A program made the position numbers and the translations under genes. Shown here piece by piece: positions 1-64,000 of a stretch of DNA of 64,000 nucleotides (position 1 is the stretch's first letter; the number at the start of each line of letters is the position of its first letter). The notes beneath the pieces are model-generated. The model saw only the letters and a list, made by a program, of their open reading frames with translations, was not told the DNA's origin and ran no database searches. Where the stretch lies: contig CM027383.1 in the NCBI GenBank assembly GCA_015680905.1, positions 38,190,501 to 38,254,500 on the forward strand. The letters are read 5' to 3'. The DNA is from Coptis chinensis. Lineage: Eukaryota > Streptophyta > Magnoliopsida > Ranunculales > Ranunculaceae.

Positions 1-506
1 TAAACTGTCGACAGAGAAGGCAAATAGTCATCTTCTGACTATTCTTTTATTATTTACCGCGATCAAGACAGTCATGACTTCATGGGAGTTGGGGCTACGT
101 TGGATGTATTTTAGGTCTATAATTTGGATTTCTTACTTCCCTCAATCTAGAGTACTCTCCTCATCTCTAGTCTGAAAAATGATGCAAGAGTAGACCAATG
201 GGAAGAAAACGTTACTGTAAGTACTTTTTACTCAATTTTTCTATTTTTCAGTTTGATTAAAGGAGTAGTAGCTAGTAGCTACTCTATATATCAATGAGGA
301 TGAGATATCGTAGAGTACAACAGACACACGATACACAAAAGTAAGACATCAACAAGACAACCCACACAAACAACAAAATATGCCCAGAAGGTACAATACT
401 TCAAGCTATATATCAAAGATATCCAATTGGGGAAAAAAAAAAATAGTAAAACGGATATCTCTCTCAACCTGTGTTGCATAAGTACGGCGTGGACACAACA
501 TATCTA
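1..506. other. Anonymous non-coding sequence
   Basis: I recognise no gene here. Short open frames on both strands look unrelated to known families and mostly overlap each other. A short A-tract near 428-443 is the only simple-sequence feature. Confidence 0.5.
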
Positions 507-757
507 CCCTCAAAATGCATTGACAACTCTCTAATCGTCTTCTCATATGACTTAGCCGTTCCCTCAAAATGCAATGACAGAGCTCTAATCGTCTTCTCAT
601 ATGACTTAGCCGTTCCCTCAAAATGCAATGACAGAGCTCTAATCGTTTTCTCATATGACATTGCCCTTCCCTCAAAATGACCTAACAGAGCTCTAATAGT
701 CTTCTCATATGACATTGCCCTTCCCTTAAAATGCAATGAGAGCTCTAATTGTCTTCT
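507..757. repeat. 54-bp minisatellite, about 4.6 copies
   Basis: Units beginning ccctcaaaatg start at 507, 561, 615, 669 and 723, an exact 54-bp period. Copies two and three are almost identical. The first and the last two differ by substitutions and small losses. Because 54 is a multiple of three, any stop-free frame repeats an 18-residue unit. On the minus strand one such frame contains a recurring SYEKTIRAL block, and other frames stay open too. I read this as a consequence of the period, not proof of a protein. No flanking gene is recognised. Confidence 0.9.
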
Positions 758-1868
<1,111 letters not shown>

Positions 1869-1870
1869 TC

Positions 1871-2043
1871 CCCGCTCTTAGACGGACGTCCGTTTACGGA
1901 CTTTACTTAAAAACCGAAATTTCAAAATACTAAATATAGTCTCACGAAGGGTTTTCTCATGACTCGCTCATTTTCTCTCTGAAGTCCAAACTTACGTTAC
2001 AATTTCCCTCCCTCCTGGTACTCTCTTTCTCTCTCTCATGGGG
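1871..2043 (+). repeat. Left terminal inverted repeat
   Basis: It matches the reverse complement of 3532-3704. Near its tip is the palindrome ggacgtcc. The inner half is rich in CT runs. Confidence 0.88.
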
Positions 2044-3531
2044 TTCATCTTCTCTCAAATTCAAGGCCTTAACCCCTGACCGCTTTGTTTGTACCATGTA
2101 TTTGAGTGTTTGGCTGTTTGGAAATAACTGACTTATCCATGTCTAGTAGGCTCTCTAGGCTCCTATTGGTATCCATCCGAACAAACTGTGCCATTTCTTG
2201 CACTATGTAAATTTTTATGTGAAAATCTTGGCAAGCTTGTTGTTTTGGTGGGAGTTGATCTATTTATGTAAATTTGATACTAGAAAAAATAATCTTGGCA
2301 TGTTGTCGGGGTTGACGACAATTGTAATAAGGGAATTAGAGAGATGGGGACGGTCAGAATGAGAGACTCCTCTTTGTGTTTGATGTTAGTTTGCTTTGGT
2401 TTTGTAGGAACCAAGTCTGACATTTTTGTATCTGTTTGCACAAGAGACAGCACACGGCACTACAGCAGTGACCTTTTCATTTTTTTTCCACAATCCAGCT
2501 GGTGCTCTTTCAGGGCACTACTCAGAACAACATGTATATTTCAAATCGTTCCACAACAAATCTATAAGTACATTAAAACACTTTAATAACCGTCTCACCT
2601 TTAACAATATAAATTCATCGTTAGTAAATCCACAAATGCTGCTCCAACATTTTATCTGGGTTGGTAACTTGATCTAAATTAGAACTAAAGTGAAGTACCA
2701 ATCTGTGAACTAGTATGAATTACAAAATAGATTAGGTCGATTGGGATGAAGCAGCAAGTTAAAGATGCATTTTGTTTGTTCTTGGGCGGAGTTTTGTTCT
2801 CATCTATGATCTAATTTCCATGTTACGCAGAGGGAACCATTTAGCTACTAGAACTTAGATCCTTTAAATCGCAATACAGACAGGTGGAATCAAGAACCCA
2901 AGTTAAACTAATTACCCATGCTTCCGAGAGACATTCTCTGAGGTTTAAGTAGTTGAGGATGAAGTACGCTCCTCCACTAGCAACGAGTTAATTCTGTCTT
3001 AAAACCTATGAGCTCTGAGCTACCTTCAAAAAAGCACAATGTTGTCACAAGCACAAAAAATAAGAGGAAATAAAGAAGGCTGAAGAAACTCAAAAACCAG
3101 GGAATTGCCAACTCAGTTGAAATGATGTTAATACATGATGTTCATTGAGACTAATATTTGTTAATTTTTCTTGAATGAGAAGTGAAGAGGATTGGTCAGA
3201 TCTCGCTATTACATTCCACATGAGAGATATTTTGGCTGGTCCACCAGAAACATAAAACCTTGGGCCTTGCATGAAGAGCAGAAATGAGCTTGATAGCAGA
3301 TTTCTGGAATCTACTGCTACATAAGGCACTATATTAGGATTCACGAAGTTGAGGAATGGCGAGGAGATATTACTAGCTTCTTCCATTAAGAACAAGAATA
3401 GACATACTGTCCTCGTATAATTGCTATGGATTCCACCTAGCAATCATTAGTTCTTCAACAGAGTAATGCTCAAACAAGAACATGAGATTGAATCAAAAGC
3501 ATTATTCCTAATGTGAAGAGCCAACACTATT

Positions 3532-3703
3532 CCCCATGAGAGAGAGAAAGAGAGTACCAGGAGGGAGGGAAATAGTCACGTAAGTTTGGACTACGAAGAG
3601 AGAAGGAGCGAGTCATGAGAAAACCCTTCGTGAGACTATATTTAGTATTTTGAAATTTCGGCTTTTAAGTAAAGTCCGTAAACGGACGTCCGTCTAAGAG
3701 CGG

Positions 3704-3704
<1 letters not shown>
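3532..3704 (-). repeat. Right terminal inverted repeat
   Basis: This is the reverse-complement partner of 1871-2043. It runs from ccccatgag to cgtctaagagcggg and is followed by an AT array. Confidence 0.88.

Positions 3705-3706
<2 letters not shown>

Positions 3707-3745
<39 letters not shown>
3707..3745. repeat. (AT)n microsatellite
   Basis: About 39 bases of AT repeats immediately follow the right end of the TIR element. It mirrors the longer array on the left side. Confidence 0.93.
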
Positions 3746-3748
<3 letters not shown>

Positions 3749-4241
3749 TACAATCTCTAATTGTTTCCTCTAAGCCTAATTCAAAGCTAAAAACACAAAA
3801 ATCAAAACAAACTAAACTTAAACCAATAAAACTCAAACCTCTGACCTGAAAACCGAAACATTCAGTGGAACTCCCTATACCAAACTCATCCAAATTAATG
3901 TTCCCAAAAACAATCCCACCACATTCCTTCACTTTCTTAACTGCCGCGACATCAAAAGTCGTGACTCCCCATCTTCAAAACACTGTTTTTTGGTGGAATG
4001 GAGATAGATGGTGGATGCACCATTGGACTCAGCCTAAGAGAATGTTTTTATCCTCTTTTTTTATAATACACATATTTTAAAATATTCCTAATGAGAGACC
4101 GTATCCAAATCCTTTAAGGTTTGGAATCAAGCCTTACGTATCTCTTAATTCATTTCTAGAATTATTCCTCTTTCTAGGTTTTCTAGGCAACTTGTCAAAG
4201 CAATAACTTTCCCTTCATTCATCCCAATGGTACACCAATTG
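3746..4241. other. No recognised gene
   Basis: The sequence is AT-rich with short unsupported frames only. I see no domain, splice pattern or repeat. Confidence 0.4.
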
Positions 4242-5066
4242 TTAGCATGCCAGTTTTAATAGGTATTGGAAATTCAGAATAAATTATTAGAAGATACTAG
4301 TAATTACAGGTAACTTCTTAAGAATATAGTCAGGAGATCCTGAGTAATATATCCTTGACCAGAAATACCTGTAACTAGTATCTTCTTATAATTTAATAAT
4401 AAGTTAGCCGTTCTTAGAAGATCCCAGTAACAGGTATTTCTGGTAAAGTATATTAGATTTAGGATGGCTATATCATCCAGAAGTTATCTGTAACAGGTAA
4501 CTTCTGGAGAATACAGCCACCCCGAGTCAAATATAATTAACTAGAAATACCTGTTACTGTTTCCTCTTAAGAATATAGCCATCCTAAGTTTTCTATTATC
4601 CTTTACCAGAAATACCTATAGCATGCATATCACACTGCGAGAGGAATAACCTGAACCCATACCCGATAAAAAACATAATCATCTTCTAAAACCAAGCCTT
4701 TGTAATGTAATCACCAACGAGTTTTGGCTTCAAACAATCCAAACTATGATAACTCGTTGGTGATTACGCTACAAAGGCTTTGTTTGAAAATATGAAGACG
4801 TTTTTTAATAGCAAGGGTGCAGGCTACTCTTCTCGCAATGTGATCATTGGTGAAGCCTACAAAAGGGTAAATGAAAGTTGTCTGCCATTCCAAATTGCCC
4901 AAAGGATTACCTTAGCATGCCAATTTTAACAGGTATTGGAAATTCATAATAAATTATTAGAAGATACTAGTAATTACAAGTAACTTCTTAAGAATATAGT
5001 AAGGAGATCCTGAGTAATATATCCTTTACCAGAAATACCTGTAACTAGTATCTTCTTATAATTTAA
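4242..5066. repeat. Cluster of small foldback (MITE-like) repeats
   Basis: A 155-bp segment at 4242-4396 recurs in direct orientation at 4912-5066 with few mismatches. Each copy contains a foldback unit starting taaattattagaagatact and ending with its near reverse complement. Between them, 4397-4625 carries about three more modules of 60-70 bp in alternating orientation, each bounded by ggtaacttct and ccagaaatacc motifs. The cluster ends where gypsy RT homology begins. It looks like short MITE-type sequence that multiplied locally. Confidence 0.72.
4694..4779. repeat. 30-bp inverted repeat hairpin
   Basis: 4694-4723 and 4750-4779 are inverted copies around a loop of about 26 bases, with one or two mismatches. 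The arm includes taatcaccaacgagtt. It may be another small foldback insertion. Confidence 0.8.
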
Positions 5067-7699
5067 CAAGAAGTATCGGATGCGGTATTATATACCCAAT
5101 CTCGATAATGAATGGGTAAGTCCCATCTGATGTAGTTCCTAAGAAATCGGAATTACCATGGTATCGCAGAACGGAAGGGTGACTATGTTGTCACCAAGGT
5201 CCTATGAAATGGAGAATTGCATTGATTACGTATCGCTTAAATGCTATGACACGAAAAGCGATCAATTTCCCTTTACCATTTATAGATCGATGCTAGAACG
5301 CCTAGCCGGGTCATGCCTTTTATTGTTTTCTGGATGGCTACTCCGCTATTTTCAGATTATTATAGATATTGATGACCAAGAAAAGACAACCTTCACATGT
5401 CCCTTCAACATATGCCTATAAACCAATGCCTGCCTTTGAATGCCCCCGGTACCTTCCAAATATGTATGCTTCATATATTTAGTGACATGGTAGAGCCATG
5501 GAAGTGTTCATGGATGATTTTTTCATCTATGGAGACTCTTTTCTGAATGTTTGTCTAACCTATCTAAGGTCTTGACATCGGTGAAGCAAGAAAAGAGCCT
5601 CGCTTTTAAATTGGGAAAAGTGTCATTTCATGGTCGCGGGCATAAGTATTTCATATATCAGATCTAGTGATGGCATCGGCAGATAAAGCCAAACAGATAA
5701 GATAGCTTAATTTACCTAAAACCACGGATCGACCGTGAGATTAGAGCCTTTCTAGGCCATGCAGGGTTTTATAGGCTTCATTAAAGATTTTTCAAAATAG
5801 CTAGGCCTTTAACTAACCCGCTTTTGAAGGATGCAATCTTTGATTTTAATTTTAATCGTAAACAGGCTTTTGAAACCTTAAAAGCCTCAACCCACTAACC
5901 TATTATACAGCCTCGATTGGTCTAAACCTTTCAACTCATGTGTGATGCTAAAGGACATGCATCTGGTGGTCAGTTTTGGGATGTAAAACTAGATAATAAG
6001 TCCAATGTTATTTATTATGCTAGTAAAACATTAAATGATGCTCAACGGAATTATTCAACTACTGAAAAGAATTCTTAGTCGGTCATTTATGCTTTAGATA
6101 AGTTTCTGGCCCTTATTTGGTTGGTTCTAAAACTTTAGTTTACACGGACCATGCAGCTTCTTAGGTACCTTCTTGCAAAAGGATGCTAAGCAGATTAATC
6201 CGATGGATTCTTCCCTCGCAAGAGTTCACATTAGAAATAAAGGACAAAAGAGGGGTCAGCGTAGTTGCCGACCAATTTATCTAGACTTACAAATGACGAT
6301 AGTAGTGATTCGAGTCCATACCACTCTTTTCCCCGATGAAAGCATCTGTATGCTATTTTTTTCATCACCATGGTATGGACATCGTGAAATTATTTAGCCG
6401 GATGTTGTTATGCCTTATAATTGGTCAAGAAATGAACGTAAAGAAGTTTTGGCCGAGTCAAGTTATACTTATTGGGATGAGCCCTACCTTTTTTAAGTAT
6501 TGTCGCGGATCGATTATTCGCCGCTGCATTCCCCGTTGGAATATAATGAAGTTCTATCGTTCGCCATGACAAAGAGTGTGGTGGCCACTTTAGTGGAATG
6601 AAAACAGCCGCTAAGGTTCTTCATCGTGGATTTTATTGGCCTACCCTTTTAAGGATGCCCGTGCATTGCAAGACGGTATTCGCTTGCCAACAACTTGGGC
6701 TTAATCAATGCGGTAATATGATGCCATTAAATCCAATCTTAATAGTAGAAATTTTTGATGTTTGGGGTATTGATTTCATGGGCCCTTTCCTCGCTTCCCA
6801 CGGTTATATTTATATTCTAGTTGCCGGACTATGTGTCTAAATGGATAGAGGCCCTAGCTTGTCGCAAGCAATTTGTGACCATAAGACCGTTGTATTTTTA
6901 TTAAAGAATACATTTTCTGTCGGCTTTGGCATTCCTAAAGCCATCATTAGTGATGGTGGAACACATTTTTGCAACAGAGTTGTTGCATCCCTAGTTAAAA
7001 AAGTACGGAGTTACACACAAAAATAAAACTCCTTATCATCCACAAACTAGCTGACAAGTAGAAGTTTCTAATAGGGAAATCAAAAAAAGATTTTAGAAAC
7101 AACAAAAACCCCCGATAGGAAAGAATGGTCGGGTTCAGCGTCCTATCTGGATGCCTTATGGGCATATAGAACTGCTTTCAAAACTCCTATAGGTATGTCC
7201 CTTTAGACTTGTATTCGAAAACCATGTCATTTGCCCGCCAATTAGAGCACCGTGGCTCTGCGGGCTATAAAAGCCTTAACTTCAATATTGATGAGGCGCC
7301 AAACGCAGTTACAATTAAATGAGATTGAAGAAATCCGTGAGCGATTCTTACGATCTCGCTAAGGATTATAAAGCCAACATGAAACGGTTCATGATAAGCA
7401 TATCTTGCGAAAGAGTTTGTGGTCGGACAAAAGGTTTTGCTTTACAACTCCCCGCCTACATATTTTCCCAGTGGAAACTAAAACCCGTTGGTCCGGTCCT
7501 TTCTCGTTATCAAGTCACCCCTTACGGGGCAATTACCTTGGTAAATCCCAAGGACAACAGTACCTTTCAAGTTAATGGTCAACGGTTAAAACATTTTCAC
7601 TTAACTTTTGTCCCCCCGATGTGGAGGAAGTCCTTTTACGTGACCCCGCTCTATGAGGATCGACCTTGTCATCGTGTACTTACTTTCATTTCCATATAA
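5067..7699 (+). pseudogene. Gypsy pol remnant (RT, RNase H, integrase)
   Basis: The reading frame is broken by many frameshifts and stops, but the domain order is plain. RT: a CIDY block near 5213, LERLAG near 5290, and the catalytic segment EVFMDDF near 5500. RNase H: QRNYSTTEK-like sequence near 6045 and YTDHAA near 6140. Integrase: a histidine-cysteine zinc region near 6570-6700, then GIDFMGPF near 6770 and ISDGGTHF near 6945, carrying the first two catalytic aspartates. PYHPQTS and EVSNREI near 7030-7090 carry the catalytic glutamate region. The tail FQVNGQRLKHF near 7570-7600 is typical of Athila/Tat integrases. No polyprotein can be made from this copy. The family is known from plant LTR retroelements; the sublineage is inferred from these motifs. 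Confidence 0.88.
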
Positions 7700-10607
7700 T
7701 CGATAAGTACACCATTCAGGTAACCGGCCCCTCCCTATGGAGTGTGTGGCTGTAAGTACCGGATCCTAAGTCCACAGCTCACACAATTCACGCTTTTCCA
7801 CTTTCGCGATGTTTTCGATCTTTGAGTCATGTTCCTCTATGGAGTGAATTGTGTATTTATTGTTTTTCGTGTTTCTTAACAAATAAAATTAAAATTAAAA
7901 TTCTTAAAAATCATAGACATAGCAATCCAACAAGTCGTGGGAATCGACTTTTTAAACGACCCGTTGTAAAACAAATTTTGTGTTTAAAAATTTGTTTGGG
8001 GTGGGCAGTAGATCCTTTGCATCCGGATTGCTCGAACCTTCCTTTATGCGTTGCTTAGGTCCATTAGTATAGTTCATTGGGTTTGACGTCATCTAATTTA
8101 GTGTTCATTCGTTCATAACTTTACGTCACACACGCTTCCGAGGCGTCCTTCCACCCTCTCATACGCCACCCATGGTCGGAATCGAGTGTTGTATGGATCA
8201 TTGATTGGAAATTCTCTCCTGATCATTTCCATATCTCATTCGAAAGAATCGGACCGATAACGGCCGGAAATCTAGTTTGAAATTATTTAAAAAATCGACA
8301 AAAGTCGAAAAATACGACGATGGGCTTGGGCGACTCACCTCACTACAGCTACCCAGCCACCAAAACAAATCGCGACCTTCATCTTCTCCGGCCGCTTTGA
8401 AACAAAATAAAATCCAAACCCTATCAACCAAAAATAAAAAATATATATATAATAAAAATAGAATACATCACAATAATAAGACCACCCACGCCCATTGTGA
8501 AACACCAATCTTCCACACAATCCAACCGTTTCCACCAAGAAACCACCCACCAATTCGAGTTTTTGAACCTGCCGCCGAACCTACCATAACCACCACTGTT
8601 GGTTTGGTTAGTTTTCATCAAACTCGAATCCACCACCATCTACAAACCCCAAATCAGTTCAAACTTCAATGGCGCTACGACGTAGAATTCTGCCGGAAAA
8701 CGCGTTTGCACTGATAGCCATTTGCATTTTATGACGCTGAGATGATTAAGAGAAATTGAACGGACTGTGGTATTCGACTGAGGGATTTCTATCACTATGA
8801 TTTGGTAGAACAGTTTTATAAGAAACGAGAAGTGGAGGGAAATAGGATTTTCATTAGGATAGCGAGAACGCGGAGGGAAGTTACGAGACAGCTTGTTTGA
8901 TCGAGCTATTAGAATCACCCCCGAACTAACCTAGATATTTACCAAAACAGAATCCCATTATCTGCAGTTCCTGTTTTGATGAAAGATACGGTCATAGAGG
9001 GTGAATACAATACGATATCTCATTCAAGGTAATTGACGACCACGAGAACCAATCAACCGGTCAGAGCTCGCTGGATTGGTAAGAACGCCCTCGGAAATAC
9101 AAAGTCAGCGACATCGGACTTGGTGTCCGTGACGCTCTCTAGAATTTGCAAACGAAGGAGTATAATTTCTGCATCCTTGATTTAATTTTGAATGTGATTA
9201 GAGGAGGGGAAGAGCCCCGCCTCTTCCCGATTGATCACTAAGATTATTCTCTCATTTAGAGCCGTCGCTAGATCTCGCTCCTATTAAGATCAAATTGCCT
9301 TCTAATGCAAGTATTTATAAGGAATGCATTCAAAAGACTTGGCCGTTGTCCGCAGAGAAGGAAGTTGAGTCGGATAATGTAGGGAAGATATGACATGGTT
9401 GGTTGAGGATAATTTTGATAGTCATACTTCTAATTTAGAACGTATGATAATCTTTAAACCGGTTTCGCGATCACGCTTATCGTGATCTGTGAAGATATAC
9501 GACATAGACAAATTGTAATTGAAATAAGCAAACGAACTTTTCAGACGAGAGTTGAAATGCTCGAAGGGGTCGAAGATATATCTTGTCCGACTTGGAGGTT
9601 ATCCACAAGAATCACCAAGCCCGAGATGCGATACTCAAGACCGAGATGGAAGCACGGCTTGTTCAGATAGAGATGCTACGACGCATGCCACTCGTGGATG
9701 AGTCCGTCTCGGCTGATTCGGAGAGGCATGGCGTCGTCGCCAAGCAGCCGGATGGCTCAAGCCATTCGTCACCACAGAGCCAGATCTCCATCTCGGGGAC
9801 CATCTTCTTCACACGCTAGGTGTTCACCCATCGGTTGTGTCCTTTTATTTCATTGTTTTATTGTTTTGTTAGTGGAATTTTATTTCAGAGTTAGATTTGA
9901 GTATTAAGTTGTTTGTTTTAGATTGCTTGGATTTCATATTATTTTAATATAATTTATTTTTATCATCTTTCGTATAGTTGTCTTGGAAGTAAAAGTTGAA
10001 AATTAGGCCGATACCGCATACCTATGATTTTTGTAGTGGTAGCATGATATGTAGGAGAGTTTAGAAGTTCGCTTCTAAACCAAGTAAAAGATACCAGGGG
10101 TTGTTAGGAAATCAAAACAATGGTTAGTTTCGGTTTCGGTTTGGCAGTTTTTCTATTTCGAAATTGCCTTAAAACAATTTGGCAATTTGCCGATTCGCTT
10201 TGGAAACCCGTAACCTATTTAAACTTCCATCATACTACACTCACAACCCACACTACACCACACCACAATCATCTTTCACTTTTTACTCCAACCTTTTTTT
10301 CTTGTTTTTCTTAGAAACTCACTTTCTGCACCCGAAGGCCAGCCAAGCAGAAGCGACTATCCTTATTATCAGAATCGAAAAATCCCTAGAAGCGCCCACA
10401 TAGTAGAACGCGACCAGCCAAACACTGGAAATCGAAAAAACCGAAGGTACGCAAGGCCAAGTAAGCGCGACCAGCTAAAACACCTAATTTTCAAAACCAA
10501 AGAGCTGACTTCATCTATCTACGCGCCAGCCTCTCCAAGAATCACAAATTTTCGATTTTCCGAGGTTCTTCCAGGTTTTCGCGAGCTATTCTACAAGTAG
10601 TGTTGAG
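7700..10607 (+). other. Internal region of gypsy element, no clear ORF
   Basis: This lies downstream of integrase and upstream of the second ORF remnant. Several 60-145-codon frames exist, none with a recognised domain. 9482-9819 holds overlapping frames that look like the remains of one charged, possibly helical protein (DLEVIHKNHQARDAIL). A TATTTAAA promoter-like box near 10217 is followed by a C/A-rich leader-like stretch, which could drive the 10608 ORF. Confidence 0.4.
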
Positions 10608-11513
10608 ATGACACCACCTATAGTGATTCCCGAACAGTCTTTTGAAGACTTGATGGGAACCTATACCTATGGAGCATCGTTCAGCGGATCGTGCAATTAG
10701 GATAAGCGGCATCTTCCTCGGTGAGTGATGACGATTCTTTTCACCTAAGCTAACTGAATTCTTCTATAATAATATTACTTTTTTTGTACCCAAGAAGGAG
10801 AACAAAAATTTTCCCTTACTATTGATGAATGCGACTATGGAATTCAATAAACACTTGATAGCTTTGGTTTCGGGATTGCCATTACCTGACCTATGCACAC
10901 GCGTGGGATATATGACGGATAACTCATACCTATATGAATATGCCTATTTCCATGAGTATTATGGGGAGGGGTATTTCGTATCATGGACCAAGACCAATAT
11001 AACATCGCCTCGAGTAGCCTATCACTGAATGTAGGCCAACCATGTTGTTCATCATGATGAACATTCTAGGAACGGCGGTTTACTTACCAATAATATACCA
11101 AGTGACGTTTTCCTTGCTTTAGGCGAGGGACGTCGTGGGTATGACATTCCCGAGTTTTAGTTGCTTTACTACGAGCGAGCCCATACCTTGAGGCATAAGT
11201 ACCTTCTTATGCCTGTCTTTGGTTTGCCTTTACGGCTTTGCCTACCCAGATTCTCACAGATACGCGCGATTACATGATCGGGGAAAGGGTCGAAATCATG
11301 AGACCCACCAATCGTGGTGGTAAGATCATTCGAGCCATGACTTGGTCGGGATGGCAGGTGCAACCACATTTGGTTGCTCCTTACACCCCATCGGACCAAA
11401 TAACACTAGAGAGGTTAGCACTAGTTGATGATACACGACGTAAGGCGTGGCAAGTTGTTATGGCATGGCAGGATGCGAAAGAACCTCATATAGAAGAGGA
11501 GGATGACGAGTAG
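10608..11513 (+). pseudogene. Degenerate second ORF of the gypsy element
   Basis: A possible start ATG lies at 10608 (MTPPIVIPEQSFEDL). Stops and frameshifts split the frame: one piece at 10822-11028 reads LPLPDLCTRVGYMTDNSYL, and the last open piece at 11238-11513 ends in an acidic tail (EEEDDE). The position between integrase and the 3' LTR is where Athila elements carry an env-like or other extra ORF, so I infer an element-encoded protein. I recognise no transmembrane segment or catalytic motif. Alternatively it could belong to a separate insertion. Confidence 0.45.
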
Positions 11514-13349
11514 ATGTTGGGGTGCAGGTAAGTTTTAGTTAAGTTAGTGTCCGCTATGTCCCAAAGCAATTTAATTCTGTTAACCCCATAATGGGTGGAA
11601 CTCTTATAGTGTTGCGTCAGTTTTATTTCCTATATTAGTACGTTCTAACATTGTTTTGCAGATGTTTCTGAATTTCACGCGTTTCAATGGTATTTTTCCT
11701 ACCCTCTTTATTTAAACGCTTTGAGGACAAAGCATGCTTTTTGTTTGGGGGGGCATAGAAACACGTGTAATTAAGACATCTGTTAGGATAGAGATATGTA
11801 TAATGTGCACTTGTTTTCTAGTTAAAATTTCGAAAATTCAAAAATATAAATAAAAAAAATATGCTATACACTTAGGAATATTGGTATTGTTTTCTTCCTC
11901 CATGCTCTTAACAATCTAGAAGTCTCAATGTGAGTTTGTTGCATCAGAATAATTGTTAGAAACTTAGGTTAATATGTATGTAATAATCTTTGCATCTATC
12001 TATAAATTTATTACATGAGTATCTATGATTGCTAGCAGTAAGTTTCTGAAATCTAGGCTAGAGTACTTATTCTACAAATCCTGTGAGAATATAGCCTAAA
12101 GCCTTATATGAGCGAAACATTTGAGAAATGACACAAGGGAGAAGTAAAATCCGGATAGAGAAATCACACGTCCACTTGCTTGATCACTAAACCATATCCT
12201 AAGCGAGAATTTAGGCCGCTCTTTGGATCGATATAGCCAGAAATTCAAACCTATGAATTATGTTCCACTAGTCGCCCCCTCCGAGCCTTTCTTTAGCCTT
12301 CCATAAACCAAAATTCCTTTACCCTGTTTACAAAACAAAACAAAATAAAAAAATCAACCTACCCAATTTAGAATAAGTCCTGAGAATAGAATGAGGAAGA
12401 AAAGAAGAAGAAAAACCCTGTGGTAACAAAAAATTAGTTAGTTGCTTCAAAAAATAAAGAAAAGAAGTTTCCATCCAAAGAGAAAAGAAAAAAAAAAAAA
12501 AAAAAAAAAAGAAAAAAATAAAACTCCTCCAAAAAAAAAAATAGAATAAAAGGGAGTCAAAGGCCAAAGAAAAGAAAAAAAAAAAAAATATGGCTAAGGA
12601 TGGAAACAAAGTGTAGAAGCAAAGTAATTAACAAGGTTTTTCTCTAGTTACATAATATGAAGACTCTATTATCTCAGACTTGTCCTTTTGAATATCCATT
12701 TCCTTCCTTCTTAAACCATCTCCTAATCCCCAACACCTAATAAAGATCTCTAGCTCAATTAGGAATAGGTTAGTGTGATAGTAAGTGGCAGATGTGTTTG
12801 ATCGACCCGGCTTCCTTGATGTCATTGAGATTGTAGGTAAAGTGTGCCCACTGCACACCGAGTAGCTAAACTTGAGTGGAAAAAATCGAGAGAGGTTTTT
12901 GTCTTGACATTTATGTGAGGACCTACTTAAGGACGCTTATTCCGAAGTTCTCGAAAACAAACCTCAACTTTGAACATTTCATAGTATTACTCATTGTTAT
13001 ATGTTTATTGTAGATGATTGATTATTATGCATATATTAACTTAGGTTTTTGACTGTTATTCTTATGTAATTGCTAGAGAGATGTATAGATAGTTGAGCAT
13101 GAATAAGGAAACAATAGTTTTATTTTCTTAGTCGCCAGTATAGATGAAGTTTGTGAGTACCTTCACTAGAAAACTCTCATGAGGCTATAACTTCGTCCAC
13201 TAGGGAATTCCTAGTGGTTTAAGGCCTTGTTGCATATGGTCAATGCAATGCACTCAGCTTAAACGAGTAGTTAGAACTCCATTTTTTGGTCACTTATTCT
13301 AATTTCTCATATTTGCTTGAGGACAAGCAAAATCTTTTTTGGGGTGGTT
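11514..13349 (+). other. Gypsy 3' untranslated region and polypurine tract
   Basis: This non-coding segment has A-rich runs (about 12480-12590). At 12029-12300 it shares near-identical sequence with 33058-33121 and 49319-49550, showing a second copy of the same family. Just before the LTR are a cttgaggacaagcaa motif (about 13315-13331) and ttttttggggtggt, the likely polypurine tract at 13335-13349. Confidence 0.7.
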
Positions 13350-14670
13350 TGATAAGAGCCCAAAACTGTAGTTTTAACCCCTTAATAATCATATATTTTG
13401 TTAGACCAATTATGTGAATAATAAGTAAGAGTTAATACTGATTACGTGTTCCTATGCATTTCGTGCTTCAAAGTCCATTATGTGCAGAAATGTGCCACTT
13501 TAGCGAGATAAAGGAGCAACAGTCAGCAGAACTTCCGAATGCCATATCTTTGGACTCAGACATCGGATTGAGGCCTACCTTATGTCAAAACGACCGGCTC
13601 GGAAAGAGATTTCCAATGGTCCAAGCCTTGACCCAATCAGAGGAGCAGAAGTGGACGAAAAGTCTGTGGAAGCCAACTGCAGCTGAAGAGGCCTTTTTGG
13701 ACTGAAAGAATTGGGTTTTGGGCCTGATTCTCTGGCCCAAACCATGGCTCCAAGCCCATGCACGAATTTTGGATCTGGATGTATAAAAACAAAAGCTTAG
13801 CTCTTTGTTAATGGTAGCTAGTTAGACCTAAATTAAGATATAGAATTATAGATCTAGTTTTATTAATTAAATTAAGTTTTAGTTCCATTTAAATTCTTGT
13901 TTTAGATTAAATCTCTGAATCATTGTTCTTGATTGATTAGATAAATAAAATAGATAGTTTGTCAATTTCGAATTTGTCATTTCCATTCTAGATCTAATTT
14001 CAATTCTTGTTCTTGTTTCATTCCAGCCATTAAATTAGATTCATTATTGTTCAAATTAAGTAAATCTAAATTTCTTACATTACGCTTTAGTTTAGATTCA
14101 ATGGGAAATGTTAGATTGATGATTCAAGGCTAAACCTCCATTAGAGGGGTTGATGAAGCCTTGATGAAAACTTAGTTGTTTAGTATAGAAACGTTGTAGC
14201 ATCTATTCCACTCTAGAAGGTCGGTGTTTAAGCCATGAGAATGGGTGGGCGACCTCATATGCTAGTTAGTACTTGGTAGAAATGCCATGAACACTAGGGA
14301 TTAGACTCGGAATTCTTGCCGTGAAAACGTAAGAATCGAGATACCACAATCTGTACTAGGTCATTAAGTTGGATTCGAGGTGGATTCGATTCCCCTATAA
14401 TTCCTTTATCTAGAGTCAAACAATAGTATTTCCATAGCATTTGTAGTTAATTTCTAGTAATCATCTTAATTAAGTATCGTAGTATAATATTTCGTAAAAC
14501 TCTCATTGACTTAAGAGCGACTAGTTAGACTTAGAAAACAATCCATGCTAGGGAACTAGGAGTGGAACGAACTTTTTACTCCACATAGTGCAATTCGCAT
14601 TGAGAGTAGAAGCTTTGATAATTGAGTATAAAAAAATAGTTTTAGTTTACTTACGTTTTGAATTCATAGT
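13350..14670 (+). repeat. 3' LTR of gypsy copy 1
   Basis: It begins tgataagagcccaaaac directly after the polypurine tract and is homologous to 50550-51991. A TATA-like gtataaaaac occurs near 13780. The right end (about 14670) is estimated by alignment with the second copy and is uncertain by tens of bases. Confidence 0.75.
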
Positions 14671-14692
14671 TCATTTCGTAGGTAAACTATCC

Positions 14693-15345
14693 ATTTTATA
14701 GTTATCACAACCCTACTCAAACATATTAAGAGGCAATAATACGATTATAGGGGAGGAACCAAAGTTAAAAATATAAAGTTATTAATTGGTTGCATAGTGA
14801 CGATTGGGATGAACCGCTTTGAGCCGCACAATGTTATCACAGGTAGGACATAAATTTACATACCTGCAGTGCACATCTAAATCTTGAAGTCATCAGCAAT
14901 AAAGTTGTTAAATAGTTGACACTACGTAAAAAGACATCAGGCTCCGTGACACATTAAATAATTGGTCTTTGTATCAAACAAAAATTTTGCTAATCAGATT
15001 TATCTTCCACAGTTGATATATATACCCCACAATCTTGCTAAGAGACAATAATAGCAATGTTAGGGAGCAAAAATAAGGTAAAAAGTTAAATTAGTAGGTT
15101 GCATAGTTAGGGTGGGATCATCCTTAATTAGATTTGCCCTCCATAGTTACTAGCTAACAACCCCACTCAAATTTGCTAAGAGACAATAAAAGACATTGTA
15201 GGTGACTGAACAAAAGTTGAAAAAAATCAATTATTGAGTTACATAGTGAGGGGGAAATGAATCAGCTCTGACCCACACATAGTTATCACAAGCGGACTTA
15301 AATTAACATATCTGCATTACAAAATTGAATCTTGCCGTATATTAA
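14693..15345. repeat. About three diverged tandem repeats upstream of the RPA1-like locus
   Basis: Units share, in order, tagttatcacaa or an equivalent, aagagacaataa, ggttgcatagtga and an acataaatttacata-like tail. Successive copies start near 14700, 14990 and 15135 and are strongly diverged. They end about 245 bp before the ATG of the RPA1-like pseudogene. Confidence 0.6.
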
Positions 15346-15460
15346 CAACAAATTCATTCCCAAAAAAAAAAGTTCTTTATCTTATTAAAGTTTACTATTA
15401 GCTAGATTCTCCTCTGTTAGCATATATACTAGATAACTTTTTTTTGTTGATACACCAACT

Positions 15461-15467
15461 TATATAA
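15461..15467 (+). promoter_or_regulatory. Candidate TATA box of the RPA1-like gene
   Basis: The sequence tatataa lies about 129 bp upstream of the ATG at 15590 and is followed by a pyrimidine-rich leader (ctctccactctttcttc). The spacing suits a plant gene, but no transcript evidence is available. Confidence 0.4.
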
Positions 15468-16708
15468 CCTCTCCACTCTTTCTTCAAAGTTCTAAGGTCA
15501 TTAAGGTGATTCCTTTTTTTTTTAATAAGTCCACTCCACTCCACTTCACTTCACTTCAGAAAACTTATTCTACAAACTACCATTGGCAAATGGCACCACA
15601 AGCATGCCAATTCCTTGCTAATCTCCGTACAGGTACATATAAGTGGAAAGTTAAGGTTCGTGTTACAAGAATGTGGGAGTCAATTCACTGGAATAACAAC
15701 AACGTCTTAAGCAGGGACTTTTTACTATTAGATGCTCAAGTAATCATGCACATTAGTTTTAAGATCTTTTTTTTTTTAAAAATAACTGTTTTTTTATTCT
15801 TTATGAATAGGGAACTCACGCACATGCAAAATTGGCGTCGAAATTTTTTAAACGAATTTGACCAATTTGCAAAAGGAAGTGTGATGGAAGAAGGTAAAAT
15901 CTACCTTATTGAAAGATTTGATGTGATGTTAGCAACAACCTATCGTCCGGCGGTGCATCCATTTGTTATTCATTTGAAGCTAGAGACATTGATAGAGTCA
16001 ATAAATGAAGAAGGGACTGAAATAGCAAGGCACAAGTTCAATTTCGTTGACTTCAAAAATCTTCAAGAACGGGATAAACGGAAAACTCTTTTATCAGGTT
16101 ATATTCTACAACTTTAAACTTAAATATTTCATCTAATTTATAATTTCACATTAGATTAATCATTTATTTCACTTGAGAAACTCAATGATTGAAATTCTAA
16201 TGCTCTATTTACGTTACCACGTAGATATTATTGGTGTCTTGATGAGAGTTGGCAACCCAAAAGAAAAATCAGGATCACATTTACGAGAAACTGTAATCCT
16301 GGATAAGAAGTAAGTTAAACATTTATAACTTTAGTTAACAAAACAAACATATTGTTGTCACTTAATGAAGTTTACCCAACCTTTAGCGGCACCGAAATAA
16401 CAATTGTTTTGTGGGGTGATCTGGGCAAATCAATTCCAGCGGATATTATGACAGAGCATAATGTGATCATTATAGCAACTTCGCTGAATGCAAAAGATTA
16501 TCAAGGTACATACACATTGATATTGTTTACAATTTATGCTGATAATAAATATTAATTAATATCAAATTTATATCACATCTGCAATTTTATCCAATAAAAA
16601 TGTTTTTTAATATAGTTTCTATTGTAGACAAAATTACACTTTCATCTCTAAGCGGGACAAAAATCTATATCAACCTGGAAATTGACGTTGTTCTTTGAAT
16701 ACAAGCGC

Positions 16709-16711
<3 letters not shown>

Positions 16712-16771
<60 letters not shown>
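16712..16771. repeat. (AT)n microsatellite at the plastid insertion edge
   Basis: About 60 bases of AT repeats separate the last left-hand RPA1-like exon from the chloroplast-derived block. Confidence 0.95.
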
Positions 16772-16773
<2 letters not shown>

Positions 16774-17291
16774 CGCCCAATCATTCCCATCCAAGACTTG
16801 TATCATTTGATGATGCCATGTGAATCGCTAGAAACATGTGAAGTGTAATGCGGAAAAGTTTAAAGTAAAGGGGACCGGAGCAGCTACTATGAGACAAAAG
16901 ATCTTCTTTCTAAAGAGATTCGATTAAGTAACTACCAAGGTCCAATATTGAAATCATTTCAGAGGTTTTCCCTGACTTTGTCCGTGTCGACAAACAATTG
17001 AAATACCTCGACTTTTTTAGAACAGGTCCGAGTCAAATAGCAATGATTCGAAGCACTTCTTTTTACACTATTTTGGAAACCCAAGGACTCAATCATATGG
17101 ATATGTAAAATACAGGATTTCCAATCCTAGCAGGAAAAGGAGGGAAACAGATACTCAATTTAAAGTGAGTAAACAAAATTCCATACTCGATCTCATAGAT
17201 ACATATAGAATTATGTGGAAAGTCGTATTCGATGAAAGTCATATGTACGGCTTGGAGGGAGATCTTTCATAACTTTCCAGATCCACCCTAC

Positions 17292-17317
17292 AATATGGAG
17301 TAAAAAAGCCAAAATAA
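17292..17317 (+). pseudogene. rps12: rps12 exon 3 copy (plastid-derived)
   Basis: The 26-nt terminal exon of plastid rps12 encodes YGVKK(P)K and a stop. Here a GTC-to-GTA type change is tolerated and the TAA is kept. The preceding block up to about 17291 is the 3' part of the group II intron, with the domain V-like stretch ending tacggcttggaggg near 17260. The other exons are absent, so this is only a fragment. Confidence 0.8.
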
Positions 17318-17370
17318 GTGATTTTATCCCTTATAAAAAGAAAACCGATTATTGAACCTCTTTCACGCTC

Positions 17371-17837
17371 ATGTCACGTCGAGGTACTGCAGAAGAAAAA
17401 ACTGCAAAATCCGATCCAATTTATCATAATCGATTAGTAAAATGTTGGTTAACCGTATTTTGAAACACGGAAAAAAATCATTGGCTTATCAAATTATCTA
17501 TCGAGCCCTAAAAAAGATTCAACAAAAGACAGAAACAAACCCACTATATGTTTTACGTCAAGCAATACGTAGAGTAACTCTCGATATAGCAGTAAAAGCA
17601 AGACGTGTAGGCAGATCGACTCATCAAGTTCCCATTGAAATAGGATCTACACAAGGAAAAACACTTGCCATTCGTTGGTTATTAGGGGCATCCTAAAAAT
17701 GTCCGGGTCGAAATAGGGCTTTCAAATTAAGTTCTGAATTAGTGGATGCTGCCAAAGGGAGTGGAGATGCCATACACAAAAAGGAAGAGACTCATAAAAT
17801 GGCAGAGGCAAATAGAGTTTTTCCACATTTTCGTTAA
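17371..17837 (+). pseudogene. rps7: rps7 copy (plastid-derived)
   Basis: This is the small-subunit ribosomal protein uS7 of the chloroplast, normally 155 residues. The start [10 protein letters not shown] and the end MAEAN..PHFR are both present, so the full length was inserted. A one-base deletion near 17440 shifts the frame, and a TAA near 17694 (after LLGAS) replaces a conserved arginine codon by transition-type changes. It cannot encode functional uS7. The middle segment, 17442-17696, is still open. Confidence 0.93.
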
Positions 17838-18148
17838 TCCATGAACAGGATCTATATAGACACATAGATCCATGGACCCATACATCTCGATCGGAAAAGA
17901 ATCAATAGAAAAAGAAAGAATCGGAAAAGATCGATATCTTTCTCGAAACAAACAAAAGATGAAACATAAATCATGGATCAACTAAGCCTTCTCGGGGGGC
18001 TTGCTTAAGAATAAGAAAGAGGAATCTCATGTAAATACCATGGAATAAGGTTTGATCCTATTCATGGGGATTCCGTAAATATCCCATTCTAAGAATCGAA
18101 AGTTCAAACGATTGGGACTTTTTGGAGATTGGATGCAGTTACTAATTC

Positions 18149-18582
18149 ATGATCCGCACGTACATAATGAAAACTTCATTCTCGATTCTACGAGAATTTT
18201 TATGAAAGCGTTTCATTTGCTTTTCTTCCATGGAAGTTTTATTTTCTCGAGAATGTATCCTAATTTTTGGCCTAATTCTTCTTCTGATGATCGATTCAAC
18301 CTCTGATCAAAAAGATATACCTTGGTTATATTTCATCTCTTCAACAAGTTTAATAATGAGCATAACGGCCCTAGTGTTCCGATGGAGAGAAGAACCTATG
18401 ATTAGCTTTTCAGGAAATTTCCAAACGAACAATTTCAACGAAATCTTTCAATTTCTTATTTTACTATGTTCAACTCTATGTATTCCTCTATCCGTAGAGT
18501 ACATTGAATGTACAAAAATGGCTATAACAGAGTTTCTGTTATTCGTATTAACAACTACTCTAGGAGGAATGTTTTTATGTGG
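18149..18582 (+). pseudogene. ndhB: ndhB 5' fragment (plastid-derived)
   Basis: NdhB is a membrane subunit of the chloroplast NADH dehydrogenase-like complex. The start codon region (18149) has lost a base, a second shift occurs near 18245, and homology ends around codon 145 at the insertion edge. Hydrophobic stretches such as [11 protein letters not shown] are still readable at 18245-18290. The rest of exon 1 and all of exon 2 are missing. Confidence 0.92.
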
Positions 18583-19592
18583 GGCCCCTATATATAATTT
18601 TTTTTTTACCAAAAAATAATTTACATTAACTATATTCGTTAGCACTATAATGATCCATAATTTTTTTTTTGTGCATACTAGCATCCGAGGTCCAGACATT
18701 TTTGTCGAGGTGGAGGGTCAGACTATTAATCTTTCAGAAGAAGAACTACTTAGAAATAGAAGAGTTACCATAACTAAATTAAAGGAACTTGGAAGAGATG
18801 AATCAGAAAACTGGATCAAGCTATACTTGCTTTGCAATAGTAGACAAGGTATACAGTGTTAATTGGTTCTACAATTGCTGCAGACATTGTAAGATAACTA
18901 TCCCACAAATTGAATCCAATAAACCCTGTTCGAAGTGTAAGGTGGACACAGAGAAAAGGTTGGTAAAAAATACTAACGTTTTTAACTTGTTTTTCCTTTA
19001 TGTTTTCAACTACATCCTTCAACGCATTCTAATTTCAAAGTAGGTATAAACTTCGAATGTGTGTGAATGATTTCTCCGATATCACCACTTTTGTCGCTTT
19101 CAATAAACATGCTGAAGACTTGCTTATGAAGTCCGTCGCAGAGTTGGACCTAATCCAAAAGGCAAGCTATTTCAAAATTCATTAATACACCCTTCGAATA
19201 TAAGATGAAACATTTCTTATCCAAAAAACAGGCTAATGGTTCCGATGCAGTTTCAAGAGAGCTTGAGAAAATTGAAGGTAAATCTTACATCTTTCAAGTA
19301 CAAATCAACCGCTTCAGTGCCAAGGAAACTTTTGAATCATTTACCATTGACAAAGTTTATCCTGAAGAAACTGACTTAGATAGTCAAGTGGTTGAGAAGG
19401 TAAAGTTATACTTTTATTTATTTACCCTTTTTTTTCAAACTTAAAAAAAAAATTAATTGCATTAACAAATTTATTTTTTTTTAACAAACATAGGGAAATT
19501 TGCTCGCATCTGGTCAAATGGTCCGAAAAGATGGTTCATCCTACGAAAACATCACTGAGATACAACCATCAAAGAAAAAAAAAAGGACATAA

Positions 19593-20930
19593 GTCTAGGT
19601 AAATGAACAGAAAATACTTTTGTTTGTTATTATTTAAATATTTATTTCCTTTATTTACTTCTGAGGAAATATAACAACCTTTATTGTTTTTGACCTACAT
19701 TGCAGGAGTTATCCATGTATGAAGAGTAAATTGTGTTATATCTCTATCTTTAATTCCTTTAATGTCTACTGCAAAATGAGAAACGAGATACTACTACCAC
19801 TACCTCCATCCATTGCTGGGTTTATCTAATAAATGCTCAGGATTTTACTATGGTCAAGTCATGTGGATAGGAGTTTTGTAATAATATTTATGTACATATC
19901 TTTATTTTTAAATAAGTTTATGCTATAACCAAGTATAATAACCGCGCTTCCCATCAATCAAATCTACTTATGTAAATATTATAAAAAATATTAACTATCT
20001 ATATTATGCCTGCATCTTATCCAAATTCTTACTGACAACCATGGTCCACAATTCCAAAATCTTTGTAATTCTGCAAAATTGAAAAATCAGATTTACGTAA
20101 CTTATTTTGTTATATTACAAAAATATACCAAAATTTAGATTTTCCCAACCCAACATCTGGAAAGATCAATTTATGAAAATCCACAATATTTGGCAGTATT
20201 CCAAACTTTTAAACAGAAGTACAAACTATACTTACGTCTAGCTAAATGTATAGCACCTATCCTGTAATAGCTTTACACTTTGTTGGTCTACAAGACACAC
20301 TATTGTCTTAATATTTGATTGCTTCTTCTTATTATAACATTATATACTATTTACTTTTCTCCACATCAAAATATTAATGGTTATACTGTGCTCATTAACC
20401 TATTTAAAAAGTTGGGTTCTAATAAATCATGATTTCACAATACACCTGTGTTTTTTATGTTTTTCAATATTTTGTAAATAGATATATCTATAAATTCCTC
20501 CCAATCACCCCTACTACTTTAAAAGTTGACTCTTCCACTTGATTCAGTTAAAGAAAACTACTTAAACAGTAATTCCTATCTTATAATTTCAAACTTTAAT
20601 TTTTTTTTTATCTGAAAAGGATTAAAAATTTTAACTTAAAAAAAAATAGTAGTTTAGACGTGACTAAGCATACGATAAGGTCCATTTGTTAATGGGAAAA
20701 AATCAACACAATGCAAAAAATTGGTTTTGATTATTCACCAAGTAGAATCCATAATATAGCAAATATCAAATGAAAAAAAAATGTCCATTTATTAATCACT
20801 TTAAAAAAAACCAAATTGGTAACTTATTGATTAAGGCATATAAAAGAAAGACTCAAAAGCAGCTTGCATTGTGTCTACCATACTTCAATAATATCAAATG
20901 ACACAAATTTTGGGATAAATAATAAACTTT
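19593..20930. other. 3' flank of RPA1-like gene, no recognised gene
   Basis: The sequence is AT-rich with no domain, repeat family or splice pattern that I can support. The first few hundred bases may be the former 3' UTR of the RPA1-like gene. Confidence 0.45.
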
Positions 20931-21080
20931 TGATAAATAATAAACTTTTTATCAAATATATATATATATATATATTTAATAAAAAGTTTATTTGATATAT
21001 ATTTAAGTTAATTTTTTTTTTATCAAATATATATATATATTTGATAAAAAAAAGTATATATATCAATATATGTATACCAA
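20931..21080. repeat. AT-rich foldback block
   Basis: Segments such as aaactttttatcaaata and its inverse, separated by AT dinucleotide runs, can pair in several ways. taataaactttt also occurs twice in direct orientation near 20920-20950. Confidence 0.7.
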
Positions 21081-21890
21081 CTATGAACATAATTTTAAAA
21101 TATATTTTCCATATGCGATCAGCAGCGCGTAGTCTTATCAAGCCTTTTCCATATCTTCTGGTTCAACTTCAGCCTAACTATCTCCATCTCTAAACTACAT
21201 ATCGTTGTCTCCAACATGTCGAGCTGTTTCTCACTTCACAGGCGATTTCCATCGGCCCATCAGAGATCAAACTCTTAAGACTCTATCAAACCTTTCAGAG
21301 TCATATGTTCTTCCTTTAGCTCCTCAACACGCAGATGATACTGAGTTAGAGTTCTTTCTAACTGAACTATATGACGCTTTGCCTCTTCGAAATCGGTATT
21401 TGCAACCTTCTGTGTTGTTTCTCCTTCAGTTTCTTTCTTAAAACTGCTGCCAACATGGGTTCCAATATCCAGCTTTTTATCGTCAACCACTAAGCTAACA
21501 ATCATACCACTCTGCACATCTAAATATTCTTGGTACTGACGTACCACATCATCAAGGAGCAATTGCACCTATATAAAACATTTAACTTTAATAAATAAAT
21601 AAATAAAGTAAATAAATAAAAATAAATAAAAACGTTACAGAGGTTAATCCTTTTTTAGTAGCAGTAATTCTCAAAATAGCATCATCATTGTTCCCTTCCT
21701 GAACAACCCTAACTCTGTAACTATGCGACGGTTTTTCCTGAGTGATGCTTGGTTGGGAAACACCTATACTGCTTAGATAATCCCGACCAGTAACATTGAC
21801 GCACTTACCGCGTGCTAAAGACTCTTCCATACCCTTGCGTTTCATATGCTCCTCAATAGCTTAACCCTTGCCTTCTCCCATCACAGGAAA
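21050..21890 (-). pseudogene. Coiled-coil gene fragment, copy A (inverted)
   Basis: This is the reverse-oriented partner of 23630-24425. Two exons can be read on the minus strand. One (about 21845-21640) carries MEESLARGKCVNVTG and SYRVRVVQEGNNDDAIL. The next (about 21568-21200) carries LLDDVVRQYQEYLDVQS followed by a Glu/Lys-rich heptad-like region (HIVQLERTLTQYHLRVEEL) that should form a coiled coil. The intron between them shows an AG acceptor before VQLLLDD. I do not recognise the family. Copy A keeps longer open frames than copy B, yet no complete gene with start and terminal exons is visible. Confidence 0.6.
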
Positions 21891-22023
21891 AAAAAAACAA
21901 TGACATCAAAGAATTATATAGCTGTTTTAGCTCTCTCTCTCTCTCTCTCTCTCCTTTTGTCTTTTGCTACTTTTTTTTAAAAGTTATATCCTACTGGTGG
22001 TTGTTTTAAACATATTTAATAAA

Positions 22024-22059
<36 letters not shown>

Positions 22060-22069
22060 TTTTTGTATA

Positions 22070-22611
22070 ACTCTTAGACTTAACAATTAACAGGCCTACC
22101 ATAAAATAGCCCAATATAACATATATAAAAAAGGCTAAAAAAAGAAACTACTCTTTGAGCTACAATTTTTTCCATATCTCCTACTCCAAATATCTCATAC
22201 ACCCTTCTACTCAGACACTATCTTTCTTCATAATATTATGATCACTTGGAAAGAATCTAAATAGTTTATTTTTCATATATATCCTTCCTTTACCTTCGCT
22301 CAACCATTCAACCCATTATGTATTTCTCTGTTGCCCTTCTTATTTGACTCCTTCATAGTTATAGTTATTACAAGTGGGGATAAAAAAATTTAAAAAAATA
22401 AATAAAAAATAAACAGTTGCTATAATTTAAGATTGATTTAGTTTGATACATTTAACGGGATGTTTAAATACTTATAATATGTAGTTATTTCTTCCATTTA
22501 AAATTTTGAAGAGTACCCATTCTACATTTGTGTTATATAGTTGAAACGAAGCATTTGATTTTTAGCATATCCTTAAAACCAAATGGATTAAGCAAATTCA
22601 AACAGTATAAT

Positions 22612-22658
<47 letters not shown>

Positions 22659-23610
22659 TCCAGCAATTTAATAGAACACCATGTGTTACATAAATTATTA
22701 TTTTTATTAAATTTTTTTTTTTTTTTTAAAATGCCACTATAATTTAAATAAATAATCACTTTATTCATTTATGGATTTATAATGTTTTCCAAAATTAGTA
22801 TTAGTTGTTTTACATATAAGTATGCAGAGTTTTAATTGTTTTTTTTTAAAAAATTGAAAAACTATGAAATAATCATATTTTGTAGTATAATATACAATTA
22901 CATTTAAACAAAGGTTTTTTTGGCAAAAAAAAATGATGGAAGATTACTAAGATATTGGTGCAGATCAATCAAACTAGCCACAACATTCTTTTTCATGTAA
23001 TTTCATGATATATATATTAAAAAAAAAAGGCAATGAAAACAATCAATCACTGTTAAATACTAAAAAGGTAATATCTGTATGTTTAAGGAAACTCGCAAGG
23101 TTCTTAAAAAAGATGTATGTTTTTAAAGTTAAAGAAACATAAAAAAACATAATTTAAAAAAAATTAAACTGAAAATCTAGAGAACAACTATATATACTCC
23201 ATTGCATATATGTTTAAGTTGAGTAGTTCTCCTAGACAAGCTAGGTAACCGATTAGAATAGTTTAAACAAAGGCACAACAGTTCCTTCGACTATTTAGTC
23301 AAACACAACAACCAAAACATTAATGAGATGAGGCCCCACTTTGTAACCCTTGATATTTTCTAACACCTTTTCAAACCTGAGTTCCAATGTTGTCCGCCAC
23401 ATTAAAAAAAATAAAAAATTATTCAAAAGTCATTGCGATGGGCTCGATGATTACATTATTGTAACAGTGGTCCCATTTGCAGAGTAGCACACATATTTAC
23501 TATATTAATCATAGATTAAAGACATGATGCATGGGTCCACTTAATTGGAATTACTTTTGGCATGCATATTACTAAACTTTCGATTTAAAAAAAAAAAATA
23601 TATTGAGACA
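22070..23610 (+). repeat. Direct duplication, copy D1
   Basis: Homologous to 24470-25460 in the same orientation. Shared landmarks are aaaatagcccaatata, tttttccatatc, ccttcttatttgactcctt, ggaaactcgcaaggttctta and gtcattgcgatgggctcga. D1 carries about 500 extra bases (roughly 22375-22985), including poly-T tracts. Confidence 0.8.
22614..22655. repeat. Poly-T tract, about 42 bases
   Basis: This run of T lies in the part of copy D1 that is absent from copy D2. It may mark the poly-A tail of a small retroposed insert on the minus strand, though no body was identified. Confidence 0.85.
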
Positions 23611-23629
23611 AACAAATATGCACCTGTTA

Positions 23630-24425
23630 TTAAGCGCAAGGTTATGAAAGAGTCATTAACACGCATTAAATGCGTCCATGGTACTGGTTGGGACTGTCTA
23701 CGCAGGAGAGATGTCACTTAACCAAATACCAGTCAGGAACGACCTTCATTTAGTTATGGAGTTGGAGCTGTTCGGGAAGCGAACAATGATGATGTTATTT
23801 TGAGAATTGGTGATGCTCAAAATGGAATAACCTCTATAAGGTTTTTTATTTTTTTTTCAATTTGTTTAATTTTGTTTTTTAATTTATTAAAGTTAAATAT
23901 TTCATATAGGTACAATTGCTCCTTGATGACATAGTATGTCAGTACCAAGAATATTTAGATGTGCAGAGTAGTCGGATTGTTAGTTTAGTTGCTGATGAGA
24001 ACATGCTTTATATTGGAACCCATGTTGGTAGCAGTGTAAAGGAAGAAACTGAAGAAGCAATGACACATAAGGTTGAAGATACCGGCTTAGAAGAGACAAA
24101 GCTTCATATAATTCAGTTAGAAAAAACTTTAACTTCAAGATCATTTGCGTGCTGAGGAGCTAAAGGAAGATCAGATAACTCTTAAAGGTTTGATAGAGGC
24201 CCAAGAGTTTGATCTCCCATGGGCTGACGGAAATCGCCTGCGAAGTGAAGAACATATCTACATGTTGGAGACAAGGATATGTAGCTTAGAGTCGGAAATA
24301 GTTTAGTTGAAGTTGTACGGGAGGGATATGGAGGAGACTCCATAAGGCTTTGCCCCACTGATCGCATATGGCAAATACAATTTAAAATTATGTTCGTAGT
24401 TGGTATACAAATATTGATGTATATG
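23630..24425 (+). pseudogene. Coiled-coil gene fragment, copy B
   Basis: Plus-strand counterpart of copy A. Exon 1 (about 23638-23840) reads ESLTRIKCVHGTGWD and ANNDDVILRIGDAQNG with an in-frame stop. An intron with AG acceptor precedes exon 2 (about 23911-24330), which reads LLDDIVCQYQEYLDVQSSRIVSL in part and then breaks by a frameshift near 24140. Family and function are unknown. The decay pattern differs from copy A, so the two have been drifting independently. Confidence 0.6.
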
Positions 24426-24469
24426 TTTTGTTACATATTTTAAATATCTTATGTATAAAAGTTCTGGCA

Positions 24470-25460
24470 TTACTCTTAAACTTTATAATTAACATGCCTA
24501 ACATAAAATAGCCCAATATAGCCTATTTAAAGAAGAAGGAAAAAAAAAAACAACACTTTGAGCTATACTTTTTTCCATATCGCCTGTTCCTAATCTCTTA
24601 CACATCTTTCAACTAAGACCCTTTCTTTCTTTTTCATATTATGATCAGTTAAAGAACTCCTTAACAGTTAATCTTTCGTGTATACCCTTCCATTACCTTA
24701 ATGCAACCATCGGACCCATTATATGTTTTTCTTTTGCCTTTCTTATTTGACTCCTTCTTAGTCATCATTGTGAAATAGTATATCATCATATATAGTTATG
24801 AGCATTGTTAAAACAAAAAAAAAAATTATATATATTAAAAAAAAAACAAACAAACAAACAAACCAATGAAAACAATCACTAACTGTTAAAGACCAAGAAG
24901 GGAATATTTATATGTTTAAGGAAACTCGCAAGGTTCTTAAAGAATCTGTGTGTTTTTTAAGTTAAAGAAAAAGAAAAAAAAAAAAACATAAATTTTTAAA
25001 ATAAATAAAATGAAAATCTAGAAAACAACTATATATACTCCATCGCATATGATTAAGTTGAGCAGTTCTCCTTTGCAAACCAATTGACCCTATTAAATGG
25101 GTTCAATAATGGTACTACATTTACTATGACTACTTTGTAAGGCCCAACTTCCAAAACATTAATGAGATAAGGCCCAGTTTTGTTACCTATAATATCTTCT
25201 GACACATTTCCAAACCCGAGTTCCAATGTTGTCTGCCACATTAAAAAATAAAAAACATACAAAAGTCATTGCGATGGGCTCGAGGATTACATCATTGTTA
25301 AAGTTAACCCCATTGGCAAAATAGTAAAAAAAAAATTACTACATTAATCATAAATGAAAACATTATGCATGGGTCCACTCAGTAACAATTACTTTTTGTG
25401 TACATACTACTGTACTGTTATTTTAAAAACATAAAACATATATTGAGACATACAAGTATG
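24470..25460 (+). repeat. Direct duplication, copy D2
   Basis: Partner of 22070-23610. It begins just after gene fragment B and ends near the atattgagacataca motif (D1 has atattgagacaaaca at about 23600). Confidence 0.8.
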
Positions 25461-25576
25461 TACATGTCATTACTTTTAAAATACAATACAAGCTCCACTA
25501 TAAAATTTGTAAATATCATTTCATCATCATAAGAGCTTTTCGTTGTACTAAAAAAAGTCTTTTTTCTTTAGAAAAG

Positions 25577-26131
25577 ATGCAGGAAGGATTTGAAAACGTA
25601 AGAGTGCTTTCATTTATGCAAACAAAAACCGAATCAAACAAAAATAAATCGTCCATAAATCCAAAGCAAACTAGTGTGAGTTATAGAGAGTGTATGAAAA
25701 ATCATGATGCTTCAATTGGTGGATATGCTAATGATGGTTGTTGTTAATATATGTATATGACTTCACTTAGTGCAACTATTGTGAATAAAGATTTATCACT
25801 TAAATGTGTCGCCTGTGGGTGTCATTGGAATTTTCATCAGCAGAAGTTTTTTGGTCCGGGTAAAGTTAATTAAGATCGATTGTCAGATGCACTTGGTAAT
25901 CATATGGGAAAAGAAATTTGTATCAGTGGTGGTTCTAAGAGTGTCAAGAGTAAGTGATTTAGAACAAAATTTACAGAAGCTCAGCAGAAGCAGATGACAG
26001 AGTTTGCTAACAGATTAGGTTGGAAAACAAAAAAAAGTGATGTTGTTGCCATTAGCCAATTTTGTTTGAAGAATGCAGTTGAGATAAATGTTTTTAAAGT
26101 GTGGATATATAATAACAAAAGCAAAAGGTGA
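25577..26131 (+). pseudogene. ZF-HD (zinc-finger homeodomain) gene with three in-frame stops
   Basis: ZF-HD proteins are plant-specific transcription factors with an N-terminal dimerising zinc finger and a C-terminal homeodomain, normally encoded without introns. Here a single frame of 184 codons runs from the ATG at 25577 to TGA at 26129. The zinc-finger region (codons about 43-97) reads SYRECMKNHDASIGGYANDG, then LKCVACGCHWNFH. The homeodomain (about 127-183) reads FRTKFTEAQQKQMTEFANRL, then KVWIYNNK, keeping the helix-3 W and N residues. Stops interrupt it at 25745 (TAA, expected Glu), 25871 (TAA) and 25955 (TGA, at the basic residues that open the homeodomain). There are no frameshifts. 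This is most simply a young pseudogene. Readthrough is possible but unsupported. Confidence 0.9.
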
Positions 26132-27734
26132 AGCATAACCAACAACTAACCCTACACCTCTTATTGCAGTTGCAACATGAATATTAAACCTACTATGTTG
26201 ATCTCTTCTACTAAAAAAAAAACTAAAACTGTTTGATTTTTCCAATTTGTTTTATATTTTTTTTGTAAACTTTTTCATATTAAATATTGCAACTCCAACT
26301 GAAAGTTATTTGATATCTAATTTCACACCAGAGAAAAATCCCCACCATAACCGTTGACTACATAAGTTTCTATTTTCTTAAGTTTACCGATTAAGAAAAC
26401 ATTTACGATTAAGTGATTGGATAATCATATATGATTGGATTTTAACAGTCGTATTAATTTTAATTACCTTGATGTAAGCACTTAATACTTAATTTTTTTC
26501 TTAGTATTGTCAAACTTATCATGATTTAATTATTTTTTTCTATGTTTTATTGTTATAATTTTTTAAATCCATTTTCTTGCTTATTCAATCACAGTTAACA
26601 ACTTCACATTGATTTTTTTTTTTTTTTTTTTTTTTTTATCATGTCATATACTATAGTTAAAGTTAGTTTACTCTCATGATGTATTGTGTACAACTTAATA
26701 CTAATCTAATTTTTGTATAACGTGTCAATAACTTATAATGCGTTATGTTTGTTTTAATGCAGAAATGATAACAAAGAAATCAACCTCAATGAGACTATTA
26801 CAAGCATTTCTTCTACAACAATATCTTGCTTTACTGAAAAGGTTAGTTGATAGACCCTTGCCTATGTTTTTTTGTGACTTCGAACATGTAACTCATTGTG
26901 CTCTCAAATTGATTGATACATATTAGATGCATGATATTTTTATAGCACAAAGAATACACTTATAGTTAGATATGAATTTTTAAGCTGCCTTTTGTTTTAC
27001 TTTTTGTTATTAACTTGCTGTCAGGAACTGCTCCACAATGCTCCATAATATATAATTCCTACGCTGCCGATGACAAATGCTTAGTAAGATTTCCTTTTTG
27101 TCGTTACTACTGTGATGGACGTTGATGTCTTCGAAAGCATAGATTATCATTACCTTAATGTATAGTTTGAAGAGTAAGTTCTATCTATTATTTGAATCTA
27201 TGGCATTGACATCCAATTACTCAAATCGATAGTGGTCAAACTGTTCTGTCCATTTGTGGATTTGTTTTGTAAGTTAAGAAAAATAGTTGAGCTCATTGTC
27301 TTTTAGGTTTTTAAAGTTTTCTATAAATTTATTTTTTATTTATGTAGAAATGTACATGTTATTTCCTCAATCTGGTACATGCAAATACATACATTATAAT
27401 GAAATAATAAAGAATTTGCAAATTGCTTGATTGAGATAACTTACAGCTACTGAAGAAATTAGCGTGTGTTAAGCGCATCTCACGAGGCTTAAAACTGGAT
27501 TATGGAAGTAACCTTTTCTATCTACTTCACAAGCCAAATTTTCCTTTAGACCCACCTATGCTTCTAACTATCAATTAAAAATAATTATAGAGCCCCCCAC
27601 CATTTTAATTATGTTTTCATATTTTAATATTTCTTTGCCACTATAAAAAACTCACCCTTTTATTTTTCTACATACAATAATTATATTCCTCATCCAGTCT
27701 CATTAGTCTTCCTCATAACAAACCTTACTTCTCA
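26132..27734. other. No firm gene; possible exon remnants
   Basis: Around 26755-26838 a plus frame (NETITSISSTTISCFTEK) ends at an AG|GTTAGT donor-like site, and 27024-27090 could be another exon (GTAPQCSIIYNSYAADD). I cannot name the family. A poly-T run lies at about 26609-26637. The remainder is AT-rich. Confidence 0.35.
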
Positions 27735-28106
27735 ATGGCTCCAAACAGGCAGACAATTCCTATCTCACCCCCGGTCCAAACACAGTTGATCCCATGGAAG
27801 GGATCCATATTCTTCATGGGTGTATCAAATCAATGTATGCACGACAAGGATTTATGCATGAACAGCTAGTTAACCGATTTACAACAACGTATCATAATGT
27901 TTGATGAAGAACAAGAACACTTTTTGGAGAACTACTCGCAGTTCTTAGAGAACCACTCATAAATTTTGGAGAGCCAAAGACAAATTTTCGAGCACCAAGG
28001 AGCCCTTCAGCACCAAATTCTCGAACATATAGAACAACTTCACACTATTGTTACAACTTTTCTTCCACATCCTCTCCGTTATAATTGTCCGCCTGGCCCT
28101 TCATAA
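27735..28106 (+). pseudogene. Unknown small gene remnant, one frame with two stops
   Basis: One frame runs from the ATG at 27735 (MAPNRQTIPISPPVQ) to the TAA at 28104. It is 123 codons long and interrupted by TAG near 27867 and TAA near 27960, with no frameshift. The second half is rich in Glu, Gln and His with repeated FLEN, ILES and QIFEHQ motifs that suggest a helical or coiled-coil segment. A TATA-like actataaaaaac lies near 27640, about 95 bp upstream. No family recognised. The persistence of one frame across the stops suggests former coding use. Confidence 0.45.
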
Positions 28107-28333
28107 TCTAATTATACCTCAAAGTAAAAGTCCCCAGTTGTTTTCTCTAAGATTCTTATTATTTGTGTAATATGGAAGTTATGTCACACTTTCGTAGTGT
28201 GCATTTATGTCTTTGAATATTGTGTGTAATATATATAAATATGTCAGAACCAAATAAAAACTTTTATTTAACACTTACATAGCCCTTAAAAAAATATATA
28301 TAGCACTGACATCACACCTTACGCGCAAAAACC

Positions 28334-28867
28334 TCACATAGGATAATCAATATGACAACAGTGCTGATTACCACAAACATCACAACTGACAACATGGGTG
28401 ATCTTCTTTTCATTTGGCAACATTGGTTGGTTACAAGCAGTAAATTGCATCTCCTTACTAAAACATCCAACCTAGTTACATTTAAGCCGCATTTCAACAA
28501 CTTTACCTGACTGATCCCAACATTTAACCAAATACGTAACACCTCTGCAGTTTTCCTCCCTACATCTACGATTAAGGTAAGGACAAATTTGAGCTATGTG
28601 GCCTTCTTGCTCACACAATTGGGAAATCTAGATAAAAAATAACCAAAAAAAACAAAGATCATAATTTAATACATATCATGGTGTGGTCTTTAATGATTTA
28701 CTTCATCCAGTTGTTAGCTAAATTAAGATTTGTTCCTAATTTAATAACAAAAGAGTTGTGTAAATGAAGTTTTAAATGAAGTTGTCTAAAATACCTTTGG
28801 TGCTACAAATATTCGAATAGGAGCTCCACCCATTTCTGTTAAACTTATCAACTTAAGAGAAAGAGGC
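28334..28867 (-). pseudogene. Cys-rich zinc-knuckle/GRF-like gene fragment
   Basis: Two minus-strand exons join in phase 0. 28867-28795 reads LISLTEMGGAPIRIFVAPK with a GTAT donor, and 28627-28334 reads ISQLCEQEGHIAQICPYLNR, then NRRCREENCRG, VKCWDQSGK, RLKCN and CDVCGNQH. The spacing of Cys and His suggests a zinc knuckle followed by a GRF-type or related zinc ribbon, as in some plant nucleic-acid-binding proteins; the family is inferred. An internal TAG sits after RLKCN, and a TGA terminates the frame after HIDYPM. The upstream exons expected on the right are not visible, so this is a partial, broken gene. Confidence 0.6.
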
Positions 28868-30241
28868 TGCCATACAAAAAAAATATATAAAGAAATAACT
28901 GCTAAGAAAAGTTTTGGTTAGCCTTTTATAATACATTTAAAAAAAAAAAAAAGTTCTTTATTTTTGCCCCTTGGATGAATATGTAGCTTTGTGACACGTT
29001 TCATGAAATATAGTTGAATCTGAACGGTCCAATTATATAATTATACTATGTGGATATATAACATACATTAGGTCGACCACCTTTAATATCCAACATCCCA
29101 TCAGATTTATGCAAGTAGAGTTAATCTAAAGTGTTTCCTTTGAAAATTTTAAATTAAGTTTTCGCACGATATATTAAAAAGTCCCAACGCACTTAGACAA
29201 AAAAAAAACGGGTCCCTTTGTCTCCAACTCACGGACTAACTTTTAAATCTTAACCTTATCTCTTTCTTTTTTGATTTCTTAAGAAAACGACTCAACAACA
29301 GTATTCATCTCTCTCGCATCTCGTGGATTCCAACCACCAACCACCGTCAAGTCATTCTTCTCTTAAACTTTTTAAGCTTATTTTAATCCATTTTTTCCTT
29401 AAATATATTATCCTTATGTTCCTTTGTCTTCTTCATACATTTTCCATTTCAGGTCATCATGACCTTCGATTTTTTTTTTTTGACTTAATAGTTACCTGAT
29501 TTAAAGGATAAAGCTACAAAAAAAAAAAAATTAAAAAAACAGACATTGTAATTTAGAAAATAATAATTTTCATAATAACCATAATAATACTAATTATTAT
29601 AACAATAACAAATCAGATTACTTATTTGTTCCAGTCGTTTAATGTAATATCTTTTATGACATTCTGAAATTATCATAATTAATACATTGAAACATGACGT
29701 AACCAATATAGATATCTATGGTATATCTTTGCCATGTTGAGCCATTTTAACAACACAATATATATTATTTTTTAATATATATTTAAATAAATAATTTGAT
29801 TTTCTATACAATTTTTTTTTCAATACTATTTAGTTTTTTTTTAAGATAACCATATATAGTTGAAATATGTACAACTTCTTCTAATATATATCATGACAAA
29901 GTTATATATATTTGTACTGGTCAAGAAAAAATAGTAAATCTTCGATCAAAAAAACAATTTTAAAGTTTTCTTTTTTTTTAAAAAAAAAACCTTCAATATA
30001 TCTACCAATTTATTATCACTCACGGGGCTCAAATTTACGTACTAATGGGAAATATGTTGAATTTGTTCCAACCACTTAATGTATTTCATTTTCTTACAAT
30101 TCAAATTGCTTATTATACAATGTTATTTGCTGATTCTTTTATTTGTTATACTTCATAATTGTTCGTATTGTCATCAAACTGACATATGATTAATTTATTT
30201 AACTTTTGGTATATTTTTTATCTTTAACAATAGTTACAACC
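28868..30241. other. AT-rich sequence, no recognised gene
   Basis: Low-complexity A and T runs dominate. A CT-rich stretch at about 29240-29350 and an AG acceptor-like site just before 30235 could be a leader exon and intron for the small ORF at 30242, but nothing proves this. Confidence 0.4.
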
Positions 30242-30358
30242 ATGAGCAACACATTTGATATTGATGAAAGCGAGATTGGAGATGCAGTAAAAGTTATGAT
30301 GTTAGCAGTAATTATTTGTGTTTTACTACTACTATGGAAAGTGGCTTTAGGGGTCTAA
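30242..30358 (+). CDS. Possible 38-residue single-pass membrane protein
   Basis: The frame starts MSNTFDIDESEIGDAVKV. It has an acidic N-terminal half followed by a hydrophobic segment of about 18 residues (MMLAVIICVLLLLW, then KVALGV), ending at TAA. This looks like a tail-anchored or single-pass micropeptide. The ATG is preceded by caatag, a possible 3' splice site, suggesting a leader intron. It is the only intact-looking small frame between two decayed regions. I know of no family match. A chance frame in AT-rich DNA is a real alternative, although T-rich codons alone do not explain the acidic half. Confidence 0.35.
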   Translation: MSNTFDIDESEIGDAVKVMMLAVIICVLLLLWKVALGV

Positions 30359-30837
30359 ACCTAAACAAATATATGTGTATAAATGTTTTAAATTCCATAA
30401 ATATATTTAACCATGCCATTATATTTTGTAGTCAATATGGTTTGTTATTGAAATAATTACTTCTTTCATAAGACCCCTGTTTACAATTTCCATATTAAAT
30501 GCATTAATGGGACACATGTAACTAATAATTACTGCTATCAGGGAATCCAAAGCATTTGTTATCATAAACAAACGGTCTTCTTAAGTTTTAAATAATGAAC
30601 TATATATGATCACATTTCCTTTAGAAAGTCTTTTTTAACATCCACGTGCAGAGCACTTGCACTAATACTAGTCAAAAGTAACGATCAATAATTAGAAAAA
30701 TCAAAACTGTATTTGACATTTTTCGTTTGAGTCAATTTGTCCTTAGTTTGTAGTACGGGTCTTCCTCTCCTTTTACTAATACCATGGTTACTTTTATTAG
30801 GGCTTGCTCTCTCAAAGATCTACTTCTTGTACCAACA

Positions 30838-31116
30838 TGATAAATTAGAGAGAGAGAGATTTGAGAATATTTACTTGATTGAGATTACAATTGTTTATAT
30901 AGAGATTACAAATTTTAAATAGAGATTACAAGTTCTAAATAGAAACAAAACAAACAGTGCGTGTATTTAACTTGATGCGCGGGCACACTTTAGTTGAGGG
31001 TAGACGCGCTAAATCTACTGGACAATTGTGAAGCACGGGGAATAGGTGCACTCTAATTGTGTTATGTACGAGCTCAGGCACGCTCTGCACTATGACATGA
31101 AGAACAACTTCTAATA
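30838..31116 (-). repeat. Copia 3' LTR
   Basis: About 279 bp, homologous to 52933-53212. On the element strand it runs from tattagaag to tttatca. The polypurine tract ttgagggggag lies immediately upstream on the minus strand (31117-31127). It contains direct repeats of gattacaa. Confidence 0.9.
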
Positions 31117-33057
31117 CTCCCCCTCAAGTTAGAGAGTGAATGTCAAGAACTCCCAACTTGTGAATTAATCTCAGAAAGGTGTCCTTGCCGAGAGGTTTAG
31201 TGAAGGCGTCAGCCACTTGATCTGAGGATGGAACGAATGTAGGAGATAGTAACTTGGCCTGTATCTTGTCGCGTAAGAAATGACAATCCAATTCTATGTG
31301 CTTCGTTCGTTCATGAAAACCTGGATTTTGAGAGAGATGAAGGGCGGCTTGATTGTCACAGAACATGTTCATTGGAGAAGGATGAGAAATGCCTAAGTCA
31401 GAGAGAAGATACTGCAACCATTGAAGTTCACACGCCAGGGTAGCCATGGAACGATATTCGGCTTCAGTAGAAGAACGGGATACAGTGCTCTATTTCTTTG
31501 TTTTCCAGGATATAGGGCAAGAACCAAGAAAAGTGCAATAACCACTAGTAGAACGACGAGTGATAGGGCAGCCAGCCCAATCAGAGTCACAGAAACCAGA
31601 GATGTGTAAAGAACTATTAGCGGATAAGAGAATCCCTTTATTGATTGAACCTTTAAGATATCGGAGTATACGATGATCAGCATCTAGATGTGGAGTCCGT
31701 GGGGACTGCATGAAACTGTTGAGATAATTTATAGAATAAGTGATATCTGGACGTGTAACTGTAAGATATAAGAGATGCCCAATCAAGCGACGATATACAG
31801 TAGGATCCTGAAGTAATGTGCCATCATCGGTATGGAGGTTGATGTTTTGTTCCATAGGGAACTCAGAAATATAACCACCAGTGGTACCACAATCAGACAG
31901 AATATCCAAAAGACATTTGCGCTATGTAAGAAATAATCCTTCTTTGGGATAAGCAACCTCGATACCCAAGAAATATTTTAGACGTCCCAAGTCCTTGATA
32001 TAGAACTTTGCTTCTAAAAATTGCTTCAAGTTCTGAATGAGAGATGGATTGTTGCCTGTGATCAGAATGTCATCCACATATACACAAGGACAAATGTAGA
32101 ATCAGAACCACAAATATTTGTGAATAGAGAATAATCATACTTAGACTGAGTGAAGCCGACACTGATAAGAGTGGTAGATAGTTTGGCAAACTATTGCTGA
32201 GAAGCCTGCTTGAGTCCATATAAGGACTAATTGAGGCGACATATCCTGTGCTCCCCCTGTTTGGCGAATCTAGGAGGTAAGGTCATATAAACAGTTTCAT
32301 CCAAATCACCTTGGAGAAAGGCATTGTGGACATCCAGCTGATGAAGAATCCAATGTCTGATGGCAGCAATGGAGAGAAGTAATCGAACATTGACTAATTT
32401 AGCAACAGGTGCAAAAGTGTCATGATAGTCTTGGCCTTCAATATGATTGTAACCCTTGGCAACAAAATGAGCTTTGTAACATTCAATAGAACCATCTGAA
32501 TGATATTTAATCTTGAAAACCCATTTACAATCAATAGGCTTATGATGAGAGGATGACGGAACAAGAGTCCATGTGTTATTTTGTTCCAAAGCTGCAATTT
32601 CAGCAACCATAACAGCTCTCCATTCTGAAATTTTGACAGCTTGAGAAAAAGATTTAGGAACAACTGAAGAAGATACTTTAGACAAAAAAACTTTATGACA
32701 AGTAGAAAAATTAGTGTCAGAAACATAGAAAGCCATAGGGTATGGAGTGGAAGACCGTGTTGTCCGATTGGATTAGGTTGGCCGAATGAGGGACTGTAGG
32801 TGCCTTGGTGAGAGTAGGACAGTGATAATCTTTGATAAGAAGTGGTGGGGGTTGTCGCACTCTAGTAGATCAAGGTGAGGTAGGAGGATTGAGGTGTGAT
32901 GGCTGAGGGCGTTCCGAAATTGCGAGAGACAGAGCTGTGGGAGTGAGAAGATTGTCAAGAGGGAGGGCGCGGGCATGCTCTGTTTGTACTGGAGCAGAGG
33001 GTGCGTGCGCTATATATACTGGAAGATGGGGAAGAAGAGAGCGCGTGGTATCTATGT
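31117..33057 (-). pseudogene. Copia RT and RNase H remnant
   Basis: Minus strand, reading leftward. The RT start is near 32736-32227, with WKTLV-type sequence (NNTWTLVPSS), KWVFKIKY, AKGYNHIEGQDYHDTFAPVAK and QLDVHNAFLQGDL. The catalytic YVDDILITGN lies near 32075 in another frame. RT thumb and RNase H follow at 31909-31124, with GHLLYLTVTRPDI, DSDWAGC near 31578, DNQAALHLSQNP and HIELDCHFLRDKI. Frameshifts near 32226, 31910 and 31490 break the polyprotein. The segment ends just before the polypurine tract, as expected for Copia pol. Confidence 0.92.
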
Positions 33058-33121
33058 TTGTATTGGCAGTAAGTTTATGAAATCTAGACTAGAGTACTTA
33101 TTTTACAAATCCTGTGAGAAT
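33058..33121 (+). mobile_element. Left piece of gypsy copy 2
   Basis: This 64-bp stretch matches the internal 3' region of gypsy copy 1 near 12030-12092 (cagtaagttt to cctgtgagaat). Its continuation resumes at 49319 beyond the CACTA element. The left junction with Copia is not an LTR end, so the gypsy 5' part has been deleted. Confidence 0.85.
33119..33121 (+). other. Target-site duplication aat of the CACTA element (left)
   Basis: The three bases aat here and at 49316-49318 flank the CACTA termini. The undisturbed site in gypsy copy 1 (near 12090) reads gtgagaatatagc, with one aat, as expected for an empty site. Confidence 0.9.
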
Positions 33122-33480
33122 CACTACACCATAATAGGCTATTTGCAATAGCAAAAAAGCGTTGCTAATAATTTTCGCAACGCTTTTTAAGTATTGCAAA
33201 TATGGCGTGGGTAAAATGTTGGAAATTTTTGCAACGGTTAGTAAGCATTACAAACAGAAATTTCCAACGGTTATTAACCATTGCAAACTGAAATTTGCAA
33301 CGCTTATTAACCGTTGCAAAAAGAAATTTCCAACGGTTTTTAAGAGTTGCAAATATTATTTGTAACAATATTATTTGTAACGCTTGTTTATGTTTGTTTG
33401 GTATCAAATTTTAGCAACGTTTTTAAATTTATAACGGTTATTATGAACCGTTGCTGATGGGTTGCAAATAATAAAAAAAA
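33122..33480. repeat. CACTA left terminus and subterminal repeats
   Basis: After the 17-bp terminal motif, a series of imperfect repeats with cores like caacggttattaa and gcaacgctt recur about every 30-40 bp in both orientations. In CACTA elements such arrays bind the element-encoded protein; binding here is inferred. Confidence 0.88.
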
Positions 33481-34140
33481 AAAATTATATTTTGTACCAA
33501 CCAGCTAAACTTGCCCCAACCAAGGTGAGAAAATGCTAACATTGTGTCAGCACAACTATAAATATCTGCTGGAGCCAAAGAGGCAAGGCTGAGGGACTAT
33601 CGGTTCATGGAGCTAGCCACAGGTTAAGATGAATCTACTACACCTATATCACTCGCTGAATCAAAGGGCCAATAAGTATCAGCAGATGAACCTAGAGAAA
33701 TCCCATCTGATTCCTAGCAAACATTCAAATCAAGATACACCAGAAGAAACATCAAGTAATAGCAAATAAAAATAGGAACAATAATCATCATAAACTAGAA
33801 TTACTGAGAATCTTCAGTACAACTAATTGTCATATATATCTTGCTCCAACAGATTTAAACATACTGAATCAACCGAAATCAAACTTTTTATCATCTATTA
33901 AGGTCCTAATTCACCACAAAAAAAACATGTCTTCATCATAACAATCTCCACCAGCACAACACGCCGACTCCACCCTTTAATGATACTGAAAAAGTGCAAA
34001 CAATAGCAACAAATCATAATATGCATCTTATTAATTCAATAGCCTTGGAGAGAAAGGAAATCATGTCCCTAATTTAATAATCCACTTTCTTTCTTTTGAT
34101 CTAAAAGACTAAAACCCATTAGTGTCAACTAAAAACATAC
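33481..34140. other. Element cargo of unknown origin
   Basis: This lies between the left subterminal repeats and the RPS29 exon. It may include the RPS29 3' end or another captured fragment. A plus frame containing CQHNYKYLLEP near 33540-33600 was not identified. Confidence 0.4.
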
Positions 34141-34671
34141 CTTGATAAAGCCAATTTCCTTGGCATTGCTTCGAAGCTTGCACTGCAAAGACATGAGACC
34201 ATACTTGCGGATCAACCCATGGGGGTTTCCACAAACTCGGCAGCACGAAATTCAAGGCTTCAAGTCAATAAAAAATAAAAAATGAAAGCATGTTCTCCAC
34301 AAAAAGGATGAACCATAGACATAAATTGACGTAATGCAATTCAATGAAGAAAGTAGAGGAACATGGTTTTATCTTCCCCTGAATCAACATATAAAGTTTT
34401 GCATCAAACACTATGATTGGCTGAGAGATGCAGTGCACATACACTAAAAGCTTATGCATTCATTGTTTGAACATGGGTGGTGTCTGCCTCCCGAGTACAC
34501 AAATGTAAGAGGTGTTTACATTTTTTAGTAATAATTCTTAGCAAATTATTAACATTAGTACCAATCCCTTTATAGGATTTACACGATTTCAAATGCAAGA
34601 TAGTATTACAACACAAATCACAATAAATAATAATGATTCGATCCCTAAACTAATTATAGTCTGTATACTAT

Positions 34672-36317
34672 TGACACTCACTCCTTTTTGTGTGTGTAGA
34701 TGGTATATGGATGATGTAGATAGATGATGGTCGTTGAACAAATAGAAGTGTATCAAAACCTAATTATCCCTCGATAAATAAAGGATGAGTAGGGTATCAT
34801 TTCACTTTTAAGTGTATGTTTATATGAAGGACATGACTGGAAAGGGGGTTTAAGGGATTAAAAACTATGATTATAGAGATTTAGATTCTAATGCTAAACT
34901 AAACTAAATTAACTAAACTATTGGGAGTTTATAAAAGAGGGAATTCAAGAGATTAGAATCTATCAATACTTTTAATCTATGACCTTCTGCTTCATGGTTG
35001 TTCTTACAAGTAGACTACAATTAGGCAATCGAGCAAGTGCCGATTCCCTCTTGGATGAAACATCATTAACAATTAACTCTACTCAAGGTTGTTCCTATGT
35101 TCATGTTACTAGTATCTTCTTTCCTTTTATGTGAGCTTGGGCAGCTATTCAATGAATCACCATCTAAGGCAAACACAATGAATACTTCCCCTTACTCTAA
35201 AACAGTACACAACTAGAAGAAAAGTAGAGAATAATAGTATAATATTCAATTACAATAAATAAACCCTTATTCTAGCATTATATTCAATTGCAATAAATAA
35301 AAGCATGTCACTATCAAATATTCAATTGCAATAAATAAAACCCTAAGCTAGTATGATATTCAATTGTAATAAATAAAAACCTTAATCTATACTTCCATCC
35401 CCTGGTATGGGCAATGGAACTAATAACTAAAAACATAAAGAACTAACCTGATTGAAGAACACCATATACCAGAAGAATCATTAAACCTTCAGCACCGGCT
35501 TCATCTCCTCCCTTGAAGGAGAAGATTAGCCTTCCATATAGAAGGAAGAACACGAAGAACGAGAAGAAGAAGAGTCGAAGAACATAATATTAGAAAGACT
35601 AATTTATTAAGACTAAGCTAGTTAAAACCGATATTTTATTATTAATCTCTCTCTGCCTCAAGTTCTGGAGACAAGAATATAAGTGAATTGGCAAATTACA
35701 TGAGGCACTTAGGTCCTCTATTTATAGGGGTTACAATGAGCTCTAGAAGCATTCCAAACAGTCATTTGTTTCCTAATACAAATAGACTTCTTCCAGAGTC
35801 CAACTTCATCTCCAAAACTGAGAAGGAATTGGCTCAATGTCGATTCATCGTCACGGGCGCACTATTCATGCATCGCCCAGACTTAATCAATGCATCACGG
35901 GCGCTCGATCCATGCGTCCCAGACTTGATCAATGCGTCTGGACACTCTATCTATGCGTCCCATACGCGTAAGCCTATTTTGTCTCTTCTGCTCTATCCTT
36001 TTATCATTTTTTGTGGGCATTGGTCCAAGCAACAAATCCTTTGTCCTTGGGCTTCCAAATAGGCTTTAAAATAGGTCCAAGTCGCATCTTTAATAGCTTC
36101 AATTCCTTGGCCTTTTCCATGATTGTCCACGGGCTTCCCATGTGATCCTTAATGCTCCGTATTGCTCTGTTTTACCCATTTTTCTCTAATATTCTACAAA
36201 ACTCTCTTTTTCACCTGTAGAATCTTAAAACATAACTTACAAACACTATTAGTCCACTAAGATGGCTAAACAAGAGGCATAATTGAGGGTTAAATTGCAC
36301 TTTTTGATCACTTATCA
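34672..36317 (-). repeat. 3' LTR of the non-autonomous element
   Basis: On the element strand it runs tgataagtgatcaaaaag to gagtgagtgtca. It contains short tandem units around gcgtcccagacttgatcaat near 35870-35970. It differs from the right LTR by a small number of substitutions and short indels, implying a fairly recent insertion. Confidence 0.92.
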
Positions 36318-37193
36318 CAACTCCCAACTAGCCTTTTGCTAGTCTCTTAGCAAATAAGATAAAAAAATTAGATAAGTGATCAAAATTACATCCTAAAAAA
36401 TAAAATCCTAACTCACTTTTGCAGGCATCGCGATTGCATTTACCATATGCAACAAGGCTTTAAACCTTTAAGTTCCCCAAAAAGGACGAGTTATAGTCTC
36501 GTGAGGGTTTTCAGGTGATATACCTACAAAATCAATCAATAGCATGTTCAAGAATGATAGTATTTTTCAGAGAGAGAAATTCTTTACCACTTAGTGTTTA
36601 CTCCAACAGACGGTATCCATTGCTAACTATATTGCTACAAAGACTCATAGATTATGATAGGAGATAGTAAAAATTGACAAAATTCTCAATCAAGGCTTAT
36701 GTTTATACTTAGTCAATCTCCTATACTCTCCTATCCAAGAAACGGAATCCCTAGTTTACCTTTAGATAGAAAATCTCGACTTTCAATCCTCACCGGTCAT
36801 ACTCTCAACAAAGAATCTCTTAGAAGATGGTCTACTATTTTACCTCATGTATGTGGGGAAAAGAATAATGCATACGAACATCCCACATACTACCTTGAAA
36901 AATAGACTTCTGAATGAAAGTAGTCTCATGGAAAGAATGTCAATCACATATGAAGTGTCGGGTCCTTCACTTTAGCATCCTCTCACCTATTCTAGATTTC
37001 GTACCATACTGTAGTGATAAGTCATGGATTGTAACTTGGCTTGGGTATTGGTTTATGAAGGAAAGGTAAAAAGGATTCTAAGGTTATTTCTGAAAACACT
37101 AAGGGTTTTGCTTCTTTCTTTGGAAGATTTCTTCAAATTCTATATTGCAGAGAAAATTCTTCCTTTGTCTTAGCTTTTCCATCCATTATGTTC

Positions 37194-37235
<42 letters not shown>

Positions 37236-38409
37236 TCAGTGGTATATCCTTGATTAGTACTAGATATGCTTGTTTTCCACTAGCTTCTTTCACTTTGAAC
37301 AGAATGATGGTCTTCATTGTATCTCTCTGATATTTCCTTGTAATCTTCCTTTTGTGGTATTTCTTCCTCCTTGTGCCCCTCGTATTCTCAAAACATATGG
37401 GTATGGCTGATAAAGATTTTGGCTATACTCCTTGTCTGGAGTTGGGTAAAGGATAAAGGGTTTTGGAAGAAAATGGCTTATTGTAAGGCTCAAAAAGGTT
37501 TAATATGATGGTCCTACTAGGTGGGATAAAGGCTGAATGGGTTCACTACTTGACTTATCAGTATGATACTCTGTTTTGAATAGACTACAAGACCTAATGG
37601 CTATCTCCCCAGTTGATGTCACTTCATGATTAACCAAATCAACGAATAATGAGACTATATTACAACGACATAAAGAAATGAAAGATGTTGAGTCACTAAG
37701 ACTCGGATTTTTCTCATAAGAACTCTCCAAAAAATGGGTATAAAGCTCAAGTCTCACAGGCTAAGTCTAAAAATTCTACTTCCAGTTTACTAGGGGTTTA
37801 AATCTCTCTTCTAGCAAAAGTACACAAAACTGACCAAGTACTATGGTGGTGCCTTGATAAAGAATTCTATCAACAAGAACTATGTCCGAGCATAATAAAT
37901 AGTCTAAGCGGTAATGAAATCAATAATATCAACTATCTATCAAACTCAACACTAAGCAGTATAGAATCTATATCCCAGACTCATCATTAAAATTCATTTT
38001 TCTCATGCTGCTGATATAGAAAAAAAATATTTTAATTTTTGAAAACTAATTTTCAAAATTCATTTCTCAAGTACACCCTCCCCCTACTTATGCATGCATT
38101 GACCTCAATGTATAAAGAAGTAAATGAAATGGATGAGAAAAAGGTAGGATATTACCATTGATGCCGAATTTTTAGGTCTTTTTACGTCAGATCCCCAAGA
38201 CGTAATGTATTATCAATTTGGAGTGAGGAGATCAGATTTTCTTACCCAAATCTGACGAATGTTTGGAGGACGAGGAGGTCTCACCTTGTGGGTTGTTAAA
38301 AATACTCCTTGATATGCTGGAAAGATTACTGGTGAAGTTGCTTCTCTACCTTGAACTATTTCAGTCGATGATTGTGTGATAGGCCTTGTGGTTCCCCCAG
38401 TGTAGAAGA
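36318..38409 (-). other. Long non-coding 3' region of the LTR element
   Basis: No domain is recognised. It contains a run of about 33 T at 37199-37231, and the sequence next to the 3' LTR (gttgggagttg on the minus strand) probably contains the polypurine primer. Confidence 0.5.
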
Positions 38410-39105
38410 TTGATGAAAATCTTTCTTTCTAACGGGACAATAGTATCTGATGTGCCTTTTACCACCACAATAATGATAATGGATGTCTGGCTGACTGTGC
38501 TCAGGGTGGGCAGTAGACTAGTTCACATACTTATCTCGTTCAGACAATGATGGTGTAGAAGAAGCTTCAACAGTGCAATTCTCCTTATCAATATGGTTCA
38601 CTTTCTGCTTCTGAAGACTCATTTCAGTTTCTAGATTCTGTTGTTTTTCCAAAACTTCTTTAAGCTGATTCTCTAGCAACTGATTTTTCTGGGTAGATGT
38701 CTGTTGTTCATCCTGAAATGTAGAGTTAATCTTCTCAAGATATGATACTCTCTCTATCAATTTTCCATTCTGCTCACTTAATTTCTGAATTTTCTGCAGA
38801 GATTCCAAGAACATGGCTAGCAACGCCTCTGTGGTGGGGTTCTCAGGTTCATCACAATTTTCTATAGATTGAGCACTTTCAATTGTATCTTCGAATGGGA
38901 CGAATTCTTGTATCATACTATCAAGGAAGTACACCTCTTCACCTTCGGTGTCATCACAATCCTTATGCAACAGGTGAAAGATATTTATGTCCATGGACAT
39001 CTTACCAAAGTTGATCTTCATTTCACCGTTGTAACAATTTATCAAAGCTTTTGCAGTAGCAAGGAAAGGTCGGCCTAGAATAATTGGAATTTTATCAAAG
39101 GCTTC
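38410..39105 (-). pseudogene. Protease C-terminus, coiled coil and zinc-knuckle remnant
   Basis: Reading leftward from the stop at about 39105, the protease continues as IPIILGRPFLATAKALINCY. It is followed from about 38800 by a long Glu/Gln/Lys-rich heptad region (LQKIQKLSEQNGKLIERVSYLEKI in part) and, after stops near 38515, by a CCHC-like YCGGKRHIRYYCP motif at about 38410-38465. A knuckle after the protease is unusual, because in gypsy elements it normally precedes it. The coiled coil plus knuckle may have come from another element. Confidence 0.65.
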
Positions 39106-41340
39106 CTAGGTGTCTATCACAATGAAATCCACTGGATAGTAGAAATTGGCTATTTGAACAAGAACATCCTCAACTATGCCTTTGGGAATCTTGGTGAAAC
39201 GGTCAGCTAACTTCAATTTGACTTTTGTAGGCTTTAGGTTATCCAAGCCCAACACTTGGTACACATGATATGGCAAGAGATTAACACTAGCACCAAGGTC
39301 TAAAAGAGCATTACCTATGAATTTTTCTCCTATCTTGCATGATATTGTAGGATTTCCTGTATCTTTAAGCTTGACTGGAGCTTGCTGATGGATAATAGAT
39401 GTTGTTTGTCCAGCTAGAAACGCTCGCTTTGGAACATGAGTACTTCTCTTTATGTTGCATGCATCCTTCAAGAATTTGGCATATGATGGCAACTGCTTGA
39501 TCGCTTTGAGAAAGGGGATATTGATGTTATCTTTCTCAAATGCCTCCTTCATCTCTAAAAATTGCTTGTCCTTTTTGCTTTGAGCAAAAAATATAGGAAA
39601 ATGTGCCTTTGGTACAAACACATCAGCATGTGTCTGCTATTCTTTCTCTTTGGCATTCTTGCATATCTTGTCTTGGTTGTCTTGACAAATGGGAGTTGAA
39701 AGGATTTCTCCCACTTCCTTTTGAACTTCATTTGAAATCTTGACTGATTGCTCTGTAGCAATGTCATCATGAGAAGGTAAGTCAGTCTTGTTGTCAATCT
39801 TCAATCCTGATCTGAGAATAGTAACTGAGCTGACATGATCATGGAGGTGATCAGTACTAGAAGTTGTCCCAATGTGGCATACATCTTCACTCCTCAATAT
39901 TGGTTCCAATAAGCTAGGTTGAGTGGCTTGTGTCTTTACAGACAAAACAGTTGTGAGTTTGTCGACCTTAGCCTCTAGAGACTCCATTCTAGAACATTGA
40001 CTTGCCTGAGATTGCTGGAGATTGAGTTGAGACTATGCAATAAGTTCTAGAACACTTTCAAACTTCTGATTTTTCTGTGATAGCAAAGTAATTGCATTCT
40101 CTAGGTTGGCAGGTGTGGCATAATTTCTCCTAGGATCAGGCACTAACTCTCCACTTGTATTGGAATTCTATTGAGAGTATAACTATTGTTGAGGAACCAA
40201 CTGTGAAGCTTGACTTGTCTGTGGAATATAGCTTTGATCTTGTGAACCTGGGGGTCCATCGTTCTGTCTCCAATAATTGCTTTGAAAGTTATTACCACCT
40301 TGGTTGGGCCTCTGAAATGAGTTAATATTGTACTCTCCAACTGATGCATGTTGATAGTAAACAGGACATTCTAGAGTTGCATGAGAAGTATCCGAACAGA
40401 CTTCGCAGCATTGGCTAGCTTGCATGATTGGGAAAGATTTAGCTTGAGACTTGTTGATCTTGGAGGGATTCATGGAGAACTGATTGAATTTCTTACTAAA
40501 AATTTCAATGCTGGTGGCTAGGCTGGCCAATGTAGACTTCAGTTCTTGATCTGCTTGTTCATGTGCTTGGTAGCCAAATTGCTTTGGCTCCCCCTCCATG
40601 CTAGCGACATCCCCGTTGCTAGTAGGCCATTGTTGTGTTTCTTCAGCTAAATTCTCGAGAAAGTTGTAAGCTTCCTCTCCATCCATTGATGTAAACTTGC
40701 CTTTGTGCATTGACTGTATCATCTGCTTGTTCATCATCGAGAGTCCTCGATAGAAAAAATGAGCCAGTGTGCTCTTGTCGTATCCATGATGTGGACATGA
40801 GACTAGCAGATTATTGAATTTCTCCCAGCTTTGATGATATTCTTCAGTCACCTTCCCTTTGAAATTGTTAATGACTTGCTGCATGGCATCTGTCTTCTGG
40901 GGTGGGTAGAACTTGTTCATAAACTTTGTTCTCAACTTCTCCGAGTTGTCTATTGAATTGATCGGCTGTGCAGTTAACCATTCAGATGATTTACCTTCGA
41001 GTGAGAGTGGGAACAGAATGATTTTGATACTTTCATCCCTAATATTCTGGTTCTTGAAAGTTCTGAGGACTGATAGAAATTTGTTCATGTGAACATAAGC
41101 CTGAACATTGTCTGAACCGTTGAACTTTGGAAGCATAGAGATTACTGATGCTCTAAGCTTAAACTAGTTAGCTTCGTTTACGGAAAAACAATACTCTGGG
41201 TGGGTCTCCAATGATTGGCGAATAGAAATCGCTCAACTTCTTCCTCTGTTGTGGTTGCATGGGTGGGATAGCTTCGAATTATTTGGATTCATAACACCTC
41301 CATCATTGCTTGCGGCCATTGTTTCAATCTTGTCTAGTAT
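39106..41340 (-). pseudogene. Gypsy-type Gag and aspartic protease remnant
   Basis: Gag is at about 41340-39640 (FNGSDNVQAYVHMNKFL, then LPLSLEGKSSEWL, FYPPQKT, CPHHGY, HFFYRGL), followed by a Cys/His segment (CCEVCSDTSHATLECP, near 40395). The protease follows at 39621-39106 with the active-site motif ALLDLGASVNLLP near 39300 and LKLADRFTKIPKGIVEDVLV. The domain set matches Athila/Tat or related plant gypsy elements. Stops near 41220, 41170, 40170 and 39105 interrupt the frame. No RT, RNase H or integrase follows. Confidence 0.88.
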
Positions 41341-41954
41341 TCTTGTGAGTCGGTTGTTAAACCTTGTCCATTTGTTGTGTTTCTTACCGGACGATGATAT
41401 GGACGACGGGGCATACACTAGAAAATGTTATGCGAAAATGACGAAAAACTATCCTACTATGCTTGAATGCAATTAAACTAATATGCAACTATTCTAAATT
41501 ATACTAATATGCAAAACTACTTTCCTTCAACTGGGTTGGGCTTTGCAGCTAGTATCTCACCCGTTGTCTAAAGCTGTCTCTTCTAGGGTTATGGTGAATC
41601 ACTTGGATTGCTTAAGTACCACGTCCCACAGACGATAGTCTGTTTGTCAAGATTTAGACAAGCTAGAAACACTAGTGTTTGATTTTTCGCTGTGTTGGCT
41701 TACAACTTTAATTGTTGAAAAGATCCTAAATGCAATTATACTAGAAAGCAATAAAACTAAACTAATTATGATGCAACTAAACTAAGAATGAAATAAAAAG
41801 AATGAAGATTCGACTAACCTGGATGGTAGATCTTGTCTTCGAGATGTCCTTTAAACTTCTCTCTTTCTCAAAAGGATGGATGATGCGGCTAAAATTACCT
41901 TAAGATCCAAACTTCTAATCTTGAAAGAAAATGTTAAACATAAACAACTTAAAA

Positions 41955-41968
41955 CGGCAAATGCGCCA
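41955..41968 (-). promoter_or_regulatory. Primer-binding site of the LTR element
   Basis: On the minus strand tggcgcatttgccg lies a few bases after the 5' LTR. The tggcgc start is characteristic of Athila/Tat-type primer sites. The exact tRNA cannot be named with confidence. Confidence 0.7.
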
Positions 41969-41975
41969 TTTGATT

Positions 41976-43617
41976 TGACACTCACTCCTTTTTGTGTGTG
42001 TAGATGGTATATGGATGATGTAGATAGATGATGGTCGTTGAACAAATAGAAGCGTATCAAAACCTAATTATCCCTCAATAAGTAAAGGATGAGTAGGGTA
42101 TCATTCCACTTTTAAGTGTATGTTTATATGAAGGACAGGACTGGAAAGGGGGTTTAAAGGATTAAAAACTATGATTATAGAGATTTAGATTCTAATGCTA
42201 AACTAAACTAAATTAACTAAACTATTGAGAATTTATAAGAGAGGGAATTCAAGAGATTATAATCCACCAATACTTTTAATCTATGACCTTCTGCTTCATG
42301 GTTGTTCTTACAAGTAGACTACAATTAGGCAATCGAGCAAGTGCCGATGCCCTTTTGGATGAAACATCGTTAACAATTAACTCTACTCAAGGTTGTTCCT
42401 ATGTTCATGTTACTAGTATCTTCTTTCCTTTTATGTGAGCTTGGGAAGCTATTCAATGAATCACCATCTAAGGCAAACACAATGAATACTTCTCTTACTC
42501 TAAAATAGTACACAACTAGAAGAAAAGTAGAGAATAATAGTATAATATTCAATTACAATAAATAAAATCCTATTCTAGCATTATATTCAATTGCAATAAA
42601 TAAAAGCATGTCACTATCAAATATTCAATTGCAATAAATAAAACCCTAAGCTACATGATATTCAATTGTAATAAATAAAAACCTTAATCTATACTTCCAT
42701 CCCCTGGTATGGGCAATGGAACTAATAACTAAAAACATAAAGAACTAATTTGATTGAAGAACACCATAAACCAGAAGAATTATTAAACCTTAAGCACCGG
42801 CTTCATCTCCTCCCTTGAAGGAGAAGATTAGCCTTCCATATAGAAGGAAGAACACGAAGAACAAGAAGAAGAAGAGTCGAAGAACATAAGACTAGAAAGA
42901 CTAATTTATTAAGACTCAGCTAGTTAAAACCGATCTTTTATTATTAATCTTTCTCTGCCTCAAGTTCTGGAGACAAGAATATAAGTGAATTGGCAAATTA
43001 CATGAGGCACTTAGTTCCTCTATTTATAGGGGTTACATTGACTCTAGAAGCATTCCAAACCGTCATTTGTTTCCTAATACAAATAGACTTCTTCCAGAGT
43101 CCAACTTCATCTCCAAAACTGAGAAGGAATTGGCTACAATGTCGATTCATGCGTCTGGACGCACTATTCATGCATCGCAGACTTAATCAATGCGTCTGGA
43201 CGCTCAATCCATGCATCCCAGACTTGATCAATGCGTCTAGGCCGCTCGATCTATGCGTCCCAGACGCGTAAGCCTATTTTGTCCCTTCTGCTCTATCCTT
43301 TTATCCTCTTTTGCGGGCATTGGTCCAAGCAACGAATCCTTTGGCCTTGGGCTTCCAAATAGGCTTTAAAATAGGTCCAAGTCGCATCTTTAATAGCTTC
43401 AATTCCTTGGCCTTTTCCATGATTGTCCACGGGCTTCCCATGTGATCCTTAATGCTCCGTATTGCTCTGTTTTACCCCTTTTTCTCTAATATTCTACAAA
43501 ACTCTCTTTTTCACCTGTAGAATCTTAAAACATAACTTACAAACATTATTAGTCCACTAAGATGGCTAAACAAGAGGCATAATCGAGGGTTAAATTGAAC
43601 TTTTTGAGCACTTATCA
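41976..43617 (-). repeat. 5' LTR of the non-autonomous element
   Basis: Partner of 34672-36317. On the element strand it begins tgataagtgctcaaaaag, exactly as does the LTR that starts at 63899. Confidence 0.92.
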
Positions 43618-44104
43618 ACTATGAAGTAGAAAAAGTATTACCAAGTGCGAGAACCGGAACCGTAGGTCTTAGGATGAGAATTCCACACGTTCGAGTGCCC
43701 TATCTTCAAATTTATCACCGAGAGAAAAAGAGGCTCAAGAGTGCCAAAGTCCCACATAAAATAGAGTTCCAAAAGTTTTAATCATTTACCCTGTGGAAGA
43801 TGCATCCAACTCTTTCATAGATAACGTAATTGTGATCATTGAAACATGACATGTAGTTTCTAGGATGCAAAAAGTATAAAAAAAAACAAAATGTATTTGT
43901 AAGATATCATTTCAATGGCAAAATGCTTGTTTCTCATGGGAACAACAAAGCACAAACAAAAATTGCTCCTTGGAAGAAGGCCTTCTTCCAAAGGTTCCCA
44001 CATGTCGGTAGTATCAGTTGATCCAATAGATGTGTTCTGATGGAGACCAGTAATCCTTCTCTGGAAAAAGGAAATTCATCTTAGATAATGCATGTATTAA
44101 GTGT

Positions 44105-44215
44105 ATTAAGTGCAGGTTCATCAAGGTAATAGTCATCTCTATAAAGTGCCAAAGCATGACCAATAAAGTCCACTGTGTTGTCATCGAGACCGTATTTCCT
44201 AATTAAGAAAAGGTT
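44105..44215 (-). pseudogene. Captured Rab GDP-dissociation inhibitor fragment
   Basis: Rab GDI extracts GDP-bound Rab GTPases from membranes. A minus frame reads [20 protein letters not shown], then [10 protein letters not shown], almost the consensus of plant GDI. It lies in the same frame as, and directly downstream of, the RPS26 exon at 44332-44255, joined by about 15 unfamiliar codons. After DEPAL the match is lost in a short ttaatacac-type repeat and reaches a TAA. Only part of one exon is present. Confidence 0.85.
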
Positions 44216-44254
44216 CTTGAAAACATTGAAAATGATATTGAGGCTACCTTCATT

Positions 44255-44521
44255 GACACAAGCTTATTGAACATCTCTAACAACAGCTTGTTCAACTATG
44301 TTCCTCACCAAAAACCTCTTAATAGCCTTGTCCTATTATTATTATTATTATTATTATTATTATCCAATTAATAAATAAACACAGATCTCTAATATTACAA
44401 TAAATAAAAATTGAGGGGATCTAATAACCTTGGGGCAGCATTTTCCACAGTTGGAACAACGGATGAACTTGACGTGACCACGACCGTGCTTGTAACGGCC
44501 ACCATTCCTACACTTGAACGT
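44255..44521 (-). pseudogene. RPS26: Captured RPS26 (eS26) fragment
   Basis: eS26 is a zinc-binding protein of the 40S ribosomal subunit. An exon at 44521-44429 reads [19 protein letters not shown], then [12 protein letters not shown], keeping the CxxC pair. It is flanked by a TTGTAG acceptor and a weakened GTTATT donor. The following exon, 44332-44255, reads DKAIKRFLVRNIVEQAVV, then RDVQ, a TAA where Glu is expected, and ACV. The intron holds an (ATT)n microsatellite at about 44333-44362. The sequence right of 44525 is rich in gagaga runs and may be the gene's own leader or promoter. The remaining C-terminal half is replaced by the Rab GDI fragment. Confidence 0.9.
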
Positions 44522-44840
44522 CTACAAATATAAAAAAAAAAAATGTAATATTAGTAATTGAATTAGTAAATAGTGTTTCATTTGGAAAGTAGGGGGGATA
44601 GAAAGAAACGGCGTACGAGATGATGATATAAAACTGGATTTGGATCGAGATGATGATTTTGAGGAAAAAGAATTCCAATTTTAGGGATTTTGAAATGCGT
44701 ATGAGATGATGATATAAAACTTGAGCTTCTTGAATAGTGAGAGCGTAGTGGCAGTGAGAGAGAAAGGGAGGAGACTGGAGAGTGTAGCGGCCGTGAGAGA
44801 GAGAGAGAGGAGAAAGAAAAGTTACGTTTTATATTTCAAT

Positions 44841-45018
44841 TTGTAACACTTCTCGAACTATTTTTAAGCATTAGCAATTAATTCCTAAAATTCACCCAAA
44901 TAAAGTAACGCTTTACAACATTGCTAACGCTTATATAGCGTTGACAACTTGCTAACGGTAAATAACCGTTGCAAAGCAAAACAGTTGCATGTTGCAAATA
45001 TCCTATTATGGTGTAGTG
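44841..45018. repeat. Internal CACTA right terminus
   Basis: This closely matches 49138-49315, from ttgtaacacttctc to cctattatggtgtagtg. The three bases outside (aca) do not match the aat at the left end of the element, so this end did not make the last insertion together with 33122. Confidence 0.92.
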
Positions 45019-45139
45019 ACAGTTAGTAACTTTAAGATGTTATGCTTTTGGTAAGCGTGTTGAATATGTCATCCGAATCACTTATATCTTAATTAATATT
45101 ACATACGACACCATGTTTTCGAGAGATGGAAAAAATTTA

Positions 45140-46616
45140 GGGTTATATTGACATACCCCACCAAGAAGTTGCAATTAGGATTACCCCCATAATAATTGAA
45201 ATTAGGATTTCCCCCACTTGACAATCAATAGGAGTCAACTAACAGGTTTCCGTTAGTTGGTAGTCAATGATCATGAATTGTCCTAAATACCCTTTGTGCG
45301 TGGAAATTACGAAATTACCCATTGACACCGCTTCAAAGCCCACAACTCAAAAAGCCCAGTTGAAATTAGCCACTTTAAAAAGCCCACAACTCAAGCCCAC
45401 AAATTTGGGTTTCTCTCGATTCTGAATAGAAATTCAACACTCAAACAACCCAATTACTTCTTCAAAAAAAGCAGAGTAATCAAAAACCTTTTAATTTGTT
45501 TTACCAAAAATGAAGGTAATCAAGAGTTGTTTTCTCCTTTCTAAAATACCTTCGTTTTCTCCCCAAAACTGAAAATACAAAACTTTAAACTACCAAACAT
45601 CTCATAACTTCAAGAACAATTATTACGGGACAATCAAATTGTCCTACATTTCCCAATGATGGTTTCCCATCCCCGGATCAAATCGAAAGCCCCACGGTTT
45701 TGCGAGAGACTAAAAATACCAACCACGACCCTAACTAAAAATAACACCATTTCATAAGCTTCACTCCATGTCGACCGAAAACCGACAACAAGTAAATTAT
45801 ACAAAGACATCTCCTCAAGTTTATCCAAATCAAAGCAACACCATCTTACGTAATAATCCGATAACACATCTTCCATTTTCAGTCCTCGAGACTTGCTTTC
45901 CACTTTCCAAAATACGTAATAATGGGCAACTTTCGGTATCTACGAGCCACGACCCAAAGTAACTTTTCCACAAACGTTGACCTTCATTACCAGTTCAAAG
46001 AACCCCATTAATCTTTTCTCTATCGCGGAGAGTGTTCCTTTTAGGCATCCATTGTATGTAAATCCGCGTGTAATCTCACACGTCTTTGTGACCCCAATCT
46101 ATATGCCTCGGTCACACATCTCTCTATCTATACCTTTGAGCTCTTCCTCACCAACAACCTTCCGTTTTCCACCCATTTCTACACGAAGCTCCTTTTGGGC
46201 AACTAGGCGACCCATAAGTGAGGAGGTTCTCTCCTTCACAATTTCATGTTTGATTTTAGATTTAGGTATATTTGAAGCGAAAAACTTCCCCAATATTATG
46301 GAGCAACCCACGGTTAAATGGATTCATCTTCCCATCATACCTATAGCGAAAATCATACCTATACCAAAAGGCTTGAGTTCCAAAAGGCTTGAGTTGTGGG
46401 CTTTGAGCGATTAATTTCAATTTGGGCTTTTGAGTTGTGGGCTTTGATTTAAGTAATTTCCACGCATCACTTATATTTAGGACAATTCATGATCATTTGA
46501 CCAGTACGACAACCATTTTTCGTTAGTTGATCCTATTGGTTGGGGAAAAATTTCAATTATTATGGGGGGGTAATCCTAATTGCAACTACTGGTGGGGGGG
46601 TATGTCAATATAACCC
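45140..46616. mobile_element. 1.48-kb MULE-type element inside the CACTA cargo
   Basis: The inverted ends begin gggttatattgacatacccc (first g at 45140 may vary by one base) and extend about 150 bp. The flanks carry a perfect 9-bp duplication, aaaaattta, at 45131-45139 and 46617-46625, diagnostic of Mutator-like elements. No transposase is present. The interior (about 45300-46480) has open frames on both strands (for example 45977-46414 plus and 45634-45903 minus) but no recognised domain, and could be a captured gene fragment. Confidence 0.9.
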
Positions 46617-46933
46617 AAAAATTTAATTAAAAAAGTCACTGTAGGCATTCATTTTTCACACTGATAAATCTTAGGGTCTCTTTCGGTCAAAATTGTTAAC
46701 ATGTAAGATAAGAATTTAGGCGCTACATCATTCATCGTAAAAAAAAATAAAACTAGTAGCGCAAACAAACCCATATATTAGAGAAGAAAACCAGCCAAGA
46801 GAACACCAATGTAAAGAAAGGAACTGTGGTGGTAACAGGACGGATGATTTAAGAGATTACGTAGGTAATTTCCTATTGTAACACATTGAACTTCATGAAC
46901 TTCAGGAAGGCAGTTGTAACACATTGAACTTCA

Positions 46934-49136
46934 TCAACTTCGGGAGAGCACTCCAGCTACAAACAAAAGATTTCTTCGAGAGAACTGCACCTGGAACCAC
47001 AAATGATATTTGATTATCACTCTTCTAATTGTATATGAACAATAATATATCTGTAGAACAAGGATATATCTGTAGAACAAGGGTATATCCACATATTTAC
47101 CTGCACTGTGTAAACAGGACTACACTTGGTTGGTAGAGTTTTCAGGGATCTTAATCTGTTTGTACAGCCCACTGTGCCAATCATATTTAATTGAATCAGC
47201 TGAAAATGTTTCTTAACAAACAAGGCTGAAACAGATAAACTGGATGTATTACAATGTATATTTGTTGTATTTGACTTACTTCTCATCCATCTTTGGTGCG
47301 TTTGTGCTTGCAGTGACATCCCATAACTTGACTATGCAATCGGCAGATCCAGAAGCAAGGAGTGAACTTTCACCACTGACATGTCGATCGAGTGGTTGAG
47401 TATAAAAGATAGATTGCTCTTGTTATAACACATTACATTAAAATAATGTAGGCAAACTTTAAAAAGCTTCCTCCAGTTTCATAGCCTTCCTACTTGAAAC
47501 CAAGTGTCCAGACACAAGAGGTGTGCCCCATTAAAGGTGTAATACAACGACCACTTGAAAGATCCCACATCATGATGGTGCCCTCCTCATCACCTGATGC
47601 CATATACCGCCCATCAGGAGACATTGCCAAAGATAGTATCATACTCCTGTGACCAATAAAGATCCGTACACACTCTCCACTTTGTACATCCCACAATCTC
47701 ACGGTCTTGTCACTAGAACCAGTTGCAATGTAGTTGCAGTTTGCATGCCAACGGACACACTAAATCATTATAACAAATAGCAATTAGTTAATGATTCAAT
47801 ATCATATTTTGAGAACGCCAAACTACCTGGCTTCTGCATAAGACCTGTTTTGATAAAATGTGCACTAAGTTGTGGTTATTCCATAAGGAATTAGAAAATC
47901 AAAAGTGTATGCAACTAAGTAAGAGTCTTGTAGATAAAGAAGACCATCTTTACACGAATAAAATTTTTTGTTTCTCTAGAAGAAACATAACAAGAAAGTT
48001 CAAGCTTTAACTTGTCACTCTCATATCCAATTATTTCTTTTATCTCTTTTTTTACTATTTTAACTTCTTGGGATGTCCTACCCGCAACGGATTTACTGTG
48101 TGTGGGAGTGTGGAACTACAAGGGAGAGGAGATAGTGAACTTGAACGGTTACTTTCTAAAAGCCCATTTTCAATGTAAAAAACTTGAACTAAAAACCTCT
48201 GGTTGTTTAGATTTGATTAGGCTGCCATCAGGATTCACAATGGGACCCCATAAGCGTATCTCCAATGGAGGCTGTAGAGTTGCACCTCCACATAGGTGCC
48301 ACTAGAATTTTACAACTCCTACAGTCTAATGTACAATATAAAGATATCCACACTATATAGGTTCCAATGGGAAATTTTAACAAAATTGGAACTTTAAAAC
48401 ACAGGTGTCACTTGGAGAGAATTCCTAGTCATGATTAAAGAGGGATGTCACTTGGAATTACTAATTTTAAACTCCCACGTCACTCCAAGTGACATCCGAG
48501 CTTATTTTAAGTTGCCACTTCACTCCAAGTGACACCTGGGTCTTTTATTAATTTACATCCAGGTTAAGAATTCTCCACTCGATCTATTAGTTTTTAGCTA
48601 TTATCTACGGTTTGCATTCTCCATTGGGAGGGTATTTTTGAGATTGGGTGTGTAAATTTTACATCTTATACGATTTACACCCCCACCAGAAATGCCCTAC
48701 ATAACCACATAACCAACACAAGATTTGTACAAAAAAAAGTACTCACATCAACATCAGATAAATGCCCTGCCATTATTCTTAGAGGTTGTATCCTGTCCAT
48801 GGACCAAATTCTAGCAGTACAGTCATGTGAAGAGCTAGCAAAATAGTGCCCCATTGGACTAAAATGCAACAAAAATAAAAATTAGGATAACAGATAAAAG
48901 GAAAATGGCAAATCTAATGAATGATACGAATTCAGCATGATAGTGAAACCATGAGATCGGAGCAGCTTATATACCTTCATAACAACCAACTAATGTAATT
49001 GTAAGAAAAGAAGATGCACTTCTTATTGCCATCAGAGGAAACGTTTGAGCACTATTAGTTGGCAGAATAGGTTTTTACCTAAACATCCCAAACTGGATAA
49101 TTATGCCCTTTGTAGCAAACAAGATTCGCATTCAAG
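46934..49136 (-). pseudogene. TAF5: Captured 3' half of TAF5 (TFIID subunit 5)
   Basis: TAF5 is a WD40 subunit of TFIID (and SAGA in many eukaryotes). Six exons are recognisable, right to left: 49136-49078 (LNANLVCYKGHNYPVWDV), 48858-48747 (GHYFASSSHDCTARIWSMD), 47760 to about 47494 (WHANCNYIATGSSDKTVRLW onward), 47375-47280 (SLLASGSADCIVKLWDV), 47199-47101 (NRLRSLKTLPTKCSPVY) and 46990-46934 (QFSRRNLLFVAG, ending at TGA). Splice sites are mostly canonical. The first exon ends TAG|GTAAAA where Gln (CAG) is expected, a nonsense change, and the 47494 boundary also looks damaged. The N-terminal half is absent because the CACTA end starts immediately at 49137. About 300 bp of 3' flank is included. 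Confidence 0.92.
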
Positions 49137-49315
49137 TTTGTAACACTTCTCAAACGCTTTTTAAGCGTTAGCAATTAATTCTTGAAATTCACCGAGATAA
49201 AGTAACGCTTTACAACATTGCTAACGCTTATGTAACATTGGCAACTTGCTAACGGTAAATAACCGTTGCAAAGCAAAAAAGGCGCGTGTTGCAAATATCC
49301 TATTATGGTGTAGTG
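49137..49315. repeat. Outer CACTA right terminus
   Basis: The terminal and subterminal repeat block ends at tagtg (49315) and is followed by aat. It abuts a TAF5 exon directly, marking the capture boundary. Confidence 0.93.
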
Positions 49316-49318
49316 AAT

Positions 49319-51991
49319 ATAGCTTTAAGGCCTTATATGGGTGAAATATTTGAGAAATGACACAAGGGAGAAGTAAATTCCGAATAGAGAAATAACACAT
49401 CCACTTGCTTGATTACTATACCATATTCTAAGCGAGAATTTAGGCCCTTTTTGGATCGATATAGCTAGAAATTCAAACCTATATGAAATTATTTTCCGCT
49501 AGTCGCCCCTCTGAGCCTTTTTTTAGCTTTTCATAAACCACAAATCCCTTACCCTTTTACAAAACAAAAATCAGCCTACCCATTTTTGAATGAGTCTGAG
49601 AATAGAGATGAAATGCAGAATAGAAAAGAGAAAGACTTGTGAAACCAAGAATTTGTTAGTTGCTTCAAATAAGAAAATAAAGTTTCCATCCAAAGAAAAG
49701 AAAAAAATAATAAAAAATAAATAAAAAGTTAGAACTCCAAAAACAGAATCAAAGGAGTCAAAAGCCAAAAGAAAAAGGAAAAAATGACTAAGGATGGAAA
49801 CAAAGTGTAGAAGCAAAGTAAGAACAAGGTTTTTCTCTATTTACATAATATGAAGACTCTATTATCTCAGACTTGTCTATTTTGAATATCCATTTCCTTC
49901 ATTCTTAAACCATCACCTAATCACCGCAATACCTAATAAAGACCTCTAACTCAATTAGGAATAGGTTAGTGTGATAGTAAGTGGCAGATATGTTTGACCG
50001 ACTTCAGCTTCCTTGTACGTTATTGAGTTTGTAAGGTAAAGTGTGCCCACTACACACTGGAGTGAGCGAAACTTGAGTGGAAAAATCAGAGTGTTTTTGT
50101 CTTGACATATATGTGAGGACCTACTTAAGGACGTTATTCCAAAGTTTCATAAACGGACCTGTTATTGCATTTCATAGCATAGTTCATTATATATATATAT
50201 TTATCCGTAGATGATTGATTATTATGCAAGCATTACCTTAGATTTCGAATTGATTATTCTGTATTCATTGCTAGTGAGATGTATAGATATCTGAGAATAA
50301 ATTAGGAAACAGTAATGTTTATTTCTTAGTCGATGTAGTATAGATGAAGTTTGTGAGTACCTTATACGGAAAACTCTCACGATATTATAACTCGTCCCCT
50401 AGGGAATTTCTAGTAGTTTAAGGCCTTATTACATATGGTAAATGCAATCACACTCAGCGAAATAGATTAGTTAGAACTCCATTTTTTGTCACTTAGTTTA
50501 ATTTCTCATATTTGCTTGAGGACAAGCAAAATTCTGTTTGGGGGTGGTTTGATAAGAGCCCAAAACTATAGTTTTAACCATTTAATAATATTACATTTAG
50601 ACCAATTATGTGTATAATAAATAATAATTAGTACTGTTTACATACTTTTGTATATTTCATGTCTTGGAGTTAAATATGTGAAGAAATATGTCACTTTTGC
50701 AAGAGAAAGGAGCAAAGGTTGGTTGCTAAGAAGTTCTATGGTTAAAACCTAAGTTTCAAGGAGAAAAAGCCTTTTTAAAGTCCATTCAAAGCTGAAAAGT
50801 CAAAGTCAACGCGGGTAAAAAAAGAGCAGAAAAGTCAACAGAACTTCCACAGGCCATATCTTTGGACATAGACTTTAGAATTGGGCCTATTATATGTCAA
50901 AACGACCAGCTCAGAAAGAGATTTCTAATGGTTTAATCCTTGACCCAATCAGAGTAGTCAAAGTGGATGAAAAGGGTGTTGTAGTAAATTTGCATAGAGA
51001 AACCCTTTTTGGACTTAAGTAATTAGGTTTTGGGCTTAATTTAGTGGCCCAAAATATAGCTCCAAAGCCCATGCACGAAATTGTAACCTAACCCTCTCCT
51101 ATATAAAGAGGGTAAAGGCTAAAATAAAATTTGGCTACTCCCCTCTTTAGTTTAGTTTTAAATTAGAGTTCTCTCTCTCTCTCTCTCTCCATTTTTAGGT
51201 TTAGTTTATGAGTTTAGTTTGTAACCTCCATTAGAACCTTTTAATAAAAGCTTTAGTTTATTCAATTTAATTAATTCTTCTTTACATTATGTCTTCCTTT
51301 CATTATTTTAGTGTAATTAATCCAATAATATTAGGCTAATCCCCCCTATTAGAGGGAGTGATTATGAAGCCTAATGAAGAATAGATTGATTAGTATAATT
51401 ATTTAATTTTGTATGTATTTCAATGAGTTTAGTTTATTGTATGACTTCCAAAATAAGCATATAGTAAATTAAACTAGGGATTGTTGTAATTAAGTCGAGA
51501 AACTTGGTTGTAATAATCCTACATGCTAGTAATAATGACTATAGAGATGTAGGTTGTTGTTAGGGATGATAAAGTTTGAGACTTTAGGTTGGATCATTGT
51601 GTGAAAACCTAAAGATGATATATTTTCAATGAATACTTCTATTCTTGCTTGAAACTAATCATTAGGTGGTTTGATTACTTTTCTCTATAACTTTCTTTTC
51701 CATCAAAACCCTATTTCTATTAGTTTAGTTAATTTAGATTTATTTGAATCTGTAGTATAATCGTAGAATAGAAATCTCACAACATAATATTACTCTCACC
51801 ATTGTTTCTTTGTGTTTGATTAGTTTGATTCTATTTAGTCTTGGTAGTTTAGGAGTGGAACGAATCCGTACTCTTTATATTACTTCATTATTATTTGAAA
51901 GTAGGAATATTGATCTAAGCACTTGTTTAGTTGATTGATTATTTGTGTTTACGCATAGATAGTTAGTTTACTTAAATTTGTCAATATTACA
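49319..51991 (+). mobile_element. Right piece of gypsy copy 2 with 3' LTR
   Basis: This continues the segment at 33058-33121 and parallels 12093 to about 14670. Landmarks are the cttgaggacaagcaa motif near 50515, polypurine tttgggggtggt, and the LTR from 50550 (tgataagagcccaaaac). A TATA-like ctatataaag lies near 51100 and a CT run near 51170-51190. The LTR ends about 51991 (ttaca) against Copia gag. pol and the 5' LTR are absent. Confidence 0.85.
50550..51991 (+). repeat. 3' LTR of gypsy copy 2
   Basis: About 1.44 kb, homologous to 13350-14670 but with clear divergence and indels. It includes a segment (agaaagagatttctaatgg) matching the copy 1 LTR. Confidence 0.82.
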
Positions 51992-52861
51992 GTGGTTGCA
52001 GAATGGACGAGCGCATGCGCTCTGGTTGCCCTGTATTGGAGGGTGCGCGCTCTCTTGGCTGAGGCTAACCATTGTTGTGCTACAAAGGTTTAGACGGGCC
52101 AGATGTCGAAGAAGAAGCCCAGTTGGTCTTTTGAAAGTGAGTACTCAGGGCAGCAACGTCTAGAGCAGAAGGAAGATAGAGTGCATGAATCTCTTGTTGC
52201 TTCTCCTCCTGTCGGATTAAAGAATAAATCTTGGACATACGAGGAAAATGATCCATTAAGAGAATTTGACTGCGGATGGATTGAAAACAAGCATTGAGGC
52301 CTTGCATGAATTTCATAGAATGACCATTTTCAACCTCTTTGGCAAAAATAGATGCATGACCACAAGTACAAGCAGACATAGTAGACAAAGAACTTAATTC
52401 ATCCCATAAAGATTTAAGCAAAGTTAAATAAACAGATACCGGACGATTGTCTTGCTTGAGAAGAGTAACGAAATCCTTCAGTTGAAAAACCTTGGGTGCA
52501 TTAATTTGTGAAAAACGATCACCTAGATCTTTCCAGATTTTGGATGCAGAGTCGGCATAGAGGATGCTTCCACGGATATCTGGAGAAATAGAATTGAGAA
52601 TCCATGAAGCAACAAGGTCATCACAACGCGACCACTTGGATTTTTTTTAGGAGTGCTGGGAGATGTGATAGAGCCATCGACAAAACCAAACTTATTCTTT
52701 GCTCGAAGGGCTCTAGAGATAGACTATAACCAAGTCGGATAATTGTCACCGGATAACAGAGGAGATACGAGAATAGCCATGAGGCTATCTGAGTGGTGGA
52801 CAAAAAAAGGACCATCAGAACCTGGAGGAGAGTCATTATTAGGGTTTGAGGCGTCAACCAT
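51992..52861 (-). pseudogene. Copia Gag remnant
   Basis: Minus strand from ATG 52861 (MVDASNPNNDSPPGSDGP). It continues through LLSGDNYPTWL, a stop, then ALRAKNKFGFVDG. Later it reads LWDELSSLS, FAKEVENGHSMKFMQGL and PRMSKIYSLIRQEE, typical of plant Copia Gag (UBN2/retrotran_gag). The frame breaks near 52620 and elsewhere. At the left edge it reads RPFCNHC, the first half of the CCHC knuckle, and stops there because the gypsy LTR begins. Confidence 0.9.
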
Positions 52862-52920
52862 TGAGAATTGAGAGGAGGCGGAAGCTTTGAGTGGTTAGGG
52901 TTAGGGTGTGGATCGAAATT

Positions 52921-52932
52921 AGTCTGATACCA
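52921..52932 (-). promoter_or_regulatory. Copia primer-binding site
   Basis: On the minus strand tggtatcagact directly follows the 5' LTR. It matches the usual initiator-Met primer site tggtatcagagc except at two bases. Confidence 0.88.
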
Positions 52933-53212
52933 TGATAAATTAGAGAGAGAGAGAGAGAGAGAGAGATTTGAGAATATTTACTTGATTGATTTCTAAGGAG
53001 ATTACAATTGTTTATATATAGATTACAAGTTCTAAATAGAGATTACAAGTTCGAAATAGAAACAAAACAAATGGTGCGTGTATTTAACTTGAGGCATAGG
53101 CCCGCTAAATCTAATGGACAATTGTGAAACACGGGGCTCGGGCGCGCTCTAATTGTGTTATGTACAAGCGCAAGCGCACTCTGCACTATGACGTGAATAA
53201 CAACTTCTAATA
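52933..53212 (-). repeat. Copia 5' LTR
   Basis: About 280 bp with a (GA)n run near 52945-52970 longer than that of its partner (30846-30860). It shows moderate divergence from the left LTR, including a 12-base insertion near 52990, so it is older than the LTR element at 34672-43617. Confidence 0.9.
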
Positions 53213-53451
53213 CAACACCAATTCTAGAAGCTAGAGGCGTAGTCTCGGAATTATGTGCTCATTAGTAATGGACATAAAAGTTGTTATATATATGTAAACG
53301 TGCATATAATAATGTCCATAAAAGAAGTTGTTGGGGGTTAATACCAATACCAATCGATCCCCACTACATAGATAACTTGTAATATGAAACATTTCTACTC
53401 CAGACAACTTCTAAATATCTACTACAACCTAGCTAGTATGCCCAACTCTGT

Positions 53452-54988
53452 TGTAATGACTCGGAATTTCACTAAGGGTAATCTAGTCATTTTATATGTT
53501 AGTTCGGTGCTACTATAGCATAATTTGGGTAGACTAATATGGGGGATGAGGGTTGGTATCTGTTTTATTTAAGTATTCTAGTAATTACAATTTTTGGTAT
53601 ATATGGGTATTTGACACGGCAATGTCCAAAGTTAATGCAAATTTATTGTTTGTTACCATTAAAATGGAGCCGGTTAATTACTAGATATATGGCGGGATTT
53701 AACGTTTATCATTTGGTGGGGTGGTAACCTATATTATTGGCAGACTTTGATGATTATGAGTTTTTCATTGATGGTTATTTTTATATTGGGCCTGCTTATT
53801 GTATTGGTTTGCCATTTTATTGGGCCTTCTATATTAATATTGAGCATGTTCTATTATTGGGTTTGCTTTATTATATGGGCCTTGTCTGGTTACTTGGGCT
53901 TATATTATTATATGGGTTTGTTCATATATATTTATATATTGAGTTGCTCCTACGGTCCTAAAAGAGAGAGGGGATAAGGACTAAAAAAAGAGAGGAGAGA
54001 GGATAGAAGGGGGATGTCCAAAAAAACCTGAGGGATCGATCTCTCTCTCTCTTGGGAGTTCGAAATTTCAAATTGGATGGACACCACTTGATCTGATCAA
54101 GTTAGGGAGTGGGGTAAATAACCGGGTTGACTAATTACCCATAGATGAATTCGGTCTTACTTAATTGTTGCTGGGCTTGTGGAACACAGGAGCAAGATAT
54201 TTGTTAATTAATTAAGCACGCGGGGAATTTTATAAGAAAAACAGGTAAGCCAAACATATCGATGTAACTGAAAGGTAAGTCGTTAAGTAAATCTTGTCAG
54301 CTACAAATAAATTTAATTCACTTTGATTGTTATATACTGGCTAACCATCTATCGTTGCTTGTTAGAAAATGTTAAATGACAGGGACAACCAGACTCCCAG
54401 AAGACAGGGACAACCAGACTCCCAGAAGACAGGAAAAGGCGTATGTGCTAACTAAGAAAATTTAACGTGAAGCGTACTCTGATTGGCTAAAGCGGTTCTT
54501 TTAGCTCTTTCTTGTTTCTAAATTTATTCCCTTTAAGCTGTTTTGTAATAATTTAGTTATAATGTTATTATCTTTAGTTATGAATTCATTAATTAGAAGT
54601 TATGTCGGTAATTGGGTAAAAGATCGGTTTCGGGGCGCTGAACTACTTGATTTAATTGGCATTTGTCGAGATGGTTAAGTAGCCAATGTCATGAATTGAT
54701 ATATCTTTTAGTAGTTAAGTTATGACTGAGGTTTTAATATATTAAATGGAAGTATTTTATTTGATTTTCATGTTAGGACAGGTTGTAAATTTATGAAATG
54801 TTGGAAATATAGAGAAAACTCTGTCGAAATTTTTTGAATGCGATGTTCAAAGGGGTGTTTTATATTTTAGTTATAGTTGGACTCATGTGAGTCAAAACCG
54901 CTCATGTCTTGGTTTATTAAATGGTTGAATATTTGGATCGAGCTCTTTTATCTGAATATTTAATTGTCTAGAAAATCGGGGCGCTACA
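53452..54988 (+). repeat. 5' LTR, 1.54 kb
   Basis: TG..CA termini. It includes a 25-bp tandem pair (gacagggacaaccagactcc units at 54378 and 54403). The short 3' copy at 57923-57985 confirms the left end. Confidence 0.82.
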
Positions 54989-54991
54989 AAA

Positions 54992-55003
54992 TGGTATCAG
55001 AGC
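54992..55003 (+). promoter_or_regulatory. Primer-binding site (initiator-Met type)
   Basis: The sequence tggtatcagagc lies three bases after the LTR end and is a perfect match to the usual plant initiator-Met primer site. Confidence 0.9.
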
Positions 55004-55444
55004 ATGGCTTTAAATCCGAATTGGGTAGGGTACCAGTAAGAATTTTCTTTTTAATATTAATTTGTTTAATTTTTTTGATATTTTTAGGTGTTCTCAGATT
55101 CTTGATCAGCCAGGTTTTGCTAAAGTACTTGACGATATGGGGAAGCTGGATATTCATGTTGGAATCATCTTGGATATTGCTCGTCCATAGTATGAGGTAA
55201 TTAACGAAAGTACGCAAAAGGTATGCCTCACTTCCCTATTTATTTCTTCAACATATTATAATTGTTTATTCATTTAAAAACAAAAAGTTTGTGTGTGAAA
55301 ACATATTTTCACAAAAAACGGGGTCTAGTATTGGGTGAATTTAAATTATTCAGAGCATGTTCATGAGTTCGTTATCCCATTTCTTGTGATAGAAATGAGA
55401 TTGATTTTGTGTGCGGAAGGAGAAATTCAGGTTGTATGATTTGT

Positions 55445-55742
55445 GTGCGTAAGTTTCTTTAATCTGGACATGGTTGGATTAGTACATCATGACCAAGCCC
55501 GACAGAGGGAGTCATAGATGATATTGTAATCAATGCATGTCAGGTAAAGTAACTTGCGGCACAGTTAATGAACAAAACCGTTTTCTTAAAATCTATATAG
55601 TTGGGTGCGTAAGTTTTTTTGATCTGGACATGGTTGGATTAGTACATTATGACCGAGCCCGACAGAGGGAGTCATAAATTATATTGTAATGAACGCATGT
55701 CAGGTAAAGTAGCTTGCAGCACAGTTAGTGAACAGAACCATT
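55445..55742 (+). repeat. Two direct repeats of about 138 bp in the leader
   Basis: 55445-55580 and 55605-55742 (offset 160) share gtgcgtaagttt, ctggacatggttggatta, gcccgacagagggagtcat and gcatgtcaggtaaagta with about ten differences. They lie downstream of the primer site, where packaging or leader elements sit. Confidence 0.85.
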
Positions 55743-57910
55743 GGCATAAAACTAGATATATATGTAATTATTTTGGAATAATCGAAAATACAATAATATA
55801 CTACTATTCTTATCACGAGGTGATTTAGAAAAGGATTTGTGAATTCGTATAAAGAATGAGTTGTTGTCATATGCCGGCGACAACAGTTCATTCTAGAAGT
55901 TACAACTGTGGTGTACACCTTTCGAGGTGAATAGGCCAACTTTAAAGGAATGCATCACAGGGTGTAGTATGGGAATTCCTTTTCTACTTTTCTAGATGAC
56001 CCTATTTGTACGTGACGCGCTGTCTGGTGCTTAGTTTGGTGGAGGATTCATGCTACCTCGATGAGGTTTAGACGTGAGGGGTGGTTATATAGATTCACTC
56101 CTAGATTGGCTACAGGTACTGAAGCAATCTGCAATCATTGAACAATTGACCACCGTAAGTTAGGTGACAGCACGTATGGGAGTCATGGTCATAGGGTCCA
56201 CCTGAGCCCTAAAAGCTTTGGGTTTTGTGTGTAAGATCACAACAACGGCATTTCAGCTCCCTGCCAGTAAAATCAGGAAAATAACGGTGCATGGTTCACA
56301 CTGGAAAGTATTTAACCGAGATATTGCCTGGGACTGGGGCTGAGTACCAGTCATATCCTTACCTCTCTAATAGGAAGCAGCGACTACAAAATTTGTATGA
56401 TGATTGTATTAGGTAGTTATTATAGTTATATGATATATGCATGATGCATATTGCATGTTGCAAGTTCTGTGTATTAGGTATGGTTTGACAATTTGGTGTT
56501 TCATGGACCTCTCGTGTTATGAGGAGAATTGTTTTCTTTATGGTGGATGTCCAACATTTTCTGTGGAGTGCTAGACTTGGTTTCCTTGTTTCGGGAGTAT
56601 GGTTGAACGATCAGTTCTGGAAACTGTATTGACTTCTATCTATTGGGGTTTGATCTTTATGTCTGGCGGGATAAAGTTGATTTCTCAGCTGGGATATTCT
56701 GGTTGTGTTGTTTATATCTGGTTATCAGTTCGGTATCTTGGACGTTGGATTTCATATTGGAGCTGGATTCTTGGATTTTATGACGATGGCTATCATTTGG
56801 CGTATTATCTTGCTCTCAATTTTCTTTTATTCTACAAGGACCGATATATTATTTCATTGGAATTTTGCGAGATCCACTGATGACATCTTCTCTTCGTGCA
56901 AGTTGGAGTTGTTCTTGGCACTAGTATATATAATTAGTGTTTCTCGATTGGATCATCATATGGATTTGTTAATTTTGTTAGTTCTCTCTATATTATTGGA
57001 GCTCTCACAACACACTATCGTTCTTGGAGTTGATATGGCTTCTATGATATTTCCTATTTTCATATGGAACTTCTTGGCACTATGGAGCTAACGTATGCTT
57101 AAAGCTTTTCAGCTCATTAAGTCCTCTACATCTATCATTGGATCTTATTATACACTTCGTAAATTATATCACTATCAAATGGAGTCCTTATTAAGTTTTA
57201 TATATTGGAAGTGGACAACGAGGTTAGTACATTTAACTTTAATTTAATTTAATTGTCAATTAAATGAGTTCGTGTGTTTTGCTTTTAATTTAAAATGAAA
57301 TATGATGGTGCGTGTTATCGGAGATAGTTACTATTTTAGTTTTTCTATAAAAAATTTTGTGTTTAATTTTGGTATGTCTACCTTGAGAGTTTGAATGTGT
57401 GATTGACATTGCAACGAGTCTATGTAATTACAATTCTCTGTGTCTGTTTTTGTTTCCTCTGTTTTAGTGAAGTGAATATTGTCGTGTAATAGTTGTGGTA
57501 ATGTTGAGGTGGTGAGACTCTTGTGTGGCAGTTGTGTGAAAGTAGAATATTATGTCTGGTTGATTTTCTTAGCTTGGATTTCAGCTTAGTGATCAAGTAC
57601 GGTATGTATTGTAATGGGATCATTCCTTAATAATATTGGGGTGTACAGGTGCGTGTAACTACCTCTGTGTATTTTTGGAATCTATTCTTTTGAGGAAACT
57701 TTTACGATAAAGTGTTTGTTGTGGTTGTTTGTCTTAAGGGTGTGTGCAAGTGTGACATTTGATGCTTACTAGAGTTTGTTAGTTGTAAGTAAGGTATGAA
57801 GTTTTGTGCGGTGAATCTTTGGTTGTACTCTAAATTTGTGGATGCTAGTATTAGCATTATATATTTCCTGTGCTTGTATAAATTTTAATTTCGCGGACAA
57901 AATTTCTTTA
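55743..57910 (+). other. LTR-element interior, no coding domain seen
   Basis: Open frames such as 56599-56880 and 56705-57091 overlap in different frames, are hydrophobic and low in complexity, and resemble no Gag or Pol domain. The element appears to be a large non-autonomous derivative. Confidence 0.55.
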
Positions 57911-57985
57911 AGGAGGGTAGACTATAATGACTTGGAATTTCACTAAGGGTAATCTAGTCATTTTATATGTTAGTTCGGTGCTACG

Positions 57986-59079
57986 TTTTGTACTATGGTT
58001 ATAGGATTGTGTAATATTTTTTAGGCATCGAGTTTCAAAAGAGAAATTACATGAAAAAAGTACAAATTTAGGTCTTGGACAGATCTGCTTGAGCCAAACA
58101 AAAAAATTGTCAGATAAAAGAGAGACAAAAAGAGAAGGAGGAGGGAGAATTTGATGGAGAGAAACCCTTTGGGCTATGTGCCTGGAGAGAAAAAGGAGTA
58201 AAACTGGTATACAATGCACACCAATCAAAACACTTGCCTACAATTAATTCAACACCAAGAACTTTAAAATATATTTGAAATTCAATAAGAAATAACCACG
58301 AAGCAAAACCCACAAAATCCTTATCAATTATTAAGCTTTGTAGCCATTTGGTATGCATTACACACTCTGAATTAGCATTTGGTCGATTGATCAAAATGGT
58401 CGTTAAGAAATGACAAAATAATAAACGTGTAGGGTCGTTACATTTCACTGGCACAAATGTTGGAAGCATATCAACACCGTTATGGGTGTTGTTTGCACCA
58501 ACAACCTATTAAATAACAGTATGCAATAATTGTTCTAGATAGCACAAATTGTAATGGACTCTTTTCTTTCTGTTTTTCTTGTGAAAATCTTAGGGGTTAA
58601 GAGTTACCTGAACATGCATTCAATGAGTTGTATCATAAATACATCCGAGAGCGTTTTTTTCATTTGCACATTCAGTGGAGGGGGAAAGTACAACATAGCA
58701 TCATCAGCCACATTCGAAAACATTGCTAGCAAGTCAGATGCTTCACTCATTACCCTGAGATGAAACATACAAATGAAGTGAATTAAGTTGCAACTTTTTA
58801 CTTATATATTCTACCAAAATTTTAAGACAATACCAAGGTGCAGGTGATCTGCCATTAACTAATATTGAGTCTGAACTAACGTCCACGTTAGTGCAACTCA
58901 ACTTCAAACAATCATTTAGGCATGAAGCTCCTAGAGAATAGTCACAAATAATAGAATAGTCACAAATAGTACTCCATTCATATGCCCTTTCCTAGAGAAA
59001 ACCATTTGTGACAGTTTAGGATCCAACGGTCATAAAAAACCTTTAAAAATAGTCACTAAAACCTTTTTCTGTAGTAGTG
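57986..59079 (-). mobile_element. Right end of a second CACTA family, with cargo
   Basis: The sequence ends ctgtagtagtg at 59079, the inverse of a CACTACTACAG terminus. Subterminal motifs tagtcac and tgtgac repeat in both orientations at 58935-59060, as in CACTA elements. No matching left terminus is present. The body includes minus frames (58469-58110, with INRPNANSECVMHTKWLQSL, and about 58760-58640, with VMSEASDLLAMFSN) that look like exons of a host gene, but I cannot name it. Confidence 0.6.
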
Positions 59080-60670
59080 TGCCTTCCATGGTCCCTAATA
59101 ATATCTCCAAAACCAGCATAATTGCATGTTATTGAGCCATCTGAATTTAGCTATAGTGCCTCTTTTGTAGGCTTGATCCATTTGCATATGATGCATTATA
59201 TCTCAACCTTACGTAACTAAGTCCTATAATGTTTCAGTTCATTACTAGGAGGTCCTCGTGTCTCTTCTAAATTAAAAATCAGATTCAGATTAAAAAAAAA
59301 AAAAAAAAAAACAAAAAACAAAAATGGTTGAATAATAAATTGAACCCCACTTTAAAAAAACACACACTACTACTAAATTTTAGACCCAAAAACGATAATG
59401 TCGCCATAACCAAAACGATATTCCAAGAAAAATCATATAGTCAATTCTATCCTATTTTAAACTTAGCTTAACTCTTATATTACTGAAACTATAAAGCATG
59501 ACCATCCACATCCCACTCACTTACTTGTATCCATATATGGACCATTCCCCACCTCATCATAACCAAGGAATATACTAACTTGAGTCTCTATTGAAGCCCT
59601 TTGAAGTTCAGGACCACCGTACTTAAGTAACATAATGTCAAAGGTTCATAGGATTAAATGGCTCCAACTCTGATTCCATATACCCACAAATATGTTGTTT
59701 GGCTAATTAATCAAAGGATTAGAATCAAATATAAAAGGAATAGAAGAAACTCTAATGAAGGTTTGGGAGAGAAAGATGATGAAGGGAAGGGAAGGTGGTA
59801 CCATACATGATCAAGTAAAACATACGACAGTAATATACGACATTGTCAGGAAGCTAACATGATCGTCTATGTTGGTCTTGGTTCACACCTCGCACCAATC
59901 TAATTAGTGTGAGTAAAGCATAGCCTTATGTTTACTCATATAATTGAGCAAACGCACCACAATCCCAATTTTCGTCATCTAGGATCCAAATGCACCAAAG
60001 TTTGTGTGGTAGTAAATTTTGCAGTTCGCATGGTAATAAAGACATGCTAATGTGTGTTATGATAGTAGGGCAATTGTATTTATTTTTTGCACTAAGTGAT
60101 CAGAAACTTAAGCCTATTAGGTTAGGGCACCTAAACCAATCCTTTTCAATGCCGCCCTTTGATATTATGGTGCACGGTTTTACGATCGATTGTATTCGTG
60201 ATAATTTATTAAAAGATTTTCATTTCAAATGTTGTTCAAATTAATTTGAGAGAAAAAAGTACAACTAAATTTACCTCGATATAGTTTATATCAAAGAGAT
60301 TTAGCTTGAGCAGTAACATGAAGTTCCATATTATAATCTACTTCCTTTTTCACCTAGAAAAACCATCAAAACAAATCAACTTCAATCTGATCTGCACATG
60401 ATAGTTGAAGTATTCTGAGATTTTAACCAATCATTTGACATTTGGAGAATGATCTGACCTGGCAAAAACAGAGATATATAAGATCCAAAAATAGATATTC
60501 CATTCAAAATACAACTAATTCAAATTGGGAAATGATATATACCTTTCGTCTTCTTGAACAGAGTTTTGGTGATGCAAGTAAAATCTCTTATTGCAAAATC
60601 CCCTAACAGATCGAGAAGCCTCAATGATTTGAAACAATCACTCGCTTGTTAGATTGGCAACATCACTCGT
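59080..60670. other. No recognised gene
   Basis: The sequence is AT-rich with an A-tract at about 59292-59310. The plus frame 59990-60244 (84 codons, with LYLFFALSDQKLKPIRLG) has no family I know. Confidence 0.4.
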
Positions 60671-60797
60671 TTGATATTACTAACAAACTGATTTGACACA
60701 AAGGAATTATTGAACATTTGAGAACTAACAAACCAAAATTTAAAAATTTGATGAGTACGGAAAATTAGAACTTGGGTTTTTCAAGAGGAGAAAATCC

Positions 60798-60830
<33 letters not shown>

Positions 60831-61200
60831 TTTGCAAAAGAGTAGAGATGGAGAGGAAGATAGAAAGAGGAAAGAGAAAGGCTGATTCAATTATTGTGTC
60901 TAAACTTATATTAAGATAAACATATCTACAAAACAAAATCTGATTGAGAATATTACGAACATATACTAAACTTACATCTCGATGCTCCCACAATCCAATA
61001 AAAATCTGATTTGACACAAAGGAATTATTGAACATTTGAGAACTAATAAATCAAAATTTGATGAGTACAGAAAATTGGAACCTAAGTTTTTGAAGAGGAG
61101 AAATTTTGATTTTCTTTTTCTTTTTTTCCTTTTAATTCTTTTTTAGTGGCAAAAGAGTGGGAGAGAGATGGAGAGGAAGACTGAAAGAGAAAGGATTTGT
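60671..61200. repeat. Direct repeat pair, about 200 bp each, with T-tracts
   Basis: About 60685-60890 and 61008-61195 share atttgacacaaaggaattattgaac in pieces, gatgagtac.gaaaatt, gaagaggagaaa and gagagatggagaggaag. Each contains a T-rich run, 30 T at 60799-60828 in the first. This appears to be a local tandem duplication. Confidence 0.8.
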
Positions 61201-61482
61201 ATTTATGGTAATTAAAGCCATCATTTATATTTATTTATGAGTAATAAATACATAGTGTACAATTGAATAGTTGTGTGTAGTTGATTTTTAACTTGAATTT
61301 ACACATACGTTCTTAAGGTACTATGTAATCTTAAGGGTATAAATGGTAGTAAATTTTGAAATGACGAAGTAGTCATTCTTAAAGGCGTTGAATAATTTGT
61401 TTGAATATTTTATCAAGGGTATTTAATGGTAGAAAAAAGGCTGGTCCAATTTAAATGTCCATGTTAATTATGGTGTACTCTA

Positions 61483-62413
61483 CTAATTGAGACACTTTTT
61501 GTGTTCCTCCCCGACAAGTCCACTAGAAGAAGCTCCCAACTTCCTTCTTTTTTCAGTGGTTGAATAACCCAACTCGCAAGACAATCTGGATTGCATTAAA
61601 TCTAGCAGCCGTGATCGCAAGTGCTTGTTCATGTCTGTCAGGTGTGCGTTCTTGCTATCCAACAGTTGCAGAAAACCAAAGCACATGTTGTTTACTATTT
61701 TACCAGCTTCTGGATGGTAAATTAATGTACCTCAAAAGAAACAATATATACCAATTTATTTCCTGATAACTTTATCATGTTACTAAACATTCAAAAATAA
61801 TGTGTATTTATGTACTTTTGCAATGAGAAATTTGTTTAAAGAACCAAAAAGTTTATATGGTGCCTTGTGCATATGCGTAGAATATATGTAAGCAACAAAG
61901 TAGGAACCAAAGATGGGAAGAGACAGAGGACCTCTAAATCCATAATTTGTTGATTCAGTGTAATATGGCTTCGAAACCCACTCTTGATGTGATCATCTTC
62001 AATTGAACAATATATTGGTAGACGTGCAATAAATCCCCCCGAGGAACTTTCTGGCTGGGGATACTTGTCTAGCGTAGAAACTCGGGGATGATGATAAGAA
62101 TCTTTTCTATGCTTCTCCATTATTGAAAGGAGCAGTGACTGTGGGATTACCAGTATATTTGTTATGCACCCTGCCATGTGTAAGTTAAAACCACATCGCT
62201 ATTATGTTATCTGATTAAAACATTTAAAGAAAAGAAACTTCTTCATTTTAAACAAGAAGATAAGCAATCTAGGATCCATATTACCTTTGCTATGGTTGAA
62301 AGTTCGAATAACCACCCAACTCTTCACATCCCAAAGGCATGTAGTGCCGTCTTCCGAAACAGAAATGAGAAACAATCCACTTATGCTGACAGATAAAGCT
62401 GTTACAGAACACC
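61483..62413 (-). pseudogene. 3' fragment of a RID3/IPI3-like WD40 gene
   Basis: ROOT INITIATION DEFECTIVE 3 (IPI3/WDR18 family) acts in ribosome biogenesis as part of the Rix1 complex. Three minus-strand exons fit its C-terminal half: 62413-62285 (VTALSVSISGLFLISVSEDG, then CLWDVKSW), 62170-61932 (NILVIPQSLLL, then STLDKYPQPESSSGG) and about 61677-61483 (LDSKNAHLTDMNKHLRSRLL, ending KKCLN and a stop). Splice sites at the first boundary are canonical. The donor after the second exon and the acceptor before the third are weak. Upstream WD40 exons are missing to the right, where a hAT remnant lies. Assignment rests on motif order and is less certain than for TAF5. Confidence 0.68.
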
Positions 62414-62779
62414 TACAAAGCCAAATGAGTTTTTTTAATTGCAATGTTCACCTGCATAGTTTGTTGATAAAACCTAAAAACAATTTCATGTTAAACTAGT
62501 AACATAAAGTTTTTAGCAATGTCTCAATCATTAAATTAAGTAGCTGCTACTTAGAGTCTTAGACTACGTACTATAAGAGGCCATAAGTCTGAGATGTAGA
62601 ACCTTTTAACTGAACTACAACAGATTTTAAGATGGAGGTACTTCAAATAGAAAATTTTGTCAAGAAAGCAGACTATATTCTGCCAATCGATCAAGCTTGT
62701 GTCATTGAAACCTCGTTACAATTTCTAATTCATATATTGTGATTCCTAGCAAAAGACCTATGAATTCCTCTTATAGTAA
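62414..62779. other. No recognised gene
   Basis: Sequence between the WD40 fragment and the hAT remnant. It contains a short direct repeat (aaaagacctatga) near 62753-62790. Confidence 0.4.
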
Positions 62780-63898
62780 AAGACCTATGAAACCTCGTTA
62801 CCACCACCTTAGCTTTTTTAATTAATTTCAAAACTGATGCTCTCTTACAGAAGTCTTTCAATATTAGATCAATCGAATGGGCAGCACATCCCGACCAAAA
62901 CAAGTTGTACCCTGTATCTTACTGATTAACATTTATTCGCAAAAGAAAATGAAGAAAATATAAATCATAATTGTAATTAACATACCAGGAAGCTTAGCTA
63001 ACTGTTCTCTTGCTTTCTTGTAGTTTGGTCCATTGTCCGTAACAATTTGGACAACATTTTCTTTGCCGACCCAATTTACAACAGACTTCATGTGATCCAT
63101 GATCGATATGTGGTCTTTATAGTCTTTTGAAACATTCATGGTGCATACATAACAACCCTGGCCATCACAATACACAAGAAAGTTCATGAGAGACTTCCTT
63201 GTTGGACCCGTCCACCCATCACACATGACAGTCACCCCATACGTCACCCATTTTGATCTCAAGACCTCAATGTATTCCTCAACTTCCAGATAGATAATAT
63301 CTAGTTCCTTATGAAATAAGTCATAAGCGGAGGGATGCTTTACTCCTAGGCCTGCTCTACAAGCTGCGTCAATCATAGGCTGAGTGTACGGGTTGGCAAT
63401 AGCTTGGTGCGGGTTTATTGCAGCATAATGGATAAATTTTCCAAAAAATGTTTTGAACTTATCACCCAATGCCCTCGACCAAGCTTTAAACGATTGTTTA
63501 ATGGATGGTTGCTTTGTATCTTCTCTTCGAATGAGGTCAACGTCGATGGTTGCAATATCTGGATGCTTACCAGCACGCATGCTATTGGATCTTCTAAAGA
63601 GAGACCCCATTTTCCCTTTCCCTTTCTTTTTAGAACATGACCCTTCACCTACCTCCATTCATAAACTCCACCTCGGTGCAATTGGTTTTCATTGTGGTGG
63701 CTTGCAAGTGACTCTCTTCTAGCTTGCTCAAGATCATCTAGATCATAACCCAGATGTTGGGTCTCAGATTCATCATCAGAATCACTGACATCATGAGTAT
63801 TACACATTGCTTCCTCATACTCTCGTTGAGCTACCGCTTTGTTTAGTTTCTTTAGTTTAGCATTCTCTACCATATTTCTAAACAAGTCCCTAACCTTC
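62780..63898 (-). pseudogene. hAT transposase remnant (DUF659 type)
   Basis: Reading leftward: an acidic N-terminal linker (63898-63652, with AVAQREYEEAMCNTHDVSDS), a frame change near 63655, then 63658-62998 with KQPSIKQSF, MIDAACRAGLGVKHPSAYDL, VMCDGWTGPTRKSLMNFLVY and VVQIVTDNGPNYKKA, the DUF659 core of plant hAT transposases with two acidic catalytic positions. A GTATGT donor after KLPG joins an exon at 62911 to about 62790 reading YNLFWSGCAAHSIDLILKDF. The N-terminal BED zinc finger is cut off by the LTR at 63899, and the C-terminal dimerisation domain is missing on the left. Confidence 0.88.
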
Positions 63899-64000
63899 TG
63901 ATAAGTGCTCAAAAAGTGCTATGTAACCCTCGATTATGCCTCTTGTTTAACCACCTTAGTGGACTAATAGTGTTTGTAAGTTATGTTTTATGATTCTACA
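63899..64000 (+). repeat. Start of another LTR of the 34.7-43.6 kb family
   Basis: It begins tgataagtgctcaaaaag and follows the element-strand start of the LTR at 43617 downward (including aaccctcgattatgcctctt and ggactaatagtgtttgtaag) to the window end. It is inserted in the hAT remnant. The rest lies outside the window. Confidence 0.92.

Follow-up and report, generated by a model that had tools for sequence, protein, structure and literature searches.

A probable composite Pack-CACTA element with pieces of several host genes and an inner right end in Coptis chinensis

In the genome of Coptis chinensis (Ranunculaceae; assembly GCA_015680905.1, contig CM027383.1, 38,190,501-38,254,500 of the forward strand, a stretch of 64,000 nucleotides that we call the window), pieces of RPS29, Rab GDI, RPS26 and TAF5 lie together between CACTA ends, which raises the question of whether they form one mobile unit and how such a unit was assembled. 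A sequence-only reading had proposed one CACTA unit bounded by an aat duplication, and the termini, an inverted match and an empty site all agree with this: 33122-49315 is a single CACTA insertion with an AAT duplication on both sides. We consider it very probable (roughly 85%) that the element is a non-autonomous, mobilised composite Pack-CACTA of a large family. Its ends and target sites in the window are as follows.

33119-33121, no strand: left target-site duplication (TSD) AAT, from the sequence
33122-33480, plus: left (L) CACTA terminus and subterminal repeat arm, at the opposite end from the tnp2 gene start in relatives
44606-44840, plus: subterminal sequence common to RPS26-type elements, from 44631 also on the outer R2 side of the sister copy L031
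44841-45018, plus: inner right terminus R1, arm and terminal inverted repeat (TIR) ending in TGGTGTAGTG, with ACA alongside
45019-45130, no strand: spacer between R1 and TAF5, 112 bases, also in L031
49137-49315, plus: outer right terminus R2, the end closest to the tnp2 gene start in relatives
49316-49318, no strand: right TSD AAT, from the sequence
12019-13519, plus: paralogous empty site, flanks continuous, single AAT

The left end, CACTACACCA, begins at 33122 with AAT before it, and the right end, TGGTGTAGTG, closes at 49315 with AAT after it; 33121-33148 and 49289-49316 match in inverted orientation over 28 bases (96%). TIRs of the CACTA...TAGTG type, as in the CACTA (En/Spm) superfamily, are accompanied by subterminal repeats, found in the left arm as direct repeats at 33-base spacing. 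The inner right end R1 at 45018 is 90.9% like the outer one. Helitrons have neither TIR nor TSD and are ruled out by the presence of both. In a Pack-MULE the cargo is surrounded by MULE TIRs and a TSD of about 9 bases; here it sits between CACTA ends and a MULE-like element is merely nested inside, so that this assignment was rejected as well. The CACTA unit proper comprises 5757 bases and occupies a span of 16.2 kb because two elements, together about 10.4 kb of this span, were inserted later.

34667-34671 and 43618-43622, no strand: TSD ACTAT of the LTR retrotransposon, a single ACTAT in L031
34672-43617, minus: LTR retrotransposon with LTRs at 34672-36317 and 41976-43617; its minus-strand open reading frames (ORFs) look gag/protease-like by eye
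45140-46616, no strand: MULE-like element bounded by TIRs and by the TSD AAAAATTTA (45131-45139 and 46617-46625)

The LTRs of the retrotransposon are 95.9% alike. It sits in intron 1 of RPS29, and its entry there is why the two RPS29 exons (34141-34239 and 43641-43700) now lie far apart. The cargo itself, all of it on the minus strand and with introns present, consists of the four named pieces and probable ALBA-family exons.

33487-34671, minus: RPS29 exon 2 (34141-34239), downstream sequence and part of intron 1, by protein match and genomic comparison
43623-43749, minus: RPS29 exon 1 (43641-43700), by genomic comparison
43750-44094, minus: probable ALBA-family piece, exons 43971-44060 and 43789-43863, edges approximate
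44095-44215, minus: Rab GDI piece with exon 44099-44197 and the beginning of the adjoining intron, by PDB, Pfam and gene L059
44217-44605, minus: RPS26 piece, exons 44429-44515 and 44267-44332, by protein match, with an intron shorter than that of L039
46617-49136, minus: TAF5 piece, exons 49082-49126, 48747-48860, 47496-47756 and 47279-47374 with introns, by protein match and genomic comparison

RPS29 matched the uS14/S29 chain (E=1e-24), RPS26 the eS26 chain (E=4.5e-30), and the GDI exon was recovered from PDB (E=6.6e-9) and Pfam (3.7e-11); TAF5 matched the TFIID subunit 5 chain at E=3.9e-75, a chain that generic WD40 proteins outscore. When the 38 ORFs of at least 50 residues in the unit were searched against Pfam, WD40, GDI and Ribosomal_S26e were matched, and no transposase appeared among the best 25 of 50 families. 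The RPS29 block was compared with the parent-like gene L038 from 33729 onwards, 33487-33728 being defined by sharing with family elements only. The sequence-only reading had counted four donors; these stand, and a fifth, probably an ALBA-family gene whose naming is weaker than that of the other four and for which we have candidate loci only, has to be added. It had also traced the pieces to genomic DNA, and this is borne out by the parental introns, which are kept at least partly in the TAF5, RPS29, RPS26 and GDI pieces. Purifying selection on the TAF5 exons left no sign in the comparison of the window with L031 (divergence 4.62% in exons, 3.55% in introns).

That the genes are adjacent by chance at an ordinary chromosomal locus is hardly credible, and is refuted by separate donors, the empty site and L031 as a second copy with another TSD. 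Parent-like genes were found on four different chromosomes, TAF5 on C3, RPS29 on C2, RPS26 on C9 and GDI on C4, and no CACTA ends of the element's family surround them in the stretches read. The TAF5 gene (L033) aligns colinearly with positions 2673-5516 of L031 (89%), and the genome searches returned another TAF5-like place at C2:42517069 as well as RPS26-like places beyond L039 and three RPS26-type elements.

Joint mobilisation of the termini, which along with separate donor loci the sequence-only reading had named as its test, is supported by the empty site in the window together with L031, a second full copy that shares the left end, RPS29-ALBA-GDI, inner R1, TAF5 and outer right end of the window copy. 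The same termini and cargo order thus recur, minus RPS26, which is absent from both L031 and a further locus, L032. L031 is flanked by its own TSD (CAA/CAA) and by sequence unrelated to the window's flanks; therefore the left and the outer right end moved together past the inner end. Segmental duplication linking the two copies is ruled out by the lack of common flanks and the different TSDs. By this comparison, L-RPS29-ALBA-GDI-R1-spacer-TAF5-R2 evidently inserted as a single piece at two unrelated sites, and the inner right end, complete in sequence in the window copy, was evidently passed over in mobilisation. In L031, the 12 bases of R1 adjoining the TIR are missing. L032 has the same order with the inner R1 end deleted and no recognisable left end or outer right end within the 5.7 kb read; it therefore counts as a relic and adds no third demonstrated transposition. 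In a tree of the arms, the window's R1 arm groups with that of L031 (support 0.92), and its R2 arm with the R2 arm of L031 (support 0.73, the branch having almost no length).

The RPS29-ALBA-GDI joint is present in three places (39 of 39 candidates scored, very common words having been skipped in the search). An assembly artefact joining unrelated pieces, to which we give next to no credence, is refuted by such diverged copies: at C7:55.34 Mb, and in part at C4:17.17 Mb, the same joints are seen again with a divergence of about 4-9%. Compared with L031, the window copy also holds RPS26 at the R1 side and has an internal deletion at TAF5/R2, where the TAF5 piece ends early at 49136; the LTR retrotransposon and the MULE-like insertion followed later.

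How RPS26 entered is indicated by the GDI/R1 joint, which in L031 and L032 retains 33-34 GDI-intron bases that are also carried by the GDI gene L059 and are missing from the window. Because these bases are retained, the RPS26-bearing window form is not the ancestor of L031 or L032. RPS26 and a right arm are contiguous in elements L035, L036 and L040; the R1 arm of the window has L031-type sites despite adjoining RPS26. Most likely, RPS26 was acquired second-hand from another Pack-CACTA. The reading that RPS26 was original in the unit and then lost in L031 and L032, which could hold if both forms went back to a longer ancestor, is less likely because of the same intron bases. The block may have been copied during break repair that started in right-arm homology and finished by end-joining at GDI.

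For the two right ends we propose that two family members would have stood side by side, that transposase (tnp2, from relatives such as L027) would have taken the left end of one member together with the right end of its neighbour, and that the inner left end would have been lost. Neither half was found by itself as a copy with its own two ends, and neighbour fusion was not directly seen; taken alone, we hold this step at just short of even odds. A nested origin, in which a CACTA inserted whole into a TAF5-carrying CACTA, one left end was later deleted and R1 is the right terminus of the inserted CACTA, is a possibility that we rate well below even odds. It yields the same layout of one left and two right ends, and the ACA next to R1 would be half of the inner element's duplication, but a second, ACA-flanked left end is not visible. 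Unlikely, in our estimate, is unequal recombination between similar left arms that joined two family members without transposase error. Cargo blocks do occur in varying combinations across elements and the best-scored left arms are 84-92% like the window's; such an exchange nevertheless requires elements close together or ectopic exchange, and still requires the later L-R2 transposition described above. The cargo is probably a decaying passenger; lying in sense to the transposase gene, it may be transcribed and spliced.

The family left end gave 885 first-look candidates genome-wide, 40 of which were scored. Of the 20 survey loci fetched, 16 yielded a right arm, and 15 of these have an exact 3-base TSD, L030 being included by allowing a changed first base; the TSD is inexact in L022 and in L009 (ATA/TTA). 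Among relatives that share the ends of the element, L027 encodes a tnp2-type transposase (Transposase_21, E=6.3e-51, and Transpos_assoc), and L023 a Transpos_assoc domain. L015 is a second element that keeps an inner right end, its TSD CTT fitting the outer and not the inner right end, and carries a pentatricopeptide repeat (PPR) piece on the strand that bears tnp2 in relatives. Across 17 family elements, the host genes recognised by Pfam in ORFs of at least 64 residues all lie on the transposase strand. The other strand (85 ORFs, E up to 0.02) gave four families, which we read as probable chance hits. A clathrin ORF and a second kinesin ORF, neither assigned to an element, were also met in this survey.

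Splice sites, counted as a further strand test in the 17 elements and the window cargo, gave a mixed outcome. The 3'-site patterns TGCAGG (25 versus 6) and YTNCAGGT (22 versus 4) were more frequent on the transposase strand than on the other, whereas a T-rich 3' pattern ran in the reverse direction (3 versus 9) and 5' sites showed no clear difference (10 versus 7 and 16 versus 21). Long ORFs of the other strand exceeded shuffles at some lengths (249 versus 192 at 50 residues, 40 versus 23 at 80 and 14 versus 6 at 100), so that coding or antisense-shadow ORFs are possible there. We tentatively suggest, at odds clearly under even, strand-selective capture, in which host pieces would be kept only along the transposase direction, splicable as exons, and composites mobilised past an intact inner end.

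Pack-CACTA elements are already known as a kind and multi-gene capture is published; Catoni 2019 is reportedly a study of Pack-CACTA/Pack-TYPE elements. For Pack-TYPE elements of Arabidopsis, maize and rice, growth by fusion of neighbouring insertions has been proposed, rice Pack-Mariner groups AB and BB are fused elements, and the legend of Fig 3A describes mobilisation with internal ends deleted or mutated (in the part of PMC8903248 used here). The present element resembles these in being non-autonomous, with CACTA ends, a 3-base TSD and gene pieces from several loci, and the loss of 12 bases from R1 of L031 fits the published idea that inner ends have to be damaged; unlike in that legend, an inner right end that is complete in the window copy was passed over, and the cargo recognised in the present family lies on the transposase strand. 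Soybean Tgm-Express1 (PMC1947982, as far as drawn on here) is likewise a CACTA with five unrelated host gene fragments and introns. It is 5.7 kb long, lies in a flower colour gene and has known chimeric transcripts, whereas the present element is known from sequence alone, carries a second right end and has a sister copy elsewhere in its genome. By description, the Tpn1 family of Ipomoea nil is similar, with hundreds of mostly non-autonomous CACTAs whose ends are conserved and whose interiors are captured genic sequence; few of them bear tnp (PMC5105172, part used here). Grapevine Cactavine-5 also contains part of a PPR gene, oriented opposite to its transposase in contrast to the L015 piece on the tnp2 strand (PMC2528002, section used here). 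Chenopodium CACTAs carry captured gene fragments too; those named in the portion of PMC8978399 used here are Neprosin and AP2, none of the present five donors.

The documentation is unusually good, with sister copy, donor genes and empty target site all within one genome. Less expected are the one-strand host genes in 17 elements and the inner right end kept also in L015. The window, L031 and L032 form a readable series of Pack-CACTA growth, leading from donors to an inner end that is complete (window), trimmed by 12 bases (L031) and deleted (L032), together with second-hand cargo, and the neighbour-fusion model of gene capture thereby becomes testable within one genome. Strand-selective capture, if true, would mean that capture is shaped by transcription, for example by avoidance of antisense RNA or silencing, and is not random; should sense-only cargo hold family-wide, element transcription would decide which captures survive.

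The window element is a real Pack-CACTA composite, well resolved and of a type already known. It lies in a stretch of a 936-Mb genome (G000:C7:38190501-38254500) with plant-like genes and consists of the following parts, its cargo pieces being all on the minus strand, as the sequence-only reading had stated:

33122, left CACTA end (L): starts with CACTACACCATAATAGG, preceded by AAT
34672-43617, LTR retrotransposon inside RPS29 intron 1: LTRs 95.9% alike, target-site duplication (TSD) ACTAT on both sides
44841-45018, inner right terminus (R1): complete TIR, 90.9% like the outer end, then ACA
45140-46616, MULE-like element: inverted ends, 9-base TSD AAAAATTTA
49315, outer right end (R2): finishes with CCTATTATGGTGTAGTG, then AAT

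Self-BLAST of the window aligned 12019-12090 with 33048-33121 (89%) and 12087-13519 with 49315-50715 (82%). This paralogous stretch, aligned to the joined flanks as GAGAATATAG, has a single AAT versus two at the insertion; it is the empty site, 21 kb off within the same window, and the insertion limits are therefore fixed at 33122-49315. The proposal of one CACTA unit bounded by a matching aat was thus borne out by AAT on both sides and by an empty site with one AAT. The stretches 12019-13769 and 33048-33121/49315-51082 are two diverged copies (about 78-89%) in like orientation 21 kb apart, one holding the CACTA element and the other empty. After subtraction of the LTR retrotransposon and the MULE-like element the unit measures 5757 bases. 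This retrotransposon family has one more LTR end, in opposite orientation, at 63896-64000 (92-93% identical to those at 36216-36320 and 43516-43617), and minus-strand reading frames at 31124-32772 and 52080-52646 are presumably Copia-like polymerase and gag-like.

The four donors named from the sequence, RPS29, Rab GDI, RPS26 and TAF5, were each matched to solved structures, and the first three also to their Pfam families. The TAF5 piece matched WD40 families in Pfam; its putative identity is supported by TFIID subunit 5 chains that align across nearly the whole piece, with generic WD40 proteins outscoring them. Two extra exons between RPS29 and GDI, RRITGLHQNTSIGSTDTTDMWEPLEEGLLP and LETTCHVSMITITLSMKELDASSTG, are probably ALBA-family. 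Pfam Alba was matched (E=7.6e-13) by a peptide assembled from two related loci; the window peptide alone gave no Pfam Alba match and no relevant match among solved structures. The RPS26 piece contains a stop, and between the window and L031, another composite copy, TAF5 exons diverge by 4.62% and introns by 3.55%, with a 2-base gap in an L031 exon; the cargo looks like decaying passengers. A 112-base stretch with an ALBA exon (window 43979-44090; query 245-356) recurs at 20 places in G000 outside the composite (88-95% identity). A 94-base TAF5 intron piece (window 48373-48466) is found again at C5:36611833, C1:83132012, C9:57621307, C9:77493959 and C8:40789936 (96-98% identity), the first four lying about 1.6 kb inside scored family left ends.

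Searches of the same genome with the left cargo and TAF5 as queries identified L031 (C7:55344501-55350300, completed by L034; 5638 bases), which is built of L, RPS29, ALBA, GDI, R1, a spacer as in the window, TAF5 and R2 and has only one ACTAT at the insertion point of the LTR retrotransposon. The second copy with both termini and the cargo order that the sequence-only reading had called for was thereby found: L031 is bordered by its own TSD (CAA) on either side, and its flanks show no similarity to those of the window element, so that L to R2 was inserted as one unit at two sites. A third, relic copy, L032 (C4:17.17 Mb), has the cargo order of the window and has lost the stretch equal to 44922-45107 with the inner end; its outer ends were not found within the 5.7 kb read. 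The RPS29-ALBA-GDI joint occurred at three places, the window, L031 and L032 (39/39 candidates scored, in a search that skips very common words), and R1, spacer and TAF5 edge occurred together only in the window and L031 among the 40 of 794 candidates scored.

Parent-like genes, the loci from which the pieces would derive, were located on C3, C2, C9 and C4, without family CACTA ends in the stretches read. The TAF5-like gene L033 (C3:5.40 Mb) aligns colinearly at 89% identity with L031 2673-5516 and extends past both edges of the captured piece; it holds a single CACTACAACA string at position 4001, with a continuation unlike family ends and no partner seen in 4.1 kb. The RPS29-like gene L038 (C2:112.92 Mb) has both exons within one stretch and no CACTA ends in 2 kb; L039 (C9:65.28 Mb), one among several RPS26-like places, has its exons with a longer intron and no CACTA ends in 1.8 kb; and L059 (C4:108.33 Mb) is 90-93% identical to the GDI piece and neighbouring intron, with no CACTA ends in 1.2 kb. 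Candidate ALBA donors were C7:72.81-72.84 Mb and C6:743844.

Three RPS26-type Pack-CACTAs (L035, L036 and L040) have the arrangement of window 44217-45018, with RPS26 attached to a right arm, and contain more left-side RPS26 sequence than the window does. At the distinguishing sites of the right arm, however, window R1 agrees with R1 of L031 and of L032 and differs from the RPS26-type elements, and in the right-arm tree window R1 paired with L031 R1 (0.92) and window R2 with L031 R2 (0.73, near-zero branch). Because 33-34 GDI-side bases present in L031, L032 and the GDI gene L059 are missing from the window, the window form would be the derived one. In the simplest history, the window lineage would have acquired RPS26 as a copy from another Pack-CACTA, reaching as far as the right-arm edge. 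Compared with L031, the window has also lost internal sequence at the TAF5/R2 joint, where a short TTTGT is shared.

In the window copy the TSD is at the outer right end and absent at the inner one. Another family element, L015, has two right arms, and its left TSD, CTT, agrees with the outer arm and not with the inner, which is flanked by AAA; a passed-over inner right end is thus seen in two different element types. A PPR piece sits between the two right ends of L015.

With 40 left-end places scored, the window included, the family was sampled as 20 other places in 10-kb stretches (L011-L030) and the C2 element L009. Of the 20, 16 had a right arm oriented as expected (none in L013, L024, L028 and L029), and 15 of these 16 had an exact 3-base TSD, L030 being counted after allowing a changed first base and L022 not being exact; that of L009 is inexact (ATA/TTA). 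Cargo blocks were common to elements in varying combinations and had the same direction in every match listed (at least 150 bases, arms excluded). L009 and the window element have their left 1090 bases in common; beyond this part, L009 has RPS29 exon 2 in-frame with Cpn60_TCP1 (Pfam) exons, which we take by eye to be FAB1, and exons near its right end that we likewise named receptor-kinase. The in-frame fusion of the FAB1-like exon, so named by eye (KLGYCDTFHVEKFLEEHG), to RPS29 exon 2 lies at L009 7591-7755. The 8.9-kb element L027 (Transposase_21 and Transpos_assoc, TSD AGG) carries a B_lectin piece, so that captured host sequence also occurs in a member that has a transposase.

The strand reading from right end to left end carries the tnp2 (transposase) domains in L027 and the Transpos_assoc domain in L023, which makes the right end the upstream one. 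Across 17 elements (L009 and the 16 with a right arm; best left-end matches rather than a random sample, sharing blocks and so not independent), ORFs of at least 64 residues outside the arms numbered 147 on the transposase strand versus 85 on the other. Trimmed bodies gave 156 versus 87, a lean found in 16/17 elements with L027 tied, and 60 dinucleotide shuffles 71 and 72; the other strand was likewise above shuffles at some ORF lengths, and a splice-site test of cargo strand had a mixed outcome. In Pfam (E up to 1e-4) the 147 ORFs matched Cpn60/TCP1, PPR, EDR1, kinesin, protein kinase, B_lectin and clathrin, the two located protein-kinase matches and the located kinesin match being under Pfam curated cut-offs, as well as transposase, RVT_3 and Exo_endo_phos; the 85 gave no match. 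With RVT_3 and Exo_endo_phos omitted as possible retroelement pieces, and L009/L012 and L011/L020 each counted once, 8 further donors and 5 of the window stood 13 to 0 for the transposase strand by our grouping.

Published work already describes both the capture of several genes by CACTA elements and element growth through neighbour fusion (PMC1947982, PMC8903248, PMC13317346). Among the titles and abstract openings retrieved from the openly accessible literature, none reported sense-only cargo in CACTA elements. In a grapevine case cargo orientation is opposite (PMC2528002), whereas in the family sampled here recognised cargo is co-oriented with the transposase. Two features of the Pack-CACTA composite, the passed-over inner ends and the co-oriented cargo, merit a census.
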